Below are positions 1-64,000 of a stretch of DNA of 64,000 nucleotides, piece by piece. The position numbers and the translations under genes were made by a program. Within the stretch, counting starts at the first letter, position 1. Every line of letters starts with the position of its first letter. The notes beneath the pieces were generated by a model that saw only the letters and a program-made list of their open reading frames with translations, ran no database searches and was not told where the DNA came from. The DNA comes from Winogradskyella endarachnes (lineage in GTDB: Bacteria; Bacteroidota; Bacteroidia; Flavobacteriales; Flavobacteriaceae): contig NZ_WOWS01000004.1 in the NCBI RefSeq assembly GCF_009741275.1, positions 124,001 through 188,000 of the forward strand, in the 5' to 3' direction.

Positions 1-754
1 CTAAAACCGCAATGGTGCATGCCCAAGCTATTATAAAATATGATGGTTTTAATTTTTTATTTTTATCTGGAATACTCTTAAAATAATATATAAGTGTCCA
101 AACAAGGTAGGTAAACAGCAAAGTGAGCTTAATAATGCCTGTTTTAGAGTTATAAACCGTGTAATCTAAACTTGCATAACGTTCAAAATCTGTGCTTCTA
201 AAATAGGCATCATGCACTAAAACATTAAAAATAAGCAATAATATAATGGCCGTACATGTACCTATAAACGGAATAATTATATTTTTAAAGTCATTTTGAG
301 AGTAGTAAATTAAGGCTACTATTACTAAAGCAAAAAACAAGCTTGACCAAAAAAAGAAAAATGAGGCTATTGTAATCCAAAAAGCTGCATCAAAAAGTTT
401 CTTTTTTATATTTAATTTAGTGTGCAGACTTATTAATCTTCTTAAAGCAAAAAACACAAATAAATTAGATAATAATAAATCTAAATGCGCCATAGCTTCT
501 GGAAAAATTCCTAACAACAAACCAAAGGTCATTATAGCATAACTGTTTTGCTGCGTAAGGCTGTTTTTAGACACAATAAAGTCTAGTAAAAATACCAATA
601 ACAAGGTAATTACCCATTTAAAAAGTGCTGAAATAGCAGTATTTAAATCAGAAAAAATGAAAGAATACCTAGTAATTAGAAAAAGTAGCGTAACATAAAC
701 CGTAACAATTATGAAGTTTATAGGCTTAGATTTACTAAAAACACTTGTAATCAT
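1..754 (-). CDS. DUF6427 family polytopic membrane protein (3' end outside window)
   Basis: The minus strand is open from an ATG at 754 down to the window edge, about 251 codons, so the C-terminus is missing. I translated it by hand: it begins MITSVFSKSKPINFIIVTVY and contains roughly seven to eight hydrophobic segments with few charged loops, which makes it an inner-membrane protein. The sequence and its place next to DUF6341 and purD match the uncharacterised DUF6427 family that is common in Flavobacteriaceae. No catalytic motif is visible and I assign no function. It diverges from the DUF6341 gene over a 73-base gap that must carry both promoters. Confidence 0.75.
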   Translation of the reverse strand, partial: MITSVFSKSKPINFIIVTVYVTLLFLITRYSFIFSDLNTAISALFKWVITLLLVFLLDFIVSKNSLTQQNSYAIMTFGLLLGIFPEAMAHLDLLLSNLFVFFALRRLISLHTKLNIKKKLFDAAFWITIASFFFFWSSLFFALVIVALIYYSQNDFKNIIIPFIGTCTAIILLLIFNVLVHDAYFRSTDFERYASLDYTVYNSKTGIIKLTLLFTYLVWTLIYYFKSIPDKNKKLKPSYFIIAWACTIAVL

Positions 755-827
755 GAACTCTTTTTGTATTTTTGCTGCTCGAATCCAATTCGATATTAAA
801 CTAGAATTGGTGTAAATTTATAAAGTT

Positions 828-1055
828 ATGAATGATTTCTTTAACGCAATAGCGGATTTATTTGTGAATGTATTATTCGCACCTTTTGATGCTCTTAGAG
901 CATTAGAATTAGAAAGCTGGTTTGGCGCTAATTTTATGTCTTGGATTTTTATGGCTATAGGCTTTGTAGCAATGGTATACTGGATGCTACAACTTAAAAA
1001 ATACAATGATAATGACGAAGAGGACAAAAGTATTTCTTCGCACTCTTATTTATAA
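828..1055 (+). CDS. DUF6341 family small membrane protein
   Basis: This 75-residue protein begins MNDFFNAIADLFVNVLFAPF and has one clear membrane helix at about residues 37-57 (FMSWIFMAIGFVAMVYWMLQ), followed by an acidic tail with several D and E residues. The sequence, including ALELESWFGANFMSWIF, matches the flavobacterial DUF6341 family as I know it. Its function is unknown. It lies between the divergent DUF6427 gene and convergent purD, with only 13 bases before the purD stop. That purD and DUF6427 neighbourhood is conserved in relatives, which supports calling this short gene real rather than a chance ORF. Confidence 0.8.
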   Translation: MNDFFNAIADLFVNVLFAPFDALRALELESWFGANFMSWIFMAIGFVAMVYWMLQLKKYNDNDEEDKSISSHSYL

Positions 1056-1068
1056 TATTCTTATTGGT

Positions 1069-2340
1069 TTATAAATCGAAACCAATATCCTTACGATAAT
1101 TCATCTTATCAAAGTTTAGTTTATCTATGCTTTGGTAAGATTTTTTTATGGCCTCTGGATACGTGTTTCCGTAAGACGTTATTGCCATTACACGACCACC
1201 AGACGTTACTACTTTTCCATCTTGAGATTTTGCACCTGCATGAAACACAATAGAATCAGTTACTACTTCTATACCTGTAATTTCTTTTCCTTTCTCGTAA
1301 GCCTCAGGATAACCGCCAGACACTAACACTACGGTTGTTGCTGCACGCTCATCAATTTCAATATTAATTTTAGATAATGTTTGGCTTGCCATCGCTTCAA
1401 AAACCTCAACCAAATCCGTTTTTAATCTTGGTAAAACAACTTCTGTTTCTGGATCTCCCATTCTTACATTGTATTCAATTACTTTAGGGGCATCACCTAC
1501 TTTAATTAACCCAATAAATATAAAACCTACGTATGGTAAATTATCTTTCTTTAAACCTTCAACCGTTGGGATTACAATTTGGTTTTCAATTTTATCTAAA
1601 AACTCTTTAGTTGCAAAAGGTACTGGTGAAACAGCTCCCATTCCGCCTGTGTTTAAACCAGTATCTCCTTCTCCAATGCGCTTGTAGTCTTTTGCTGTTG
1701 GTAAAATTTTATAGTCTTTGCCATCAGAAAGGACAAAACAGCTAAGTTCAATACCATCGAGAAACTCTTCAATTACTACCTTAGTACTAGCTTCTCCAAA
1801 TTTAGAATCTACAAGCATGCTTTTAAGTTCGTCTTTAGCTTCTTGTAAGTCATTTAGTATTAAAACACCTTTACCAGCTGCTAAACCATCTGCTTTTAAA
1901 ACGTACGGTGCATTTAAGGTTTCTAAAAATTTATAACCTTCCTCTACATTATCCTTAGTAAAACTCTCATAAGCTGCAGTAGGAATGTTATGACGCATCA
2001 TAAACTCTTTAGCAAATTCCTTGCTGCCCTCTAATTCTGCTGCTGCTTTTTGTGGCCCAATAACTGAAACATGTCTTAAAGCTTCATCTTGTAAAAAGAA
2101 ATCGTGAACACCTTGTACTAATGGATCTTCTGGCCCTACCACAACCATATCAATTTTATGCTTTAAAACTGCAGATTTAATAGCTTCAAATTCGGTAACA
2201 CCAATATTTAAATTGGTGGCAATAGCTTCGGTTCCAGAATTTCCTGGTGCAACAAAAACTGCTTTACAACGACTGCTTTGTGCTAATTTCCATGCAAATG
2301 TGTGTTCTCTTCCGCCAGAGCCAAGTACTAAAATATTCAT
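1069..2340 (-). CDS. purD: phosphoribosylamine--glycine ligase (GAR synthetase)
   Basis: PurD catalyses the ATP-dependent joining of 5-phosphoribosylamine and glycine to give GAR, the second step of cytoplasmic de novo purine synthesis. The 423-residue length is normal for the monofunctional enzyme. The N-terminus NILVLGSGGREHTFAWKLA is the diagnostic PurD nucleotide-fold motif. The ATP-grasp core follows, with VLKADGLAAGKGVLI near residues 146-160 and VIEYNVRMGDPETEVVLPRL near residues 287-306. No other pur genes are next to it. A TAnnTTTG-type element lies just upstream on the minus strand (2359-2366), giving a short leader. Confidence 0.97.
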   Translation of the reverse strand: MNILVLGSGGREHTFAWKLAQSSRCKAVFVAPGNSGTEAIATNLNIGVTEFEAIKSAVLKHKIDMVVVGPEDPLVQGVHDFFLQDEALRHVSVIGPQKAAAELEGSKEFAKEFMMRHNIPTAAYESFTKDNVEEGYKFLETLNAPYVLKADGLAAGKGVLILNDLQEAKDELKSMLVDSKFGEASTKVVIEEFLDGIELSCFVLSDGKDYKILPTAKDYKRIGEGDTGLNTGGMGAVSPVPFATKEFLDKIENQIVIPTVEGLKKDNLPYVGFIFIGLIKVGDAPKVIEYNVRMGDPETEVVLPRLKTDLVEVFEAMASQTLSKINIEIDERAATTVVLVSGGYPEAYEKGKEITGIEVVTDSIVFHAGAKSQDGKVVTSGGRVMAITSYGNTYPEAIKKSYQSIDKLNFDKMNYRKDIGFDL

Positions 2341-2358
2341 GTTTCAAATTTGTTTCGA

Positions 2359-2366
2359 CAAAAATA
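2359..2366 (-). promoter_or_regulatory. -7 promoter element of purD
   Basis: Read on the minus strand this is TATTTTTG, a full match to the Bacteroidota -7 consensus TAnnTTTG. It ends about 19 bases before the purD start codon. I see no convincing -33 TTG at the expected distance, so this is a candidate only. Confidence 0.4.
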
Positions 2367-2426
2367 ATTGGTTTTAAGATTAAAAAATAATTATTTTACA
2401 CAAACATTAAAGTCTAAAAATACAAC

Positions 2427-3734
2427 TTGCGACTATTCGATTTTTCTTTAAAAGTAAATGGCTTTAAAATAGACAAGGCTAAAACTGCTTTGGCTAAAAT
2501 TCAGGCTAAAAATGACGCTGATTTTAAAACGTACATAGAGCAAAAAAAACAAGAGATTATTCTATATCATTTAAAACATAATTCGTTTTATAAAGCTTTA
2601 GGGAAATCGATAACTATTAATGATTGGAATTCTGTTCCAGTAATTACCAAGCGTCATTTACAACAACCTATTGAGCAACGCCTAAGTAATGGTTTTACAA
2701 CTAAAAACGTCTATTTAAATAAAACATCTGGCAGCTCTGGAGACCCTTTTATTTTTGCTAAAGACAAATGGTGCCATGCGATGACTTGGGCCGAAATTAT
2801 GAGCAGATTTGCTTGGTATGGTATTGATTTTAATAGCTCTAGACAAGCGCGTTTTTACGGAATTCCATTAGATAAAAAAGGCTATTATAAAGAACGTGTA
2901 AAGGATTGGTTTAGTAATCGTTATCGGTTTTCGGTGTTTGATTTGAGTGATACTGCTTTTAAAGAGACTTTAGATAGATTTAAATCAGATAAATTCGATT
3001 TTATTAATGGTTACACCAGTCCTATAGTACAATTTGCTAAATACTTAAAACGAAAAGATGTTATTTTAACCTCTATTTGTCCCAGTCTTAAAGTTTGTAT
3101 TGTAACGTCTGAAATGCTTTTTGAAGATGATAAAACGTTAATGGAAACTCAATTTGGTGTGCCTGTTGTTAATGAATATGGAGCATCAGAATTAGATTTA
3201 ATTGCTTTTGAAAATACTAATGATGAATGGCAAGTAAATAATGAAACCTTATATGTTGAAATCCTAGATAAAAAAGGAAATGTTTTACCTTATGGAGAAG
3301 AGGGTAGAATTGTAATTACATCATTATACAACAAAGCACATCCATTAATAAGATATGATGTTGGTGATGTTGGTGTGCTCTCTGAAAAAAGTACTTTAAG
3401 AAAGCCTATTCTAAAAAAACTAATTGGAAGAACTAATGATGTTGCCGTTTTACCTAGCGGAAAAAAAGCAGCTGGTTTAACCTTTTATTACATAACTAAA
3501 AGTGTTATTGAAAATGATGGTAATGTTTCAGAATTTGTGATAGAGCAATTAGCTTTAGACCATTTTATCATTCGTTTTGTCAGCAAAGAAGAACTTTCAA
3601 ATGAACAAAAAATGGTTATTACAACAGAAATGGAACGTTACTTAGAACCAGGAATTAATGTTGATTTTGAACGCGTTGAAATATTAAAACGTAGTAAATC
3701 TGGAAAACTAAAACAGTTTATTTCTAAGCTATAG
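2427..3734 (+). CDS. PaaK/CapK-like adenylate-forming enzyme (phenylacetate--CoA ligase family)
   Basis: This 435-residue protein belongs to the AMP-forming acyl-adenylate superfamily. The P-loop-like motif NKTSGSSGDPF is at residues 98-108, IRYDVGDVG corresponds to the ATP/ribose-binding region near residues 308-316, and LIGRTNDV follows, as in PaaK and the capsule-locus CapK proteins. The true substrate cannot be read from sequence; in polysaccharide loci such proteins are often annotated as phenylacetate--CoA ligases without evidence. The only plausible start is TTG at 2427, because the next in-frame methionine is near residue 118, after the catalytic motif. It is the only plus-strand gene of the locus and its stop overlaps the convergent glycosyltransferase gene by 11 bases. 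Confidence 0.8.
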   Translation: MRLFDFSLKVNGFKIDKAKTALAKIQAKNDADFKTYIEQKKQEIILYHLKHNSFYKALGKSITINDWNSVPVITKRHLQQPIEQRLSNGFTTKNVYLNKTSGSSGDPFIFAKDKWCHAMTWAEIMSRFAWYGIDFNSSRQARFYGIPLDKKGYYKERVKDWFSNRYRFSVFDLSDTAFKETLDRFKSDKFDFINGYTSPIVQFAKYLKRKDVILTSICPSLKVCIVTSEMLFEDDKTLMETQFGVPVVNEYGASELDLIAFENTNDEWQVNNETLYVEILDKKGNVLPYGEEGRIVITSLYNKAHPLIRYDVGDVGVLSEKSTLRKPILKKLIGRTNDVAVLPSGKKAAGLTFYYITKSVIENDGNVSEFVIEQLALDHFIIRFVSKEELSNEQKMVITTEMERYLEPGINVDFERVEILKRSKSGKLKQFISKL

Positions 3735-4524
3735 ACTTTATTAAGCGGGTTTTAATGAATAAATGTTCAAATAAAAACTGAATTAAATAAAACGAAGATT
3801 TAAAGTAAGAATAGCCTAAGCCTTTATAATATACATTAAAATTGTGTTTTATTAAATTGACTTTATTAGAAGACAGTGAGCCTTCCGAAATACGATAATA
3901 AGCAATGGTCTCTTGGATGCCAATGGCTGGTTTATCGCTTCGTTTTATAGCCTCTAGCCATAATAACCAATCTTGACGTTTTTTTAAATCTTTAGTGTAT
4001 ATTTTTCCGAGTTTTTCGCAATTATAGATTCCTGTTAAATTGCCAATATAATTTGCTTTAAGCAATTTATTATAGCTTAATTGTTTTAAGGCTTCAACTC
4101 TTTTATGCAAAGGTTCACCTTTAGAATTAATCCATTCATAAGTACCAAAACTAACATCTGTGATATTAGTAGTTAATTGACTTACTTGCAGCTCTAATTT
4201 ATTCTCTAACCATAGGTCATCTGCATCTAAAAAGGCGATATACTGACCATTTGCCATTTTGGTGCCTAAATTACGTGCCTCTGCGGCACCTTTATTTGTT
4301 TTGTGTTGAAACACTTTAATTCGGGAATCCGATTTAGTAAATGGCTTTAAAACAGTTGTTGTTTCGTCTGAAGACGCATCGTCTATTAACAGCAATTCCC
4401 AATTAGAGTATGATTGGCTTAGAACACTAGAAATAGTTTCTTTAATAACCTTAGCGTTATTATACATTGGAGTTATTATAGAAACTAAGGGTTGTTTGTT
4501 ATGTTTAATAAGCTTTGTCGTCAC
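3724..4524 (-). CDS. glycosyltransferase family 2
   Basis: This 266-residue protein has a GT-A fold. It starts with the GT2 nucleotide-sugar motif PLVSIITPMYNNAKVI (residues 12-27), then LLLIDDASSDET at 45-54 and the metal-binding FLDADD at 99-103. It probably transfers a sugar from a nucleotide donor to a lipid-linked intermediate on the cytoplasmic face of the inner membrane during repeat-unit assembly. Donor and acceptor cannot be inferred. The start overlaps the 3' end of the initiating transferase gene by 20 bases, so the two are likely co-translated. It is the last gene of the long minus-strand operon, and its stop codon region overlaps that of the convergent PaaK-like gene. Confidence 0.88.
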   Translation of the reverse strand: MTTKLIKHNKQPLVSIITPMYNNAKVIKETISSVLSQSYSNWELLLIDDASSDETTTVLKPFTKSDSRIKVFQHKTNKGAAEARNLGTKMANGQYIAFLDADDLWLENKLELQVSQLTTNITDVSFGTYEWINSKGEPLHKRVEALKQLSYNKLLKANYIGNLTGIYNCEKLGKIYTKDLKKRQDWLLWLEAIKRSDKPAIGIQETIAYYRISEGSLSSNKVNLIKHNFNVYYKGLGYSYFKSSFYLIQFLFEHLFIKTRLIKSIA

Positions 4525-5860
4525 CTTTAACCGCGTTAATAAAGGTTTGAATTATAATTTTAAAATCTAAAAGTAAAGACCAGTTTTCTATATAAAATAT
4601 ATCGAATCTTACTCTTCCAATAATATCCTTATCGGTTTCTACTTCGCCTCTAAATCCACTAGTTTGTGCTAAACCTGTAATACCTGGTTTAACAAAGTGT
4701 CTTACCATAAATTTATCTATTTTTTTGGCATACATATTTGTATGACTTACCATGTGTGGTCTAGGACCAACAACAGACATATCTCCAAAAAGTACATTAA
4801 AAAATTGCGGAAGTTCATCTATGCTTGTTTTTCTAATAAATTTACCCACTTTAGTAACACGTTCATCACCTCTAGTCGCTTGGTATAAATGAGCATCTTC
4901 ATTTGGCATCATTGACCTAAATTTATAGCAATCAAATTCTTTGTAATTAAAACCATTACGCGATTGTTTAAAAAAAACAGGTCCTTTAGATTCTAATTTA
5001 ATTAAAATAGCTATTAAAGGTGTTAACCATGATAATACAAAAATTATCATAAAGCTGGCGAATAATATATCAAAACCACGTTTTAAAAACTTGTTTACAG
5101 ACTCTTCTAAAGGAATTGTTCTAAGGCTTAAAATTGGGATGTAATCGTAATACTCGTATTGAAGTTTTTTAGAATAGATTTCTTTACTATCTGGAATGAA
5201 TTTTAAAATTTTTAAGTTGTTATCCGCAAAATCAACCGTATCTGCTATCTGTGTATTTGTAAGTTCGGAAATAGAGCAATAAATTTCATCTATATTTTCT
5301 TTTAATATATACTGAAAACAATCTTCTAAAGAGAAATTATTATTCTTAAAATCAAAGGTTTTTTTGTGAGTATATCCATATTCTGGATTTTTATTAAAAA
5401 AATTGTTTAATGCTATTGTCTTTTTATTGTGGCCAAATATTACAGTTCTTCTATAATTTCCGCCTAAGGAAGTTCTATATTTTTGAAGTAAATAATAGAT
5501 GGCAAATTTTAAAATGGTAATAAACACAAAACATAAAAGTGCATATTTTACAATTGGTCTTGGGTATATATCTAATTCATGGTATAATCCCGAAAATGCA
5601 AACACTATAAGCAAAAACAAAATAAATTGTTTTACAATTAATGCCAAAATACTTATTGGTCTTGTAAATCTGTAAACCTCGTAAAAATTTGAATAAACAG
5701 ACAATAAAACCCAACCAATAGATATAAAGACTGAAAAGATTAATGGATCCTTGCCTTTAAGTAGGTATAAAAGAGCAATTATATTAATGATTGATAAATC
5801 AATAATGTATGAAATAGGTCTTATGTAACCTGAATATCTTCCTTGTTTAAATAGACTCAA
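4505..5860 (-). CDS. undecaprenyl-phosphate sugar phosphotransferase (WcaJ/WbaP type initiating enzyme)
   Basis: A polytopic N-terminal half (about four to five helices up to residue 120) precedes a Rossmann-like middle region and a C-terminal bacterial sugar transferase domain from about residue 250. Hallmarks of that domain are RGFDILFASF, the conserved KFRSM, TSIDELPQFFNVLFGDMSVV and GPRP, and VKPGITGLAQTSG. Such enzymes transfer a sugar phosphate (often glucose-1-P or a derivative) from UDP-sugar to undecaprenyl phosphate, starting repeat-unit synthesis in the inner membrane. The 451-residue length is normal for the long WcaJ type. It sits near the distal end of the operon, immediately upstream of a GT2 enzyme. 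Confidence 0.93.
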   Translation of the reverse strand: MSLFKQGRYSGYIRPISYIIDLSIINIIALLYLLKGKDPLIFSVFISIGWVLLSVYSNFYEVYRFTRPISILALIVKQFILFLLIVFAFSGLYHELDIYPRPIVKYALLCFVFITILKFAIYYLLQKYRTSLGGNYRRTVIFGHNKKTIALNNFFNKNPEYGYTHKKTFDFKNNNFSLEDCFQYILKENIDEIYCSISELTNTQIADTVDFADNNLKILKFIPDSKEIYSKKLQYEYYDYIPILSLRTIPLEESVNKFLKRGFDILFASFMIIFVLSWLTPLIAILIKLESKGPVFFKQSRNGFNYKEFDCYKFRSMMPNEDAHLYQATRGDERVTKVGKFIRKTSIDELPQFFNVLFGDMSVVGPRPHMVSHTNMYAKKIDKFMVRHFVKPGITGLAQTSGFRGEVETDKDIIGRVRFDIFYIENWSLLLDFKIIIQTFINAVKGDDKAY

Positions 5861-5934
5861 ATTTTTTAATATTCTAAAATTCGAATGTAAAGATATCGTT
5901 TACAATATTTACAACAAAGCTATTACCATTACAT

Positions 5935-7176
5935 TTAATTGTTATTAACAGTTTGACCATAACCAACCGTTACACTAAAATAAAAAATTATTAAATAAGG
6001 GATTATTGGCACATTTGTAAAAAAACTACCAGATAAAAGTGCACAAAATAAAAATATAATAATCGGTAATTTTAAGGTTTTAATTTTAAGTATTTGAGAA
6101 AGTATTTTATTGTATAATAATGTAAGATAAAGTAAGGTCCCAGCAACACCTAGAAACCAAATCAAATCAATAATTTCAATTTCTGTTCTAAATTGGTGAA
6201 ACTCTGCTCCACCAAAAATATAGTTAAAGAAATTCCAGTTTTTTAGAATGTATGGAATAAATTCATGAGTTACATTTAAATCTCTATAGCTAAATAACAT
6301 CGTTGTTATACCGTGATTTTCATATACATTATTTAGTACCTGAAAATTATTTCTAAAAACCATAACACTATTTGAAAATGTAAAAACAAATAATAATCCT
6401 AACGTCGTTAAGATTAACAAAGCATAAGCTCTTTTTATATAAGCAAATAGAACATATAGTAAAAAAAGTAAATTAAATAAATAAACTGTTTTTGTACCTA
6501 TTAAGAAAGAAATAACGACTGAAGCTATTAAAAAATAAAAATTAATTGTGGTGTGTGTTTTTAAGTAGCTAGAAAAAAAATACAAAATAAAAATAATATA
6601 TATATAACTAGAGTGACTAGCGTGGAGAAAAAAACCATTATACCCAAATCTATTAGAGAAGCCTAAGTAGCTTTTAAATAAATCTAAATCAAAAATTAAC
6701 CCTGTAAAAATTGCAATAGCATTTATAACAAATATACTTTTAATGCTAAAATCTAAATAATTTAACTGCTTTCTTAAGGTTTCAAGGTTATGTTTTGAAT
6801 TCGGTTCGAGAGCAAAATACAAAACAAATATAAACATATAAGAATTAAGTGTATATACGTTTAGTATTGTTCTATTTAAAAAATCTCCGCGTAACAGAAA
6901 GTATTGACCAAAAAAATAAAAAACAGTAAAAATCGCAATTATTTTAATTAGGTTTTTACCTGACTCCTTTTTAAATTTAAATATATATATTAATAATAAA
7001 ACTTCCGCTATAAGCTTGATAACCCCTGAAACTCTCGTAAATTCATAGTAACTATACTTTAGATATTTGCTAACAAATTCACTAAAATAAAAACCTAGAA
7101 TTAGGAGTGATGGTATTACTAGCCTTAAATTAGGATTGGGCCTTTTTAGCTTGAAGAGTTTTGAAGTATTTAACAT
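5935..7176 (-). CDS. polytopic Wzy-like polysaccharide polymerase or O-antigen ligase candidate
   Basis: This 413-residue protein is very hydrophobic, with about ten to twelve predicted membrane helices and one longer soluble loop around residues 270-330 (DLNVTHEFIPYILKNWNFFN). That architecture, and its position among glycosyltransferases and Wzx, suggest a Wzy-type polymerase. Primary-sequence similarity in these families is poor, so the assignment is from context. The start at 7176 lies 47 bases inside the upstream GT2 gene; no better in-frame ATG follows soon after. The N-terminus FKLKRPNPNLRLVIPS is basic, as expected for the cytoplasmic side. Confidence 0.65.
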   Translation of the reverse strand: MLNTSKLFKLKRPNPNLRLVIPSLLILGFYFSEFVSKYLKYSYYEFTRVSGVIKLIAEVLLLIYIFKFKKESGKNLIKIIAIFTVFYFFGQYFLLRGDFLNRTILNVYTLNSYMFIFVLYFALEPNSKHNLETLRKQLNYLDFSIKSIFVINAIAIFTGLIFDLDLFKSYLGFSNRFGYNGFFLHASHSSYIYIIFILYFFSSYLKTHTTINFYFLIASVVISFLIGTKTVYLFNLLFLLYVLFAYIKRAYALLILTTLGLLFVFTFSNSVMVFRNNFQVLNNVYENHGITTMLFSYRDLNVTHEFIPYILKNWNFFNYIFGGAEFHQFRTEIEIIDLIWFLGVAGTLLYLTLLYNKILSQILKIKTLKLPIIIFLFCALLSGSFFTNVPIIPYLIIFYFSVTVGYGQTVNNN

Positions 7177-7915
7177 TCCATTTTAAAATAAACTTTATTA
7201 TGCTTTTTAAATTCCAAAAATTATACTTACTAAAAAAATACCTTGCGCTAGATTCGTTTAGATGATGAAAAACAACTGAATCTTTTACAGCAATTACCTT
7301 TAACCCTTTATTATGTGCAGAGAAACAAATATCAATATCCTCACAATACAATCTATATCTTTCGTCTAATAGACAACTATTAGGTTTTAACAATTTATCA
7401 CTAATTAACATACATGCCCCAAGGCACCAATCTATTTCAGGACCTTCCATTTGCATTTCGTCAATAGCTTTTAAAATGCCTAGTCTTTTCTTAAATACAT
7501 TTATAAAATTAGGAAATTGTTTCCAAGTTTTCTGAAGCCTACCGTCTGGATATTTCATCAATGGAGTTGTTATAGCTATTTGAGGATTCTTAATCATGGC
7601 CTTGTAAAGTAAATCTATAAAATCCATTTCAAAATAAGTGTCTGGATTTAGCAGCAAGAAATATTTTGTTTTAAGATTAAAATGCCTGATTAAATCATTA
7701 TTGTTCTTTGAGAAACCCTCTAATTTCTCTTTTATTAATACTGATTTACTATAAAAACTATTTAAAAGTATTGCAGAAGTATTATCTGTAGATTTTGCGT
7801 CACAGAAATAAACATTTTTTATATTAAATTTTATTAAAGAGTCTAGTAATTTTTGAATATAGTCTCCGTGATTATGTGTAACCACAAGAATACTAATATC
7901 TCCTTCTTTAACCAT
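7130..7915 (-). CDS. glycosyltransferase family 2 (rhamnosyltransferase-like)
   Basis: A 261-residue GT-A enzyme. ISILVVTHNHGDYIQKLL at residues 8-25 is the GT2 nucleotide-binding start, YFLLLNPDTYFE near 88-98 fits the NPD-type motif of rhamnosyltransferase-like GT2 proteins, and IDWCLGACMLISDKLL plus LYCEDIDICFSAHNKG are typical of the acceptor half of that subgroup. Because dTDP-L-rhamnose genes lie in the same locus, rhamnose transfer is a reasonable guess, but it is inference only. It overlaps the preceding GT4 gene by 8 bases and the following polymerase-like gene by 47 bases. Confidence 0.85.
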   Translation of the reverse strand: MVKEGDISILVVTHNHGDYIQKLLDSLIKFNIKNVYFCDAKSTDNTSAILLNSFYSKSVLIKEKLEGFSKNNNDLIRHFNLKTKYFLLLNPDTYFEMDFIDLLYKAMIKNPQIAITTPLMKYPDGRLQKTWKQFPNFINVFKKRLGILKAIDEMQMEGPEIDWCLGACMLISDKLLKPNSCLLDERYRLYCEDIDICFSAHNKGLKVIAVKDSVVFHHLNESSARYFFSKYNFWNLKSIIKFILKWNVKYFKTLQAKKAQS

Positions 7916-8948
7916 GTAAGGTAATTTTTTTTAGTTCCTTAATATAATCAGCAAACTTATATTTCTTAAGATAAGAATTTCTAATAATTGCTTTCGAATT
8001 CTTTTTATTTCTTGAAAAATCATCTAAAAGTGATACAAAGTTATCTAAATTACAAGTTAGAACTTTGGCTACATTATCATTTCTGAGTTTGTCCGATATG
8101 TTTTGTTTTGTAGTGAAGATTGTTAATCCACTCATTAATGCCTCAATATATACTAGTGGAGAAACTTCATAATTTTCATCGCTTAAAAATAATAACGCAT
8201 CGTTTTGCTGTATTGCTTCAAATTTATCCTTTTCATTTAATAATGGTCCATAATAGGTAAGAAATTCATATGATTTATTCAAAATATTAATTAAGGTCTC
8301 GTCTTTTTCTGATAAGGTTCCTCCATAAATATTAAGTTTACACTTAATTTCTTGTGATTTAATTAACTCTGCTAGCTTTTGAATTCTATAGATACCTTTT
8401 TCTTTGGAAAGATTAGATAAAAAAATAAAATGCACCTCATTAGATTTATTAAACCTCAACGGTATAGACTTATAATAATCCGGCAACGCATTAGGTAATA
8501 AATAGCAGTTTAGCCCAAATTTTTCAACACTTTTTAATTGAACCTCATTAATAACTATAATTTTTGTTCTTAAAAACAACCATTTGTTATAAAACTTAAT
8601 TTTATGTTCTAAACCATTAGCATGTATATGGATAGTAACATTGGATGTTCTAAAATGACAAACCAATAATATTATAAAATCTCGATAAAAAGCAAATCCC
8701 TTAGGCGTAAAATTAAGATAAACACGGTCTTTATTCTTAACTTTTAAAACATTTTTTAAAATTTTAAATAGAAATGATATTTTTTTAAAACTAAACTTGC
8801 CAAAATTACCGTAATCTTTTGCCTGTGCGGTATCAATTGTCTTAATTTCTATTTCATTATCTAGCGCTAGAGCGTTTTTTATATGTGTTGATATAATTTT
8901 TACTCCATTATTAGGTCCAGAAATAGGAAAAACAAAAAATAGACTCAT
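7908..8948 (-). CDS. glycosyltransferase family 4 (group 1)
   Basis: This 346-residue protein has a GT-B fold. The C-terminal half contains HFIFLSNLSKEKGIYRIQKL (about 198-217), YYGPLLNEKDKFEAIQQNDA, and then VSPLVYIEALMSGLTIFTT, the GT4 donor-binding E-x7-E-like region. The N-terminal half has the usual SGPNNGVKIISTHI acceptor-domain start. It should act on the cytoplasmic face of the inner membrane with a nucleotide-sugar donor. Its start overlaps the stop of the upstream polytopic gene in a 4-base ATGA arrangement, suggesting translational coupling. Confidence 0.85.
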   Translation of the reverse strand: MSLFFVFPISGPNNGVKIISTHIKNALALDNEIEIKTIDTAQAKDYGNFGKFSFKKISFLFKILKNVLKVKNKDRVYLNFTPKGFAFYRDFIILLVCHFRTSNVTIHIHANGLEHKIKFYNKWLFLRTKIIVINEVQLKSVEKFGLNCYLLPNALPDYYKSIPLRFNKSNEVHFIFLSNLSKEKGIYRIQKLAELIKSQEIKCKLNIYGGTLSEKDETLINILNKSYEFLTYYGPLLNEKDKFEAIQQNDALLFLSDENYEVSPLVYIEALMSGLTIFTTKQNISDKLRNDNVAKVLTCNLDNFVSLLDDFSRNKKNSKAIIRNSYLKKYKFADYIKELKKITLHG

Positions 8949-10195
8949 TGAGCGTTTTCACTTAATTTTTTATTATTAAAATTTGCATTTACGAGTAAAC
9001 ATGTAAAAAACACAAAGAAAATAATTCCCTTATTTCTTACTAAAGCAGACTCCGTTAGGTTAAAACACAAATATATAAATCCAATAGCAACTAAAAGCTT
9101 ATTATGATCAATAAGTCCTTTTTTAAATATAATAAAGAATAAGTAAACAAGGACTAAAAAACCAAAAACACCTGTATAAATGAATTCTGTTAAATATTGG
9201 TTATGAGAATTAAACTTTTTAATCATACCATGCGTAAATTTATTCTTTTCATAATACTTAAGTAATTCGTCAATCTCATCACCTGGAGAAACTCCAATAA
9301 AAAAATTATCACTAATAAGGTCTATTGAGCAATAATACTTGGCCACTCTAGCTCTAACGGCTGTAAAATCTGAACCAGAAAAATCCCGAGAAGTAAAATC
9401 TCTTTTAAAATTAATTCCATTTAGTTTATCTACAACAAATATAGATGATAGAGATATACTTGAAACCAATAAGGCTAGTATAAGTAGCTTAAATTTTGTG
9501 TGTGTTTTTAATAAAAACGTAAAATATATTATAAGCACAATAAATAGACCCGTCAATAAAAAAGAGTTTAGAAAAAATACTAAAACTGTTAAATATAGTA
9601 TTAGTAATAGCTTAATTCTAAACCTAATGTTAAAGATTTTTTTTACCTCAATTGCATCGTAACAAATAATAAACAAAGCAAATAATACTTGAGTACCAAA
9701 ATAAATAGGGTGTGTATTTTCCATAACTTTGGTAAGCTCCATATAGGCAAAAAAATTACCATTAGCCTCATTGAATGGATTAGGTGATGCATATTGCCAT
9801 GTTCTAAAAATGGCTGTAATAAAAAAAATTAAACTTACTATTAATACGGAATAAACAAACCACTTTAAAACTTTGTGTATTAATTTATTAGTTATCAAAC
9901 TTGAAAGTAAATAGCAGATAAAAGGAATTATAACAAAAGCCGCACGATATTCAAGTTTTCTCAGACCTCTTTCAAAATTATTGGTATATAGAAGAGCAAT
10001 GACCATTAATACAAATAGTAAAATAAATAAGGTGTATAAAAGCTGCCATTTTTTTTCCGCCGTCTTGTTTAAAATAGAATAAACAATAGCTGAAATTAAT
10101 GTTAAAATAATAGCAATATTGTTTGCTAACATCCACAACGGAATTGTAGCTGCCGTTGAGATTAATAAAAATTCAATTAATTTTTCAAACTTCAT
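8945..10195 (-). CDS. O-antigen ligase/polymerase family membrane protein
   Basis: A 416-residue polytopic protein with about ten to twelve helices and a large periplasmic loop in the C-terminal half. That loop contains RARVAKYYCSIDLISDNFFIG, GVSPGDEIDELLKYYEK and FTHGMIKKFNSHNQYLTEFI. The SHNQYLTEF segment is the H-N-x-Y/F-L motif typical of the Wzy_C/O-antigen ligase domain (as in WaaL), which makes this the best ligase or polymerase candidate of the three polytopic proteins here. It overlaps its upstream neighbour by 11 bases and its downstream neighbour by 4. Confidence 0.8.
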   Translation of the reverse strand: MKFEKLIEFLLISTAATIPLWMLANNIAIILTLISAIVYSILNKTAEKKWQLLYTLFILLFVLMVIALLYTNNFERGLRKLEYRAAFVIIPFICYLLSSLITNKLIHKVLKWFVYSVLIVSLIFFITAIFRTWQYASPNPFNEANGNFFAYMELTKVMENTHPIYFGTQVLFALFIICYDAIEVKKIFNIRFRIKLLLILYLTVLVFFLNSFLLTGLFIVLIIYFTFLLKTHTKFKLLILALLVSSISLSSIFVVDKLNGINFKRDFTSRDFSGSDFTAVRARVAKYYCSIDLISDNFFIGVSPGDEIDELLKYYEKNKFTHGMIKKFNSHNQYLTEFIYTGVFGFLVLVYLFFIIFKKGLIDHNKLLVAIGFIYLCFNLTESALVRNKGIIFFVFFTCLLVNANFNNKKLSENAQ

Positions 10196-11324
10196 ACCTT
10201 TTTGGGTGTAGGCTATAATAAATTATCAATAGATAAAAAATGAAAAGTGTATCGAAATAAATAAAGACATTATCAGACAAAAATAATAGATTCATAAATA
10301 CCAGAAGTGGAATTACTTTTTTGTTTACTAAATTAATTTTAAAAAATCCAAAAACCCAAACCAAATAAGAAATGAAACCCATTTCAATTATTATTTTTAA
10401 AATATCTGAATGTAAGAAACTGATGTTTTCAAAATTGTCTGTTAGAAATAAATTAGTAGAACCTAATGAATTACCAAATAATAGGTTTGATGAGAAATGA
10501 TTGAGAGTATCTGTATAAACTCTTAATCGTCCTTGTGTAAACCAATTGGGACTAATACCTGTAATGTTTGTTATCAATTCATCAAAGTTGCCTTGAATGA
10601 AATTATAAACTATTATAAGAAGCGCAAAATTTAAAAATATAAACCAATAATAAACGTTTTTTTTGTTTGATGCTCTTTTATTTCTAATACTAAAAAACCA
10701 GTATATAGACAAACCAAGGATTGCTCCTAAAATAGATATTCTTTTAAATGCTAACAAAAACAAAATGACAGATATAATAGCGCGTTTTTTACGCTTTTCT
10801 ATCAAATAAAAAATAGTAAACAGGCCAAATGGAAAAGCCATCCACGACTCTGTTTTGAGAGTCGATGTTGTTAAAGCCAGAATAAAATCATTAATGATAT
10901 TTACGTTAAAAAAAAAGTTAATATTAGTAACTATAAAAATAATAGCGTAAACAAAAAATAGGTGATCTAAAATAACGCCTACAGGCTTTTTTATAACGGT
11001 TGTTATTAGTATTACAGAAAGAATAGGTAGTAATATTAAAAGGGACTCTTCAAAAAATCTAAATGATAAATCAAAGCTAATGATTGAGACAATCAAATTA
11101 AGTGCAATTAAACTAGAAAACAAAAGAAGATTCTTTAGTGGTGATGCATATATTTTTAATTTTCTAATGCCAAAAAAAGCGAACAATAAAAAAACAGGAG
11201 GTATTAGGTATTTGGTGTAACGCAAACTAGAACCATAATTAGTAGCAATTGCAGATACGCCCACTAATAAGCATAAAAACCATAGTAATAAAGAACCTTT
11301 TTTTACTATTAGTGTTTTATCCAT
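10185..11324 (-). CDS. polytopic membrane protein, Wzy-like
   Basis: This 379-residue protein has about ten hydrophobic helices. A periplasmic-type loop around residues 250-310 carries NWFTQGRLRVYTDTLNHFSS and NSLGSTNLFLTDNFENISFLHSDILKIIIEMG. The GR-x-x-x-Y and LHSDILKIIIE segments resemble the conserved loop of O-antigen polymerases (the H-N/S-x-x-L type motif). I infer a Wzy-type role, with the caveat that two further candidates are in the same operon. Both ends overlap neighbouring genes (11 and 8 bases). Confidence 0.65.
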   Translation of the reverse strand: MDKTLIVKKGSLLLWFLCLLVGVSAIATNYGSSLRYTKYLIPPVFLLFAFFGIRKLKIYASPLKNLLLFSSLIALNLIVSIISFDLSFRFFEESLLILLPILSVILITTVIKKPVGVILDHLFFVYAIIFIVTNINFFFNVNIINDFILALTTSTLKTESWMAFPFGLFTIFYLIEKRKKRAIISVILFLLAFKRISILGAILGLSIYWFFSIRNKRASNKKNVYYWFIFLNFALLIIVYNFIQGNFDELITNITGISPNWFTQGRLRVYTDTLNHFSSNLLFGNSLGSTNLFLTDNFENISFLHSDILKIIIEMGFISYLVWVFGFFKINLVNKKVIPLLVFMNLLFLSDNVFIYFDTLFIFYLLIIYYSLHPKRYEV

Positions 11325-12336
11325 TTAAAAGTCCTTTTAAGTCAAAATTATTCTTTTCTCTGAATTTTTTAAATAATAAATCACTTCTTAAATAGTCTTC
11401 ATAAGAAAAAACATCGCAACCATATTCACTGGCATAAAACAATAAAGAAGTTGTAAAACCATATACTTTTAACCCAGAGTTTGTTAAAATAATTTCCTCA
11501 AATGCTATTTCGTTTGGTATTACTTCTGTTTTTATTTTATGTTGTTTAATTAGGTTTTCTATTTTAACACAGTTCGCTTTAGATTGAGCAGGATGAAACT
11601 TTATATAAATACTTCCGGCATTAATATCTTCTAGAATTCTTCTTATTCCGTTTAGCATTGTGCTTAACTTCATATTGCCCTGCTCAACAGCTCCTTCTAA
11701 AACTAATACAGAGCTCCCAGAGATGTCATAATCGATATGATTAGATGGTAGCATTTTTATTCTTTCTACATGATATGATAAACCCTGAAACCCTTTTGAA
11801 GTAATAGAATAAAATATTGGTGGTGTATTTTTTGCAAACCTTGTTAAATCAAAGTTTTTAACATAAAAAATACGGTTTTTACCAATAAATGATAATGCGT
11901 TTATAGTACTCTTAACCATTTTTTTTATTAAACTTTTGTCTTTTTTATGCATTAAGTACTTAGAGTATGCATTAACGCCCTCTTCTATTATATGGACTTC
12001 TTCACATAAATTATGAGTTGCAATAATTTGCATTACTGGGTGAAAAACATGAGGCAAATAGGCCCTGAACTTTATTTCTTGGCTAAATAAATTATTTAAC
12101 AATTCATCAATCTGGTTGATATATTTATGCTTTTTATAGAAGTTATAAATATTAAAAGAGTCTAAATGATCATGTATAGTTGTAACGTCTAAAACAGTAT
12201 AACTACCAATCTCTTTATGCTTATAGTTTCTTGAGGTTACTAAAACAATTTCATCGTTTTTTAGTTTAAATTTTTTAATTATTGCTTTAGTCACATAATA
12301 AGTTAAATGGCTATGTATATAAAAGAGATTTTTCAT
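11317..12336 (-). CDS. sialyltransferase-like GT-B glycosyltransferase (GT38/GT52-type motifs)
   Basis: This 339-residue protein carries the paired signature of bacterial sialyltransferase-type GT-B enzymes. HIIEEG at residues 115-120 fits the (D/E)(D/E)G motif that holds the catalytic base, YIKFHPAQSK at 244-253 holds the HP motif that contacts CMP, and GFTTSLLFY at 293-301 fits the downstream S/T motif. The start FYIHSHLTYYVTKAII also looks like polysialyltransferase-type proteins. The expected donor is a CMP-activated ulosonic acid, and a CMP-sugar synthetase homologue is encoded four genes upstream in the same operon. The exact family (GT38, GT52 or other) and the acceptor cannot be settled by eye. 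Confidence 0.7.
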   Translation of the reverse strand: MKNLFYIHSHLTYYVTKAIIKKFKLKNDEIVLVTSRNYKHKEIGSYTVLDVTTIHDHLDSFNIYNFYKKHKYINQIDELLNNLFSQEIKFRAYLPHVFHPVMQIIATHNLCEEVHIIEEGVNAYSKYLMHKKDKSLIKKMVKSTINALSFIGKNRIFYVKNFDLTRFAKNTPPIFYSITSKGFQGLSYHVERIKMLPSNHIDYDISGSSVLVLEGAVEQGNMKLSTMLNGIRRILEDINAGSIYIKFHPAQSKANCVKIENLIKQHKIKTEVIPNEIAFEEIILTNSGLKVYGFTTSLLFYASEYGCDVFSYEDYLRSDLLFKKFREKNNFDLKGLLNG

Positions 12337-13766
12337 TTAAACTTATTCAACAGGTTTTTGAAGAATTTACGTTCTAAAATTAATAAAGTAATTAAATAAT
12401 AAAAGATAGACAAAGGTACTATGTAATACTTTTTTTCATCAGTTATGAATAGATTTTTTGCAATGTAATAAAATGGAATAGCTACTAAAGCAGACACCAC
12501 TATTACTTTAAAAAACTGAACAACAGGAAAGTACGACAACAAATTTGTTGATAGCCTTCTATTAATAAATAAAATTGGAATAATTACAGTAGTGTAGCTT
12601 GCTATTAATGTTGCTATAACAGCACCAATATTACCATATATTGGAATTAATATTAGATTACAAAACACATTAACAACAGCGCTAGCAATAACATGGATTG
12701 GTGCTAAGTTCTTTAGGCCAATTATACCCATAAAAATACTAAACGGAAAAACTGAGATTAAAAAACGTAAGGTATATATTTTAAAAATACTTCCTGATGC
12801 TTCAAATCGAGAACCAAATAAAAATATGATTATTTCAGCAGAAAACAAAAAACAAAAAACTATAATCGGCAGCAGTAAAACTGACGTTTGTTTGGTTGTT
12901 GCTTTTGTGATTTTTAGTGTTTCGGCAATATTATTGGCTCTCAATAATTCTGTTATTTGGGGCGTAACAACTGTAAACAAAGATGTTGTAATCACAGCAA
13001 TAAAAGGAATATTAAATGCTCCTACTTGATAAAAAGCAAATACCTCTGGAGTTTCTAAACCAGAAATCATATACTTATCTATCTGCATATTTAATATACC
13101 TGCTAAAACCAAAAATATGGTTGGCAAAACAAATTTTAACTCTTCATTTTTTAAATTAACATCTGTTTTAAAATTAAATGTTTTAAAAGATTTAGCGAAA
13201 GGAATACTAAACACTACAAACTTTACAATTTCATATATAAGAAAAAACTGTAAGATTTCAGTAATTGTAAACTCATGGGTACCGAAATAAAAAAAGCCAC
13301 CTAGATAACTAATTAAAAACAAAAAGCTCGTTACGTTTAGATAATTGAGCTTATTAGAGAATAAGAAAAAATTAGAGAAAAAAGTATTAGTTATTTTAAA
13401 TAAAATAATAAATACAAAATAGACAATATAGATTGGGAAAAAATCATTTTCGAACCATAGAGCAAGCTTGTCCTTTAGTACAAAAAAAAGAAATGCGGCT
13501 AATACCGAAAAGAACATCATACTAAAGAAAAATCGCTTATATAAGGCATTCTTCTCTAATAAAGTAGTGTATTTACTAATATAATAATTAAGTGATGTAG
13601 GAAATGAAGATGCAACCGTTACAGCAAAGGTTAAGATAACAAAAAACTGTTGAAGCTTACCAAATTCTGAAACATCTAATATTACTCTAGCTAAACCAAT
13701 ATTTAAAACTAAAGTCTCTAGAAGTCTAATAAAATTACTCGCACTATATTTTAATTGAGTTTTCAA
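12333..13766 (-). CDS. polysaccharide flippase, Wzx/MOP family
   Basis: A 477-residue protein with about twelve to fourteen membrane helices and the usual Wzx architecture. The N-terminus ASNFIRLLETLVLNIGLARVILDVSEFGKLQQF is the first helix plus the G-x-F/L-x-Q-F turn found in MOP flippases, and INRRLSTNLL with NIGAVIATLIASYTTVIIPILF occurs in the C-terminal half. It should move undecaprenyl-diphosphate-linked repeat units across the inner membrane. It overlaps the HAD gene and the sialyltransferase-like gene by 4 bases each, so it sits inside the sugar-acid module and is likely co-expressed with it. Confidence 0.88.
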   Translation of the reverse strand: MKTQLKYSASNFIRLLETLVLNIGLARVILDVSEFGKLQQFFVILTFAVTVASSFPTSLNYYISKYTTLLEKNALYKRFFFSMMFFSVLAAFLFFVLKDKLALWFENDFFPIYIVYFVFIILFKITNTFFSNFFLFSNKLNYLNVTSFLFLISYLGGFFYFGTHEFTITEILQFFLIYEIVKFVVFSIPFAKSFKTFNFKTDVNLKNEELKFVLPTIFLVLAGILNMQIDKYMISGLETPEVFAFYQVGAFNIPFIAVITTSLFTVVTPQITELLRANNIAETLKITKATTKQTSVLLLPIIVFCFLFSAEIIIFLFGSRFEASGSIFKIYTLRFLISVFPFSIFMGIIGLKNLAPIHVIASAVVNVFCNLILIPIYGNIGAVIATLIASYTTVIIPILFINRRLSTNLLSYFPVVQFFKVIVVSALVAIPFYYIAKNLFITDEKKYYIVPLSIFYYLITLLILERKFFKNLLNKFK

Positions 13767-14395
13767 TTTAGTTTTATAGCATCTTTTCTAAATGTAGAAA
13801 TATAATTGGGACTTAATTCCTTTAGAGTTTCGTTGTTGTAACCAAAAAAAGATATTTCATTATTATCAGCGGCTTCAAAATCATTAATAGAGTCACCAAT
13901 TAAGCATGTACTCTCCATTGCGTAGTTATGTTTAATAATAATATCTTTAACTAACTTGGATTTTGCTGTTGGAGAACCCTCAATAGATAAAAAATATTTA
14001 TCTAAATTTAATGCTTTACACAAAAACCGAAGTTCTTCTTGGTCAGATCCTGAGACTATATGAAACTTATAGTTATTATAATTTCCCTTTATAAATGATA
14101 CACTATCTTTTATTAGATTCTTTTGATCTACAAGCGCATTTAGCATAATATCAGAAAAACGACTAGCGTATTCTAAAATTTCTTGTTCAGTTGTTGCTCT
14201 ACCAATAATTTCTTCAAAAAAATATCTTATTTTAACATATCTAGAAAGACCTCCATTATATCTATGATAGTCAATAAGCTTATCTACGTCTAACGGTTTA
14301 AAATCTTTAAAAATCTCTCTAAACCCAAAGTCTCTAACTTGCATGGAGTCTAATATTACACCATCAAAATCCCATAGAATTGTTTTAAATTTCAT
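13763..14395 (-). CDS. HAD-superfamily phosphatase of the ulosonic-acid module
   Basis: This 210-residue protein contains all four HAD motifs: LWDFDGVILDS at residues 8-18 (D9 nucleophile and D11), VSGSDQEE for motif II, SPTAKSKLVKDII with the motif III lysine, and CLIGDSINDFEAA for motif IV. The helical cap after motif I fits the C1 beta-phosphoglucomutase-like subgroup and differs from the capless KdsC type. The likely role is removal of a phosphate from a sugar-acid intermediate, because the gene is directly adjacent to the CMP-sugar synthetase and aldolase genes. The substrate is inferred from context only. Confidence 0.82.
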   Translation of the reverse strand: MKFKTILWDFDGVILDSMQVRDFGFREIFKDFKPLDVDKLIDYHRYNGGLSRYVKIRYFFEEIIGRATTEQEILEYASRFSDIMLNALVDQKNLIKDSVSFIKGNYNNYKFHIVSGSDQEELRFLCKALNLDKYFLSIEGSPTAKSKLVKDIIIKHNYAMESTCLIGDSINDFEAADNNEISFFGYNNETLKELSPNYISTFRKDAIKLN

Positions 14396-15070
14396 TTAAT
14401 TATTGTGTTTATATATTAATTCTGCCATATCAAAATCATCTGGCCAGTCTATATCAAATGAAGTATAGCCTTTTGTTTCGAACAGAAATGGTTTAGCACC
14501 AATTCTATCTAACATAACCTTGTAATTAGAAACAGAATTTATAAAAATACCACTATTTATCTCGTATAGTTTTGGTAAGGTTTGAGTTCTTGGCCATTTT
14601 TCTTTATTTCTATCGTAATTAATACTTCCGTTTTTATCCCATAAAAACGTTTGTAAGTTATTTACAGACATTAAACTATCAAATGTATCTTCTTCTAAAT
14701 TCTTAAGATAAGTTTTTATAGCTAAATCATAATGTTCTGATTTTAAAAATGGTGATGTAACATGTGTCCATAATACATGACCAGATTTAATTATTTTAGG
14801 TACATACTTAATTAAATCATCTGTACTAGTAGAGGATGATGCTAGATGCTCTGGTCTATTGTCTACAATAATTTTATCACCAAAGCGCTCTACAATTTTC
14901 TTCACTTCATTATCATTCGTAGAAACAACTATATTGTCAACTAGCTTAGCTTTTAATAATTGTTTAATCTTTAAAAATAATAATCCTCCTTCTACTTCAG
15001 CAAAAGGCTTCGTGTTTTTGTTAGGAACTCTTTCACTACCTGCTCTACATGGTAAAAATACTGTCATCAT
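14396..15070 (-). CDS. acylneuraminate cytidylyltransferase family protein (CMP-sugar synthetase)
   Basis: This 224-residue protein starts with FLPCRAGSERVPNKNTKPF (residues 5-23), the CTP-binding motif of the NeuA/KdsB family. LVDNIVVSTNDNEVKKI, VLWTHVTSPFLKSEHYDLAI and the C-terminal TKGYTSFDIDWPDDF (magnesium-binding D-x-D region) follow. The family activates 2-keto-3-deoxy sugar acids (sialic, legionaminic, pseudaminic acids, Kdo) as CMP-glycosides. The canonical partners NeuB and NeuC are absent, and a different aldolase lies immediately upstream with a 1-base overlap. The true sugar acid is therefore unknown. The gene abuts the HAD gene with no gap. Confidence 0.88.
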   Translation of the reverse strand: MMTVFLPCRAGSERVPNKNTKPFAEVEGGLLFLKIKQLLKAKLVDNIVVSTNDNEVKKIVERFGDKIIVDNRPEHLASSSTSTDDLIKYVPKIIKSGHVLWTHVTSPFLKSEHYDLAIKTYLKNLEEDTFDSLMSVNNLQTFLWDKNGSINYDRNKEKWPRTQTLPKLYEINSGIFINSVSNYKVMLDRIGAKPFLFETKGYTSFDIDWPDDFDMAELIYKHNN

Positions 15071-16620
15071 TATATTAGACTATAAATTGAAGATGTTGAT
15101 AAATTCTTATATTTTGTAGGTGTTAAGGCTAATACATTTAAGTTTTTAATTAATAACAAATCGTTAATAATAGCCTGATTTTCTTGTGCTAATATCTGTT
15201 GTGTTTGGTTAATTAAAGCATCATAACCATCAAAACCAACTAAAAACACATTGTAGACTCCAAGATCTAATCCTATTTGAATAGCAATAGTTAGAGGTGA
15301 TTCCGTGGATGATTTAGTAAAACTTATAGAAGAGAGTTCTTTAGATATTGATTTAATCTCTTTGGGAATAACCGTACCCATTACCCTAGGAAATGGCGGG
15401 TATATACAGGTTTGAGATAGTTTTGTGTGATCGTTTATGTTACTTAATAACTTTTCACTCTCAAAACCAGATAAAGCATAAAACTGATCGCATTTCACAT
15501 CTAAATAATCAGAAACATTTCTGGCCCCAGCATGTATTAGACAAACATTCTTTTCTTTATTTATTAGTTTTTTAATGGCATTGTTATGATTTTTTGCAGA
15601 TTTCCCTCCTCCTAATATTATTGCCGAATTGTAAATCTTTTCTTTTTTTTGTAGAGTTGGTAATTTAAAATTATCCTTAATATCTTCCGTTTGATTTTTA
15701 AGAGCATTTACAACACTACTCATAGGATATCTATTCATCCCTACCCATTCCATTACTTGCTTTTGAGGAAGTGAAAAAGCACCAGAAAACATATATGGTA
15801 AATTTGTTCCCCATCCATGTTTCTTTTTCATTTCTTCAAATAAAGCAACCACTTTACCTAATTTAGTATACTCTATTTCTATGTTTTTAACCTTATTTAA
15901 ATAGGTTAAGAAAAGTTCTGTTTTTAGATTACCTGCTCCTCTTCCCATTCCTGTAATTGTACAATCTACAATCTCACAACCTTCATTTATTGAAGTAATA
16001 GTATTAATGAGCGCCATTTCTAAATTATTATGTCCATGAAAACCAAGTTTTACATTCGTTTTGGTTTTTACTAAAGTCATAATATCTATAACATCATTTG
16101 GCATAATACCTCCAAAAGAATCTACCATATAAAAATAGTCTATAGTATCTTCTAATCCTTCTAAGCCATTTAAAAAATCAGAATCTTGTTTCCAATTAGA
16201 CATATACATAACATTAAAAGCAACCTCAAAACCCATCAACTTTATGGCTTTTGCTAATTCTATTGCTCTTTTAAAGTTTTTTGGGTCTATTGCAATCCTA
16301 ACCATAGCAATATATTTAAGGCATGGCTTTAATAATTCTTCTACATGATGACCTCTTATATCCTTTTCATTAAGAATAATAGTTAGTTTTTTTGTAGGCA
16401 TTAAAGCTTTCAATTCTGCCATTACATGTTTTGGGCAATAAAAATATTCTCCCAAATAACCATTTAATGGTGTGCTTCGATAACCAATTTCTACATATTC
16501 AATGGGAAGAACCTCCATTGTTTTACAATAATCAAAAACAAGATCTTTGTTAAAATCCCAATTAGTATAATAACCACCATCTCTTAATGTACAATCGAGT
16601 GTCTTAAATTCTTTTTTCAT
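15070..16620 (-). CDS. DRE-TIM metallolyase aldolase fused to a C-terminal Rossmann-like domain
   Basis: Residues 1-270 form a DRE-TIM metal-dependent aldolase of the HMG-CoA lyase/4-hydroxy-2-oxovalerate aldolase type. LDCTLRDGGYYTNWDF at 8-23 holds the R-D metal and catalytic residues, and GFHGHNNLEMAL near 193-204 holds the H-x-H metal ligands. Residues from about 330 to 516 form a second domain with AIILGGGKSAKNH and YNVFLVGFDGYD, reminiscent of DUF115/MptE-like Rossmann proteins. The 516-residue total is much longer than a stand-alone aldolase (about 340). Such aldolases make 4-hydroxy-2-oxo acids, the chemical class that includes 3-deoxy-2-ulosonic acids. Placement directly before a CMP-sugar synthetase suggests it makes the keto-acid that is then activated; that is inference. 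Confidence 0.82.
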   Translation of the reverse strand: MKKEFKTLDCTLRDGGYYTNWDFNKDLVFDYCKTMEVLPIEYVEIGYRSTPLNGYLGEYFYCPKHVMAELKALMPTKKLTIILNEKDIRGHHVEELLKPCLKYIAMVRIAIDPKNFKRAIELAKAIKLMGFEVAFNVMYMSNWKQDSDFLNGLEGLEDTIDYFYMVDSFGGIMPNDVIDIMTLVKTKTNVKLGFHGHNNLEMALINTITSINEGCEIVDCTITGMGRGAGNLKTELFLTYLNKVKNIEIEYTKLGKVVALFEEMKKKHGWGTNLPYMFSGAFSLPQKQVMEWVGMNRYPMSSVVNALKNQTEDIKDNFKLPTLQKKEKIYNSAIILGGGKSAKNHNNAIKKLINKEKNVCLIHAGARNVSDYLDVKCDQFYALSGFESEKLLSNINDHTKLSQTCIYPPFPRVMGTVIPKEIKSISKELSSISFTKSSTESPLTIAIQIGLDLGVYNVFLVGFDGYDALINQTQQILAQENQAIINDLLLIKNLNVLALTPTKYKNLSTSSIYSLI

Positions 16621-16624
16621 AACT

Positions 16625-17146
16625 CTACTTAAATAAATTCGTTACCATATCACTAATATTTACTGTGATAAAAAATGGGTCATAGAAATTATTTATTGTT
16701 TGTCTTTTATATGTATTTATTCCGTCTGTTTTAACTAAGTGTTTGTTTGGTTTAAAAATTAAGTTGAACTCATTAGAATTAATTATCTTTTTATTATTAC
16801 CAGAAGAAAAAACGACTTCATCAATTTTAATAACGGAATTATGCTTTTTAGACCCAACATCAAAACGAAGTTTTACTGGGTATATTTCTTCAGGAAGATT
16901 AAAAACTAACTCTTGGATTTTTTTGCTTCCTTTTACACCCACGCTTACCTGATTGTCTGACCTATATTGACTAAAAATGTGCTCTGAAAAAAACATATTA
17001 AAAATATCATCTTCTAAGACAGTAGCTTTTACTATAACGGTTAAAAATCCTTGTTTTACTTTAGCTTTATCAATTGAAGAAGATTTATTTTTTTCCTCAC
17101 AACAAAAAAGTGTTAGCAAAATAAAAACTACTAATACTTTTCTCAT
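16625..17146 (-). CDS. putative lipoprotein, first gene of the polysaccharide operon
   Basis: I place the start at 17146, giving about 173 residues, because MRKVLVVFILLTLFCCEEKN is a clear lipoprotein signal peptide with a cysteine after LLTLF, and because an upstream ATG at 17182 would lie inside a well-formed promoter. The mature protein is lysine-rich with alternating hydrophobic residues that suggest beta structure. I recognise no domain. It ends 4 bases before the aldolase gene, so it leads the operon. It could be a periplasmic or outer-membrane accessory protein of glycan assembly, but nothing in the sequence proves that. Confidence 0.7.
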   Translation of the reverse strand: MRKVLVVFILLTLFCCEEKNKSSSIDKAKVKQGFLTVIVKATVLEDDIFNMFFSEHIFSQYRSDNQVSVGVKGSKKIQELVFNLPEEIYPVKLRFDVGSKKHNSVIKIDEVVFSSGNNKKIINSNEFNLIFKPNKHLVKTDGINTYKRQTINNFYDPFFITVNISDMVTNLFK

Positions 17147-17171
17147 GAAATTGTGTTTTAAAATCTTAAAA

Positions 17172-17201
17172 CAAAGATACAATAGTAATCTTGTATAACA
17201 A
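17172..17201 (-). promoter_or_regulatory. promoter of the lipoprotein-aldolase-glycosyltransferase operon
   Basis: On the minus strand this reads TTG (17201-17199), 19 bases of spacer, then TATCTTTG (17179-17172). That is a match to the Bacteroidota -33 TTG and -7 TAnnTTTG elements at the standard distance. Transcription would begin near 17166, leaving a leader of about 20 bases before the ATG at 17146. It would drive the run of tightly packed or overlapping genes down to 3724. Confidence 0.72.
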
Positions 17202-17311
17202 GCGGTCTTATTTTGAGAATGTAGATGAAAAAAATTAATAAATTGAAGCCCAATATTGTTATAAGTGGTAAATTAGAAGGCAGAGTTGAGTATATTTAAT
17301 TATCAAAAGTA

Positions 17312-18163
17312 CTACAATTTTGAAATAGCTACAACTAAACTGTCCTTCCAATTTAGAGTTTTTTTATCTAATATTTGAGATATTTTAGAAGTATCTAATA
17401 CACTATATTTTGGTCTTTTAGCAGGTGTTGGGTAATCTTTAGTTCCTATTTTATTTAATTGAATGTTGCTTTGGTTTAATCTAAAAATTTCCTTGGCAAA
17501 ATCATACCAGCTAATAACTCCTTTATTACTATAATGGTAAACACCGTATGCGTTGTTTTTAGATTCAATTAATTCTACTATCACCACTGCCAAATCTATA
17601 GCATAGGTTGGGCTACCTATTTGATCACCTACAACGCCTAGTTCATCTCTTTGATCAGCCAATCTTAGCATGGTTTTTAAAAAGTTGTTACCAAACTCAG
17701 AATATAACCATGATGTTCTTATAATAAAATGATTTTTTATTGTGTTTATAATTTGCTGTTCGCCTTCTAACTTAGTTTTTCCATATACACCAATAGGATT
17801 TGTACTATCAGTTTCTTTATATGGTTTTGATGCATTACCATCAAACACAAAATCTGTAGAAACATGTATTAATGTTACTTGGTGTTTACTGCACGTTTCT
17901 GCTAAATATTTAGGCCCTAATACGTTAATTTTATAGGCCAACTCCTTTTCAGATTCTGCCTTATCTACATTGGTGTAAGCCGCACAATTAATACAATAAT
18001 CAAAGGCCTGAAAATTAAAAGTAGACTCAACCTCATCTTTATTAGTAATATCTAGTTCTGAGGATGTTTTATATGTAAACTTAAGCTTTGGGTATAAACC
18101 AGCTACACTTTTAATACATTGAGCCAGCTGACCTCCTCCTCCAGTAACTAATACTTTTAACAT
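17312..18163 (-). CDS. rfbD: dTDP-4-dehydrorhamnose reductase
   Basis: RfbD uses NAD(P)H to reduce dTDP-4-keto-L-rhamnose to dTDP-L-rhamnose, the last step of the pathway, in the cytoplasm. The 283-residue protein has the Rossmann motif VTGGGGQLAQ (residues 5-14), INCAAYTNVDKAE, the STDFVFDG segment and the catalytic Y-x3-K in GVYGKTKLEGE near residues 129-139. It overlaps rfbC by 7 bases and is the last gene of the rfbBACD run. The 165-base gap between it and the lipoprotein gene contains the next operon's promoter and no clear terminator. Confidence 0.95.
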   Translation of the reverse strand: MLKVLVTGGGGQLAQCIKSVAGLYPKLKFTYKTSSELDITNKDEVESTFNFQAFDYCINCAAYTNVDKAESEKELAYKINVLGPKYLAETCSKHQVTLIHVSTDFVFDGNASKPYKETDSTNPIGVYGKTKLEGEQQIINTIKNHFIIRTSWLYSEFGNNFLKTMLRLADQRDELGVVGDQIGSPTYAIDLAVVIVELIESKNNAYGVYHYSNKGVISWYDFAKEIFRLNQSNIQLNKIGTKDYPTPAKRPKYSVLDTSKISQILDKKTLNWKDSLVVAISKL

Positions 18164-18705
18164 GATTGTGCATCTTTAAATTTAGGCAATAACAAATCTT
18201 TGTCTGATAGTATAAAGTCAGACGATTGTAGTTGCCAGTTGATATTTAAATCTTCGTCGTTATAAATTACGCCTGCTTCAGAGGCTTTATTATAAAAATT
18301 ATCGCATTTATAACTAAAAATAGTTTCGTCTTCTAGAACTATAAATCCATGAGCAAATCCTCTAGGTACAAATAATTGTGTTTTGTTTTCTTCAGTTAAT
18401 TCAACAGAAATATGTTCTCCAAACGTTTGGGAATCCTTTCTCATATCTACAGCAACATCTAAAACACCCCCTTTAACAACACGTACAAGTTTTGCTTGAG
18501 CATATTCGCCCATTTGATAGTGTAAACCTCTTAAAACACCTCTAGATGACTTAGATTCATTATCTTGTACAAACTGAATATCTAATCCTAATTTTGCATT
18601 AAAAGTTTGTTGATTGAAAGACTCAATAAAATAACCTCGTTTATCTTTAAAAATTTGAGGTTGAAGAATAAAACACCCTTTTAATTTAGTCTCTTTTATC
18701 GTCAT
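18157..18705 (-). CDS. rfbC: dTDP-4-dehydrorhamnose 3,5-epimerase
   Basis: RfbC epimerises dTDP-4-keto-6-deoxyglucose at C3 and C5. The 182-residue cupin protein has the diagnostic GVLRGLHYQ (catalytic H62), KLVRVVKGGVLDVAVDMR, and FVPRGFAHGFIVLED with the following Y-K-C-D-N segment. The length is typical. It is separated from rfbA by 2 bases and overlaps rfbD, so all four rhamnose genes are translated as one unit. Confidence 0.96.
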   Translation of the reverse strand: MTIKETKLKGCFILQPQIFKDKRGYFIESFNQQTFNAKLGLDIQFVQDNESKSSRGVLRGLHYQMGEYAQAKLVRVVKGGVLDVAVDMRKDSQTFGEHISVELTEENKTQLFVPRGFAHGFIVLEDETIFSYKCDNFYNKASEAGVIYNDEDLNINWQLQSSDFILSDKDLLLPKFKDAQSC

Positions 18706-18707
18706 AA

Positions 18708-19571
18708 TTATTCAGATACTAAGCTTAATAAATGTTTACCATAACCGCTTTTAGTTAATGGTTGAATGACTTTTTTAAATTGGGATTTATCTATGTATCC
18801 CATTTTAAAAGCTGCTTCTTCTATAGCACCAATTTTTAAGCCTTGGCGCTCTTCTATAACTTGTACAAATTGGGACGCTTGCATTAAAGATTGAAAAGTA
18901 CCTGTGTCTAACCAAGCTGTACCCTTATCTAATACACTTACTTTTAACTTTCCCTTTTTTAAATAAGCCTTGTTTACATCTGTAATTTCTAACTCTCCTC
19001 TTTTACTTGGTTTTATATTTTTTGCTATTTCTACCACTGTATTATCGTAAAAATAAATACCAGGAACAGCGTAATTAGATTTAGGATGTTCTGGTTTTTC
19101 TTCAATTGAGATAGCAACATCATTAGCATCAAACTCTACAACACCATAGCGTTCTGGGTCGTGTACATGATACGCGTAAATAATTCCGCCTTCTGGATCA
19201 TTATTTTGTTGAAGTAATTCTGATAAACCAGAACCATAAAATATATTATCACCTAATATTAATGCTACTTTATCATTACCAATAAATTCTTCTCCTATGA
19301 TAAAGGCTTCTGCCAAACCATTTGGAGCCTCTTGTACTGCGTACTGAAAGTTACAACCATAAGATTTACCATCGCCTAATAATTTTTGAAATAATGGTAA
19401 ATCTTGAGGTGTAGAAATAATGAGAATATCTCTTATCCCAGACCACATTAAAGTGGATACGGGATAATATATCATAGGCTTATCGTATATAGGCATTAAT
19501 TGTTTACTCACAGCCAAGGTTAATGGATGTAATCTTGTGCCAGATCCGCCTGCTAAAACTATTCCTTTCAT
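18708..19571 (-). CDS. rfbA: glucose-1-phosphate thymidylyltransferase
   Basis: RfbA makes dTDP-glucose from glucose-1-phosphate and dTTP, the first committed step to dTDP-rhamnose. [18 protein letters not shown] (residues 1-18) is the nucleotide-binding signature of sugar nucleotidylyltransferases, with [17 protein letters not shown] and [15 protein letters not shown] also typical of the short RfbA/RmlA class (287 residues). It lies 42 bases downstream of rfbB and 2 bases upstream of rfbC. Confidence 0.97.
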
Positions 19572-19613
19572 ATTATTGGTTTGTTATACTTTTTAATCAA
19601 AAATTATAATTAA

Positions 19614-20627
19614 TTATTTTTTGTATTTATCTAGATACCACTCAATAGTTTTAATAATACCACTTTCAAAATTTTCGTCGGCTTTCCAGTTTAAATCGTC
19701 CTCTATTTTAGAGGCATCAATTGCGTATCTAAAATCATGTCCAGGTCTATCTTTTACAAATGAAATTTGCTCAGAATACGATTTAGATTTTGGTAATAAT
19801 TCATCTAAAATATCACAGATTTTATTAGCAATATATAAGTTAGTACGTTCGTTTTTACCACCAATATTATAAGTTTCTCCTGGATTGCCATTTTTAAAGG
19901 CTAAATAAATTCCTTTACAATGATCTTCTACATACAACCAATCTCTAATGTTTTTTCCATCTCCATAAATAGGAATTGGGTCATTATTAATTGCTTTTCT
20001 TATTATTGTTGGAATTAGCTTTTCATCGTGTTGTTTAGGTCCGTAATTATTGCTACAATTAGTAGTTACCACATTCATTCCGTAGGTGTGAAAATAACTT
20101 CTTACAATAAAATCTGAAGATGCTTTAGAGGCACTATAAGGACTGTTAGGTGCATAAGGTGTTTTTTCTGTAAATAAACCTGTTTCACCTAATGTACCAT
20201 ACACCTCATCTGTAGAAATATGATGAAACCTATTGTTTTTGCAACCATCTTTAAATAAAAATGGTGCTTCCATCCAATGCTTTTTTGCAACATTTAAAAG
20301 ATTGAATGTGCCATATACATTTGTATTAATAAATGCATCGGGATTTTTTATAGAATTATCTACATGAGATTCTGCGGCAAAATGTATAACTCCAGAAAAT
20401 TTATATTGCTCAAACAATGCTTCCACTAACTGGGTGTCGCAAATGTCACCTTTAATAAAAGTATAATTATTATTTGACTCTAATGCAGTTAAATTAGCAA
20501 GGTCACCTGCATAGGTTAATAGGTCTAGATTAACAACTTCAATATCTGTATTAGTATTTAATAAATAAGTAATAAAATTTGCACCTATAAAACCAGCACC
20601 TCCAGTTACAAGAATTTTTTTATTCAT
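19614..20627 (-). CDS. rfbB: dTDP-glucose 4,6-dehydratase
   Basis: RfbB converts dTDP-glucose to dTDP-4-keto-6-deoxyglucose with bound NAD+. The 337-residue extended SDR has VTGGAGFIGANFITYLL (residues 7-23), HFAAESHVDNSI, the catalytic STDEVYGTLG triad region and YSASKASSD with the Y-x3-K. NCSNNYGPKQHDEKLIP and DWLYVEDHC are family hallmarks. It overlaps the upstream Wzz-like gene by 8 bases, tying rhamnose supply to chain-length control in expression. Confidence 0.97.
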   Translation of the reverse strand: MNKKILVTGGAGFIGANFITYLLNTNTDIEVVNLDLLTYAGDLANLTALESNNNYTFIKGDICDTQLVEALFEQYKFSGVIHFAAESHVDNSIKNPDAFINTNVYGTFNLLNVAKKHWMEAPFLFKDGCKNNRFHHISTDEVYGTLGETGLFTEKTPYAPNSPYSASKASSDFIVRSYFHTYGMNVVTTNCSNNYGPKQHDEKLIPTIIRKAINNDPIPIYGDGKNIRDWLYVEDHCKGIYLAFKNGNPGETYNIGGKNERTNLYIANKICDILDELLPKSKSYSEQISFVKDRPGHDFRYAIDASKIEDDLNWKADENFESGIIKTIEWYLDKYKK

Positions 20628-21672
20628 AGTTTTTAATGAATTTAAATACTTTTAAAAACAAAAAGAAAAATAGAAAAAGCACTAATAAAATTAGAGGAAA
20701 CAATAAAGAGTAACGTTGCTTAAAACTGTAGTCTTTTTTACCAATTTTATCAAAAGGAGAAAGAATATCATAAAATGTATTTTCTTCAGCAACTGTTTTA
20801 TTTAAGAGACTTAATTCTCTCCTCAAGCTAAGTTCTCTTAAAAATAAATCGAATTCCTTAGTCGCTGTTTTCTCTTCTTGAAGCGGTAAAACATTGCCTA
20901 ATCCCAGAGATAAATTTGAATTTTTAGAATCATTTTTAATTGCTTCTAAATACGTTTTTTGAATGCTGTCTAGTCGATCCAATTGCATTTTTAAGGATTC
21001 TTGTTCTATATACGCTAAAGTATCTCTAACCTTTTTTTGATGTCCGGAAAAATCGTTCTCAAATGTCTCCTTAAACCCTTTTTGTAAATGAGGGAAAATA
21101 TCAATCTTAGTAGATTTAGACTTTATCGCGAATAATCTACTAGACATTAAATCTCTATTGTTTATATAATCAATAAAACTTAACTCATCAACCAAAGAAG
21201 TATCCACTGACTGTACGTACTCATCATATTCTATAAACAAATCGTTTTGTGATTCTGGACCAGCTTCTAACTCAAAACTCACCAATGTTTTTGCATCAGA
21301 AGTATCTATTTTAAAAATATTAGATAATTCAATATAGTTTTGTGAACCTATCAAGGTATTAAAATATCCAATATTAGTAGCCAGTTGATATTTAGAATCA
21401 AAATGTGGTTTAACCACCATTTCTGAAAAATAAATTGGATCTTTAGATTTTTCATAGATGTAACCTAATATGGCCGAGATAACAAGAACTGATACCACAA
21501 TTTTAAAATTATCTACCAAGGGTTTTATAACGTATATAATCGCCGAGAAAATGCCCTTAAAAACACTTCCAATAAATGCAAATAACCTTTCAAATAAACG
21601 ACCTATAGCATTGAATAATTGTCCTAAATCAACCTCTTCGTTATTTGGCTGTTGTGGTAATTTTTCACTCAT
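20620..21672 (-). CDS. Wzz-like chain-length determinant membrane protein
   Basis: This 350-residue protein has a soluble acidic N-terminus, an amphipathic stretch (LFNAIGRLFERLFAFIGSVF), one membrane helix near residues 58-72 (VVSVLVISAILGYIY), a long mostly helical periplasmic region, and a second helix near the C-terminus (about 325-345, LLFPLILLVLFLFFFLFL). Two helices around a coiled periplasmic domain is the polysaccharide co-polymerase layout. There is no attached Wzc-type kinase domain. In relatives it appears to be a lineage-specific Wzz-like protein. It probably sets glycan length; that is inference from topology and its location directly before rfbB. Confidence 0.72.
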   Translation of the reverse strand: MSEKLPQQPNNEEVDLGQLFNAIGRLFERLFAFIGSVFKGIFSAIIYVIKPLVDNFKIVVSVLVISAILGYIYEKSKDPIYFSEMVVKPHFDSKYQLATNIGYFNTLIGSQNYIELSNIFKIDTSDAKTLVSFELEAGPESQNDLFIEYDEYVQSVDTSLVDELSFIDYINNRDLMSSRLFAIKSKSTKIDIFPHLQKGFKETFENDFSGHQKKVRDTLAYIEQESLKMQLDRLDSIQKTYLEAIKNDSKNSNLSLGLGNVLPLQEEKTATKEFDLFLRELSLRRELSLLNKTVAEENTFYDILSPFDKIGKKDYSFKQRYSLLFPLILLVLFLFFFLFLKVFKFIKNYE

Positions 21673-21675
21673 ATT

Positions 21676-23367
21676 TTATGAATTAAATATTTGTTCTAAT
21701 ATCTTTTTTGTAATTACATATGTAGGTTTTACACCTGAAGTTCCTAAGCCTCCTGAAGCTAATGTGCTCCCTGTTTCTAATGGATTATCACTAGCGTAAT
21801 ATGCATATCTTACTTTAACGTCTTCATTAATACTGCCTCGCACTCTAGATGCTGCTTGTATGGCCTTTTGATAATGTGCGCCTTCCATTTCTAGACCAAT
21901 AACGTTCCATGTAGAATTCTTAAAGAATTTTAATATCTCTTTATTTTGAAGCGAAGTCCCTAAAACCGTTACCATTGTACCTTCATAAACATCAACGCCA
22001 CAATCTGATAAATCGTTTTTGCTTAATTCGTTTTTAAAAGGGTAGTTATCTGCTGTACCTTCAAAAATGTGAGCATTAGGTATCATTACGTCACCTTTTC
22101 CGCCTTCTAAAATTCCGGCTTTACCCATTATAGAAATAGACTTTACATCTAAATGAATCTTTTTACCATCAACCTTTATTGGTTTTAAAAATTCATCTAA
22201 GGTTTCATAGGCTTGCTCTCCAAACGCATAATCCATAACAAAAATGACAGCTTTATTCTCCACCACTTCCTCTAAATATTTAAAATCTGTTTTAGAAAAA
22301 TCTATTTTATCGGTGTCAAAAATCTGAACATCTATATTGGTACCAGAGGTGTCTTTTATTTGAATCATTCCACTTTGCAACGCTGACTTTTCTACTTTAT
22401 TGCGCAATGCTCCATTCTTAGAATCACTTAAAGATTCATAGGTTTCAAATATGTCTTTTTTAAGCTCAGCGCCTTTAAGTGTTCCTTTTGCAAACAGCGA
22501 ATTCATTACACTGTGCATATTTGCACTAATAATGTGAATTGGTCGCTCTAATAAACCATGTTTGTGTAGTGTAGATTTAATAGTATCTGCCCATATTTCT
22601 CCGTGAATATGATGACCTAAACGCTCTCTTAAAACCGGACTAAATGTAATAGTTCGTTTGTTATTATTAATGGTTTCTTCAATAGCCAACTTACCTAACC
22701 AGTATACAATATGTAATAAACGTTCTGGCTGATTATCTGTTGCAAATTTTGGATATGCTTCCGTTAATTCATTAAATGTTCTTCCTAAAATATTGGCCGT
22801 ATGCGTAATAGCAATTTCGCGTTCCTTTTGGGTTAACTTTTTGGTTGATGTAACGGCATTTTCTAATTTATTCCAATCTCTAACTGTTGAACCATCTTCG
22901 TCAATAATAACACGTTTGCTTATTTTATGAGACTCAACAAACAAGAAGGTAAGGTGTGTTAAAATATCATATATTTCAGAACGCCCTCTGGTAATTTCTA
23001 TGTTCATTTGTTCATCGTCAATGCGATAGCAATTACGTCTTCTTTTAGGTGGAATTATAGCTTTAAAATGCGAATTTCCATAACCTTCATCACTTGTAAG
23101 GTTTATAAACGTACATTCTTCAATACCTTGAGGTAATCTGTCTACAACATAAAGTAAACCTTCTAATTCTGCTTTTTCCTCTCCAATAGAACCATATATT
23201 TCTGGTCTTAAAAGCAATAAGGCTTCCCTTAGTGTTTCACCCGAAACTCCCATAGGTTTATAAAACCCACGATTAAAGAGGTGACGCATTGTAATATACA
23301 TGCGTTCTATGGCGCTAGAACTTTCTTGTGCTCTAGTTCTTTTATCTATTTTTTTCATTGAATTCAT
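21676..23367 (-). CDS. DUF6909 family protein, possible nucleoside-phosphorylase-like C-terminal region
   Basis: A 563-residue soluble protein that I recognise as the Bacteroidota DUF6909 family; no function is established. The N-terminal half is helical, with RTRAQESSSAIERMYITMRH and RRNCYRIDDEQMNIEITRGR. The C-terminal part has VTVLGTSLQNKEILKFF, VIGLEMEGAHYQKAIQ (about 490-505) and YASDNPLETG. The E-M-E-G-A-x-Y/A pattern is like the ribose-binding M-E motif of PNP/MTA-SAH nucleosidase-fold proteins, so I suggest a remote relationship. It lies 27 bases after the GH3 gene and 3 bases before the Wzz-like gene, in a co-oriented run. Confidence 0.75.
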   Translation of the reverse strand: MNSMKKIDKRTRAQESSSAIERMYITMRHLFNRGFYKPMGVSGETLREALLLLRPEIYGSIGEEKAELEGLLYVVDRLPQGIEECTFINLTSDEGYGNSHFKAIIPPKRRRNCYRIDDEQMNIEITRGRSEIYDILTHLTFLFVESHKISKRVIIDEDGSTVRDWNKLENAVTSTKKLTQKEREIAITHTANILGRTFNELTEAYPKFATDNQPERLLHIVYWLGKLAIEETINNNKRTITFSPVLRERLGHHIHGEIWADTIKSTLHKHGLLERPIHIISANMHSVMNSLFAKGTLKGAELKKDIFETYESLSDSKNGALRNKVEKSALQSGMIQIKDTSGTNIDVQIFDTDKIDFSKTDFKYLEEVVENKAVIFVMDYAFGEQAYETLDEFLKPIKVDGKKIHLDVKSISIMGKAGILEGGKGDVMIPNAHIFEGTADNYPFKNELSKNDLSDCGVDVYEGTMVTVLGTSLQNKEILKFFKNSTWNVIGLEMEGAHYQKAIQAASRVRGSINEDVKVRYAYYASDNPLETGSTLASGGLGTSGVKPTYVITKKILEQIFNS

Positions 23368-23394
23368 TCATTACTTTAACACACAAATATAGCT

Positions 23395-24897
23395 TTATTT
23401 AGTCAGATTAAATTGGTACAGACTGTCAGCTATTTTTCGGTCATTAGATAATCTTGGAATTTTATTTTGTCCACCTAACTTCCCAATAGATTTCATGTAA
23501 GATTGAAATCCGTCTTTCTTAATTTTTGTAATTTTTAAAGGTCTTAAAACTTTACCATCTATTAAATCTAAATAATACGAATTTTGTTGTTTTAATGAGG
23601 CTTCTAAACCTTCAATTAATTGAGCCTCATTTTCTGGTTCGTTTTCAAACTCTATTAACCACTCGTGGTATGGCAAGCCTTCTTCAGGATTTATTTGCGG
23701 CGCAACCGTAAACTCATTAACCGAAATTGAGGTATTTTCTGTGGCTTCCCTTAAGGCTTGTTCTACTTCTTTTCCTATAACATGTTCTCCAAAAGCCGAT
23801 ATAAAATGCTTAATTCTTCCACTTACAATAACTCTGTAAGGTTTTAGTGATGTAAACTGAACAGTATCTCCAATATTGTATGCCCAAAGTCCTGCTGTTG
23901 TAGAAATAATCATAACATAATTTACACTTAACTTTACATCTGCAATTGTGATACGTTTTGGGTTATCTTCAAAGAAGTGCTCTGCTTCTATAAACTCATA
24001 AAAAATTCCTGAATCTAACTGAAGTAACATGCCTTTTTCATCTTGTTTATCTTGAAATGCAAAAAACCCTTCACTCGCAGGATACAATTCTATACTATCT
24101 ACTTTTCTGCCTATTAAATTCTCAAATTTTGCCCTGTATGGTTCGTAATTTACACCTCCAAAAATGAAAAGATTGAAGTTCTTAAAAAGGTCACCAACAC
24201 TTTTTCCTGATTTTTCAATTAACTTTTCAAAATACATTTGTACCCAAGACGGAATACCAGAGATAATACTCATGTCTTCATTTATGGTTTCCTCTACAAT
24301 AGCATCTACCTTAGTTTCCCAATCCTCAATACAATTGGTTTTTAAACTAGGCATTCTATTTTTTTGAAGATATTTAGGCACATAATGCGCTACAATTCCT
24401 GATAACCTACCGAGTTTAATACCATTCTTTTCGTCTAAAATTGGACTGCCTTGAAGAAAAATCATTTTACCATCTACAAACTTTGCATTTCCTGTTTCAT
24501 GAATATAAAGCAGTATTGCATTTCTAGCAGCATTAACATGTGTTGGCATGCTCTCCTTGGTGATAGGAATGTATTTTGCACCAGAAGTTGTTCCAGAGGT
24601 TTTTGCAAAGTAAATAGGTTTGCCTTTCCAGAGGACATCTTCCTCACCTGCAACAACACGTTCTACATAAGGTTTTAACTCTTCGTAATCTCTTACAGGA
24701 ACATTGTTTTGAAAGTCTTTAAAAGACGAAATTGAACTAAAATTATGGTCCTTACCAAATGCTGTTTGTTTAGCTTCTGCTATTAAATTCTTAAAAACTT
24801 TATGTTGGGTTTCGATAGGTTTAGATGACCATTTTTTAATTTTTTTTGCAATATATTTTGCAAACGGTTTTGAAAGAGCGACTTTAATTGATGGCAT
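23395..24897 (-). CDS. GH3-family acyl-adenylate-forming enzyme
   Basis: This 500-residue protein belongs to the GH3 family, ANL-superfamily enzymes that adenylate carboxylic acids and, in plants, conjugate them to amino acids. YFAKTSGTTSGAKYIPIT at residues 96-113 is the ATP-binding P-loop-like motif. LYPASEGFFAFQD near 274-286 and YNIGDTVQFTSLKPYRVIVSGRIKHF near 342-367 are the other GH3 motifs. The bacterial substrate is unknown. It abuts the M23 peptidase gene (1-base overlap) and precedes the DUF6909 gene, an arrangement that looks conserved in flavobacteria. Confidence 0.88.
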   Translation of the reverse strand: MPSIKVALSKPFAKYIAKKIKKWSSKPIETQHKVFKNLIAEAKQTAFGKDHNFSSISSFKDFQNNVPVRDYEELKPYVERVVAGEEDVLWKGKPIYFAKTSGTTSGAKYIPITKESMPTHVNAARNAILLYIHETGNAKFVDGKMIFLQGSPILDEKNGIKLGRLSGIVAHYVPKYLQKNRMPSLKTNCIEDWETKVDAIVEETINEDMSIISGIPSWVQMYFEKLIEKSGKSVGDLFKNFNLFIFGGVNYEPYRAKFENLIGRKVDSIELYPASEGFFAFQDKQDEKGMLLQLDSGIFYEFIEAEHFFEDNPKRITIADVKLSVNYVMIISTTAGLWAYNIGDTVQFTSLKPYRVIVSGRIKHFISAFGEHVIGKEVEQALREATENTSISVNEFTVAPQINPEEGLPYHEWLIEFENEPENEAQLIEGLEASLKQQNSYYLDLIDGKVLRPLKITKIKKDGFQSYMKSIGKLGGQNKIPRLSNDRKIADSLYQFNLTK

Positions 24898-25766
24898 TAT
24901 TCAAAATCTATAAAATTTGTTGGGTTTACAGGATATCCTTTACTCCATAACTCAAAATGAAGATGTGGTCCTGTGGTTAATTCTCCGCTATTACCAGACA
25001 TAGCAATTACTTCCCCAGATTTAACTAAATCTCCTTGAGATTTTGTAATTGCAGCATTGTGTTTATATACAGAAATTAATTCTCTATTGTGTTCTATGAT
25101 AACTACATAACCTGTTTCTACAGTCCATTCTGCAAAAATAACGGTTCCGTCTGCTGTTGCTTTAACTGGTGTGTTTTCTGGGACAACAACATCTACAGCA
25201 AAATGCTTTTCTTCTAAATTATAACGTTCTGAAATGGTACCATTAACTGGTGGAAAAAGCACATAACTAGATTGGTCACCAGCAATTTCAAACAAATTAT
25301 ATTTATCTTCTTTACCCACTTTTTCACGTAATAATGAGTCTTCTCTATTTGTTGGTACTTGTAGAATATCTAAATCATTTTTAGCTGCTTCTATTAAAGA
25401 ATCTCTATTTAATTCTAATGATGAAACGTCACCTGTTAACACTTTTCTTATTGAAGCATAGTATAATTTATCAACTTCTAGTTTTTGAACTAAAGAATCC
25501 GTTTTGTAGTTAAGCATTGTAGCTTCCTTCTTTAATTTTGCTGACGAATAGCCAGGAATGTATTCTCGTAATGGTGTAAAAGCAATTAATAAAACCGTTA
25601 GAAAAACCAGTGAAATAGCAGATATTGATGTTAAAATAAAAACATTAAGACGTGTTAACTTAATAGCAAAACGTTCTTCAAAAGTATCTTCGTTTAATAT
25701 GACTAAACGATACTTATGTAGTAGTTTTTTAGCTAATTTCTTTTCCTTTATTTTCTTTTTTGCCAT
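24897..25766 (-). CDS. M23 family (LytM-type) murein endopeptidase
   Basis: I start at 25766 (MAKKKIKEKKLAKKLLHKYR), giving 289 residues; an ATG 27 bases further upstream adds only a poorly conserved leader. A cytoplasmic basic N-terminus is followed by one membrane helix (VFILTSISAISLVFLTVLLI), a linker or coiled region, and a C-terminal M23 domain. The domain has all zinc and catalytic residues: H-x3-D in EKHFAVDVVV and HLHFEL near residues 264-269. It probably cleaves peptide cross-bridges in the periplasm while anchored in the inner membrane. It heads the operon that continues with GH3 and DUF6909. Confidence 0.9.
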   Translation of the reverse strand: MAKKKIKEKKLAKKLLHKYRLVILNEDTFEERFAIKLTRLNVFILTSISAISLVFLTVLLIAFTPLREYIPGYSSAKLKKEATMLNYKTDSLVQKLEVDKLYYASIRKVLTGDVSSLELNRDSLIEAAKNDLDILQVPTNREDSLLREKVGKEDKYNLFEIAGDQSSYVLFPPVNGTISERYNLEEKHFAVDVVVPENTPVKATADGTVIFAEWTVETGYVVIIEHNRELISVYKHNAAITKSQGDLVKSGEVIAMSGNSGELTTGPHLHFELWSKGYPVNPTNFIDFE

Positions 25767-25853
25767 TAAAACAAAATTAATTAAAATACTCAAATAGTAC
25801 CATTTTAAAGTCCTAAAGTTGTTAATACAACGTTTTATTTAAACTATAATTAC

Positions 25854-25861
25854 TAACTTTG
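25854..25861 (+). promoter_or_regulatory. -7 promoter element of tatA
   Basis: TAACTTTG is a full match to the TAnnTTTG consensus and ends 19 bases before the tatA ATG. A weak TTTT lies about 17-19 bases further upstream in the -33 region. Confidence 0.5.
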
Positions 25862-25880
25862 TAATCTAAATTTTAAAATT

Positions 25881-26063
25881 ATGATTTTCAGCAATATATT
25901 TTTGTTCATTGGACCATGGCAATACGTAATTATTGGTCTTGCGATACTTTTGTTGTTTGGTGGTAAAAAAATACCTGAATTAATGAAGGGCTTAGGTAGC
26001 GGAATAAAGGAGTTTAAAGACGCTAGTAAAGATGATACTAAAGATTTAAAGGAAAAAGAATAA
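25881..26063 (+). CDS. tatA: Sec-independent protein translocase TatA/TatE
   Basis: This 60-residue protein has the TatA layout: a short periplasmic N-terminus, one membrane helix ([18 protein letters not shown]), the hinge F-G-G-K-K-I-P-E-L, an amphipathic helix ([15 protein letters not shown]) and a charged acidic/basic tail. TatA forms the pore of the twin-arginine pathway that exports folded proteins. tatC is not adjacent in this window. The gene is monocistronic, between its own -7 element and a strong bidirectional terminator. Confidence 0.95.
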
Positions 26064-26088
26064 CAACAATTAAGTTACGTTATAAAAA

Positions 26089-26124
26089 AAGGTCTTCTAA
26101 ATAATTTTTAGAAGACCTTTTTTT
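26089..26124. terminator. bidirectional terminator between tatA and the DUF4837 gene
   Basis: Stem GGTCTTCTAA (26091-26100) pairs with TTAGAAGACC (26108-26117) around a 7-base loop, flanked by A-run and T-run. It can end transcripts from both convergent genes. Confidence 0.85.
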
Positions 26125-26144
26125 AATTGAATAAAATTAAAAGC

Positions 26145-27125
26145 TTAATTTATTACAATAGATTTAATCATAGCTTCTAACTCAAAAACATAGTCTCGTT
26201 TAGGTAATGATGGTGCATAAACATAGCCATCTGCAACCAAATATCTATTATTAATTTTATCTTCTATGGCATAGGTAATAAATGGCCCTCCCATACTGTA
26301 ACCTTGCATATCCCACATTCCTCTTACCTCGTAAGCTGGTTTATTGTCTATTATAGTTGTAAATAAAGATGGCGCATATGCTTCTTCTACTGCCATATAA
26401 ATACCGTCTTCTCCAAGAATTTTTTCTTTAGTGATTTTGTTTCGCATTTTAACAATATCTACGATTGTACTATCGCCTTTAGAAATGGTTTCTATTGGTA
26501 CTTCATAAAGCATTAAATCAATTGTTTTTGTGTTAGAAAGACTTTTTCTAATCCAAAAGAAGTCATCTTCTGCCTTACCTATTCTATAAGCTGAAGGAAT
26601 ATCAATAGTGATACCTAATTTATCTTCCATGGCTTTATCATCCATTAAAGACAGATTAATACGTCTTAAATTCTCCTTTACTTCTTCTTTATTAAATGCA
26701 TCGAGAATTTTGTACTTATTCTCTGTTAATTGCGCTATAATTTCTTTATCTGTTTTACCTGCTACAACAACAACTGTTTGTGGTTTAGCGTAAGCCTCAT
26801 GAAGCATTTTTGTTGTTGACTCTACATCTCCCTTTTCAATTTTTAAAACAATTCTACTACGTGCTGCAAATCCATCAAAAACTTGAGGTGGAATTTGTCT
26901 TACATCATACATTGGTTCATCTGTTGGTAAACCATTTAAAGGTGCTGCAAATATCTTCCTAATATTTTCACCAATATTGTCTTCCCATAACATGTTATCT
27001 ACAACAACAGATAATGTGTTTAAATTTCCATTAGAGTCTGGTAAGTATTTTTTGCCATCATCTTTTTTGGTTTCTCCACAAGACAATAACAATACACAAA
27101 ATAATAGAGTGTAAATCGCTTTCAT
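26145..27125 (-). CDS. DUF4837 family lipoprotein
   Basis: This 326-residue protein has a lipoprotein signal, MKAIYTLLFCVLLLSCGETK, with the lipid-modified cysteine at residue 16. The mature part contains LSVVVDNMLWEDNIGENIRK and LNGLPTDEPMYDVRQIPP, which match the Bacteroidota DUF4837 family. The later EVRGMWDMQGYSMGGPFITYAI segment is also characteristic. No function is known. It lies 23 bases after the lytic transglycosylase gene on the same strand, so a shared envelope role is possible. Confidence 0.88.
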   Translation of the reverse strand: MKAIYTLLFCVLLLSCGETKKDDGKKYLPDSNGNLNTLSVVVDNMLWEDNIGENIRKIFAAPLNGLPTDEPMYDVRQIPPQVFDGFAARSRIVLKIEKGDVESTTKMLHEAYAKPQTVVVVAGKTDKEIIAQLTENKYKILDAFNKEEVKENLRRINLSLMDDKAMEDKLGITIDIPSAYRIGKAEDDFFWIRKSLSNTKTIDLMLYEVPIETISKGDSTIVDIVKMRNKITKEKILGEDGIYMAVEEAYAPSLFTTIIDNKPAYEVRGMWDMQGYSMGGPFITYAIEDKINNRYLVADGYVYAPSLPKRDYVFELEAMIKSIVIN

Positions 27126-27148
27126 AGATTTAAGTTTTAATTGGTTAA

Positions 27149-28687
27149 TTACTGTGAAACAACAAGAATTGTTCCAATTTTAAGTTTATTACTGCTAATT
27201 TTATTCCAATCTTTTATATTTTGAACTGATACACCCGGAAATTTCTGAGCAATGGTCCAAAGTGAATCACCCGACTTCACTTTATAGGTTTGTTTTCCTT
27301 CAGTATTAATTACTTTTTTAGGTGGAGATGATACAGTAATTGCACCTCTATTTCTTGGATAAACGATTAACCTTTGTCCTATTTTTAGATTATTACTTCT
27401 TAAGCCATTCCATTGTTTTAATTGGCTTACTCTAACACCATATTTTCTGGCAATTTTACCTAAATAATCTCCGTTTTTTACTCTGTAACTTACTTTAGTA
27501 TCTGCGTTAAAAAGTTGCGGCAAAGGTTTTTCTCGTTGATCAAATTCTGTCTTTGCAAAGTCGTAAATAAGATTTTCATTGGTTACAAAAGTACCTACGG
27601 CTGCTCTAGGTAATCTTAATACATGAGTTTTACCTTCAATCTTTGGAATAATATCTAATTTATATGAAGGATTTAGAAACTGTAATTCCTCAATTTTAAT
27701 ACCTGTTGCCTCTGCAATATGATCTAAAGAAATCATTCTTTTTACATGTACTGTATCTGTTTCTATTAATTGAAAAGGTGGTCTTTCTGGTTTAAAACCG
27801 TGTTCTTCGGCATATTCAAAAATATACATAGTTGCCAAAAAGGCCGGAACATAACCCGCCGTTTCTCTCGGTAAATTACTTCTTATATTCCAATAATTCT
27901 TATAGCCACCAGATCGTCTTATAGCTTTATTTACATTTCCAGGTCCAGAATTATATGCTGCCAAAGCCAAATCCCAATCTCCAAAAATTCGGTACATTCT
28001 TCCTAAATATTCTGCAGCCGCTGTTGTAGATTTAATAGGATCTCTTCTATCATCTACATAGCTACTAACATTTAAATTGTGTTCCTTTCCAGTACCATAC
28101 ATAAACTGCCATAAACCTGTTGCTCCTACTCTAGAGCGTGCTCTAGGTTTTAAAGCAGATTCTACTATGGCCAAATATTTCATTTCTAGTGGAATATCAT
28201 GGTTGTCAAACTCTTGTTCAAACATTGGAAAGTAAAAATGACTTAAGCCCATTAAACGCTCCATAGACGATCGTCTATGTTTTAAATACCCCTTTATTAC
28301 ACTTTCTAATGAAGGATTATATTCTACATTAAACGGTGTTCTAGCATTTAATGTTGCTAACCTAGCCTTTAAGGTATCTGTAGGTAAATCTGGATAGTAA
28401 ACGGGTTTATAATCTAATTCAGTTACAGATTTATATATAGTATCATAAAGTGAATTACTATAAAGCTCTTTTAACCATTTTTCATCTAATTCAGCAGCTT
28501 CTGGTAAATCTTTTAAGGTTTTTATATCAAAAGTATCTGTTTTGGCTTTGATATCTTTTTCATTTGAAAAAAGCTTACCATCTATAACTTTTCCTTTAGA
28601 TGAACTAATACTATCCGTTTTTATTTGCGAAAATCCATTAAAAAAAGACAAGCATAAGCAAGCCCATAAAAACATTTTTGATGTCAT
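27149..28687 (-). CDS. membrane/periplasmic lytic transglycosylase with two LysM domains (MltD-like)
   Basis: A signal peptide (SKMFLWACLCLSFFNGFSQ) precedes an SLT-type transglycosylase domain. Its hallmark is KYLAIVESALKPRARSRVGA (catalytic glutamate near residue 175), followed by TGLWQFMYGTGKEHNL and LALAAYNSGPGNVNKAIRR. Two LysM peptidoglycan-binding domains follow at about residues 407-450 (YRVKNGDYLGKIARKYGVRV) and 466-511 (YKVKSGDSLWTIAQKFPGVS). It cleaves glycan strands to 1,6-anhydromuramyl products. The 512-residue length is typical of MltD homologues. It lies 70 bases downstream of pgk and is followed closely by the DUF4837 gene. Confidence 0.93.
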   Translation of the reverse strand: MTSKMFLWACLCLSFFNGFSQIKTDSISSSKGKVIDGKLFSNEKDIKAKTDTFDIKTLKDLPEAAELDEKWLKELYSNSLYDTIYKSVTELDYKPVYYPDLPTDTLKARLATLNARTPFNVEYNPSLESVIKGYLKHRRSSMERLMGLSHFYFPMFEQEFDNHDIPLEMKYLAIVESALKPRARSRVGATGLWQFMYGTGKEHNLNVSSYVDDRRDPIKSTTAAAEYLGRMYRIFGDWDLALAAYNSGPGNVNKAIRRSGGYKNYWNIRSNLPRETAGYVPAFLATMYIFEYAEEHGFKPERPPFQLIETDTVHVKRMISLDHIAEATGIKIEELQFLNPSYKLDIIPKIEGKTHVLRLPRAAVGTFVTNENLIYDFAKTEFDQREKPLPQLFNADTKVSYRVKNGDYLGKIARKYGVRVSQLKQWNGLRSNNLKIGQRLIVYPRNRGAITVSSPPKKVINTEGKQTYKVKSGDSLWTIAQKFPGVSVQNIKDWNKISSNKLKIGTILVVSQ

Positions 28688-28757
28688 GGTTTGAAAATTG
28701 ATTCTTATTAAGCAACGTTACAATAACGTTAGAATCGCTAAAAATAGTGTTTTTTTA

Positions 28758-29948
28758 CTACTCTTCTAATATGGCAGCAATACCTGGAAGTGTTTTACCT
28801 TCTAGGCTTTCTAGCATAGCTCCTCCTCCTGTACTTACATAACTTACCTTATCTTCAAAACCAAATTCTTTTACGGCTGCTACAGAATCTCCTCCTCCAA
28901 CTAAAGAAAAAGCACCATTTTTGGTAGCATTGGCTATAGAATTACCAAGTGCTATAGTTCCTTTAGAAAAGGTTTCCATTTCAAAAACACCTAAAGGACC
29001 ATTCCATAAAATGGTATTGCATTTGTTAACAACATCATCAAAAATCTCTATAGACTTATGTCCTGCATCTAAACCTTGCCATCCATCTGGTATATTAAAA
29101 ACATCAACAAGTTGTGTATTTGCATCATTGCTAAATGCATCGGCAGCTATAACATCTACTGGTAAATGAACTTGTACTCCTTTTGCTTCGGCTTGCTTTA
29201 AAATATCTAATGCTAATTCCATTTTATCATCTTCGCAGATAGAATCACCAACCTTGCCTCCTCTTGCTTTAATGAAGGTAAACGTCATTCCTCCACCAAT
29301 AATTAAATGATCTACTTTGTCTAAGATATTTTCAATGACCGTAATTTTTGAAGATACTTTAGCTCCTCCAAGAACTGCTAAAACAGGCTTTTCTCCATCT
29401 TCTAATACCTTTTTTATACTCTCTATTTCTTTAGCCAATAAACTTCCAAAGCATTTAGCATCTTTAAAAAACTCAGCTACAATTGTAGTAGAGGCATGTG
29501 CCCTGTGTGCTGTACCAAAGGCATCGTTTACATAAACATCACCTAATTTAGATAACTGCTCTGCAAAGGCCTTATCTCCTTGCTTTTCTTCATCATGAAA
29601 TCTTAAATTTTCAAGTAATAAAATTTCACCAGGTTGCAATGCATTTGCTTTTTCTTCAGCTTCTTCTCCAACACAATCACTAGCAAATTTGACTTCTACA
29701 CCAAGAATATCTTCAATTTTTGGAATAATGTGTTTTAAAGAAAACTCCTCTTGTACACCTTTTGGTCTGCCTAAGTGCGACATTAAAACACAGCTTCCAC
29801 CATCTTCTAAAATTTTAATAATTGTTGGTTTTGCAGATACAATTCTAGTTGCGTCTGTAACATCAAAATTATCATTTAATGGCACATTAAAATCTACTCT
29901 GATTAGTGCTTTTTTATTTTGAAAATTGAAATCGTTTAGTGTCTTCAT
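28758..29948 (-). CDS. pgk: phosphoglycerate kinase
   Basis: Pgk transfers phosphate between 1,3-bisphosphoglycerate and ADP in glycolysis and gluconeogenesis. I place the start at 29948 ([20 protein letters not shown]), giving 396 residues, the usual bacterial length. An earlier in-frame ATG at 30038 adds 30 unrelated residues and lies upstream of the likely promoter. [43 protein letters not shown] and GGGDSVAAV are family motifs. It is followed by the lytic transglycosylase gene. Confidence 0.97.
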
Positions 29949-29990
29949 GAGAATATAAATAAGTTGTGAAAAATTTTTTATTTTGAATAA

Positions 29991-29998
29991 CAAATATA
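29991..29998 (-). promoter_or_regulatory. -7 promoter element of pgk
   Basis: On the minus strand this reads TATATTTG, a full TAnnTTTG match, about 43 bases before the pgk ATG at 29948. No clear TTG is seen at the -33 distance. Its position argues against the longer start at 30038. Confidence 0.5.
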
Positions 29999-30168
29999 AA
30001 GATTTGAAAGTTAAAATATAGACTTCATAGTGTTCCAATTAAGTAATAACACACTATTATTTACGATAACCTTTTCGTAATTACGTAATTTTTAAACAAA
30101 AAATTCAATTAAAGATTTTACGTATATCTTCCATCTAAAATTTAAATAACAGATTGATAAAAAAAACA

Positions 30169-30176
30169 TAGTTTTG
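30169..30176 (+). promoter_or_regulatory. -7 promoter element of the holB-like gene, implying a near-leaderless mRNA
   Basis: TAGTTTTG matches TAnnTTTG and ends only 4 bases before the ATG at 30181. If used, transcription would begin at or within a few bases of the start codon. No strong -33 element is visible. Confidence 0.45.
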
Positions 30177-30180
30177 CGTT

Positions 30181-31335
30181 ATGCAATTTTCTGAAGTTTT
30201 AGGGCAAAAACATATTAAAAATCATCTTACCACAAGCGTTGATGCTGGTAGAATAGCGCATGCACAATTATTTGTTGGTCCGGAAGGTTCTGGTACGTTA
30301 CCTATGGCTTTAGCTTATGCACAGTATATACTTTGCAATAATACCAATGGCGAAAATAGTGGAGGAAACGACAGTTGTAATCTTAAATTTAAAAACTATT
30401 CGCATCCAGATTTACATTTTGCTTTTCCGGTAACCACAAGTGATAAGGTAAAAAGTAAACCCGTTTCTAGTTTTTATCTCGAAGAATGGCGACAACTCCT
30501 AGACCAACAACCTTATGGTAACCTATTCGATTGGTATAAAATGCTTGGCGTTGATAATAAACAAGGGCAAATTGGTGTTGAAGAAGCCTTACAAATTGTA
30601 AAATCTCTGACACTAAAATCTTACGAAGGTGGTTACAAGGTAATGCTAATTTGGATGGCCGAAAAGATGAATTCAGCTAGTGCAAACAAACTACTTAAAC
30701 TCATTGAAGAGCCACCAGAAAAAACCATATTTATACTTATTGCTGAAGATGAGGAGCAAATTATTAATACAATACGCTCGCGTTGTCAAATTTTACATTT
30801 TCCGCCTTTAGCTGAGGACGCTATTTCTGAAGCTTTGGTTAAAAACTATCAAATTGAGCAATCTATTGCTATTAAAATTGCACATCAGGCTAATGGAAAT
30901 TACAACAAAGCTTGCGATTTAATTTACCAAGATAGTGAAGATATACAATTTGAAAAATGGTTTGTTATATGGATTCGTTCTGCATTTAAAGCTAAAGGTA
31001 ATAAAGCGGCTATTCACGATTTAATTTCTTGGTCTGAAGAAATTGCTAAAACAGGACGAGAAACTCAGAAGAAATTTCTCAACTTTTGCTTAGATTATTT
31101 TAGACAGGCCTTACTACTTAATTATAAGGCCAATGAATTGGTGTATTTAGAACCAAAATCAGATAATTTTAAGCTTGAAAACTTTGCGCCTTTTGTTCAT
31201 AATTCTAATATTATGGAAATCTCAGAGCAATTGCAAGATGCTATTTATCACATAGAGCGTAATGGTAATTCTAAGATAATTTTAACGGATTTATCTATAA
31301 AACTTACTAGATTATTACATAAAAAATCTGAATAA
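30181..31335 (+). CDS. holB: DNA polymerase III subunit delta-prime
   Basis: The delta-prime subunit is the stator of the clamp loader that places the sliding clamp on DNA. This 384-residue AAA+ protein opens with FSEVLGQKHIKNHLTTSVDAGRIAHAQLF, has a degenerate Walker A (GPEGSGTLPMALAYA, without the GKT) as expected for delta-prime, and then NKLLKLIEEPPEKTIFILIA and IRSRCQILHFPPL, the sensor and S-R-C motifs. The tail is helical. Zinc-binding cysteines of the family appear reduced here. It is convergent with the MFS gene with a 1-base gap. Confidence 0.9.
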   Translation: MQFSEVLGQKHIKNHLTTSVDAGRIAHAQLFVGPEGSGTLPMALAYAQYILCNNTNGENSGGNDSCNLKFKNYSHPDLHFAFPVTTSDKVKSKPVSSFYLEEWRQLLDQQPYGNLFDWYKMLGVDNKQGQIGVEEALQIVKSLTLKSYEGGYKVMLIWMAEKMNSASANKLLKLIEEPPEKTIFILIAEDEEQIINTIRSRCQILHFPPLAEDAISEALVKNYQIEQSIAIKIAHQANGNYNKACDLIYQDSEDIQFEKWFVIWIRSAFKAKGNKAAIHDLISWSEEIAKTGRETQKKFLNFCLDYFRQALLLNYKANELVYLEPKSDNFKLENFAPFVHNSNIMEISEQLQDAIYHIERNGNSKIILTDLSIKLTRLLHKKSE

Positions 31336-31336
31336 A

Positions 31337-32485
31337 CTATAGATTATCTTTTTGAGTTTTAAAAAACAATTGAGAAATTGGTATAAACATGGCTCCACAA
31401 AACACTAAGGTAAAAAAGGCCTTTTTTAACCCAAAATTATGCGATAAATAGCCTATTAATGGTGGCCCAATAAACATGCCTACAATTGCATAAGTACCTA
31501 TTATTGAAATAGCCATGCCTGGCGAATACTTTTTTGATTTACCGGCCAAAATATAAGTCATAGGAAAAATAGCTGAAACACCTATTCCTACTAAGCAAAA
31601 GCCTATTAAAGCGGTCCAAAATTTTGGTAATAAAATAGTAGTTAAAGTACCTGTAGAAATTAACAAACCACTAATGATATAGAGCTTTGGCATACCTATT
31701 TTATCTAGAATTTGGTCTAGAAAAAAACGCGATGATGCCATAAAAATCATAAAAATTAAATAACCATAGGTAAATACCTCTTCTTTAACCACTTCTTTAA
31801 AATATATACCACTCCAATCAAACATACCTCCTTCACATAAAGCAGCAAAAAAGATCAGTAAACCTAAATAAAATATAAATGGGTCTGGTTTACCAATAAT
31901 TAACTTATTTCCTGTAGTAGATTTATCCTTTGTTAGCGTGTTTTTATAAGCTGCCATAACAGCAATAATGGTTATTAAAGCAACAATTAAGAAGTGATTT
32001 TTAATATTAACCCTAAACTCTACCATAATTGTAGAAAATAAGACGCCTATAACACCTCCAAGACTCCAAATACCATGAAAGGAACCAATAATTTTTTTAT
32101 CAAACAGACTTTGTAACGTAATAGATTGCGCATTCATTGCAATATTTAAAACACGCATGCAAATAGAGAATATTGCCAAAACAATAATTAAAAGAAACGT
32201 GCTTTGCACAAGGCTTATTCCTAATAGAGCAAAGGCAAAAAATAGAAAAGAAAACAGTAGTAAATCTCTATTATTAAATTTAGAAATTAACCAGCCAGAT
32301 GATACTGTACCTATTAAAGCAGCTATTGGCATTACAAGTAAAATACTACCTAATTGAGCGTCATTTAAATTAAAAAATTCCTTTAACGTAGGAATACGAG
32401 ATGCCCAAGTGGCAAAACACAAACCAGACAGAAAAAAATAGACACTTAAGGCAATTCTATTTGTTTGTTTAGTTTTCAAACGCAA
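31337..32485 (-). CDS. major facilitator superfamily transporter
   Basis: A 382-residue protein with about twelve helices. SGLCFATWASRIPTLKEFFNLNDAQLGSILLV at the N-terminus and WLISKFNNRDLLLF, the loop 2-3 type motif, place it in the MFS, close to the flavobacterial YbjJ-like group with sequences such as ATWASRIP. The substrate cannot be inferred. It lies 78 bases after the OmpH gene behind a terminator, so it probably has its own promoter. Confidence 0.88.
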   Translation of the reverse strand: MRLKTKQTNRIALSVYFFLSGLCFATWASRIPTLKEFFNLNDAQLGSILLVMPIAALIGTVSSGWLISKFNNRDLLLFSFLFFAFALLGISLVQSTFLLIIVLAIFSICMRVLNIAMNAQSITLQSLFDKKIIGSFHGIWSLGGVIGVLFSTIMVEFRVNIKNHFLIVALITIIAVMAAYKNTLTKDKSTTGNKLIIGKPDPFIFYLGLLIFFAALCEGGMFDWSGIYFKEVVKEEVFTYGYLIFMIFMASSRFFLDQILDKIGMPKLYIISGLLISTGTLTTILLPKFWTALIGFCLVGIGVSAIFPMTYILAGKSKKYSPGMAISIIGTYAIVGMFIGPPLIGYLSHNFGLKKAFFTLVFCGAMFIPISQLFFKTQKDNL

Positions 32486-32503
32486 TAGTTGTTTTTATTT
32501 AAA

Positions 32504-32533
32504 CTAAAAAAAGTCAAGCTTTTCACCTGACTC
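32504..32533 (-). terminator. terminator after the OmpH lipoprotein gene
   Basis: On the minus strand AGTCAGG (32532-32526) pairs with CTTGACT (32518-32512) around a 7-base loop, with one G-T pair, and is followed by a T-run. It separates the OmpH gene from the MFS gene. Confidence 0.65.
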
Positions 32534-32563
32534 TAAGATTATTTCATTTCAAAATGTTGAAAT

Positions 32564-33097
32564 TTATTCTTCAGACTTAACGTCTTCTTTTTCAGAATCT
32601 TTATTTAACGCTGAAAGTATTTCTTCTGTAATATCATTTGTATCATTACCATATAAAACACTTCCGGCATCGTTAGCACCTAGAATATAAGTATATCCAT
32701 TAGTTTTACCATAATCTTTAATAAAAGCTTTTACTTCTTTTACTATAGTATCTAATTGCTTTTGCCCTTCTGCAGTTAAAGCTTTTTCTTCATTGCTTAT
32801 TTGATAATCTTGCATTTGTTTTTTCTGCAAGAGCGTATTGTATTTTTCTTCTGCTACACTTTGCTTCATTTTTGATGCTGACGCTTGAAAAGCTTGCGCT
32901 TCCATTTGGATCATTTTATTAAGACTATCTGCCTTTTTATTAAAAGCATCTATTTTGGTTTTAAAGTTTGCCTCAAAATCAACTTTCTTATTAAATTCGT
33001 TCACCACTTTTGCATTATCTACAAAAGCGATTTTTTGTTGTTCTTGGCAAGAAGCCGCTCCAACTAAAATTATTAAACCTAAAATTATTTTTTTCAT
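32564..33097 (-). CDS. OmpH/Skp family periplasmic chaperone-like lipoprotein
   Basis: This 177-residue protein has a lipoprotein signal, MKKIILGLIILVGAASCQEQ, with cysteine 17. QKIAFVDNAKVVNEF is the Skp/OmpH beta-strand motif. A long charged helical region follows (about residues 45-125, KADSLNKMIQMEAQAFQASA and similar), as in the tentacle helices of the family. The C-terminus DAGSVLYGNDTNDITEEIL corresponds to the conserved end. Skp-type proteins escort outer-membrane proteins. Lipidation would tether this one, unlike soluble Skp. It has its own upstream -7 element and downstream terminator. Confidence 0.87.
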   Translation of the reverse strand: MKKIILGLIILVGAASCQEQQKIAFVDNAKVVNEFNKKVDFEANFKTKIDAFNKKADSLNKMIQMEAQAFQASASKMKQSVAEEKYNTLLQKKQMQDYQISNEEKALTAEGQKQLDTIVKEVKAFIKDYGKTNGYTYILGANDAGSVLYGNDTNDITEEILSALNKDSEKEDVKSEE

Positions 33098-33163
33098 TTT
33101 GTCTTGTTATTTACTTTTTATGAAATCTAAAATCTTTCTTGTTATGTTTCAATTTAATTTTTG

Positions 33164-33171
33164 CAAATGTA
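33164..33171 (-). promoter_or_regulatory. -7 promoter element of the OmpH lipoprotein gene
   Basis: On the minus strand this reads TACATTTG, a TAnnTTTG match, about 66 bases upstream of the ATG at 33097. The -33 region has only TTT. Confidence 0.42.
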
Positions 33172-33352
33172 TAAAACTTAGTCTCTGAAATATCGAAAAA
33201 TTTAAATATTGATATTTTCTATAGAAAACAGACTCCTTTATTTTTAAAACCTATTAAAAACGACTTCATTTAAGACGTTTTAAGCGCATTTCTAAAATTT
33301 CTGGTATATTTAGGCCTTACGCTCTAAGAAGTAAATAAAGAAGGTGTTTAAA

Positions 33353-34213
33353 TCACAAATTAGCATTCTTAAGCATATAAATATGTGAAGAATACTCTTT
33401 AGAGCGTTTTGCTTTCCGGTTTGATTGCCAAGCAATCCAAAATGCTTTCACAGCATTCATATATCCAGATTTATATTTTTCTGAAAGTAAACATACGTAA
33501 TAAGCATCAAATTTCATTGGTAAGATATTTTCTAAAGTCATACTTTTCTTTTTGAATAATTCTAAAATCGATGTTTTAGAAAAATGCCAAAGATGTCTTG
33601 GCACATCATAAGCTGCCCAAAAGTTTTTGTAATACTGCGCATCGTAACTTTTATAGTTAGGAACTGCAATGACCAAAGTACCATTTGGCTTTAATAAGGA
33701 TTTAAATAATGCCGTGTGCATTTCTAAATCTGGTAAATGCTCTAGCACATGCCATAGCGTAATCACATCAAAACTGTTAGGTTTTAATTTTGATAATTCT
33801 TCGGTTTCATAGACAGCATTGTTGGTTTTGGAATTTGCAATTTGTCTTGCGCTTTCATTTGGTTCTATTCCTGTAATATTCCAATTATCATTTAAAGCCG
33901 TTTGTAAAAAATCACCTGTTCCGCATCCTATATCTAAAAGTTGTTTTGTTTCTGATTGAAAAGAATTGATTAATTTAAGTTTTCGCTTTAGAGAAATTGC
34001 CCTCACTTTGTGATAGGCAAATTCTAATAGATTTCGCTTCGTATCTGTATGCGAAATATAATCTTCACTTTTATAATATTCTGAAAGTTTTTCACCTTTA
34101 GGTTCTGGATAAGTTTCTAACATATCGAGTGCCTTATTGTATAACAATTGGAACTCTTCTTTTGAAACGGAATGGTCTTTTAGGGTTAGGTATGTTGGTT
34201 TATTGTTTGGCAC
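33353..34213 (-). CDS. class I SAM-dependent methyltransferase
   Basis: This 286-residue protein has motif I QLLDIGCGTGDFLQTAL (residues 91-107), FDVITLWHVLEHLPDLE (motif IV-type region of the UbiG/type 11 and 12 group), and LKPNGTLVIAVPNYKSYDA as the post-IV motif. The substrate is unknown; the DVPRHLWHF segment is frequent in methyltransferases annotated for glycan or lipid modification. It stands alone, downstream of the repeat-containing gap next to mnmG. Confidence 0.87.
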   Translation of the reverse strand: MPNNKPTYLTLKDHSVSKEEFQLLYNKALDMLETYPEPKGEKLSEYYKSEDYISHTDTKRNLLEFAYHKVRAISLKRKLKLINSFQSETKQLLDIGCGTGDFLQTALNDNWNITGIEPNESARQIANSKTNNAVYETEELSKLKPNSFDVITLWHVLEHLPDLEMHTALFKSLLKPNGTLVIAVPNYKSYDAQYYKNFWAAYDVPRHLWHFSKTSILELFKKKSMTLENILPMKFDAYYVCLLSEKYKSGYMNAVKAFWIAWQSNRKAKRSKEYSSHIYMLKNANL

Positions 34214-34295
34214 TAATTCGAAGGTAATAATGGTTTATCAAATAGTAATTTTGAACTTGAACTAAATTTATTCTTATAATCTTAATCGTTTTTCT

Positions 34296-34326
34296 AACAC
34301 CCCTAAAGTCCGCTCAAGGGGACAAT
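34296..34326 (+). repeat. REP-like element, left copy
   Basis: A 31-base unit beginning AACACCCCTAAAGTC and ending CAAGGGGACAAT. It equals the reverse complement of 34414-34444 except at one base. It is internally self-complementary around the CTCAAGGGG/CCCC core. GC-rich blocks of this kind stand out in this AT-rich genome and look like the REP-type repeats scattered in flavobacterial chromosomes. Confidence 0.8.
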
Positions 34327-34413
34327 TTATATTTTAAAAATTTTATTTACTGATAAAAAAGGTCTATTTAAAACAAATATTTATAATCAGAACCACTAAA
34401 TATTAATAGAACG

Positions 34414-34444
34414 ATTGTCCCCTTGAGGGGACTTTAGGGGTGTT
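34414..34444 (-). repeat. REP-like element, right inverted copy
   Basis: The reverse complement matches the left copy at 30 of 31 bases. The two copies face each other across 87 bases of AT-rich sequence and could form a long stem in single-stranded DNA or RNA. Confidence 0.8.
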
Positions 34445-34466
34445 TATTTGCACAAATAAAACAATT

Positions 34467-34482
34467 TGTTTCACGTGGAACA
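34467..34482. promoter_or_regulatory. parS: parS-like ParB-binding site downstream of mnmG
   Basis: TGTTTCACGTGGAACA has the CACGTG core and the TGTT/AACA ends of the widely conserved chromosomal parS site, with one break in the palindrome. A second, perfect site lies on the other side of mnmG. ParB binding here is inferred. Confidence 0.8.
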
Positions 34483-34543
34483 TTAAAATAATGTTTCATG
34501 AGATTAGCTTCGCTGAAACTTCGATTTCCTATTTAAAAGATAT

Positions 34544-36415
34544 TTAGCGACCTAAATAAACTAATAAGACAGAAATATCATTAGGTGAAACTCCACTAAT
34601 TCGAGATGCCTGAGAAATGGTTACAGGTTGTATTTTATTTAGTTTTTGTCTTGCCTCAATACTCATAGATTTCAATTTTGAATAATCAAAATCAGCAGGA
34701 ATTTTTAAATTTTCAAGTCTATTAAGTTTATCTGCATTGTTCTTTTCTTTTTCAATATAACCAGCGTATTTAACTTGAATCTCTGTTTGTTCTATCACTT
34801 CCCTATCCAAATCATTAGCTTGAATATAATTCTCTACAGCTTCAAATTTTCTAACATCTTCTATTGTAATATTAGGTCTTGCATACAACTTAAACATTTT
34901 GTCTTGCTGTTTCACTAATGCAGAATTTTTTGACTCTAAAACCGGATTTGCTTCTTCTGGCGTAACACTAGTGTCTCTAAAAAATTGAACAAAAGCTTCC
35001 GATTTAGCTTGTTTTTCTTCCATACGTCTTAGACGCTGTTCTGAAGCTAAACCCAATTTATATCCTTTTGGTGTCAATCTAAAATCTGCGTTATCTTGCC
35101 TTAACAACGTTCTATATTCAGCTCGCGATGTAAACATTCTATAAGGCTCTTCTGTTCCCTTAGTAATTAAATCATCTATTAAAACACCTATGTAAGCTTC
35201 ATCACGTTGCAATGTAAATGCTTCCTTTTCTTGGACTTTTAAACTCGCATTAATTCCTGCCATCAAACCTTGAGACGCTGCTTCTTCATATCCTGTTGTT
35301 CCATTAATCTGACCTGCGAAATATAAACCTTCAACTAACTTCGTTTCTAACGTATGTTTTAATTGTGTAGGTGGAAAATAATCGTACTCTATAGCATAAC
35401 CAGGTCTAAAGAACTTAACATTTTCAAAACCAACTACAGAACGTAATGCCTTAAATTGAACATCTTCTGGTAAGGATGTTGAGAATCCATTGATATAATA
35501 TTCGCAAGTATTCCATCCTTCTGGTTCCACAAATAATTGATGTCTATCCTTATCAGCAAATCGATTAATCTTATCTTCAATTGAAGGACAATATCTTGGT
35601 CCAACACTTTTAATTCTACCATTAAACATTGGTGAACGGTCAAAACCTTCGCGCAACAAATCGTGAACCAATTCACTTGTGTAAGACATGTGACAAGAAC
35701 GTTGTTCTGTTAATGGCTTTGTAGTATCTAAATAAGAAAACTTTTCAGGATTTACATCTCCAGGTTGTTCTATCATTTTGGAAAAATCTAAAGAACGACC
35801 ATCCACTCTAGGTGGTGTTCCCGTTTTCATTCTACCAGATTCAAAACCTAAATTAACGAGTTGTTCTGTGATTCCTGTTGCAGCTCTTTCACCTGCTCTT
35901 CCACCACCAAAATTTTTATCTCCTATATGAATTAAGCCATTTAAAAAAGTACCATTTGTGAGAACAACAGATTTTGCTCTTACCTCAACTCCAAGTGATG
36001 TTTTTACACCAACAACTTTATGATTTTCTACAATAAGACCTGAAACCATTTCTTGATAGAAATCTAAATTATCAGTTTTTTCTAAAAGCATTCTCCAATC
36101 TTCAGCAAAACGCATTCTATCAGATTGCACTCTTGGACTCCACATTGCTGGCCCTTTAGATTTATTAAGCATCTTAAATTGTATAGCAGATGTATCTGAA
36201 ACGATTCCACTATAACCACCAAGCGCATCAATCTCTCTAACAATTTGTCCTTTTGCAATTCCTCCCATAGCAGGATTACAAGACATCTGTGCAATGTTTT
36301 GAAGATTCATTGTAATTAACAATGTTTTACTTCCCATATTTGCAGCAGCAGCAGCAGCCTCACTACCTGCATGTCCTGCTCCAACAACTACAACATCATA
36401 TTCTTCGTTAAACAT
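34544..36415 (-). CDS. mnmG: tRNA uridine-5-carboxymethylaminomethyl modification enzyme MnmG (GidA)
   Basis: MnmG works with MnmE, FAD, NADH and methylenetetrahydrofolate to modify the wobble U34 of several tRNAs. The 623-residue protein has the FAD dinucleotide fold VVVGAGHAGSEAAAAAANMG at 9-28, MSCNPAMGGIAKGQIVREID (about 44-63), the GTPPRVDGRSLDF motif near 199-211, and the C-terminal helical region including VKYAGYIEKE. Length is normal. It stands alone, flanked on each side by a parS-like site. In many bacteria gidA lies near the replication origin, which supports the origin hypothesis for this region. Confidence 0.97.
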   Translation of the reverse strand: MFNEEYDVVVVGAGHAGSEAAAAAANMGSKTLLITMNLQNIAQMSCNPAMGGIAKGQIVREIDALGGYSGIVSDTSAIQFKMLNKSKGPAMWSPRVQSDRMRFAEDWRMLLEKTDNLDFYQEMVSGLIVENHKVVGVKTSLGVEVRAKSVVLTNGTFLNGLIHIGDKNFGGGRAGERAATGITEQLVNLGFESGRMKTGTPPRVDGRSLDFSKMIEQPGDVNPEKFSYLDTTKPLTEQRSCHMSYTSELVHDLLREGFDRSPMFNGRIKSVGPRYCPSIEDKINRFADKDRHQLFVEPEGWNTCEYYINGFSTSLPEDVQFKALRSVVGFENVKFFRPGYAIEYDYFPPTQLKHTLETKLVEGLYFAGQINGTTGYEEAASQGLMAGINASLKVQEKEAFTLQRDEAYIGVLIDDLITKGTEEPYRMFTSRAEYRTLLRQDNADFRLTPKGYKLGLASEQRLRRMEEKQAKSEAFVQFFRDTSVTPEEANPVLESKNSALVKQQDKMFKLYARPNITIEDVRKFEAVENYIQANDLDREVIEQTEIQVKYAGYIEKEKNNADKLNRLENLKIPADFDYSKLKSMSIEARQKLNKIQPVTISQASRISGVSPNDISVLLVYLGR

Positions 36416-36564
36416 AACTTTGGTTTATCTTAATTTATTCTTGAGTCCTAAAAAATCACATTTATAATTCTCAACTTGTTTCAGAAAATATATAACCTTT
36501 TTTACGAGATACTAAAACAATTTCAGAACTATAAATTCGAACGTTTTCTCTTCTAAAAAAGAAC

Positions 36565-36580
36565 TGTTCCACGTGGAACA
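36565..36580. promoter_or_regulatory. parS: parS-like ParB-binding site upstream of mnmG
   Basis: TGTTCCACGTGGAACA is a perfect 16-base palindrome and equals the parS form known from several phyla. It lies about 150 bases upstream of the mnmG start in a 279-base gene-free gap. Confidence 0.85.
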
Positions 36581-36694
36581 ATCATAGTTTTTTATAATCG
36601 AAATTTTCAGCCTGCAAATATACAATGAAATTGAATCTCTTCTCATTAATGGCTTTTTGCTATCCGAATTAGAGCTTTATTTCTTCAAAGAAAT

Positions 36695-37102
36695 TTATCG
36701 CTTCCCTAAATAGTAATCTTCCTTAGAACGCATTAACTTCCCTTCGTCTTCTGATTTGTCTTTGTAACCACAATAATGAAGTACTCCATGAATGATAACT
36801 CTTGCCATTTCATCTTCAAAAGAGACCATATAATCTGAAGCATTTTCCTTCACTCTATCGACAGAAATATAAATATCTCCATGTAGTTCTTTTCCTACTG
36901 AGTAATCGAAGCTAATAATGTCCGTTAAAGTATCGTGATTTAGAAAATCTACATTCAATTTATATAAATAATCATCTGAACAGAAAATGTAATTTATATC
37001 TCCTTCTTTACAATTTTCTTCTTGAATGGTATTTGATATCCAGGTTGAAATATGTTCTTCGTCCTCTAAATTAAAATCGATTTCGTAATTAAAACTAATC
37101 AT
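36695..37102 (-). CDS. ybeY: endoribonuclease/rRNA maturation factor YbeY
   Basis: YbeY is a metal-dependent RNase needed for 16S rRNA 3' end maturation and ribosome quality control. The 135-residue protein has NVDFLNHDTLTDIISFDY, GDIYISVDRVKENA and the metal motif VIIHGVLHYCGYKDKSEDEG near residues 102-121. Two of the three histidine ligands (H105 and H109) are present; the third position, usually D-H, reads K-D here, as I recall for other Bacteroidota. It overlaps the DUF4175 gene by 8 bases, so the two are translated together. Confidence 0.92.
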   Translation of the reverse strand: MISFNYEIDFNLEDEEHISTWISNTIQEENCKEGDINYIFCSDDYLYKLNVDFLNHDTLTDIISFDYSVGKELHGDIYISVDRVKENASDYMVSFEDEMARVIIHGVLHYCGYKDKSEDEGKLMRSKEDYYLGKR

Positions 37103-40100
37103 TGGCTTTATTAAAATACTCTTGAATTTTCTTTTTTAAATGATTTTGCAAAGGTAACGCTTGTCTATTTAAAATCTCAGTAGTATTAAAATATTGTTTT
37201 GCTGTAGGTATCTGACTTCCATTATTATGATTGAATTCTTCTGTATTAGTCTCAGATTTACGCTTAGTATCTTGCCCTTGCATAAAGGTTGCATTCTCTA
37301 ATTTTAATAATTGATGCTGCACATCCATCATTTTTTGAAGGGTTTGATTTGTGAAACCGGTGTTTAATAAATCCAATTCTATCTCTTCCATTTGCTTTAT
37401 TAATTGTCCGGCAGATTCAATCTTTCCTTCCTTTGCAAATTTGTCTTCTAAAGCCTGACGCAATAATTGTTGTTTCTGGTAGATTTTGTAAAGTTCACCA
37501 TTCTGTTCTTCACTTCCTCCTTCACCATAACCATCGTTCTTATCACCTTCGCCGTCACCATTACCATTACCATCACCTCCATTTTTTCCACTTTTTCCTT
37601 TTCCTTGACCATTTTTGCCTTCACCATTCTCACCTTCACCTTTGCCATTTCTACCATCTTTTTGTCCATTTTGGTTTCCATCACCTTGCTGTTCCCCATT
37701 TTGTCCAGACTTACCACCTTGACCACTTTTACCTTGTCCTTCGCCACTCTTTCCATTCTCTCCGCTTTTTCCTGCCTTGCCCTCCTTGCCAGCTTTACCT
37801 TGCTCACCAGGCTTTTCACCTTGTCCTTCTTTTCCTTCTTTTCCATCGTTACCTGGTTTCTCACCTTCGCCTTCATTTCCCTCGTCACCTTCTTTGCCTT
37901 CTTCTCCTTTTTTAACGCCTTCTTCCATCTTTTTATTGAGTTCTTCTTGACTCATTATAATGTCCTCTAATTGTGAGTCTCCACCTTCCCCTTGTGAAGG
38001 ATTCATTTGCATTTCCATATTATCTAAAACATCACTTAAAAAACTAGCCAATTCATTAGTAGATGTTACCGCGTATTGTTGCGCTCCGACACCTTGATAT
38101 AATCTATTTTCACATAATTGCTCCAATGCCTTATCAATATTGAAATACACCTCAGTAATCTGAGAATTTACTTTTTCGGAAATCTTTGGTTGTCTTAAAG
38201 ACAGTGCAAATAAACTATCATCAATATGCTCGAAATGTTCTCTAAGGTTACTTTGCTCTATGATGTATTTTCCGTAATTGTTGTTATTAATTCCAATGCT
38301 TTCAAAAGTTTCCATGAGCGCTTCTTGGTCAAAAGAATACAATAATAAATTCTCTAAAATTTGACGAAGTGCGTCAATATCTTCAGACATTTGGTCGCCT
38401 CCACCACCTCCTCCAGCTTTCATTTTCATCATGTCGCTCATTTGTTTGATTTTCTGAGCGGCTTTCTTTTGCTGTTTTTTGGCCTTTTGCTTCTGTTCTT
38501 GCGCTTCTTTTTGGTCGTCCTTAGATTCAGCTTCTTCTTTCTTTTCTAACGCTTCTTTAGCTTCCTTTTGGTCGAATTTTATTTCATCTTCTAAAAACTC
38601 ATCTCTTGCAATTTTCATTGGTCTTTGAAGTTGTCTATCCTCACGCTTTAATTCTTCAAGTTCTTTTTGAAGTTTATCAAATTCCTTGTTTAATTTATCT
38701 TGAGCCTCTTTATTGTTTACTTTGTCTTCTTCGGATAATTTTTGTTGTTTTTCAGAAAGCTTTTCTAATTCATTAGACATTTTCTCAGCCTTTTTCATCA
38801 CATAGAAACGCTTCGTTAATTCTAAAAGCTGTTTCATGCTTCGCTTTTTATTCTTGTTTTGCTTGGCTAATTCTTCAAGCTTTTGCGTGAATTCTTCCTT
38901 GTTTATTTTATCCTTTAATTCTTCCAATTCTTTAAGCAATTCTTCATCCTTTTTTAATTGCTCTTCGTTTTCTTTTAAACGTTCTTTTAAATCTTCTTTG
39001 AACTGGTCGTCTTTCTTTTCGTCTATTTGAAATTCTTCTAAATTATCTTGCAATTTTTTGTTGAAATTTTTCATCAACTGTTCTTGATTTTTCTGTCGCT
39101 TTAAGAACTCTTCAAATTTCTTCTTATCATTAAAATTTAGACTTTCTTTTTCCTTTTGGGTTTTAGAAAACTCTTCTAGCTTTTTATCTTGTTCTTGAAG
39201 TTTATTAAATGTTTTACTAATATCTTTTATGGTTTCATTCTGCTCATTCAACTGCTTCTGCTCTTCCTCATCTTTTGTTAATTTTCGATAACTGAACGTA
39301 GAACTTTTGGTGCGTTTATATTTATGTAAGGCATCGTTATCAAAAACTTCAAAATACAATTGGTAACTTACTCCGTCTTCTAAATTAAATTGATTTGGAA
39401 ACGCGCTTACAAATTCTGTAAAATTAGATTTAGAAATATTTATCGGTTCTACCTCTTTTTTAGACTCATCGTCCGTAGGATAATAGACCAACTGTAACTT
39501 GGTTAATCCATAATCATCACTCGCTTGTCCATAGAAATATAAACTCTGTTGGTCTACGGAATCTTTTTGCACCTTGATTTTCATTTCAGGATAAGTATCC
39601 TTGACGACGCTGATGTTGTAGGCTAAATTCTCGTAATCTTTTAAATCCTCATTACTGGTTGTAATACTGTAATTGTAGTTTTTGTAAAGTCGTTTTGAGG
39701 CTTCAAAATTTCCGTTACTATTGGACTTAAAACTTAAGGTGTCTTCGGCATAAATTTGAACACCTGTTGTAGATTTTGTCTTTGCTTTCCATGTGACATT
39801 TGTACCTTCTGGTATCACAGCAGAACCTGTACTTTTTAAAACCTCATCTTGCTTTTTGGTGTGCGATGGATAATCTAACACCATTTCAAAATTGACCAAA
39901 TTTGGTGTATTAACTACCGTTAATTTATAAGGTTTTGATGTAACATCGTTGGCTGATAATGTAAATTCAATAGCTTCTTTTGGTAAACTGAATGTGTATT
40001 GAAATTCGCCAGTGGCTACTTGTTGTAAAAAGTAAGATTGCCCATTGAATTTGATTTGTGCGTTTTCGGGAATTACATTTCCTGCGGTAGAGATATTCAG

Positions 40101-40739
40101 CTTAAAATCCTTATTTTCAATAGCTTGTAAATTTTCATTTAATACAAAAAACTGAAAAGGTGCTGGTGGCTCGTATGCAGTTTTGTAGTTTACTACACGC
40201 TCATAACTATCACTGAACCAGTTTATTTTTCCTGTTAAAAAGGACAATAAAAGAATTGCGATTGGAATTGCTGCGTACTTTAAGTATTTGGTATTCGATT
40301 TAAAATTAACCGCAGATTTAAACGGAATGGGTTGTAATTCTTGGGACTTCTGCTCTATACTTGCTAATAGTAAATCGGATTGTTGAGGGCTTTGGTTGAG
40401 TTGTAAAACGTTTAATAATTTATCGTTCACTTCAGGAAAATGGTTTCCGATGAGTTTTGACGCCGTTTCGTAATTAATACCTTGTCTTAATTTAAATAAA
40501 TGTGACAACGGAATGGCGATGAATTTTACGAATAAGGCTAATTCTACAGCTATAAATACCCAAAATAAAATGGTTCTGGCCGTTGGATTCAACCAAAGTA
40601 CGTATTCTATGAAAATTGTGATAATTAGGTAAAGTAAGCCAATGGCGAAGAATAGTATTGCGCCTTTTAGAAGTTCATTGGTGTAGTACCTCTTTATGAA
40701 CTGTTCTAGTTTTTGTTTTATATTTTCGAAATTGGTCAA
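37095..40739 (-). CDS. DUF4175 family large envelope protein with collagen-like Gly-rich segment
   Basis: A 1214-residue protein. Two or three membrane helices lie in the first 60-170 residues (ELLKGAILFFAIGLLYLIIT, TILFWVFIAVELALFV, YAAIPIAILLLSFL). A beta-rich region follows to about 490, then a long charged coiled-coil region (about 490-760, K/E/Q-rich). A Gly/Lys/Glu-rich stretch at about 930-1070 contains runs of G-x-y triplets such as GEQGKAGKEGKAGKSGEN. The C-terminus is helical. It matches the Bacteroidota DUF4175 family next to ybeY and mnmG. No function is known; the topology suggests an inner-membrane protein with a long periplasmic part. Confidence 0.88.
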   Translation of the reverse strand: MTNFENIKQKLEQFIKRYYTNELLKGAILFFAIGLLYLIITIFIEYVLWLNPTARTILFWVFIAVELALFVKFIAIPLSHLFKLRQGINYETASKLIGNHFPEVNDKLLNVLQLNQSPQQSDLLLASIEQKSQELQPIPFKSAVNFKSNTKYLKYAAIPIAILLLSFLTGKINWFSDSYERVVNYKTAYEPPAPFQFFVLNENLQAIENKDFKLNISTAGNVIPENAQIKFNGQSYFLQQVATGEFQYTFSLPKEAIEFTLSANDVTSKPYKLTVVNTPNLVNFEMVLDYPSHTKKQDEVLKSTGSAVIPEGTNVTWKAKTKSTTGVQIYAEDTLSFKSNSNGNFEASKRLYKNYNYSITTSNEDLKDYENLAYNISVVKDTYPEMKIKVQKDSVDQQSLYFYGQASDDYGLTKLQLVYYPTDDESKKEVEPINISKSNFTEFVSAFPNQFNLEDGVSYQLYFEVFDNDALHKYKRTKSSTFSYRKLTKDEEEQKQLNEQNETIKDISKTFNKLQEQDKKLEEFSKTQKEKESLNFNDKKKFEEFLKRQKNQEQLMKNFNKKLQDNLEEFQIDEKKDDQFKEDLKERLKENEEQLKKDEELLKELEELKDKINKEEFTQKLEELAKQNKNKKRSMKQLLELTKRFYVMKKAEKMSNELEKLSEKQQKLSEEDKVNNKEAQDKLNKEFDKLQKELEELKREDRQLQRPMKIARDEFLEDEIKFDQKEAKEALEKKEEAESKDDQKEAQEQKQKAKKQQKKAAQKIKQMSDMMKMKAGGGGGGDQMSEDIDALRQILENLLLYSFDQEALMETFESIGINNNNYGKYIIEQSNLREHFEHIDDSLFALSLRQPKISEKVNSQITEVYFNIDKALEQLCENRLYQGVGAQQYAVTSTNELASFLSDVLDNMEMQMNPSQGEGGDSQLEDIIMSQEELNKKMEEGVKKGEEGKEGDEGNEGEGEKPGNDGKEGKEGQGEKPGEQGKAGKEGKAGKSGENGKSGEGQGKSGQGGKSGQNGEQQGDGNQNGQKDGRNGKGEGENGEGKNGQGKGKSGKNGGDGNGNGDGEGDKNDGYGEGGSEEQNGELYKIYQKQQLLRQALEDKFAKEGKIESAGQLIKQMEEIELDLLNTGFTNQTLQKMMDVQHQLLKLENATFMQGQDTKRKSETNTEEFNHNNGSQIPTAKQYFNTTEILNRQALPLQNHLKKKIQEYFNKAND

Positions 40740-41281
40740 TTCTTTATTTGTCTTTTTAATATTTGCGTTACTCTTTTTTCTCTTTTCATTTTACTCATCT
40801 GTTTCCATAGTTTATAGATGAATTCGTGATGTGCTTTGCAGTTGTCTTGATACAAAACAAAAATTACTCACTTTTATATTTTATTAAATAGGATGCCGTG
40901 AATCTTCGATTTTAAAACGATTTATTAGAAAATTGCAAGCACCATTAATCGCTAATACATTGACAATTATTTACTTTTAATGAAATTTTAATTCAATAAA
41001 GATTCAATGTTTCGATGCCAATTATTAGGTATTCAATTTACTAACAACTTACCAACTAACAACTACTTACTAATATCAACTGACTAAACTACGATTTTAT
41101 TTTAAATGTAAATTCGGTAAAATTGGTAAGATTCTGTTAATATGTGCTTTATTTGGTGTTAATTTCGGCTAAAAAGGACTTTTTTTGATGCTTATTGCAT
41201 TTTAACTAATGTTTAGTTAATCGATTCTTTAATTTAAATAAAACTTCACACTTGGTTCTTCCTACTTAAAATCTATAATTT

Positions 41282-41289
41282 TATCTTTG
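41282..41289 (+). promoter_or_regulatory. -7 promoter element of gltX
   Basis: TATCTTTG matches TAnnTTTG, about 51 bases before the gltX ATG. A TTGG lies 26 bases further upstream, slightly beyond the usual -33 spacing. Confidence 0.48.
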
Positions 41290-41295
41290 CGCGAG

Positions 41296-41316
41296 ATTCT
41301 GAAATAAATTCAGAAT
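41296..41316 (+). repeat. hairpin element in the gltX leader
   Basis: ATTCTGAA (41296-41303) and TTCAGAAT (41309-41316) form a perfect 8-base stem with a 5-base loop. It falls in the predicted gltX leader, between the -7 element and the ATG. Short palindromes of this sequence type seem to recur in flavobacterial intergenic DNA. Confidence 0.6.
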
Positions 41317-41340
41317 GACAAACTATTTCTATTTTCCGTT

Positions 41341-42849
41341 ATGTCTAAAAAAGTACGTGTGCGTTTTGCACCAAGTCCAACAGGACCTTTACATATTGGT
41401 GGTGTAAGAACTGCTTTATTCAACTATTTATTTGCCAAAAAACATGGTGGCGATTTTGTATTAAGAATTGAAGATACAGACCAAAATCGTTATGTGGAAG
41501 GTGCTGAAGAATATATTGTTAAATCATTAGATTGGTGTGGTATTTCGTTTGACGAAGGTCCAGATAAAAACGAAAAATTTGGTCCATACAGACAAAGTGA
41601 ACGTAAGGATTTATACAAGCAATATGCAGATGAACTAATTGCAAACGGAAAAGCCTATTATGCTTTTGATACTGCTGAACAATTAGATGCCGAACGAAAA
41701 GGTCATGAAGCGGAAGGCAAAACCTTTATCTATAATTGGCATAACCGCGAAAAAGGACGTTTAGTAAACTCTTTAGTGTTAACTGAAGCAGAAACTAAAG
41801 CTAAAATTGATGCTGGTGAACATTACGTGGTTCGTTTTAAATCGCCTCAAGATGAAACGCTTCATTTAACTGATATTATTCGTGGAAATATTAAGATTGA
41901 TACTAATGTTTTAGACGATAAAATATTGTTTAAAAGTGATGGTATGCCAACCTATCATTTAGCCAATATTGTAGATGACCATTTAATGGAAATTACACAT
42001 GTAATACGTGGTGAGGAATGGTTACCATCTTTAGCATTACATAAATTATTATATGATGCTTTTGGATGGGAAGCACCAGAATTTGCGCATTTACCATTGA
42101 TTTTAAAACCAACAGGAAAAGGAAAACTAAGCAAACGAGATGGTGATAAAATGGGATTCCCTGTATTTCCTTTAGAATATACAGCAGCAGATGGAACCGT
42201 TTCTAGAGGTTATAAAGAAGATGGTTACTTCCCAGAAGCGGTTGTAAATTTCTTAGCTTTTTTAGGATGGAATCCTGGTACCGAACAAGAGATTTTTAGC
42301 TTAGAACAATTGATTACTGATTTTGATTTAGCGAGAGTAAACAAAGCTGGCGCACGTTTTGATCCAGATAAAACGAAATGGTTTAATCATCATTATATGC
42401 AACAGCAGTTAGATTTAGATTTAGCTGAGCAATTTAAAGCTTCTAAACCAGAATTAGCAGATATTGATATTAATTACATTGCTTTATGTGTTGGCTTGAT
42501 AAAAGAACGCGCAACGTTTATTTCTGATTTTTGGAATTTAAGTCATTTCTTTTTTACGGCTCCGACATCTTATGATGAAAAAGCGTCTAAAAAAGCCATA
42601 AAAGAAGGGACTGCAGAAATTATGACAAAGGTTATAGAACTTGTTAATGCTACTGAAGATTTTACGGTTGAAAACCTTCAAACTAACATTAAAGGTTGGA
42701 TTACTGATAACGAGATTGGTTTTGGTAAAGTAATGATGCCTTTACGTTTGGCTTTAGTTGGTGCTTTACAAGGACCAGATGTTTTTGATATTATGTTTAT
42801 GATTGGTAAAGCTGAAACCGTAAAACGTATTGAGCAATTAATCGCTTAA
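41341..42849 (+). CDS. gltX: glutamyl-tRNA synthetase
   Basis: GltX attaches glutamate to tRNA-Glu using ATP. The 502-residue class I enzyme has FAPSPTGPLHIGGVRTALF at residues 9-27 with the HIGG version of the HIGH motif, LRIEDTDQNRY after it, VIRGEEWLPS, and KGKLSKRDGDKMG near 259-271 as the KMSKS equivalent. The C-terminal anticodon-binding helices follow, with VMMPLRLALVGALQGPDVFDIM near the end. A separate GlnRS is encoded at 45932-47935, so GltX need not charge tRNA-Gln. It is convergent with the small gene at 42864. Confidence 0.97.
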   Translation: MSKKVRVRFAPSPTGPLHIGGVRTALFNYLFAKKHGGDFVLRIEDTDQNRYVEGAEEYIVKSLDWCGISFDEGPDKNEKFGPYRQSERKDLYKQYADELIANGKAYYAFDTAEQLDAERKGHEAEGKTFIYNWHNREKGRLVNSLVLTEAETKAKIDAGEHYVVRFKSPQDETLHLTDIIRGNIKIDTNVLDDKILFKSDGMPTYHLANIVDDHLMEITHVIRGEEWLPSLALHKLLYDAFGWEAPEFAHLPLILKPTGKGKLSKRDGDKMGFPVFPLEYTAADGTVSRGYKEDGYFPEAVVNFLAFLGWNPGTEQEIFSLEQLITDFDLARVNKAGARFDPDKTKWFNHHYMQQQLDLDLAEQFKASKPELADIDINYIALCVGLIKERATFISDFWNLSHFFFTAPTSYDEKASKKAIKEGTAEIMTKVIELVNATEDFTVENLQTNIKGWITDNEIGFGKVMMPLRLALVGALQGPDVFDIMFMIGKAETVKRIEQLIA

Positions 42850-42863
42850 TTTCTATTTCAAAA

Positions 42864-43316
42864 TTATTTAAAACTTCTCAATAGGTTTATTAACGATAAC
42901 GGATATACTTCTTTTTTATTAATAGTTACTAAACTTATTGAGTTGCTTAAATGGGCTATTTTAAAAGAATCTCCTTCTGGTTTCAGTACTAAAATTGATC
43001 TCATTTTATCAAATTCTGGAAAATCTTTAAAATAAGGAATGTCCCAGAACGATACAACTGCACTAATAATAAGTCCGCTGTCATCTACTCTAGCATCTTG
43101 TTCTATGATACTAATTTTAAAAGGATAATTAATTTGATTATAATCATTTTTAATAGCCTCAATCCATTTCTCTTTGTTATAAATAGTTTGGGTAATACCA
43201 TCTAGACCAATAAAATCTTCAGTAAATAAATCTGTAATACCTAAATCTCTGGCAGAATATAGTTTAAAATAGTTTAGTATAAATTTTTCAATCTCATTGA
43301 TGTTGGTTGCATTCAT
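42864..43316 (-). CDS. SnoaL/NTF2-like fold small protein
   Basis: This 150-residue protein has the helix-then-sheet pattern of the NTF2-like superfamily. An N-terminal helical part reads INEIEKFILNYFKLYSARDL, LFTEDFIGLDGIT corresponds to the pocket-lining turn, and three long strands follow (FKISIIEQDARVDDSGLIIS, AVVSFWDIPYFKDF, SILVLKPEGDSFKIAHLSNS). There is no signal peptide. Family members include ketosteroid-isomerase-like enzymes and many proteins of unknown role; no active site can be named here. It faces gltX, 14 bases apart. Confidence 0.65.
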   Translation of the reverse strand: MNATNINEIEKFILNYFKLYSARDLGITDLFTEDFIGLDGITQTIYNKEKWIEAIKNDYNQINYPFKISIIEQDARVDDSGLIISAVVSFWDIPYFKDFPEFDKMRSILVLKPEGDSFKIAHLSNSISLVTINKKEVYPLSLINLLRSFK

Positions 43317-43383
43317 AAAATAACTTAAATAGAATATGTCATAAAATAGTAATAAATGCTGAAAATAAGAAATAAACTACTAA

Positions 43384-44061
43384 TTATAAGGTAATTATAG
43401 CCGTTAAAGCAATTAAAGATTGATTCCCTTTAAATTTTTCATCATTAATAAGATTAAAATCTTTGTCATTTAATTTTCTTAAAATATTGGTAAAACCATA
43501 AATATATTGCGCACGTAATTGAAATCTTCTTACTCCTAATGATAAACCAATTGCTCCATTAGCATTAAAGTTAGAGATTTCTCTAATATCTTCTGTCAAT
43601 AAATTATTATAACCAGTTAAAATGTAGCCTTCTTTAGAATTGTCCTTAAGTTCTAACTCACTATTATATTGCAGCATTGGTCCAACATCTAAAGTTAAAT
43701 TGTTACTTATTAATTTTACATGAAGTAAAAAGGAAATATCAGCTGTAAACATTTTGTATTCTACAAACTCATTAGTTAAAAGGCCAACTGGTGAAGCGCT
43801 TATATCTATATGATTTTGAGATAATTGTATATTATAACTTACGTTATACCACTTATGAGGAATATCTACCGAAGCCGACATTCCACCAATAAACCCTGTA
43901 TTAGATTTGGTTTCAAAATTATCTGTAAGAATATCAAATTGGGTAATACCACCTTGTAATCCAATTCCGTTTTTAATCTTATAATTTTTACGTTGTGCGT
44001 AACTTAGTGTAACAAATAGTAAACAAATAGCGACTAATGATATAGACTTAAAGTTTTTCAT
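43384..44061 (-). CDS. outer-membrane beta-barrel protein
   Basis: I start at 44061 (MKNFKSISLVAICLLFVTLS then YAQ), giving 225 residues with a signal peptide cleaved after YAQ. An in-frame ATG at 44088 would lie on top of the likely -7 element. The mature protein has alternating polar and hydrophobic residues in about eight strands (GIGLQGGITQFDIL, WYNVSYNIQLSQNHIDI, NLTLDVGPMLQYNSELEL, LSLGVRRFQLRAQYIYGFT) and ends in a strand, IALTAIITL. This fits the PorT-like or OMP_b-brl family. The function is unknown. Confidence 0.78.
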   Translation of the reverse strand: MKNFKSISLVAICLLFVTLSYAQRKNYKIKNGIGLQGGITQFDILTDNFETKSNTGFIGGMSASVDIPHKWYNVSYNIQLSQNHIDISASPVGLLTNEFVEYKMFTADISFLLHVKLISNNLTLDVGPMLQYNSELELKDNSKEGYILTGYNNLLTEDIREISNFNANGAIGLSLGVRRFQLRAQYIYGFTNILRKLNDKDFNLINDEKFKGNQSLIALTAIITL

Positions 44062-44085
44062 AACAAAAATTATAGGTGTTCTAAA

Positions 44086-44093
44086 CAAACCTA
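44086..44093 (-). promoter_or_regulatory. -7 promoter element of the outer-membrane barrel gene
   Basis: On the minus strand this reads TAGGTTTG, matching TAnnTTTG, about 24 bases before the ATG at 44061. It supports that start. Confidence 0.48.
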
Positions 44094-44157
44094 GTTAAAA
44101 TTATTTAAAATAACTTACTTTTAGTCATTCTAAATTCTAATCTTAAAAACTAATATT

Positions 44158-45090
44158 ATGGGTCAATTTATTTTCGTTCCAATTCTATTTTTTGCAATTG
44201 TTATCTTAATATCCTCTTTTTTTGTAGTAAAACAGCAAACTGCTGCAATTATTGAGCGTTTTGGTAAATTTCAAAGTATACGGCATTCTGGTTTACAGTT
44301 AAAAATTCCATTAATTGATAAAGTAGCAGGAAAATTAAGTCTTAAGATTCAGCAATTAGATGTAATTGTTGAAACAAAAACATTAGATGATGTATTTGTG
44401 CGTCTTAAAGTTTCTGTACAATATCGGGTACTAAGTCAAAAAGTATATGATGCCTTTTACAAACTAGATTATCCGCATGAGCAAATAACAAGTTATGTAT
44501 TTGATGTAGTAAGAGCAGAAGTACCAAAAATGAAGCTCGATGATGTTTTTGTAAAGAAAGATGATATTGCATTAGCCGTAAAAGCTGAATTAAATGATGC
44601 CATGCTAGAATATGGTTTTGATATTATTAAAACCTTAGTAACTGATATAGATCCAGATGCACAAGTAAAAGCTGCAATGAACCGAATAAACGCTGCAGAA
44701 CGTGAAAAAACTGCTGCTCAATATGAAGGTGATGCCGCAAGAATCTTAATTGTTGAAAAAGCAAAAGCAGAAGCAGAAAGTAAACGATTACAAGGACAAG
44801 GTATTGCAGACCAAAGACGTGAAATTGCACGTGGATTAGAAGAATCTGTAGATGTATTAAACAGAGTTGGTATTAACTCTCAAGAAGCATCAGCTCTTAT
44901 TGTTGTGACGCAACACTATGATACTTTACAATCTATAGGACAAGAAACAAACAGTAACCTAATATTATTACCTAATTCTCCACAAGCTGGTAGCCAAATG
45001 TTAAATGACATGGTGGCTAGTTTTACAGCAAGTAACCAAATTGGAGAAGCTATGAAAGCGGCAAAAAACAAAAAGAAAGATAATGAATAA
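44158..45090 (+). CDS. SPFH/Band 7 (prohibitin-stomatin) domain protein, QmcA-like
   Basis: This 310-residue protein has an N-terminal membrane helix (FIFVPILFFAIVILISSFFV). The Band 7 domain follows with TAAIIERFGKFQSIRHSGLQ, KIPLIDKVAGKLSLKIQQLD, TKTLDDVFVRLKVSVQYRV and LDYPHEQITSYVFDVVRAEVPKM. A long helix rich in E, K and A (about 185-225, EREKTAAQYEGDAARILIVE) comes after it. Such proteins assemble into large rings that organise membrane microdomains. The gene overlaps the next, secreted protein gene by 8 bases, implying a shared role. Confidence 0.92.
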   Translation: MGQFIFVPILFFAIVILISSFFVVKQQTAAIIERFGKFQSIRHSGLQLKIPLIDKVAGKLSLKIQQLDVIVETKTLDDVFVRLKVSVQYRVLSQKVYDAFYKLDYPHEQITSYVFDVVRAEVPKMKLDDVFVKKDDIALAVKAELNDAMLEYGFDIIKTLVTDIDPDAQVKAAMNRINAAEREKTAAQYEGDAARILIVEKAKAEAESKRLQGQGIADQRREIARGLEESVDVLNRVGINSQEASALIVVTQHYDTLQSIGQETNSNLILLPNSPQAGSQMLNDMVASFTASNQIGEAMKAAKNKKKDNE

Positions 45091-45598
45091 ACTAAAAAAA
45101 ATAGTTCTGTTAGCTTTAATCACTGTAAGTACAATTGCATTTTCTCAAACTAAAGAAAGTGCATTAAATGATGCTACAGCTGCAGTAAAAGCTAATTTAG
45201 ACATGAATTTTGATATTGTAGTAAAGCATACTTTACCTGCTGTACTAGATATGATGGGTGGAAAAGAAGCCGCATTACAAGTTTTAAAATCTACAATGGA
45301 AGGTGCAAAAGCACAAGGTTTAGTAATTGAGAAATCAGACGTTATTAGTGTTTCTAAAGTTACTAAAGAACAAGGTCAATCGCGTTGTATAATGACAAGT
45401 TATACAGAAATGATTATGTCTGGCCAACGCGTAAAATCTACAATTCATTTTGTTGGTATCTACAATGATGTTGATAACTATTGGTGGTTTATAGAAGCTA
45501 AACAATTAAAAAATGAAGTGTTAGCAAATAAGATTGCTCCAAATTTTGAAACCAGTTTTGAAATCCCTGAGGATGCCGTTCAGGTAGAGAAAATTTAA
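45083..45598 (+). CDS. secreted protein of unknown function, coupled to SPFH gene
   Basis: This 171-residue protein has a signal peptide (NKLKKIVLLALITVSTIAFS, cleavage near SQT). The mature part is helix then strands: AAVKANLDMNFDIVVKHTLP, VISVSKVTKEQGQSRCIMTS, YTEMIMSGQRVKSTIHFVGI and VDNYWWFIEAKQLKNEVL. I do not recognise a named family; the sequence looks like secreted proteins found in other flavobacteria. The 8-base overlap with the SPFH gene and the terminator directly after it mark a two-gene operon. Confidence 0.72.
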   Translation: MNKLKKIVLLALITVSTIAFSQTKESALNDATAAVKANLDMNFDIVVKHTLPAVLDMMGGKEAALQVLKSTMEGAKAQGLVIEKSDVISVSKVTKEQGQSRCIMTSYTEMIMSGQRVKSTIHFVGIYNDVDNYWWFIEAKQLKNEVLANKIAPNFETSFEIPEDAVQVEKI

Positions 45599-45619
45599 TT
45601 TTAAAATTGACACAAATAA

Positions 45620-45650
45620 AAAACCTCATAATCAGTAATTATGAGGTTTT
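45620..45650. terminator. bidirectional terminator after the SPFH operon
   Basis: AACCTCATAAT (45622-45632) pairs with ATTATGAGGTT (45638-45648) around a 5-base loop, with an A-run before and T-run after. It serves the SPFH operon and the convergent gene at 45657. Confidence 0.85.
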
Positions 45651-45656
45651 CTTATT

Positions 45657-45872
45657 TTAATAATAATGTTCTTCTTTATACTTATCTCTAATTGAGATTA
45701 ACTCGTTAAGATAGTTTTCTAAATCAGCAGTATCTAAATTTGCACTATCATTTGAACCTTGTGGTAATGTACTTCGTGTTTCATCTAAATGTTTTTGAAG
45801 CTCTGGGTAATTGTCTTCAATATCTCTGGTTACTGCTGAAATTTCTGTTAATATTTTCTGTGATTCTTTCAT
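45657..45872 (-). CDS. small acidic helical protein of unknown function
   Basis: This 71-residue protein (starting MKESQKILTEISAVTRDIED) is charged and predicted mostly helical, with a serine/asparagine break in the middle (LPQGSNDSANLDTADLENYL). It has no signal peptide. I recall comparable short ORFs in other Flavobacteriaceae but no named function. It is supported as a gene by the strong terminator placed right behind its stop codon and by the absence of any overlapping gene. Confidence 0.62.
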   Translation of the reverse strand: MKESQKILTEISAVTRDIEDNYPELQKHLDETRSTLPQGSNDSANLDTADLENYLNELISIRDKYKEEHYY

Positions 45873-45931
45873 AATTTATAGTGTTTACCATAAGTTACAA
45901 ATTAACAGAAACAAACGCTCTCAATAAACTG

Positions 45932-47935
45932 TTAAATATCAGAAGCTTCTGCAACTAAAATGTCATTTTTATCTTCTTTTGCTTTTTCAATAAATTGAGA
46001 AATAGCTTCGTTTTTTTCTAAGCCATTTTTAAGCAATTCTTTTAACGCAATTAAAACAACGATACGTGTGCCTGCTTTTTTTACTGCAGTGCCAAATAAC
46101 GGCTCTAAATCATCATAAGAGACATCTTTTGCAAGCTCTTGTATTTCGGCTTTAGCCTTTAATTGTTTTTCTTCTGGAAATTTAGTGTATTTCTTACCAA
46201 ATTGTTGAATAACACTAATCGCAGAACGCTTTTGCTGTTGCGGATTAGGTTTATTTTGGTTATTTTGAGAATTAGGCTTTTGTTTTGCCCAACTATCTCT
46301 TAAACCAACCGTTTTATTGAAAACTAATTTCTCTGTTGTAGAATCATCATCTACATTAAAATAACCTAAACGTTGAAACTGAAACTGCTCTCCTACTTTA
46401 GCTTCTGCCAAACTTGGTTCTAAATAACCTGTTTTTACAGTTAAAGAATTTGGATTTAAGAATTCCATAAAATCCTTTTCTCCATGACTATCTGGAGCTT
46501 CATCATTAAACAAACGATCGTATTCTCTAATCTCAGCAATAATAGCATGTTTTACAGAAACCCAATGCAACGTCCCTTTTATTTTTTTAGAAGTATCCTC
46601 ATCATAGGTACACTGAATTTCTAGAATATCGCCATTCTGGTCTTTTCTAACCTCATTAGCTTTAATGATGTAAGCATTTTTTAATCTTACCTCACCTCCT
46701 AATTTTAATCTAAAAAATTTATTTCCGGCTTCTTCTTTAAAATCTTCTCTTTCAATATAGATTTCTCTAGAAAATGGTACTTTTCTAAATCCGGCTGAAT
46801 CATCTTCTTGGTTATTTTCGGCTTCTAACCATTCTTCTTTATCTTTAGGATAATTAGTAATTACCACTTTTACGGGATCTAAAACAGCCATAACTCTATT
46901 TGCTGTTTTATTTAAATCTTCTCGTATACAAAATTCTAAAAGTGAAACATCAATGACGTTTTCGCGCTTTGCAACACCAACTTTTTCAATAAATTTTCTG
47001 ATTGAATTTGGTGTATAACCACGACGACGCAAGCCAGAAATTGTTGGCATACGTGGATCATCCCAACCAGAGACAACACCTTCTTCTACCAAACGTAATA
47101 ATTTACGCTTACTCATAATGGTATAGCTTAAATTAAGGCGTGCAAATTCGCGTTGTTTTGGTGGTAATGGATAGTTTTCTTTACTATATTCATAAACATT
47201 ATCTTTAAACCAATCGTAAAGTTTTCTGTGAGGTTTAAATTCTAATGAACATAATGAATGTGAAATTTGTTCTATATAATCACTTTCGCCATGCGTCCAA
47301 TCGTACATTGGGTAAATACACCAATCATCACCAGTTCTATGGTGATGCGCATACATAATACGATACATTATAGGATCTCGCATTAACATATTTGGATCTT
47401 CCATGTCTATTTTAGCACGTAAAACATGTGTACCAGCTGAGAATTTTCCGGCTTTCATGCCTTCAAATAATTCTAAATTTTCTTCAACAGAACGATCTCT
47501 ATAAGGACTATTAGTACCAACTTGTGTCGGTGTTCCTTTTTGTTCTGCCATAGCTTCAGAAGATTGAGAATCTACATAAGCTTTACCATCCTTTATCATT
47601 AAAATGGCCCAATCGTATAACTTCTGAAAGTAATCTGAAGAGTACAATTCATTTTCCCATTTATAACCTAGCCAAGCAATATCACGTTTTATAGCGTCTA
47701 CATATTCTTGTTCTTCTTTTGCAGGATTAGTATCATCAAACCTTAAATTAACAGGTGCGTTATACTTTTCTCCTAAGCCAAAACTAATTCCAATAGCTTT
47801 AGTATGACCAATGTGTAAATAGCCATTTGGTTCTGGTGGAAAACGAAAACGAAGTTTATCTTTTGCTAAACCATTAGCTAAATCTTCTTCTATAATATGC
47901 TCAATAAAATTGAGTGATTTTGTTTCTTCTGACAT
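45932..47935 (-). CDS. glnS: glutaminyl-tRNA synthetase with YqeY-like C-terminal extension
   Basis: GlnRS charges tRNA-Gln with glutamine. The 667-residue class I enzyme has RFRFPPEPNGYLHIGHTKAI (HIGH at residues 41-44), LRFDDTNPAKEEQEYV, and SYTIMSKRKLLRL near 268-280 as the KMSKS motif. The anticodon-binding domains follow. From about residue 590 the tail FPEEKQLKAKAEIQELAKDV and onwards resembles the GatB/YqeY tRNA-binding domain, which is the known fusion form in Bacteroidota. It and gltX show that both tRNAs have their own synthetase. It is monocistronic by spacing. Confidence 0.95.
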   Translation of the reverse strand: MSEETKSLNFIEHIIEEDLANGLAKDKLRFRFPPEPNGYLHIGHTKAIGISFGLGEKYNAPVNLRFDDTNPAKEEQEYVDAIKRDIAWLGYKWENELYSSDYFQKLYDWAILMIKDGKAYVDSQSSEAMAEQKGTPTQVGTNSPYRDRSVEENLELFEGMKAGKFSAGTHVLRAKIDMEDPNMLMRDPIMYRIMYAHHHRTGDDWCIYPMYDWTHGESDYIEQISHSLCSLEFKPHRKLYDWFKDNVYEYSKENYPLPPKQREFARLNLSYTIMSKRKLLRLVEEGVVSGWDDPRMPTISGLRRRGYTPNSIRKFIEKVGVAKRENVIDVSLLEFCIREDLNKTANRVMAVLDPVKVVITNYPKDKEEWLEAENNQEDDSAGFRKVPFSREIYIEREDFKEEAGNKFFRLKLGGEVRLKNAYIIKANEVRKDQNGDILEIQCTYDEDTSKKIKGTLHWVSVKHAIIAEIREYDRLFNDEAPDSHGEKDFMEFLNPNSLTVKTGYLEPSLAEAKVGEQFQFQRLGYFNVDDDSTTEKLVFNKTVGLRDSWAKQKPNSQNNQNKPNPQQQKRSAISVIQQFGKKYTKFPEEKQLKAKAEIQELAKDVSYDDLEPLFGTAVKKAGTRIVVLIALKELLKNGLEKNEAISQFIEKAKEDKNDILVAEASDI

Positions 47936-48091
47936 GTGTAAGGTATTAGCTGTTGGCTATTAGTGCTAAGTAAAACATATATACATAACGCTAAATATCA
48001 ACATCATTATTCCAGTTGGTAAAATTAAACAAAATGTAACATTTATTTATCTTTTTAGACTGATAGTATAAATCAAAACATACAGAAAATT

Positions 48092-48292
48092 ATGAATTAT
48101 AACTGCCCAAAATGTGATAATACCACCTATGAAGTCGATGAAATGAGAGCCACTGGTGGACGATGGTCTAAAATATTTGATATTCAGAATAAAAAATTTA
48201 GCTCTGTTACTTGTAAAAAATGTAGTTATACAGAATTTTATAAAGCGAAAACTAGTGCATTGAGTAATGTTTTTGATTTATTTACGAATTAG
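48092..48292 (+). CDS. zinc-ribbon protein
   Basis: This 66-residue protein has two C-x2-C pairs, YNCPKCDNTTYEVDE and SSVTCKKCSYTEFYK, which form one four-cysteine zinc ribbon, with a basic, aromatic loop between. It matches the small zinc-ribbon proteins (PF09855 type) predicted to bind nucleic acid. No partner gene is linked. An alternative role in metal handling cannot be excluded. Confidence 0.8.
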   Translation: MNYNCPKCDNTTYEVDEMRATGGRWSKIFDIQNKKFSSVTCKKCSYTEFYKAKTSALSNVFDLFTN

Positions 48293-48397
48293 TATAAAAA
48301 GATAAAAGTCCGCTTCGCTGTTATAGACAAGAATCCAGACGTTTGCTGAGAACATCCCTTCAACTGCGAAAAGCGACTGAAATTCATTAAGAAATAT

Positions 48398-48405
48398 TAC
48401 TTTTG
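48398..48405 (+). promoter_or_regulatory. -7 promoter element of folB, implying a near-leaderless mRNA
   Basis: TACTTTTG matches TAnnTTTG and ends 4 bases before the folB ATG at 48410. No -33 TTG is visible. Confidence 0.42.
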
Positions 48406-48409
48406 AATC

Positions 48410-48772
48410 ATGGGAATAATAAAAGTTGAAAACATCCGTGTATTTGCAAATCATGGTTGTTTAAAAGAAGAAACAGCTATTGGAAGTGATTATAGAGTTG
48501 ATATTGAAGTTAAGGCTGACTTAAAAAAATCATCTAAATCTGATGACTTAAGTGATACTGTAGATTATGTTTTTCTAAACAAAGTTGTGCGTGAAGAAAT
48601 GGCTAAACCTTCTAAACTTTTAGAAACGGTTGCTCAGCGTATTTTAGACCGTGTTTTTAAAGAAGATTCATTAATTACCAAAACAACAATTGCGGTTAGT
48701 AAAATAAATCCTCCAATAGGTGGTGACGTTGAGATGGTTACCATAAAAATGTGTCAGAAGCGAAAAAAGTAA
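48410..48772 (+). CDS. folB: dihydroneopterin aldolase
   Basis: FolB converts 7,8-dihydroneopterin to 6-hydroxymethyl-dihydropterin and glycolaldehyde in folate synthesis. The 120-residue protein has IIKVENIRVFANHGCLKEE at the start, with the H-G-x-x-x-E motif. DTVDYVFLNKVVREEMAK holds the conserved D-Y segment, KLLETVAQRILDRVF the conserved L-E-x-x-A, and SKINPPIGGDVEMVTIKM is near the end. Length is normal. It stands alone, upstream of tRNA-Cys. Confidence 0.95.
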   Translation: MGIIKVENIRVFANHGCLKEETAIGSDYRVDIEVKADLKKSSKSDDLSDTVDYVFLNKVVREEMAKPSKLLETVAQRILDRVFKEDSLITKTTIAVSKINPPIGGDVEMVTIKMCQKRKK

Positions 48773-48802
48773 TCCTATTTAGGCTAAAACATATATAATT
48801 TT

Positions 48803-48810
48803 TATATTTG
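48803..48810 (+). promoter_or_regulatory. -7 promoter element of tRNA-Cys
   Basis: TATATTTG matches TAnnTTTG about 32 bases before the first base of the tRNA. The -33 region is weak. Confidence 0.48.
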
Positions 48811-48842
48811 CGCTCTCAATAAATCTATTGAGATGATTATAA

Positions 48843-48913
48843 GGTGTCGTGGCCGAGTGGCTAGGCAGTGGTCTGCAACACCATCTACAGCGGTTCGAAT
48901 CCGCTCGACACCT
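48843..48913 (+). tRNA. tRNA-Cys (anticodon GCA)
   Basis: The 71 bases fold as a full cloverleaf. The acceptor stem pairs GGTGTCG with CGACACC, leaving a T discriminator. The D arm has GCC/GGC, the anticodon arm has the loop CTGCAAC giving anticodon GCA, and the T arm is GCGG-TTCGAAT-CCGC. The CCA end is not encoded. Confidence 0.96.
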
Positions 48914-48914
48914 C

Positions 48915-48948
48915 AAAAAGCTTCTAAGTTCTCTTAGAGGCTTTTTTA
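48915..48948. terminator. terminator after tRNA-Cys
   Basis: AAAAAGCTTCTAAG (48915-48928) pairs with CTTAGAGGCTTTTT (48933-48946) with one wobble pair and a 4-base loop, followed by T. It also overlaps the stop of the convergent gene at 48946, so it can end both transcripts. Confidence 0.82.
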
Positions 48949-49491
48949 TTTTTTATCTCTTCTATTTTCTTGACTTCTATCAATTAAAAAATAATCTAAA
49001 ATCAACAACATACATAATTGTAAAATACCAAGTGTAAAGAGTATTGCACCATAAGGCCAATGTTGAATTTTAAATATAATTCCGCAACTTAAAGTTACAA
49101 ATGTTACTACAATAAAAACGTAATAAATGCCTTTTATCAATTTATTACTCCTGTATTTTCTGTTTTTAAAATAATATATACCTTCTACAAAAAACCAGTA
49201 GATAAATAGTGTAACCAATAGTATTTCAAATACATATGGCATATTAAATAAATGAAATACTTTAACTAAATAACTAAAAACCCAGATTAAAACTAGACTT
49301 AATTTTATATAATCTAACTTAGACTTATAAACTTTTTTTATAAAACGAATGCTATATAAAATTCCTATTAAAACTCCACCAATTAACATTAATTGGGTTA
49401 CATATGGCCAATGCATAATTTTAAATAGCGCTCCAAAAATTAAGATGATTAATGAAAGACGTAAAGGAAAGGTTAAAACTTTATATTGCAT
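48946..49491 (-). CDS. GldL-like polytopic membrane protein
   Basis: This 181-residue protein has about six membrane helices. It carries two copies of a motif known from the gliding/T9SS motor protein GldL: GALFKIMHWPYVTQLMLIGG (about residues 20-39) and GIIFKIQHWPYGAILFTLGI (about 136-155). Flanking helices are also similar, so it looks like an internal duplication. GldL itself has only two helices and a long cytoplasmic tail, which is absent here. The role is unknown. It is followed by nothing on its strand until the tRNA terminator, and lies 9 bases after the RDD gene stop. Confidence 0.72.
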   Translation of the reverse strand: MQYKVLTFPLRLSLIILIFGALFKIMHWPYVTQLMLIGGVLIGILYSIRFIKKVYKSKLDYIKLSLVLIWVFSYLVKVFHLFNMPYVFEILLVTLFIYWFFVEGIYYFKNRKYRSNKLIKGIYYVFIVVTFVTLSCGIIFKIQHWPYGAILFTLGILQLCMLLILDYFLIDRSQENRRDKK

Positions 49492-49500
49492 TTAAAATAT

Positions 49501-49893
49501 TTAATCTATTAATACCACAGAACTCGCAATCTTATCATGAATAGCTTGCTTTTTATCAGTACCAGTAACACTTAATAGAGACACCCAACCCAAAAAAAAC
49601 TTTAATATAAATCTTAATACTGCTAATGGAAAACTTATGTTTTTATCATGATTATTCTCTCTTTTTACTTTAATATCAAAGTAATAATGTCCTGCAGTGA
49701 AGCCAAAAATAGACACCATTAAAGGCTCGTATAAAAAGAAGAATAGTATAAATAAAGACATTCTTAACAACGAAGGTACATCATTAAAAAACTTAAGAAT
49801 TTCTGTAATGCTATACATTATAACAATTAATAGAATTCCATCTGCAACTGCAGCTTTAATTCTATCTTGTAAACCAGCATATACGTTTTCCAT
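49501..49893 (-). CDS. RDD family membrane protein
   Basis: This 130-residue protein has three helices and the family's R-x7-D in QDRIKAAVADGILLIVIMYS (R11, D19). The FGFTAGHYYFDIKVKRENNH segment and QAIHDKIASSVVLID, the terminal K-D-H/D-x-x-A motif, also fit the family. RDD proteins are of mostly unknown role, with some acting as transporters. It is 6 bases from the LysE-like gene stop, so it is part of a small membrane-protein operon. Confidence 0.88.
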   Translation of the reverse strand: MENVYAGLQDRIKAAVADGILLIVIMYSITEILKFFNDVPSLLRMSLFILFFFLYEPLMVSIFGFTAGHYYFDIKVKRENNHDKNISFPLAVLRFILKFFLGWVSLLSVTGTDKKQAIHDKIASSVVLID

Positions 49894-49899
49894 AACGTT

Positions 49900-50583
49900 T
49901 TAATTAATAGGATTTACCTTTTCAATCTGCTCTATACTTTTCTCATAAACCTTAGGAAAAAGTCCTTGAACCAATAAAAAAATTCCGAAAATCAAAATCA
50001 CTAAAGACACAATCTTTTTAGTCTTAAAAATACGCCTTGGTGTTAGTTTACTACGTAGTCTTTTTGCAGCTGCTATTTTTATTAAATCCGTTAAGAAATA
50101 AGAAATTAACATAGTTGTAATAAAAATGGTAACGCCGTTTTTTGAAGTTGTAATAGATGTACCAATAACTATAAAACCTAACCAACCTAACAGTACACCA
50201 ATATTAATAAAATTGAGTAAAAATCCTTTAATAAAAAGTTTACCGTAATCCTTTTTAGGTAGTTCTATTCGATGATGTTCTCTAACTATAGAACGAAATG
50301 ATTTGGAAGTTTTTATAAAACTTATAAGACCATATACCACTAATAAAGTGCCACCAAATACAAGAAGTTTTGGGTCATCTTTAATTTTATCTAAAAGAGA
50401 ATCTGTACTAAAAAATATAACAAAGATAAATACGATATCAGCAAAAATAACGCCTAAATCAAATATAACAGCGCTTGTAAAGCCTTTAGTTGCACCTGTT
50501 TCTAATAACACAAAAAACACAGGACCAATAGTAAAGGCTAATATAATTCCAAAAGGAATCGCTGCTAAAATATCGTCTAACAT
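49900..50583 (-). CDS. LysE family exporter
   Basis: A 227-residue protein with about six helices. It begins LAAIPFGIILAFTIGPVFFV and continues LETGATKGFTSAVIFDLGVIFADI, the G-P-x-F-F and D-x-G-x-x-x-D patterns of the LysE/RhtB family that exports amino acids or related metabolites. The middle loop is basic. The substrate is not readable. It has a TAnnTTTG-type element upstream and is followed by the RDD gene. Confidence 0.88.
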   Translation of the reverse strand: MLDDILAAIPFGIILAFTIGPVFFVLLETGATKGFTSAVIFDLGVIFADIVFIFVIFFSTDSLLDKIKDDPKLLVFGGTLLVVYGLISFIKTSKSFRSIVREHHRIELPKKDYGKLFIKGFLLNFINIGVLLGWLGFIVIGTSITTSKNGVTIFITTMLISYFLTDLIKIAAAKRLRSKLTPRRIFKTKKIVSLVILIFGIFLLVQGLFPKVYEKSIEQIEKVNPIN

Positions 50584-50603
50584 CTATAAAATTTAGCTTT
50601 ACA

Positions 50604-50611
50604 CAAATGTA
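50604..50611 (-). promoter_or_regulatory. -7 promoter element of the LysE-RDD-GldL-like run
   Basis: On the minus strand this reads TACATTTG, a TAnnTTTG match, about 20 bases before the LysE-type ATG at 50583. Confidence 0.45.
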
Positions 50612-50627
50612 AGAAACTAAGTGGACT

Positions 50628-51299
50628 TTACATACGTTTTATTCTACCACCAAGCAGTGTATTTTCATCTATTGTTTTTGGCTTACCATAAATAAACACA
50701 TCACCACCAGCCTTTATTCTTACTTCTACAAATTCTGATGCATTTACATACGCTTCACCAGCTGCATTAATACTTACTTCGGTATGTTCTGTAATAAATT
50801 CTTCACCATTAAAAACACCTCCAGTATAAATAGAAATATCTTGATTTTTAGAAGTACCAGTGACATTAATTACACCACCAGTTACAGCTCTCATATTAGC
50901 GTAAGTAGTCTTTAAATTAATTGTAATCTCAGCACCTTCTTGCGTTCTTAAATCAACTTCGTATTGCTTTAGTGTTCCTTTAAATGTCACTTTAGCCCCT
51001 TCATTAGCATCTATAACATCTACAGAAGTAAAGTATAATTGTACAACAGTATCATTACCATCATAACTTTCTTCAAGATTCATGCGTATTTTAAGCTTTC
51101 CGTTGTTATTAACAACTTCAACATCATTTTTATTTTTACCAGATATAACTACTTTATTTTCATCTGATTGAATCATTTTTAAATGAATTAAATCAAAAAC
51201 CTTAACAGTTGTAAATTCACCTATAGTTTTTTCTATAGCATCTTGAGCATTTACATAAAAACCAAAAACTATAAACAATATGGATATTATTTGTTTCAT
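50628..51299 (-). CDS. secreted GIN-domain (DUF2807) protein
   Basis: This 223-residue protein has a signal peptide (MKQIISILFIVFGFYVNAQD). The body is a right-handed beta-helix-like GIN domain: EKTIGEFTTVKVFDLIHLKM, IQSDENKVVISGKNKNDVEV, then regular G/A-rich turns such as DANEGAKVTFKGTLKQYEVD and YTGGVFNGEEFITEHTEVSI. Such head-GIN proteins are abundant in Bacteroidota envelopes, with no firm function. It ends next to the LysE-type promoter and begins 11 bases after the small membrane gene. Confidence 0.88.
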   Translation of the reverse strand: MKQIISILFIVFGFYVNAQDAIEKTIGEFTTVKVFDLIHLKMIQSDENKVVISGKNKNDVEVVNNNGKLKIRMNLEESYDGNDTVVQLYFTSVDVIDANEGAKVTFKGTLKQYEVDLRTQEGAEITINLKTTYANMRAVTGGVINVTGTSKNQDISIYTGGVFNGEEFITEHTEVSINAAGEAYVNASEFVEVRIKAGGDVFIYGKPKTIDENTLLGGRIKRM

Positions 51300-51310
51300 T
51301 TTTAAAAAAT

Positions 51311-51547
51311 TTATTTTAAGATAATTACTTTATTACTAAATAACCATTTAAGCTGAATTTCGTCTCCAGAACGTTTTTTTACAATACGTCTTTGTGGTGA
51401 TAATAATAGCGTTAATAATGCCGAAACCGCTGTTAATACATATCTGTTTATATCTTGAAATATCATCTGAATTCCGAATCTAATAATCAAATAAGTGACT
51501 AAGAAGATTAAGAATACATATATACTTGCTTTTGTAGATGTTTTCAT
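51311..51547 (-). CDS. small two-helix membrane protein of unknown function
   Basis: This 78-residue protein has two helices (ASIYVFLIFLVTYLIIRFGI and YVLTAVSALLTLLLSPQRRI) with a short loop and a basic C-terminal tail (PQRRIVKKRSGDEIQLKWLF). I do not recognise a family. It sits between YbjQ (2-base gap) and the GIN-domain gene (11-base gap) on the same strand, so the three are probably co-transcribed. Confidence 0.62.
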   Translation of the reverse strand: MKTSTKASIYVFLIFLVTYLIIRFGIQMIFQDINRYVLTAVSALLTLLLSPQRRIVKKRSGDEIQLKWLFSNKVIILK

Positions 51548-51549
51548 AA

Positions 51550-51849
51550 TTAAACGGCAACTTTTACTGCTGTTCCTGTTACTGAAACCATTGCATAATT
51601 ACTAGTAGTTAATTCTATTTCTATTTTAATACCAACTACAGCATTTGCCTTTAATTTTGCTGCATTATTTTGTAACGTTTGAAACGCTTCTTCTTTAACA
51701 TCTTCTATACTATTCTGTATTTTAGTATAATATTTAGACATACTAAAACCCATAGATAACGCTTCTTTATTCATGGCAACACCAGTTACAATACCTAAAT
51801 AATCAATTATTTTATGGTTTTCTATTGAGTTAGTTGTAGTCAGTATCAT
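51550..51849 (-). CDS. YbjQ family protein (heavy-metal-binding domain, DUF74)
   Basis: This 99-residue protein has the YbjQ pattern. A strand pair reads LTTTNSIENHKIIDYLGIVT and GVAMNKEALSMGFS, a helix EEAFQTLQNNAAKLKANAVV follows, and then GIKIEIELTTSNYAMVSVTG. The family forms pentamers of unknown function. It lacks a signal peptide. It is first in a three-gene run with the two-helix protein and the GIN-domain protein. Confidence 0.85.
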   Translation of the reverse strand: MILTTTNSIENHKIIDYLGIVTGVAMNKEALSMGFSMSKYYTKIQNSIEDVKEEAFQTLQNNAAKLKANAVVGIKIEIELTTSNYAMVSVTGTAVKVAV

Positions 51850-51951
51850 TTTCTGAGTATTTTCTTATTAGATTTTTTATATACTGTAAAGTTACAATTC
51901 TATTTGTTTTGAATGAAGATAAAAACGTACACTTAACAACTAAAATTAAAC

Positions 51952-54186
51952 TTATTCAGTATCTACTTCTGGTTTACCTACCATATAAAAGTCTAAGTGT
52001 TTTTTTGTTAAATCAGTATTTTTAACTTTAACAACTACTTCATCTCCAAGTTGATATACAACGTCAGAATTTTTACCAATCATAGCATATTGATCTTGAT
52101 CAAATTGGTAGTGGTCATCTTTCATATCTCTCACACTAACCATGCCTTCACATTTATTTGAAATAATTTCTACATAAATTCCCCAATCTGTTACACCTGA
52201 GATTACACCCAAAAATTCTTCGTCTTGATGATCTTGCATAAAACGAATTTGCATGTATTTAATAGAATCGCGTTCTGCTTTTGTTGCTAAATATTCCATG
52301 TTGCTAGAATGTTTACAACGCTCTTCATAAACCTCTTGATTAGCTGATTTTTCGCCATCTAAATAGCGTTGTAATAAACGATGTGCCATGACATCTGGAT
52401 AACGACGAATTGGTGATGTAAAGTGACTGTAATACTCAAAAGCTAAACCGTAATGACCGATATTATGTGTGGTATATTCTGCTTTAGACATGGTTCTAAT
52501 AGTTAACGTATCTACTAAATTTTGTTCTTTTTTACCTACAACATCTTTTAGTAAATTATTTAAGGAAGAAGCAATACTACCTTTGTCTCTAAAATTTAAT
52601 TTATGTCCAAAACGACCTACAACGGTTTGAAGTTGTGCTAATTTAGATTCATCTGGCTCATCATGAACTCTATAAACAAATGTTTTTTTCTGTTTACCAA
52701 CAAATTCTGAAACCTTTCTGTTAGCTAACAACATAAATTCTTCAATTAATTTATTAGCATCTTTACTTGTTTTAAAGAATACACCAACTGGGTTTGCTTC
52801 TTCATCTAAATTAAACTTAACTTCAACTTTATCAAAAGAAATAGCACCATCTCGCATACGAGCGCTTCGCATTTTACGCGCTAATTCATTCATTTTTAAT
52901 ACTGCAAAAGCAATATCATTAGAAGTTTTATATGCTTTTCCGGTTAATGAAACTTCGGTAGGAATTGTAGTATCTATATCTAAAATTGCAGCTTTGGTTG
53001 GCATTCCAGGATTGTTTTCTATAATAGCTTGTGCTTCTTCGTATGCAAAACGCGCATCAGAATAGGTTACGGTTCTACCAAACCATTCGTTTTTAATTTC
53101 GCATTTATCATTCATTTGAAACACTGCAGAAAAGGTATATTTTTCTTCGTGTGGACGCAAAGAACAGGCTCCATTAGATAAAATTTCTGGTAACATTGGT
53201 ACTACTCTATCTACTAAATAAATAGAGGTTGCACGCTCGTAAGCTTCATCATCTAAAACGGTTCCTGGTTGTAAATAATGCGATACATCTGCGATATGTA
53301 TTCCAACTTCGTATAAACCATTTTCTAAAACTGTAAACGATAAGGCATCATCAAAATCTTTAGCATCTTTAGGATCTATGGTAAAGGTTAAATCTTTACG
53401 CATATCGCGTCGCTTAGCAATTTCTTCTGGTTTAATTTCTAAATCTATATTATTAGCATAGGCTTCAACCTCATGAGGAAACTCCATAGGTAATCCATAC
53501 TCTGCCATAATAGAATTAATCTCAGTACCATGTTCACCTGGTTTACCAAGTACTTCTATCACTTTACCGTTTGGTGAATCTGCCTTAGATGGCCAATCTT
53601 CTAACGATACTAATACTTTATCGCCATCTTCGGCTTTGTTTATTTTATTGATAGGTACAAAAATATCCGTGTACATTTTGTTACTATCTGGCACAACGAA
53701 GGCAAAATTCTTTTTCTCGTGAATTTGAATTGTACCAACATACTCAGTTTTTGCACGTTTAATAATATTGGTAATTTCCCCTTCTTTTTTACCTCTATGT
53801 CTTCTTTTATAGGCGTAAAATTCTACTTCATCGCCATTTAAAGCTTTGTTGATATTGTTTGAAGCAATAAATACATCTTCTTCAAAATCATCGCAAATAA
53901 TATAACCATTTCCTTTAGAAGATAAATCTAAAATACCTGTATGATACTCTGTATTTACAATAGCTTTAAATTTACCACGATCTACTTCTTCTATCTCTTG
54001 TTTAGCTTTAAGTTGATGAAGTTTCTTTATAATTTGATTTCGGCTACTAGTATCGTTTACGCCAAGTATAGCTGCAATCTGTTTATAATTAAAAGTTTTG
54101 TTTCTGTCTTTTTTTAAAATACCCAGAATAGTATTTGTAAGATTTGAAATCCCTTTTTTAGACTTCTTTTTTTTCTTTTTTGTCAT
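51952..54186 (-). CDS. rnr: ribonuclease R
   Basis: RNase R is a processive 3'-5' exoribonuclease that degrades structured RNA. The 744-residue protein has a lysine-rich N-terminus, a winged helix-like segment (KTFNYKQIAAILGVNDTSSR), and cold-shock domains around 75-225. The RNB catalytic domain follows with TIDPKDAKDFDDALSF, the metal-binding aspartates, and YSHFTSPIRRYPDVMAHRLL. A C-terminal S1 domain begins FLGVISGVTDWGIYVEIISN. It diverges from rpiB across the 712-base origin candidate. Confidence 0.97.
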   Translation of the reverse strand: MTKKKKKKSKKGISNLTNTILGILKKDRNKTFNYKQIAAILGVNDTSSRNQIIKKLHQLKAKQEIEEVDRGKFKAIVNTEYHTGILDLSSKGNGYIICDDFEEDVFIASNNINKALNGDEVEFYAYKRRHRGKKEGEITNIIKRAKTEYVGTIQIHEKKNFAFVVPDSNKMYTDIFVPINKINKAEDGDKVLVSLEDWPSKADSPNGKVIEVLGKPGEHGTEINSIMAEYGLPMEFPHEVEAYANNIDLEIKPEEIAKRRDMRKDLTFTIDPKDAKDFDDALSFTVLENGLYEVGIHIADVSHYLQPGTVLDDEAYERATSIYLVDRVVPMLPEILSNGACSLRPHEEKYTFSAVFQMNDKCEIKNEWFGRTVTYSDARFAYEEAQAIIENNPGMPTKAAILDIDTTIPTEVSLTGKAYKTSNDIAFAVLKMNELARKMRSARMRDGAISFDKVEVKFNLDEEANPVGVFFKTSKDANKLIEEFMLLANRKVSEFVGKQKKTFVYRVHDEPDESKLAQLQTVVGRFGHKLNFRDKGSIASSLNNLLKDVVGKKEQNLVDTLTIRTMSKAEYTTHNIGHYGLAFEYYSHFTSPIRRYPDVMAHRLLQRYLDGEKSANQEVYEERCKHSSNMEYLATKAERDSIKYMQIRFMQDHQDEEFLGVISGVTDWGIYVEIISNKCEGMVSVRDMKDDHYQFDQDQYAMIGKNSDVVYQLGDEVVVKVKNTDLTKKHLDFYMVGKPEVDTE

Positions 54187-54276
54187 TTAATTTGTAATCA
54201 TATTCATTTCCTATAAGTGATAGGAATTCTAATTTAAAACTTAATATAAGGCGAAGAGAGGTTATTAAGTTTACTA

Positions 54277-54284
54277 CAAAGTTA
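54277..54284 (-). promoter_or_regulatory. -7 promoter element of rnr
   Basis: On the minus strand this reads TAACTTTG, a TAnnTTTG match, about 90 bases before the rnr ATG. No -33 TTG is seen. Confidence 0.45.
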
Positions 54285-54864
54285 CGTTTTAATTTTTTAA
54301 AGTTGTTTAGAGAACGTTAAATAAATAAAAATTGATGTTATCAACATATATATACATATTATCTTTTTTCTTTTAAAATTTAAAAAATAAAATGGTGGTT
54401 ATTATAGGTTGTTAATAGTTGGTATAACTTTTTAAGGTTTTATTTTGAGAAGTGACTTATTAGAATTACTTAATACTTAGTTAACATTAAGTTTACATAT
54501 AACTACTTCATTTTAAAGGTTATTTTAAAAGCTATTAACAACTGTTAATAACCGTTGTTAATAGAAATGACTGATATGTTTTTTATAAAATACTGTTCAT
54601 TTCAATACAAATGATCTTTAATAACTCAATTTTAAAAAAGGACTAACTTATTTGGTAATCTCATCTGTATTTTGGTTTGAAAAAATAAGTGGATAATCCT
54701 AATTTTTATTTTCAATACTTGTAAACAGTTATTAACAAGTAGTGATCATTTTTAGTTAGACTTATAAACAGTAATTATAAAAATTTTTGAAGCGTATAAG
54801 TTTCAAACTTAAAATTTATGAATAAGAAAGGCAGTATTAGTTATGCTTACTTATAAGCAATTAT

Positions 54865-54872
54865 TAACTTTG
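54865..54872 (+). promoter_or_regulatory. -7 promoter element of rpiB
   Basis: TAACTTTG matches TAnnTTTG and ends 26 bases before the rpiB ATG. It overlaps the last DnaA-box-like 9-mer of the gap. Confidence 0.5.
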
Positions 54873-54898
54873 ATGTTTAATAAGATAATTTACATATT

Positions 54899-55333
54899 AT
54901 GACTATTTCAATAGGAAACGACCACGCAGGACCAGATTATAAATTTGCCATTGTAAAACATTTAGAAGCTAAGGGTTATACTGTTAATAACTATGGAACT
55001 GATACTTTAGATAGTGTTGATTATCCAGATTTTGTGCATCCTGTAGCTAAAGATGTAGAAGCTAACAAAGTAGATTTTGGCATTTTAATTTGTGGTAGTG
55101 CAAATGGCGTTGCAATGACGGCTAATAAATATCAACACGTAAGAGCTGGTGTTTGTTGGACTAGTGAAATTACGGAACTCACACGTTTGCATAATAATGC
55201 AAATATACTTTGTATACCTGCGCGTTTTACATCTATTCCTCAAGCTATTAAAATGGTAGATACGTTTTTAGATACTGATTTTGAAGGTGGTCGTCATCAA
55301 AATAGAGTAGATAAAATACCGCTGTCTTGCTAA
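54899..55333 (+). CDS. rpiB: ribose-5-phosphate isomerase B
   Basis: RpiB interconverts ribose-5-phosphate and ribulose-5-phosphate in the pentose phosphate pathway. The 144-residue protein has ISIGNDHAGPDYKFAIVKHL at the start, with the family's D-H-A/G. DYPDFVHPVAKDVE and FGILICGSANGVAMTANKYQ follow, with the catalytic cysteine near residue 64 and the family's G-S/T-x-x-G-x-x-x-x-A-N-K. RLHNNANILCIPAR follows. It starts a co-oriented run with the cation exporter (33-base gap) and a GNAT gene. Confidence 0.95.
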   Translation: MTISIGNDHAGPDYKFAIVKHLEAKGYTVNNYGTDTLDSVDYPDFVHPVAKDVEANKVDFGILICGSANGVAMTANKYQHVRAGVCWTSEITELTRLHNNANILCIPARFTSIPQAIKMVDTFLDTDFEGGRHQNRVDKIPLSC

Positions 55334-55366
55334 ACATCTAAACTATCAATTTTAAATTGATAAAAT

Positions 55367-56281
55367 ATGAGTCACTCTCATTCACATTCGCATTTGCATG
55401 CACACGATCTAAATGGTCGTAATCTATTAATTTCCATTTTTTTTAATATAGCAATCACTGTTGCCCAAGTTATTGGTGGTTTGCTTTCTAGTAGTTTAGC
55501 TTTATTAAGTGATGCTTTACATAATTTTAGTGATGTAGTGTCTTTAATTATAAGTTACATTGCTCATAAATTAGTCAAAAGAAAAGCGTCTTTAAAACGT
55601 ACTTTTGGTTATAAACGTGCCGAAATTTTGGCTGCTTTTATTAATGCTTCTACGTTAATAATTGTTGCTGTACTGCTTATTATTGAAGCAGTAAAACGTT
55701 TTCAAAATCCACAACAGATTGAATCTAATTTGGTTATTTGGTTATCTGTAATGGCTATTATAGGAAATGGTTTTAGTGTATTATTATTAAAGAATAATGC
55801 CAAATCTAATATGAATATGAAAAGCGCATACTTACATCTCTTAACAGATATGATGGCAAGTGTGGCTGTTTTAGTTGGTGGACTTTTAATGAAGTTTTAT
55901 CAAATTTGGTGGATAGATAGTGTACTTACATTTTTAATTGCTTTATATTTAATTTGGATGGGTTTTGCTTTATTAAAAGCATCAACTAAAGTTCTTATGT
56001 TATTTACACCAGATTCAATTCCGGTAGATGAAATTGTAACAAAGCTTAATAGTTTTGAAACTATTAGTAACGTGCATCATGTCCATGTTTGGCAATTAAA
56101 TGAAGAAGAGATACATTTTGAAGCACATGTAGATTTTGAAAAAGATATTTCATTAACAGAATTTGATGTTATACGTAGTAAAATTGAAGATTTTATATAT
56201 AATAAATACGATATTAACCATGTAAATATTCAACCAGAATTTGGAAAAAGTGATACCAAAGATATTATTGTACAAGATTAA
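55367..56281 (+). CDS. cation diffusion facilitator (zinc-type) exporter
   Basis: This 304-residue protein has a histidine-rich N-terminus (MSHSHSHSHLHAHD) and six membrane helices. The metal-site motifs are LSDALHNFSDVVSLI (H-x3-D in helix 2) and LHLLTDMMASVAVLV (H-x3-D in helix 5), followed by a cytoplasmic C-terminal domain (VHHVHVWQLNEEEIHFEAHV). This is the ZitB/CzcD-like zinc group, which exports Zn2+ or related ions by proton antiport. It ends 2 bases before the GNAT gene. Confidence 0.93.
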   Translation: MSHSHSHSHLHAHDLNGRNLLISIFFNIAITVAQVIGGLLSSSLALLSDALHNFSDVVSLIISYIAHKLVKRKASLKRTFGYKRAEILAAFINASTLIIVAVLLIIEAVKRFQNPQQIESNLVIWLSVMAIIGNGFSVLLLKNNAKSNMNMKSAYLHLLTDMMASVAVLVGGLLMKFYQIWWIDSVLTFLIALYLIWMGFALLKASTKVLMLFTPDSIPVDEIVTKLNSFETISNVHHVHVWQLNEEEIHFEAHVDFEKDISLTEFDVIRSKIEDFIYNKYDINHVNIQPEFGKSDTKDIIVQD

Positions 56282-56283
56282 TT

Positions 56284-56727
56284 ATGTTAACAATTAAAAT
56301 AAGCGATTTTAAGGCACTTTCTATTGATGAATTATATAGTTTATTACAATTACGTAGTGAAGTCTTTGTAGTAGAGCAAGATTGTGTTTACCAAGATATT
56401 GATGGTAAAGACCAAAAAGCTTTACATATTTTAGGTTTTAAAGATAACAAGTTAGTGGCTTATACACGTATTTTTAAACCAGGTGATTATTTTAAAGAAG
56501 CGAGTATTGGTAGAGTAGTAGTGCTAAAAACTGAAAGGCAACACCAATACGGTTATGAAATTATGAAGGCTTCTATAAAAGCTATTAAAACATATTATAA
56601 CCAAAGCGAAATTAAGATTTCTGCCCAAGTGTATTTAAAACGTTTTTATAACAATTTAGAATTTAAAGAAATAGGCGAGGCATACTTAGAAGATGGTATT
56701 GCGCATATTGCTATGCTGCGTTCTTAG
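56284..56727 (+). CDS. GNAT family N-acetyltransferase, ElaA-like
   Basis: This 147-residue protein has the ElaA-type start DFKALSIDELYSLLQLRSEV followed by FVVEQDCVYQDIDGKDQKAL. The acetyl-CoA region is SIGRVVVLKTERQHQYGYEI, and ISAQVYLKRFYNNLEFKEIG is the typical motif B segment. The substrate is unknown. It is the last gene of the rpiB run, 14 bases before the convergent OmpA-domain gene stop. Confidence 0.9.
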   Translation: MLTIKISDFKALSIDELYSLLQLRSEVFVVEQDCVYQDIDGKDQKALHILGFKDNKLVAYTRIFKPGDYFKEASIGRVVVLKTERQHQYGYEIMKASIKAIKTYYNQSEIKISAQVYLKRFYNNLEFKEIGEAYLEDGIAHIAMLRS

Positions 56728-56741
56728 TTTTTTATAAGATT

Positions 56742-57578
56742 TTATTTTTTCTCGTAAATTTTAGTCACTAAAATTTCTACACGTCTATCTAATTCTGGTT
56801 CACCACCAAGCGGAAATTTACGTCGCATACCAGCAAATTTCATTCTATAAGGTTTTACGCCTGCTTTTACTAAATAATCGTATATGTATTTAGCACGAGC
56901 CATAGAAAGGTTTCTTTTTTTAGTTTTACGATCAATAGCATCTCTAGTTCCTTCTGTACAACACACATGACCTTCAATGGTAAAATAAACATTAGTACGT
57001 TCTACTAAAATTTCTGCAATGCCATCTAATACAACTTTAGACTCTTTAGTTAAGTAACTATAACCTGTTCTAAACAATAAGTTTTCTAATAGAATTTTAT
57101 CGCCTTCTTTTAATTCGCCTTTTAAAATATCTTTGGTGTCTTTTTTTTCTGGTACTACTTCTTCTGGTTTTGGCGGATAAACAGGTGTTACAATAATTTC
57201 AACTTTACGATTTAATCCTCTTATTTTATTAAGATTTTCTTCGTGTACAACGTTTACTAAAATTTCGCCTTTACCATCTACATTGGTAATTACAGATTCG
57301 TCAAATTCATTATTAGAAAATACTTCTTTTATAGATTCTGCTCTGTTTTGAGATAATACTAAATTATAATTATCACTACCTCTATCATCTGTAAATCCGT
57401 AAATTGATATTTTTTCGATATCAATATCTTCAATTTTAGTTAAAAATAGTAATAATCTACTATGTTCTGTTTCTGGTATATCGTGCTGGTCGGTTTCAAA
57501 ATAAACTTCGTGTTTCAATTCTTCTTGAGAAAAAGATAATTGAAAGCATAAGCACAAAAGGATAACTAGGGACTTCAT
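56742..57578 (-). CDS. secreted protein with two tandem OmpA-type peptidoglycan-binding domains
   Basis: This 278-residue protein has a signal peptide (KSLVILLCLCFQLSFS). The first OmpA_C-like domain covers about residues 22-132 (VYFETDQHDIPETEHSRLLL, KISIYGFTDDRGSDNYNLVL, RKVEIIVTP). The second covers about 165-275 (FRTGYSYLTKESKVVLDGIA, YFTIEGHVCCTEGTRDAIDR, MARAKYIYDYLVKAGVKPYR, ELDRRVEILVTKI). No beta-barrel is present. In the second domain the usual H-T-D is H-V-C-C, with two vicinal cysteines. It probably binds peptidoglycan. It is tail to tail with the GNAT gene. Confidence 0.85.
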   Translation of the reverse strand: MKSLVILLCLCFQLSFSQEELKHEVYFETDQHDIPETEHSRLLLFLTKIEDIDIEKISIYGFTDDRGSDNYNLVLSQNRAESIKEVFSNNEFDESVITNVDGKGEILVNVVHEENLNKIRGLNRKVEIIVTPVYPPKPEEVVPEKKDTKDILKGELKEGDKILLENLLFRTGYSYLTKESKVVLDGIAEILVERTNVYFTIEGHVCCTEGTRDAIDRKTKKRNLSMARAKYIYDYLVKAGVKPYRMKFAGMRRKFPLGGEPELDRRVEILVTKIYEKK

Positions 57579-57642
57579 TTTATAATAATTTTCTTACTAA
57601 CAGAAAATGTTTACGATGTTAAATATAGAAAAAAAATAGCGT

Positions 57643-59277
57643 TTATCTTAATATACTTGTGTATTGTGATGGATTATTTAAAATTTCTTTTGCCTTTTTT
57701 ATTTCGGTATTATTAGCCGTATAATAAGAATATAAACCTTCACTGTAAAAATAACGTTTAATAATTTCGTCTGTTAGTAATGATTTTAATTGTTTTTTAT
57801 TGTTGTCAATGGCATTAGATTTATAAGATTGTAAAGCGTTATTTAGGTCTGTATATTCAGTTTTAATAACACCGTCTAATTCTTCTTCTTTAGCCACATT
57901 TATTGCATTTGTTAATGCTATTTCGGTTTTAGTTTTAAAGTTAAAACCACTTGTTTTTAAATAGTTTTTAAATTTTTTAAAATCAGAATCTGAAAATTCA
58001 AATTCTTTTAAGTCGTTTATTTTATTATCGTAATAGTATTTGGTTGCATAGTTAAACACAAGGTTTTCGTTAGATATAGCCTTAGTAATTGGTGTTTGTT
58101 TAGAAAATTCTATTTCTATATCTGGTTGTACGCCTCCACCATCATAAACATTCCGTCCATTTTTAGTTTTAAATACATTATAATTTTCTTCTTTTGTTCT
58201 TGTTGCATTTCCGTTTTCGTCTCTATTCCAATAATCTAAAGCTTGTATACAACGACCAGAAGGTGTATAATATCTAGAAATTGTAATTTTCATTTGTGTA
58301 CCATAGGTTAATGGTTTTGGTCGTTGTACTAAACCTTTACCAAAACTTCTTGTACCAACAACAACTGCACGATCCATATCTTGTAATGCACCAGACACAA
58401 TTTCACTTGCAGAGGCACTACTTCCATCTATTAAAACTACTAGCGGAATTTCTGTATCAATTGGTTCTCTTTGTGTGTGATAGGTTTTATTATATTTTTT
58501 TACTTTAGATTTTGTAGTAACTACTAATTGATTTTTAGGAACAAAAATATTAGTAACATTAACTGCTTCATGTAGTAAACCACCAGGATTTCCTCTTAAA
58601 TCTAATATTAATTGTGTTGCACCTTGATTTTTTAACGCTTTTATAGCTTTAATTGTTTCTGAAGAAGCTTTATCATTAAATTTTCTTAAAACCACATAGC
58701 CTGTTTTTTCATCTACCATAGAGTAATGAGGCACTGCTTTTATCTCTAAAGATTCTCTTATAATTTTTACAGTTTTTGTTTTTCCTTGGCGTTTATAAGT
58801 CACATTAACTTCTGTACCTGCTGCACCACGTAAAATATTGGCTGCATCATTCTCATAATCTTTAATGGTAACATTGTCTAGTTTAATAATTTCATCACCA
58901 GCTTTTAAACCGGCTTTATCAGCTGCATAACCTTGGTAAGGTTCTACAATTACTAATTTATCTTTTAACGTTAACACTTTTGCGCCAATACCTGTATAGT
59001 CGCCTGCATTATTAATTCTAGAGGCTTCTACGTCTTGCTCGTTGTAAAACTGTGTATATGGATCTAAATCCTCTAACATGCTTTTTATAGCAGTATCCAT
59101 TAAATCACCAGGATTAGTATCATCCACATAGTTCATGTTAATTTCCTTAAAGAGCGTTGTAAATATTTCTATTTGTTTTGCAATTTCGAAGAAATCATTT
59201 TTGAATGCTGTGGTACTAAAAAAGATAATTACTGCTACAGCAGGAATTAGTATTTTTTTATGTAAAAGTCTTTTCAT
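57643..59277 (-). CDS. S41 family C-terminal processing peptidase (CtpA-like)
   Basis: A 544-residue protein with an N-terminal membrane anchor (KILIPAVAVIIFFSTTAF). A helical region follows with FTTLFKEINMNYVDD, then a PDZ domain around 85-170 (YTGIGAKVLTLKDKLVIVEP, GYAADKAGLKAGDEIIKLDN). The S41 core has LILDLRGNPGGLLHEAVNVT, LIDGSSASASEIVSGALQDM (catalytic serine near residue 290) and VVVGTRSFGKGLVQ (catalytic lysine near 313). It cleaves periplasmic substrates at their C-termini. It overlaps rnpA by 1 base, so the two are probably one unit. Confidence 0.94.
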   Translation of the reverse strand: MKRLLHKKILIPAVAVIIFFSTTAFKNDFFEIAKQIEIFTTLFKEINMNYVDDTNPGDLMDTAIKSMLEDLDPYTQFYNEQDVEASRINNAGDYTGIGAKVLTLKDKLVIVEPYQGYAADKAGLKAGDEIIKLDNVTIKDYENDAANILRGAAGTEVNVTYKRQGKTKTVKIIRESLEIKAVPHYSMVDEKTGYVVLRKFNDKASSETIKAIKALKNQGATQLILDLRGNPGGLLHEAVNVTNIFVPKNQLVVTTKSKVKKYNKTYHTQREPIDTEIPLVVLIDGSSASASEIVSGALQDMDRAVVVGTRSFGKGLVQRPKPLTYGTQMKITISRYYTPSGRCIQALDYWNRDENGNATRTKEENYNVFKTKNGRNVYDGGGVQPDIEIEFSKQTPITKAISNENLVFNYATKYYYDNKINDLKEFEFSDSDFKKFKNYLKTSGFNFKTKTEIALTNAINVAKEEELDGVIKTEYTDLNNALQSYKSNAIDNNKKQLKSLLTDEIIKRYFYSEGLYSYYTANNTEIKKAKEILNNPSQYTSILR

Positions 59278-59684
59278 TAGAGTATAGTTTTAGAATCTGC
59301 TTTTTTTATGGATAGTTCATTTTTAGCTAAGAATTTTTTAAACAACAATTTCATACTATGGTTAACTTTATCAAAAGTTGTTCCATCTTTACTTAAATAT
59401 AAAATCATAAACGCAAAAGAGCCAGAACTATTGTTAAAATACAAGGGTTTATTAAGTCTATAAGCTTCGCGAAGTAAACGTTTTATATTATTTCTAGAAA
59501 CTGCTGTTTTATGTAATCGTTTACTAACAGAAACACCTGTTTTTAGTTGTAAACCGTTTTCAAAATCTGTTTTTAGATATATAAGCTTTAGCGGATAGGC
59601 AGTTACAGCTTTCCCTTCTGTAAAAAGTTGCTCTATTAACTTTTTACTTTTTAGTTTATCTTTTTTAGAATATTTAAAAGACAT
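59277..59684 (-). CDS. rnpA: ribonuclease P protein component
   Basis: RnpA is the protein subunit of RNase P, which removes 5' leaders of tRNA precursors. The 135-residue basic protein has KYSKKDKLKSKKLIEQLFTE at the start, LKTGVSVSKRLHKTAVSRNN and then NIKRLLREAYRLNKP, the RNR signature of RnpA (R-x-x-x-K-R-x-x-R-E). Length is normal. rpmH is not next to it. It begins the rnpA and S41 peptidase pair. Confidence 0.95.
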   Translation of the reverse strand: MSFKYSKKDKLKSKKLIEQLFTEGKAVTAYPLKLIYLKTDFENGLQLKTGVSVSKRLHKTAVSRNNIKRLLREAYRLNKPLYFNNSSGSFAFMILYLSKDGTTFDKVNHSMKLLFKKFLAKNELSIKKADSKTIL

Positions 59685-59900
59685 TTTGAGACATTATACT
59701 TTTAATAAAGCTTTAAAAACTTAATACCATATTTTATTTAACAAAGTACGTTTAAATCTTGTCAATACTAAAGTTTTAGTACTAAAAATTAAGAAAATAG
59801 CTATTTAATGGTTTAAATTTCTTCTAAAATTTTATTACAATATTATTCGGTTATTTTTGTTGTAATGATTTATTTAATTTAACTCTAATACTGCAGTATA

Positions 59901-61895
59901 ATGACAAAAAAGAAAACTCTGGTTGTTATAACTCTACTTATATTAAGTTTAGGCTTATATTCATTTTATAGTTTTTACATAGATAATAATGACAATTTAA
60001 AATCTATTTATCTGGTTCCTGAAGATGCAGTTTATATTATTGAAACTCAAGATCCAATAGATAATTGGGATGAAATTAGTAAAAGCGATATATGGAAACA
60101 TCTTAATACCAATTCTTACTTTAATGAACTCGCAGAAAGTCTAAATAAAATAGATACTATTTTTAAAAAAGAAAAAAGTATTTTTAATAGAATAGGGAAT
60201 AGGGAAATTTTAGTATCTGCACACGTCTATAAACCTAAAAAATACGATTTTTTCTATGTGGTAGACCTACAAAAAATAGCAAAACTAAATATTCTTAAAG
60301 ATCACTTAAATACGTTTACAAATAGTAATTATAAGGTAAGTAAACGAAAATATCACAATCACGAAATTATAGAAATCTATGATGTAAAAGAGCGCGAAAC
60401 ATTACATATCAGTTTTATAAAAAATCAAATGATTGCGTCTTATGTTCATACATTGGTTGAAGCATCAATTGATCAATATTTAGAACCTAAAATAGGAAGA
60501 AATTTAGAATATATTGAAGTTGAAAAAGAAGTTGGATATGGCGATATGTTTAGACTTTACGTACAATACAAGTATCTAGAAGATTATTTAAAAGTGTTTT
60601 CTAATGAGCCAGGAGCATTTACCAAAACATTAAGTAATAGTTTAAATTTTAGCGGATTTAATTTTAATGTAGATGATAATACAATCTCTGCAAACGGAAT
60701 CACTAATTTTAATGACGATGCAAGTTTGTATTTAAAATCGCTTCAAAATTCTGGAAAAAGTTCGCGCAAAATTACAGAAATTGCACCTAAACAAACTGCT
60801 TTTTATCTCAGTTTTTCATTTGATAGTTTTGAAAAATTCTATGGAAATTTTGAAAGTGTTTTAAAAGAAAAACCAGAAGAATTTAAAAGCTATTTAGATG
60901 GTACAGAACAAGTTGAAAATTTCTTAAAAATAGATTTAAAAAAGCATTTTGTAAGTTGGATAGATGATGAAATTGCCTTAGTACAATTACATTCTACCGT
61001 TACTAACTCTAAAAAAGATGTGGCATTAATTTTAAAAGCAACTGATAGTGATGATGCTAACAAAAATTTGCAGTTTATATTAGAACAGATAAGACGTAAA
61101 AGTCCGGTAAAATTTAAGGAAGTTAGTTATAAAGGTCATTCTATAAATTTTATGGATATTAAAGGCTTTTTTAAAATTTTACTAGGCGATTTATTTAAGG
61201 AAATTGATAAACCTTATTTTACAATTATAGACGATTATGTGGTTTTTAGTAATCACCCAAACACTCTAAAAAGCATAATCACTAGCTACATTAATGATGA
61301 AACCTTAGCAAATTTTGAATCCTTTGAAGATTTTGATAATAATTTTGATAGCAGATCTACAGTCTTTGCATATATAAACTCTCCTAATTTATACAATAGT
61401 GCTTACAATTTTGTTGATGCCACAACTAAAAAAGAATTGAGAGATAATAAGGATTATTTTATATGTTTTTCGCAAATAGGAATTCAACTAAAGCCAGAAG
61501 ATGATTTATTTGAAACAAAAATAGTAGTTGACTATGAGGATCCAGAAACTGTAAAAACTAAATATAAATTTACAGATTCACCAATTGTAAAAAAAGGAAA
61601 TTCTTCAAATAAACCTGTTGAAATAACTGATGATAATATTAATAAAGCAGCAGTATTTAATATTAAAGAAATTTTTCCTTCAGATTTAACCGCTAAGAAG
61701 TTCACTAAAAAATATTATAATGGTAAAGTTAGATTTTCTGTAGAACTTAAAAATGGACTAAAACATGGAGAATATATAGAATATTATAGTAACGGAAAAC
61801 TAAAAATAAAAGGAAAGTACAAAAGAGATAACCAAGACGGAACTTGGCGTGTTTTTAATTACAAAGGTGATGTTGTTTATAAACAACGTTTTTAG
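59901..61895 (+). CDS. DUF3352-like envelope protein with C-terminal MORN-like repeats
   Basis: A 664-residue protein. An N-terminal membrane anchor or signal (LVVITLLILSLGLYSFYSFY) is followed by a large region of alternating strands and helices. LVPEDAVYIIETQDPIDNWD opens it, and the pattern continues with RKYHNHEIIEIYDVKERETL and ISANGITNFNDDASLYLKSL. This fits DUF3352-like Bacteroidota proteins. The last 60 residues contain MORN-type motifs (KNGLKHGEYIEYYSNGKLKI and GKYKRDNQDGTWRVFNYKGD). I do not know a function. It stands alone and is followed by a perfect terminator. Confidence 0.72.
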   Translation: MTKKKTLVVITLLILSLGLYSFYSFYIDNNDNLKSIYLVPEDAVYIIETQDPIDNWDEISKSDIWKHLNTNSYFNELAESLNKIDTIFKKEKSIFNRIGNREILVSAHVYKPKKYDFFYVVDLQKIAKLNILKDHLNTFTNSNYKVSKRKYHNHEIIEIYDVKERETLHISFIKNQMIASYVHTLVEASIDQYLEPKIGRNLEYIEVEKEVGYGDMFRLYVQYKYLEDYLKVFSNEPGAFTKTLSNSLNFSGFNFNVDDNTISANGITNFNDDASLYLKSLQNSGKSSRKITEIAPKQTAFYLSFSFDSFEKFYGNFESVLKEKPEEFKSYLDGTEQVENFLKIDLKKHFVSWIDDEIALVQLHSTVTNSKKDVALILKATDSDDANKNLQFILEQIRRKSPVKFKEVSYKGHSINFMDIKGFFKILLGDLFKEIDKPYFTIIDDYVVFSNHPNTLKSIITSYINDETLANFESFEDFDNNFDSRSTVFAYINSPNLYNSAYNFVDATTKKELRDNKDYFICFSQIGIQLKPEDDLFETKIVVDYEDPETVKTKYKFTDSPIVKKGNSSNKPVEITDDNINKAAVFNIKEIFPSDLTAKKFTKKYYNGKVRFSVELKNGLKHGEYIEYYSNGKLKIKGKYKRDNQDGTWRVFNYKGDVVYKQRF

Positions 61896-61920
61896 TTTAA
61901 AATCTAAATGGTATCATAAA

Positions 61921-61951
61921 AAAGAGCGCAACAATTAGTTGCGCTCTTTTT
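61921..61951. terminator. bidirectional terminator after the DUF3352-like gene
   Basis: AAAGAGCGCAAC (61921-61932) and GTTGCGCTCTTT (61938-61949) form a perfect 12-base stem with an AATTA loop and T-run. It serves this gene and the convergent M1 peptidase gene. Confidence 0.9.
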
Positions 61952-61973
61952 AATTTAAAATTGTTTAATAAGT

Positions 61974-63776
61974 TTACTCTACCGTAAACAAATTATTTTC
62001 TCTATTAACATCTGCCATCATTTGAGATGGATCAATTTCAACAGATTTTACAGTTTTTTTCGTTTTAAAAGTATACGTTGGCATGGCCCAAGCCCAATCA
62101 CTAACTATTGTAGCTGAGGTAGGCTTTTCACCACGCATCATTTGTAAAGGAATATAAAATGTTTCTGTTGTTCCGTCTGTATAAGTAACAGAAATATCTA
62201 AAGGCATTGGCATTAAACCAATACGCTCTAAGGTAATGGATTTTCCTTCTATGTTTTTAACACCATAATCTATAGTGTTAGTTGTTTGTGCAAAATCAAT
62301 AAAATACCAATCGAGTTCAAAATCTGTAATACGCTCTGCGGTTCTTATAATATCAAAAGGTTTTGGGTGCTTAAATGAAAAATCATTAAAATACTTTTTA
62401 ATGGTTTTTTCTAAATTATCTGATCCAATTACATAACCTAATTGCGCTAAAAATACGGCACCTTTGTTGTATGCAGCAGCTCCATAAACCTTATTTAATA
62501 AATAACGATCAGAGTGTGTTGTTAAAGGCTGTTCAAAACCAGAATTGGCTAAACCTAAATAACCTCTATAGGCACCAGAAAGTGGATTTGGTTTCTTTTC
62601 TTCTTTAAGTGAGTTCATGGCTAAAGTAGAAATATAAGTTGTAAAACCTTCATCCATCCACTCATGTTTAGACTCGTTACTTGCCAATAAAAATTGAAAC
62701 CAAGTATGGGCTAACTCATGTGCAGTAACACCTAATAAACTGCCAAACTTACGTTTTCCAGTAATTAAAGTACACATAGCATATTCCATTCCGCCATCAC
62801 CACCTTGTATTACAGAATATTGATCGTAAGGATATTTACCAACGTTAGTGCTAAAATAAGCCATAAGCTTAGCTGTTTCTGCTGGTAACTTTTTCCAATT
62901 GTCTAAATACTCTTTTTCTAAATCTTTTTTATAATAGAAATTAAGTAAAGGACCGTTTGGCATTTGGAACGTATCATGAATAAAATCTGGATCTGCAGCC
63001 CAAGTAAAATCATGTACATTAGGTGCTTTAAAATGATGTGTTTTCTTACCAGATTTTTTAGTTGGTTCACCTTGTAAATAACCTGTTCCACCAACTACAT
63101 AATCTTTATCAATGGTTAATTTTACATCAAAATTTCCCCAAACACCATGAAATTCTCTTCCTATATAAGGATCAGCATGCCAACCTTCTTCATCATATTC
63201 TGCTAATTTAGGATACCATTGTGTCATTGATAATGCTACACCTTCTTTGTTATTTCTGCCAGAACGACGAATTTGAACTGGTACTTGTGCATCAAAATCC
63301 ATTTCAAAAGTTACCTTTTCACCAGGTTGAATAGGTTGATCTAATTTTACTTCTAAAACGGTACCTACAGTGTCGTAAGAAATAGAAGTACCGTTTTGTT
63401 TTAAAGAATTAACTTTAATATAACCAATCTCATTAGGCTGAAGTTTACTAATACGATCACCAACTCTAGGATCTGGATCTTTAATAGTACGAGAACGTAC
63501 ATCCATTTCACTTCCAGGCTGAAAAGCATTAAAATACAAATGGTAATATACTCTTTTAAGTACATCTGGCGAGTTATTAGTATACACTAACATCTGCTTG
63601 CCTTTGTATTGATAATTTTTAGTATCCATATCAATCTCCATAGAATAATCAACATGTTGTTGCCAATAACCGTTTACAGAATCTGTAACTTTAGTTACGG
63701 TAGTTGCAGTTGTATTAGAGGCAGCACAAGCCGATAAAACTAAGAGAGAAAAAATGCTGAAAATGAAATGTTTCAT
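61974..63776 (-). CDS. M1 family metallopeptidase lipoprotein
   Basis: This 600-residue protein has a lipoprotein signal, IFSIFSLLVLSACAASNTTA. The aminopeptidase-N-like N-terminal beta domain has NSPDVLKRVYYHLYFNAFQP and ALSMTQWYPKLAEYDEEGWH, with GGDGGMEYAMCTLITG as the exopeptidase G-x-M-E-N equivalent (GGMEYA). The zinc motif VTAHELAHTWFQFLL is near residues 351-365 with the third ligand in EWMDEGFTTYIST. It should remove N-terminal residues from peptides outside the inner membrane. It lies 15 bases after a subtilisin-like gene. Confidence 0.93.
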   Translation of the reverse strand: MKHFIFSIFSLLVLSACAASNTTATTVTKVTDSVNGYWQQHVDYSMEIDMDTKNYQYKGKQMLVYTNNSPDVLKRVYYHLYFNAFQPGSEMDVRSRTIKDPDPRVGDRISKLQPNEIGYIKVNSLKQNGTSISYDTVGTVLEVKLDQPIQPGEKVTFEMDFDAQVPVQIRRSGRNNKEGVALSMTQWYPKLAEYDEEGWHADPYIGREFHGVWGNFDVKLTIDKDYVVGGTGYLQGEPTKKSGKKTHHFKAPNVHDFTWAADPDFIHDTFQMPNGPLLNFYYKKDLEKEYLDNWKKLPAETAKLMAYFSTNVGKYPYDQYSVIQGGDGGMEYAMCTLITGKRKFGSLLGVTAHELAHTWFQFLLASNESKHEWMDEGFTTYISTLAMNSLKEEKKPNPLSGAYRGYLGLANSGFEQPLTTHSDRYLLNKVYGAAAYNKGAVFLAQLGYVIGSDNLEKTIKKYFNDFSFKHPKPFDIIRTAERITDFELDWYFIDFAQTTNTIDYGVKNIEGKSITLERIGLMPMPLDISVTYTDGTTETFYIPLQMMRGEKPTSATIVSDWAWAMPTYTFKTKKTVKSVEIDPSQMMADVNRENNLFTVE

Positions 63777-63791
63777 GTAAAAATTATTTTA

Positions 63792-64000
63792 TTAAAGTTT
63801 AGAAGCCATAATTAACGCATTAAAAGCATTAACTATTCTACCGGTTTTAGATAATTCTGAAAATGATTTTACATTAGAAGCATCGCCACCTACTACAACT
63901 TTAGTTGTTAAAGCTAAGCCAGAATCTAAAACTACTTGTTTTACTTGTGCAGCTGATAATTTAGGATAGTAAGAACGTACTAAAGCAACCACACCAGCAA
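63792..64000 (-). CDS. subtilisin-like S8 serine peptidase, C-terminal fragment (5' end outside window)
   Basis: The minus strand is open from the window edge (64000) to the stop at 63792, about 69 codons. The residues read AGVVALVRSYYPKLSAAQVK and continue to QVVLDSG. This corresponds to the helix that follows the catalytic serine segment (G-T-S-M-A-x-P) in subtilisins, where V-A-L-x-x-x-x-x-P-x-L-S/T is usual. The catalytic triad lies outside the window. The C-terminus, GRIVNAFNALIMASKL, fits bacterial S8 proteins. It precedes the M1 peptidase gene by 15 bases on the same strand, suggesting a two-peptidase operon. Confidence 0.82.
   Translation of the reverse strand, partial: AGVVALVRSYYPKLSAAQVKQVVLDSGLALTTKVVVGGDASNVKSFSELSKTGRIVNAFNALIMASKL

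Follow-up and report, generated by a model that had tools for sequence, protein, structure and literature searches.

A five-gene operon in Winogradskyella endarachnes

The window, that is, the whole stretch of 64,000 nucleotides analyzed from Winogradskyella endarachnes, harbors a five-gene operon on the minus strand between positions 11317 and 16620, in which neighboring genes either touch or share 1 to 4 bases. All five genes were confirmed at the coordinates given here, and the R-D and H-x-H motifs of the aldolase, the HAD motifs and the EEG and HP motifs of the transferase, which the original prediction had named, are all present.

15649..16620, minus strand: aldolase domain (residues 1-324 of a 516-aa fusion protein), a DRE-TIM/HMGL-like TIM barrel with the metal motifs R13-D14 and H195-x-H197
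15073..15648, minus strand: C-terminal domain (residues 325-516 of the 516-aa fusion) with a Rossmann-type fold, closest to the Maf glycosyltransferase 5mu5 (AlphaFold, VIA)
14396..15070, minus strand: CTP_transf_3 cytidylyltransferase, NeuA/PseF-type, below the PseF cut-off (Pfam, NCBIfam)
13763..14395, minus strand: HAD phosphatase, HAD_2 (Pfam, motifs)
12333..13766, minus strand: Wzx-like flippase, weak match to Polysacc_synt/MurJ (Pfam, NCBIfam)
11317..12336, minus strand: PF07388 polysialyltransferase-type glycosyltransferase with EEG and HP motifs (Pfam, motifs)
16625..17182, minus strand: 185-aa protein just 5' of the aldolase, a doubtful operon member

In Pfam, the window proteins match HMGL-like (E-value 2.7e-20), CTP_transf_3 (2.1e-17), HAD_2 (2.7e-13) and A-2_8-polyST (PF07388, 1.9e-10), and the flippase matches Polysacc_synt at 7.6e-4, which is under the family cut-off. 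The cytidylyltransferase passes the gathering cut-off of PF02348 (64.1 vs. 22.6 bits) and falls below the curated cut-off of PseF (TIGR03584; 79.3 vs. 205.7 bits). The HAD phosphatase carries the motifs DFD (9-11), VSGS (114-117) and GDSIND (167-172). The PF07388 transferase, with EEG at 118-120 and HP at 248-249, passes the gathering cut-off of its family (41.3 vs. 23.3 bits) and is the probable user of the CMP-sugar. Relatives of the 185-aa protein occur in 5/80 of the related loci described below, four copies being directly upstream of the aldolase.

Linkage of the aldolase to a cytidylyltransferase

The fused aldolase has 179 relatives, of which the best 80 were examined; in 78 of these, a cytidylyltransferase gene lies at most five genes downstream, and the two misses are contig ends. 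All 78 linked cytidylyltransferases match PF02348 at an E-value up to 0.001; aldolase and cytidylyltransferase are direct neighbors in 66 of the 78 loci, with a gap within 50 bp in 60 of these 66. A HAD gene is found at most five genes downstream in 71 of the 80 loci (HAD_2 confirmed in 71/71), and it is missing within five same-strand genes in the other nine, three of which have at most one downstream gene in the available sequence. As a background, with the aldolase-linked enzyme excluded, a cytidylyltransferase occurs at most five genes away from 0-26% of the members of seven other gene clusters from these loci (0/33, 0/16, 1/25, 6/79, 4/26, 3/15 and 5/19); for an eighth, c11, which is represented by a NeuB hit, the figure is 10/17. 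These background rates reject the view that the two genes are chance neighbors, and the co-occurrence in other genomes that had been proposed as a check was borne out far beyond chance.

The pairing extends beyond Bacteroidota. Three of the relatives are Balneolota records, and 29 of 33 viral aldolase open reading frames run on into a KdsB-like cytidylyltransferase domain (14 clusters at 90% identity). Nine plasmid and phage homologues were examined, out of 118 plasmid and 11 phage records. The aldolase adjoins a KdsB-type gene in three Leisingera plasmid records, and a HAD gene is also present in the one examined for it. The other eight plasmid or phage-collection loci encode DRE-TIM homologues that are less closely related (Mesorhizobium, Niallia, Paraburkholderia, Priestia, Desulfobaculum, Streptomyces, Legionella adelaidensis and a Salmonella Infantis contig from the phage collection). 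No cytidylyltransferase of either type was detected next to them, so that the pairing is a trait of the subfamily and not of the fold.

The aldolase domain and its catalytic residues

The closest solved relative of the aldolase is 3dxi, a 'putative aldolase' from Bacteroides vulgatus (2.7e-105 over residues 5-315), followed by 4-hydroxy-2-oxovalerate aldolases, which come before carboxylases and isopropylmalate synthases. The domain resembles the 4-hydroxy-2-oxovalerate aldolases DmpG/BphI in its fold and in the R-D and H-x-H residues, and the models of this enzyme are its nearest named NCBIfam families, but its scores are far under their cut-offs (TIGR03217/PRK08195; 86.3 vs. 286 bits and 94.5 vs. 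229 bits) and it has an extra C-terminal domain. Furthermore, no acetaldehyde dehydrogenase was found by Pfam in the five-gene operon of the window, unlike in DmpG/BphI systems. The metal-site residues R13, D14, H195 and H197 (H195-G-H197 in the window) are kept in all 38 aligned module sequences (21 bacterial, 17 viral). His20 is a catalytic residue of DmpG/BphI, and its position is occupied by Tyr in 38/38. The position of Tyr290, described in PMC3962088 as a stereocontrol residue, is Tyr in 1/38 and mostly Asn or Lys in the others. The alignment is gapped around BphI Leu87/Leu89.

That these DmpG residues are not kept would fit an alternative in which a CMP-activated acid is indeed the product of the cassette, but its ulosonic acid is formed by HpcH/HpaI or some further enzyme, while the DRE-TIM domain carries out another step, such as chain elongation, a Claisen-type condensation or the making or breaking of an intermediate. 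This agrees with the presence of an HpcH/HpaI-type aldolase gene between the aldolase and the cytidylyltransferase in 10/80 loci (PF03328 match in 10/10). By reading of the open reading frames, both loci of genome G112 carry such a gene as well, and the C-C bond could be the work of HpcH in these loci. However, an HpcH-type gene is absent within five genes in 68 of the 78 cytidylyltransferase-bearing loci, the viral cytidylyltransferase is fused to the DRE-TIM domain and not to HpcH, and the nearest solved folds after 3dxi are aldolases of the oxovalerate type. Taken together, this division of labor appears unlikely, although it is the most serious of the alternatives to aldol formation of the acid by the DRE-TIM domain.

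NeuB and KdsA as possible sources of the acid

To our knowledge, the first step of every known route to CMP-ulosonic acids falls to a NeuB- or KdsA-like synthase that depends on PEP. In one alternative, the cytidylyltransferase is fed by NeuB or KdsA from elsewhere in the genome, with the DRE-TIM enzyme doing an unrelated job in the same polysaccharide locus. NeuB, NeuC, KdsA and KdsD-like genes had been stated to be absent from the operon. The genome does have such genes, on other contigs than the window: NeuB (a single match, with a NeuC-like neighbor recognized by eye) and a KdsD-type gene are on contig C1, and KdsA is on contig C53. In addition, the closest resemblance of the window cytidylyltransferase is to PseF-type enzymes, which also speaks for such a supply. 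The same genome, on the other hand, encodes two further cytidylyltransferases that could serve the NeuB and KdsA routes.

The neighborhoods speak against such a supply. At least two cytidylyltransferases are present in 16/17 NeuB-bearing loci compared with 1/63 loci without NeuB, and KdsA is found in 0/80 loci. A NeuB or KdsA feeding the same cytidylyltransferase from elsewhere had been named as one observation that would overturn the original prediction. Both genes do exist in the genome, but the NeuB-bearing relatives have a separate cytidylyltransferase, so NeuB and KdsA apparently do not feed the aldolase-linked one.

Whole genomes give a similar picture. NeuB had no match in 4/7 carrier genomes searched, and the KdsA model had none in 4/8, with matches in the other four, including the window genome. 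Neither NeuB nor a KdsA-model or PF00793 synthase was detected in three genomes (G054, G112 and G123). In G112, just two PF02348 genes were found, both beside its two aldolases, and the only one found in G123 adjoins the aldolase; in G054, two more PF02348 matches lie apart from the aldolase, one of them under the cut-off. As G054 and G123 are apparently metagenome-assembled, the absence is weaker evidence in these two than in the one-contig G112. Together with the aldolase-cytidylyltransferase fusion of the viral contigs, these neighborhoods and genomes disfavor a supply of the acid by NeuB or KdsA, which we regard as quite improbable.

Two types of partner cytidylyltransferase

The partner enzymes in 79 labelled rows comprise 48 of the NeuA type and 31 of the KdsB type. 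On a quick tree of the aldolases, the partner type changes 16 times, at least eight of these changes being forced by starred branches, which rejects the simple view of one aldolase clade per cytidylyltransferase type. Shuffled labels give a mean of 24.7 changes, so the partner label is still clustered on the tree. Such repeated swapping would follow if the two types activate products of one kind. Neither the KdsB-type partners nor the Maf/GT42-like C-terminal fold was part of the earlier description of the locus.

Kdo itself is made by the steps KdsD-KdsA-KdsC-KdsB. The module is like this pathway in the predicted joining of a C3 unit to a sugar phosphate, in the HAD-type phosphatase and in CTP_transf_3 activation, with KdsB-type variants that are clear homologues, and it is unlike it in having a DRE-TIM aldolase in place of the PEP-dependent KdsA and in the residue changes of KdsB. 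That the cassette makes Kdo by an aldol shortcut from arabinose 5-phosphate and pyruvate, with or without KdsA in the host, also appears quite improbable, for while the KdsB-type enzymes are common and the six scanned (four bacterial, two viral) exceed two NCBIfam KdsB subfamily cut-offs, all six are below the kdsB equivalog cut-off, 46/50 module KdsB-type domains have Gln for a His common to the own KdsB and five solved KdsB chains, along with further changes, and the same aldolase is also served by NeuA-type enzymes.

The C-terminal domain and the transferases

The C-terminal domain of the window aldolase was modeled by AlphaFold with a pLDDT of 94.7. Its fold aligns with Maf 5mu5 at a VIA Z-score of 14.9 (180 aligned residues, 3.3 A) and with CstII at 10.4, and the best Foldseek match is to an MptE-type HPPK (E-value 1.1e-3), 5mu5 not being among the 50 matches listed. 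A profile of the domain meets viral MptE-like proteins with a probability of 45 and an E-value of 2.2e-4 (control, 0.19), and it retrieves neither Maf nor CstII from PDB sequences above noise. The domain thus shares its fold with Maf flagellin glycosyltransferases, GT42 sialyltransferases and MptE-like PF01973 proteins, but differs from them in lacking a PF01973 match at an E-value up to 1 (three domains scanned) and in being joined to an aldolase; we know of no such fusion for Maf or GT42. Judged from the modeled fold, it probably binds or transfers a CMP-ulosonate.

Genes like the PF07388 transferase are present in 15/80 loci, 14 of which have no NeuB hit. GT29-like genes occur in 13 loci (Pfam-confirmed in 11/13), and since NeuB is also found in 8/13, they may serve the NeuB product instead, which weakens them as support for an aldolase route.

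A possible aldolase route to CMP-ulosonic acids

The recurring pairing of aldolase and cytidylyltransferase, fused in viral sequences, points to an undescribed second way to sialic-acid-like sugars. Overall, the aldolase, cytidylyltransferase and HAD cassette probably makes a CMP-activated 3-deoxy-2-ulosonic acid, sialic- or Kdo-like, without a PEP-dependent synthase; all of the reactions, like the nature of the sugar, are inferred. In this scheme, the metal-dependent DRE-TIM domain would form a pyruvate enolate and add it to a sugar aldehyde, which is probably phosphorylated; the HAD enzyme would then take off the phosphate, and the CTP_transf_3 enzyme would make the CMP-sugar. The PF07388 transferase would move the sugar into a surface polysaccharide, a role that may elsewhere fall to GT29 or MptE/Maf-type proteins, or perhaps to the C-terminal domain of the aldolase itself. 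No sugar-supply gene was seen to be constant in the cassette, so the aldehyde could come from central metabolism; as a guess, glyceraldehyde 3-phosphate would yield a C6 acid or erythrose 4-phosphate a C7 acid.

Compared with known systems, the module is like the NeuB nonulosonic (sialic, legionaminic and pseudaminic) pathways in its NeuA/PseF-type cytidylyltransferase and its PF07388 transferase, but the window has no NeuB, and NeuB near the aldolase comes with a second cytidylyltransferase in 16/17 loci. Catabolic ulosonate aldolases, such as NanA and Kdo aldolase, carry out pyruvate-aldehyde chemistry when these acids are degraded, and also in vitro; the fold of NanA differs from that of the module aldolase, and these enzymes are not known to be linked to CMP activation. 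The PEP-independent route that had been proposed is strongly backed by the linkage, the viral fusion and the genomes in which NeuB and KdsA were not found, while its aldol chemistry is called into question by the unconserved DmpG positions and by the HpcH/HpaI genes. No description of an aldolase-based CMP-ulosonic acid pathway was found among the titles and abstract openings listed in searches of the PMC literature, outside which subscription papers mostly fall.

In its broadest form, the proposal has about an even chance of being right: a third, PEP-independent way to CMP-activated 2-keto-3-deoxy sugar acids would exist beside NeuB and KdsA, spread over Bacteroidota and Balneolota, reaching Rhodobacterales plasmids and taking the form of one aldolase-cytidylyltransferase fusion protein in viral contigs. 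As the bacterial aldolase is fused to a Maf/GT42-like domain, one protein may couple the making of the sugar to its use, and this sugar is possibly a C6 or C7 ulosonic acid that has not yet been observed as a CMP donor. If true, this would explain the cytidylyltransferases and sialyltransferase-type genes of organisms without NeuB, and it would provide new aldolases for glycan synthesis. Moreover, searches for NeuB and KdsA would miss a capacity for sialic-acid-like sugars, and the way in which it is called from genomes would change.

The operon and its surroundings

The window, on contig C34 of the 3.6-Mb genome, contains five genes transcribed in the order aldolase fusion, cytidylyltransferase, HAD phosphatase, flippase-like protein and PF07388 transferase, with neighbours that abut or overlap by 1 to 4 bases.

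Genes of the operon (window coordinates)
16620-15070, minus strand: aldolase fusion (Pfam HMGL-like)
15070-14396, minus strand: cytidylyltransferase (Pfam CTP_transf_3)
14395-13763, minus strand: HAD phosphatase (Pfam HAD_2)
13766-12333, minus strand: flippase-like protein (weak Pfam match)
12336-11317, minus strand: PF07388 transferase (Pfam A-2_8-polyST)

Every motif named in the original prediction was found in these proteins, and the Pfam families agree with its aldolase, cytidylyltransferase and HAD phosphatase in one operon. The claimed sialyltransferase-type transferase is likewise borne out by its family, whereas the Wzx flippase has the weak match only. The upstream genes (17312-20627) resemble, as read by eye, the dTDP-rhamnose genes RmlA-D, and the nearest relative among the fetched loci is that of an uncultured Winogradskyella, with 93% identity across the aldolase. 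Directly upstream of the aldolase lies a small protein (16625-17182) without a Pfam match, and four relatives hold the same position elsewhere. Three large membrane proteins of one locus look like O-antigen polymerases or ligases (5935-7176, 8945-10195 and 10185-11324); two of them match Wzy_C, one slightly below the cut-off, and the protein at 5935-7176 matched no NCBIfam model. The polysaccharide locus ends with a gene on the other strand (2427-3734) for a PaaK-like adenylate-forming ligase, which scores under the family cut-offs.

Linkage of the aldolase with its partner genes

A search of genome contigs yielded 179 relatives, and the best 80 of these, mostly from Bacteroidota with three Balneolota records (L063, L085 and L115), were examined. 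The co-occurrence that had been proposed as a check is found in 78 of these 80 loci, in which a same-strand cytidylyltransferase lies within five genes downstream of the aldolase, and all 78 match PF02348. It is missing only in L102 and L106, where the contig ends and no sequence with genes follows, and it is present for 75 of 75 aldolases with five downstream genes available. The two genes are directly adjacent in 66 of the 78 pairs, 60 of these at most 50 bp apart. A same-strand HAD gene is found within five genes downstream in 71 of the best 80 (71/71 match HAD_2); among the nine others, the contig pieces of L102, L106 and L090 extend downstream over no more than one gene, and L043 has its HAD gene on the other strand. 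The background rate of a cytidylyltransferase near other gene clusters of the same loci, with the aldolase-linked gene excluded and the clusters named mostly by eye, was 6/79 for SDR-like, 0/33 for GT4-like, 4/26 for RmlA-like, 1/25 for GT2-like, 5/19 for DegT-like, 3/15 for ABC-like and 0/16 for Wzc-like genes, and the sole high rate (10/17) belongs to cluster c11, the representative of which is a NeuB match. On a quick aldolase tree, the cytidylyltransferase changes between NeuA-type and KdsB-type 16 times (24.7 for shuffled labels), at least 8 of the changes being forced by starred branches.

Viral and plasmid loci

In IMG/VR, 33 loci encode aldolase relatives, and in 29 of them (14 clusters at 90% identity) the aldolase reading frame runs on into a KdsB-like cytidylyltransferase; the exceptions are L120, L122, L151 and L152, of which L122 has an unfused aldolase adjoining a NeuA-type gene. 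Two of the 29 fusions were confirmed by Pfam as HMGL-like plus CTP_transf_3, and both active-site signatures are kept in the 17 members aligned. The aldolase adjoins a KdsB-type gene in three Leisingera plasmid records, and a HAD gene is also present in the plasmid region read (L163). Eight further loci from plasmids or the phage collection, the aldolases of which are more distant, showed no such partner. Beside the fusion, viral contig L121 has matches to GDP-mannose dehydratase, DegT aminotransferase and sulfotransferase, and L136 a UDP-glucose dehydrogenase-type match; viruses of this sort may thus carry genes for making surface sugars.

NeuB and KdsA as possible alternative sources

That a NeuB or KdsA encoded elsewhere feeds the window's cytidylyltransferase was the alternative named at the outset, and part of it stands, since NeuB, KdsA and a KdsD-type gene are all present in the genome, outside the window. 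Yet at least two cytidylyltransferases are carried by 16 of the 17 loci (among the best 80) in which NeuB lies near the aldolase, compared with 1 of the 63 loci without NeuB; KdsA was near the aldolase in none of the 80. The window's own genome also has two further cytidylyltransferases, with a KdsB-type enzyme next to a HAD-like gene (L161) and a NeuA-type enzyme beside nucleotidyltransferase-like and SDR-like genes (L160; neighbours in both by eye).

Across the phylum sample, the full-length fusion occurs in 8 of 296 genomes, including the window's own, and NeuB was not found in four of the seven others (G198, G054, G112 and G123), three of which (G054, G112 and G123) also gave no KdsA-model and no PF00793 match. 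G112, a single contig, has two PF02348 genes, each next to one of its two aldolases. The sole PF02348 gene of G123 also lies next to the aldolase; G054 gave three matches, of which one is next to the aldolase and one scores under the cut-off. Of these three genomes in which neither NeuB nor KdsA was found, G112 makes the strongest case, as the other two are apparently metagenome assemblies. G198, also one contig, closely resembles the window in gene order; it has a KdsA, and of its two PF02348 genes one lies by the aldolase. In G202, G203 and G005, NeuB is present, and each genome has three or four matches to PF02348.

Among the best 80 loci, 15 have PF07388-like transferase genes and 13 have GT29-like ones, and no locus has both. 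A NeuB match is absent from 14 of the 15 loci with PF07388 but is found in 8 of the 13 with GT29, so PF07388 alone is clean support. GT29, a family known mainly from eukaryotes, was confirmed by Pfam in 11 of the 13 loci; these short bacterial proteins (cluster c18, e.g. L058:12844-13608) score over the Glyco_transf_29 (sialyltransferase) cut-off in 11/11 scanned. In the other 52 loci, 94 of 139 selected downstream genes were covered, and 4 match PF07388 and 5 MptE-like.

Domains of the fusion

Residues 5-315 are matched at 2.7e-105 by 3dxi, a structural-genomics 'putative aldolase', with DmpG-type aldolases next, and the fold ranking of the whole-protein AlphaFold model (pLDDT 93, from 66 sequences) places 3dxi before 4-hydroxy-2-oxovalerate aldolases, which precede carboxylases and isopropylmalate synthases. 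The module aldolase shares the R-D and H-x-H residues of DmpG/BphI (R13, D14, H195 and H197 in 38/38 module sequences, from 21 bacterial and 17 viral loci), but the position of the catalytic His20 is Tyr in 38/38, and that of Tyr290 is Tyr in 1/38. According to PMC3962088, Tyr290 controls the stereochemistry of BphI. Because the metal residues are kept and these two positions are changed, the aldolase should, judging from its sequence, be a metal-dependent pyruvate enzyme that handles its acceptor differently.

In three members scanned, the C-terminal domain (residues 325-516) matches no Pfam family above its cut-off, and its profile found nothing among PDB sequences. The domain model has a pLDDT of 94.7 (from 71 sequences). 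VIA ranks the Maf glycosyltransferase 5mu5 first for this model (Z 14.9, 180 residues, 3.3 A), ahead of SteA (11.9), MptE-type HPPK (11.8) and thiamin pyrophosphokinase (10.4), and the sialyltransferases among the matches are CstII (10.4), Pasteurella (9.9) and CstI (9.8). Foldseek gave no match at E <= 0.001, the best being MptE-type HPPK at 1.1e-3, and 5mu5 was absent among the best 50 matches listed. Since pyrophosphokinases also have it, the Maf-like fold of the model does not prove glycosyl transfer. A separate MptE-like protein is encoded in 16 of the 33 viral loci (PF01973 at 1.2e-7, slightly below the cut-off, in one member scanned), and its profile, compared with that of the C-terminal domain, gives E 2.2e-4 with probability 45 (unrelated control, E 0.19); the L163 region matches parts of the latter profile at 3.2e-11. 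At the NeuB locus on contig C1 of the own genome, a 612-aa protein (L159:12771-14609) has a C-terminal part resembling, by eye, a Maf/GT42-type domain.

The predicted product

When 50 KdsB-type domains (32 bacterial, 17 viral and 1 from Leisingera) were compared with the own-genome KdsB, its R10, K19, D98 and D229 were kept in 50/50 and Q96 in 46/50. A His common to this KdsB and the five solved KdsB chains compared, a Kdo-contacting residue, is Gln in 46/50, with further changes of G178 to C (46/50) and C206 to I (45/50). From this pattern, the substrate is read as Kdo-like but probably not Kdo, and the presence of the HAD phosphatase suggests a phosphorylated intermediate.

The main unexplained fact is that an HpcH/HpaI-type gene separates the aldolase from the cytidylyltransferase in 10 of the 80 loci (cluster c27, e.g. 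L113:11538-12254; PF03328 in 10/10), the cytidylyltransferase being NeuA-type in every case; a gene reading like this type, from the open reading frames, is found in both G112 loci. Such cassettes would involve either two pyruvate additions or split roles.

Full-text PMC searches, which covered mostly open papers and were judged largely by titles and abstracts, showed no account of this pathway. To our knowledge, ulosonic acids are formed or cleaved by aldolases only in catabolism or in vitro. The proposed pathway would be CMP-ulosonic acid biosynthesis in which another enzyme, the putative aldolase, forms the C-C bond.
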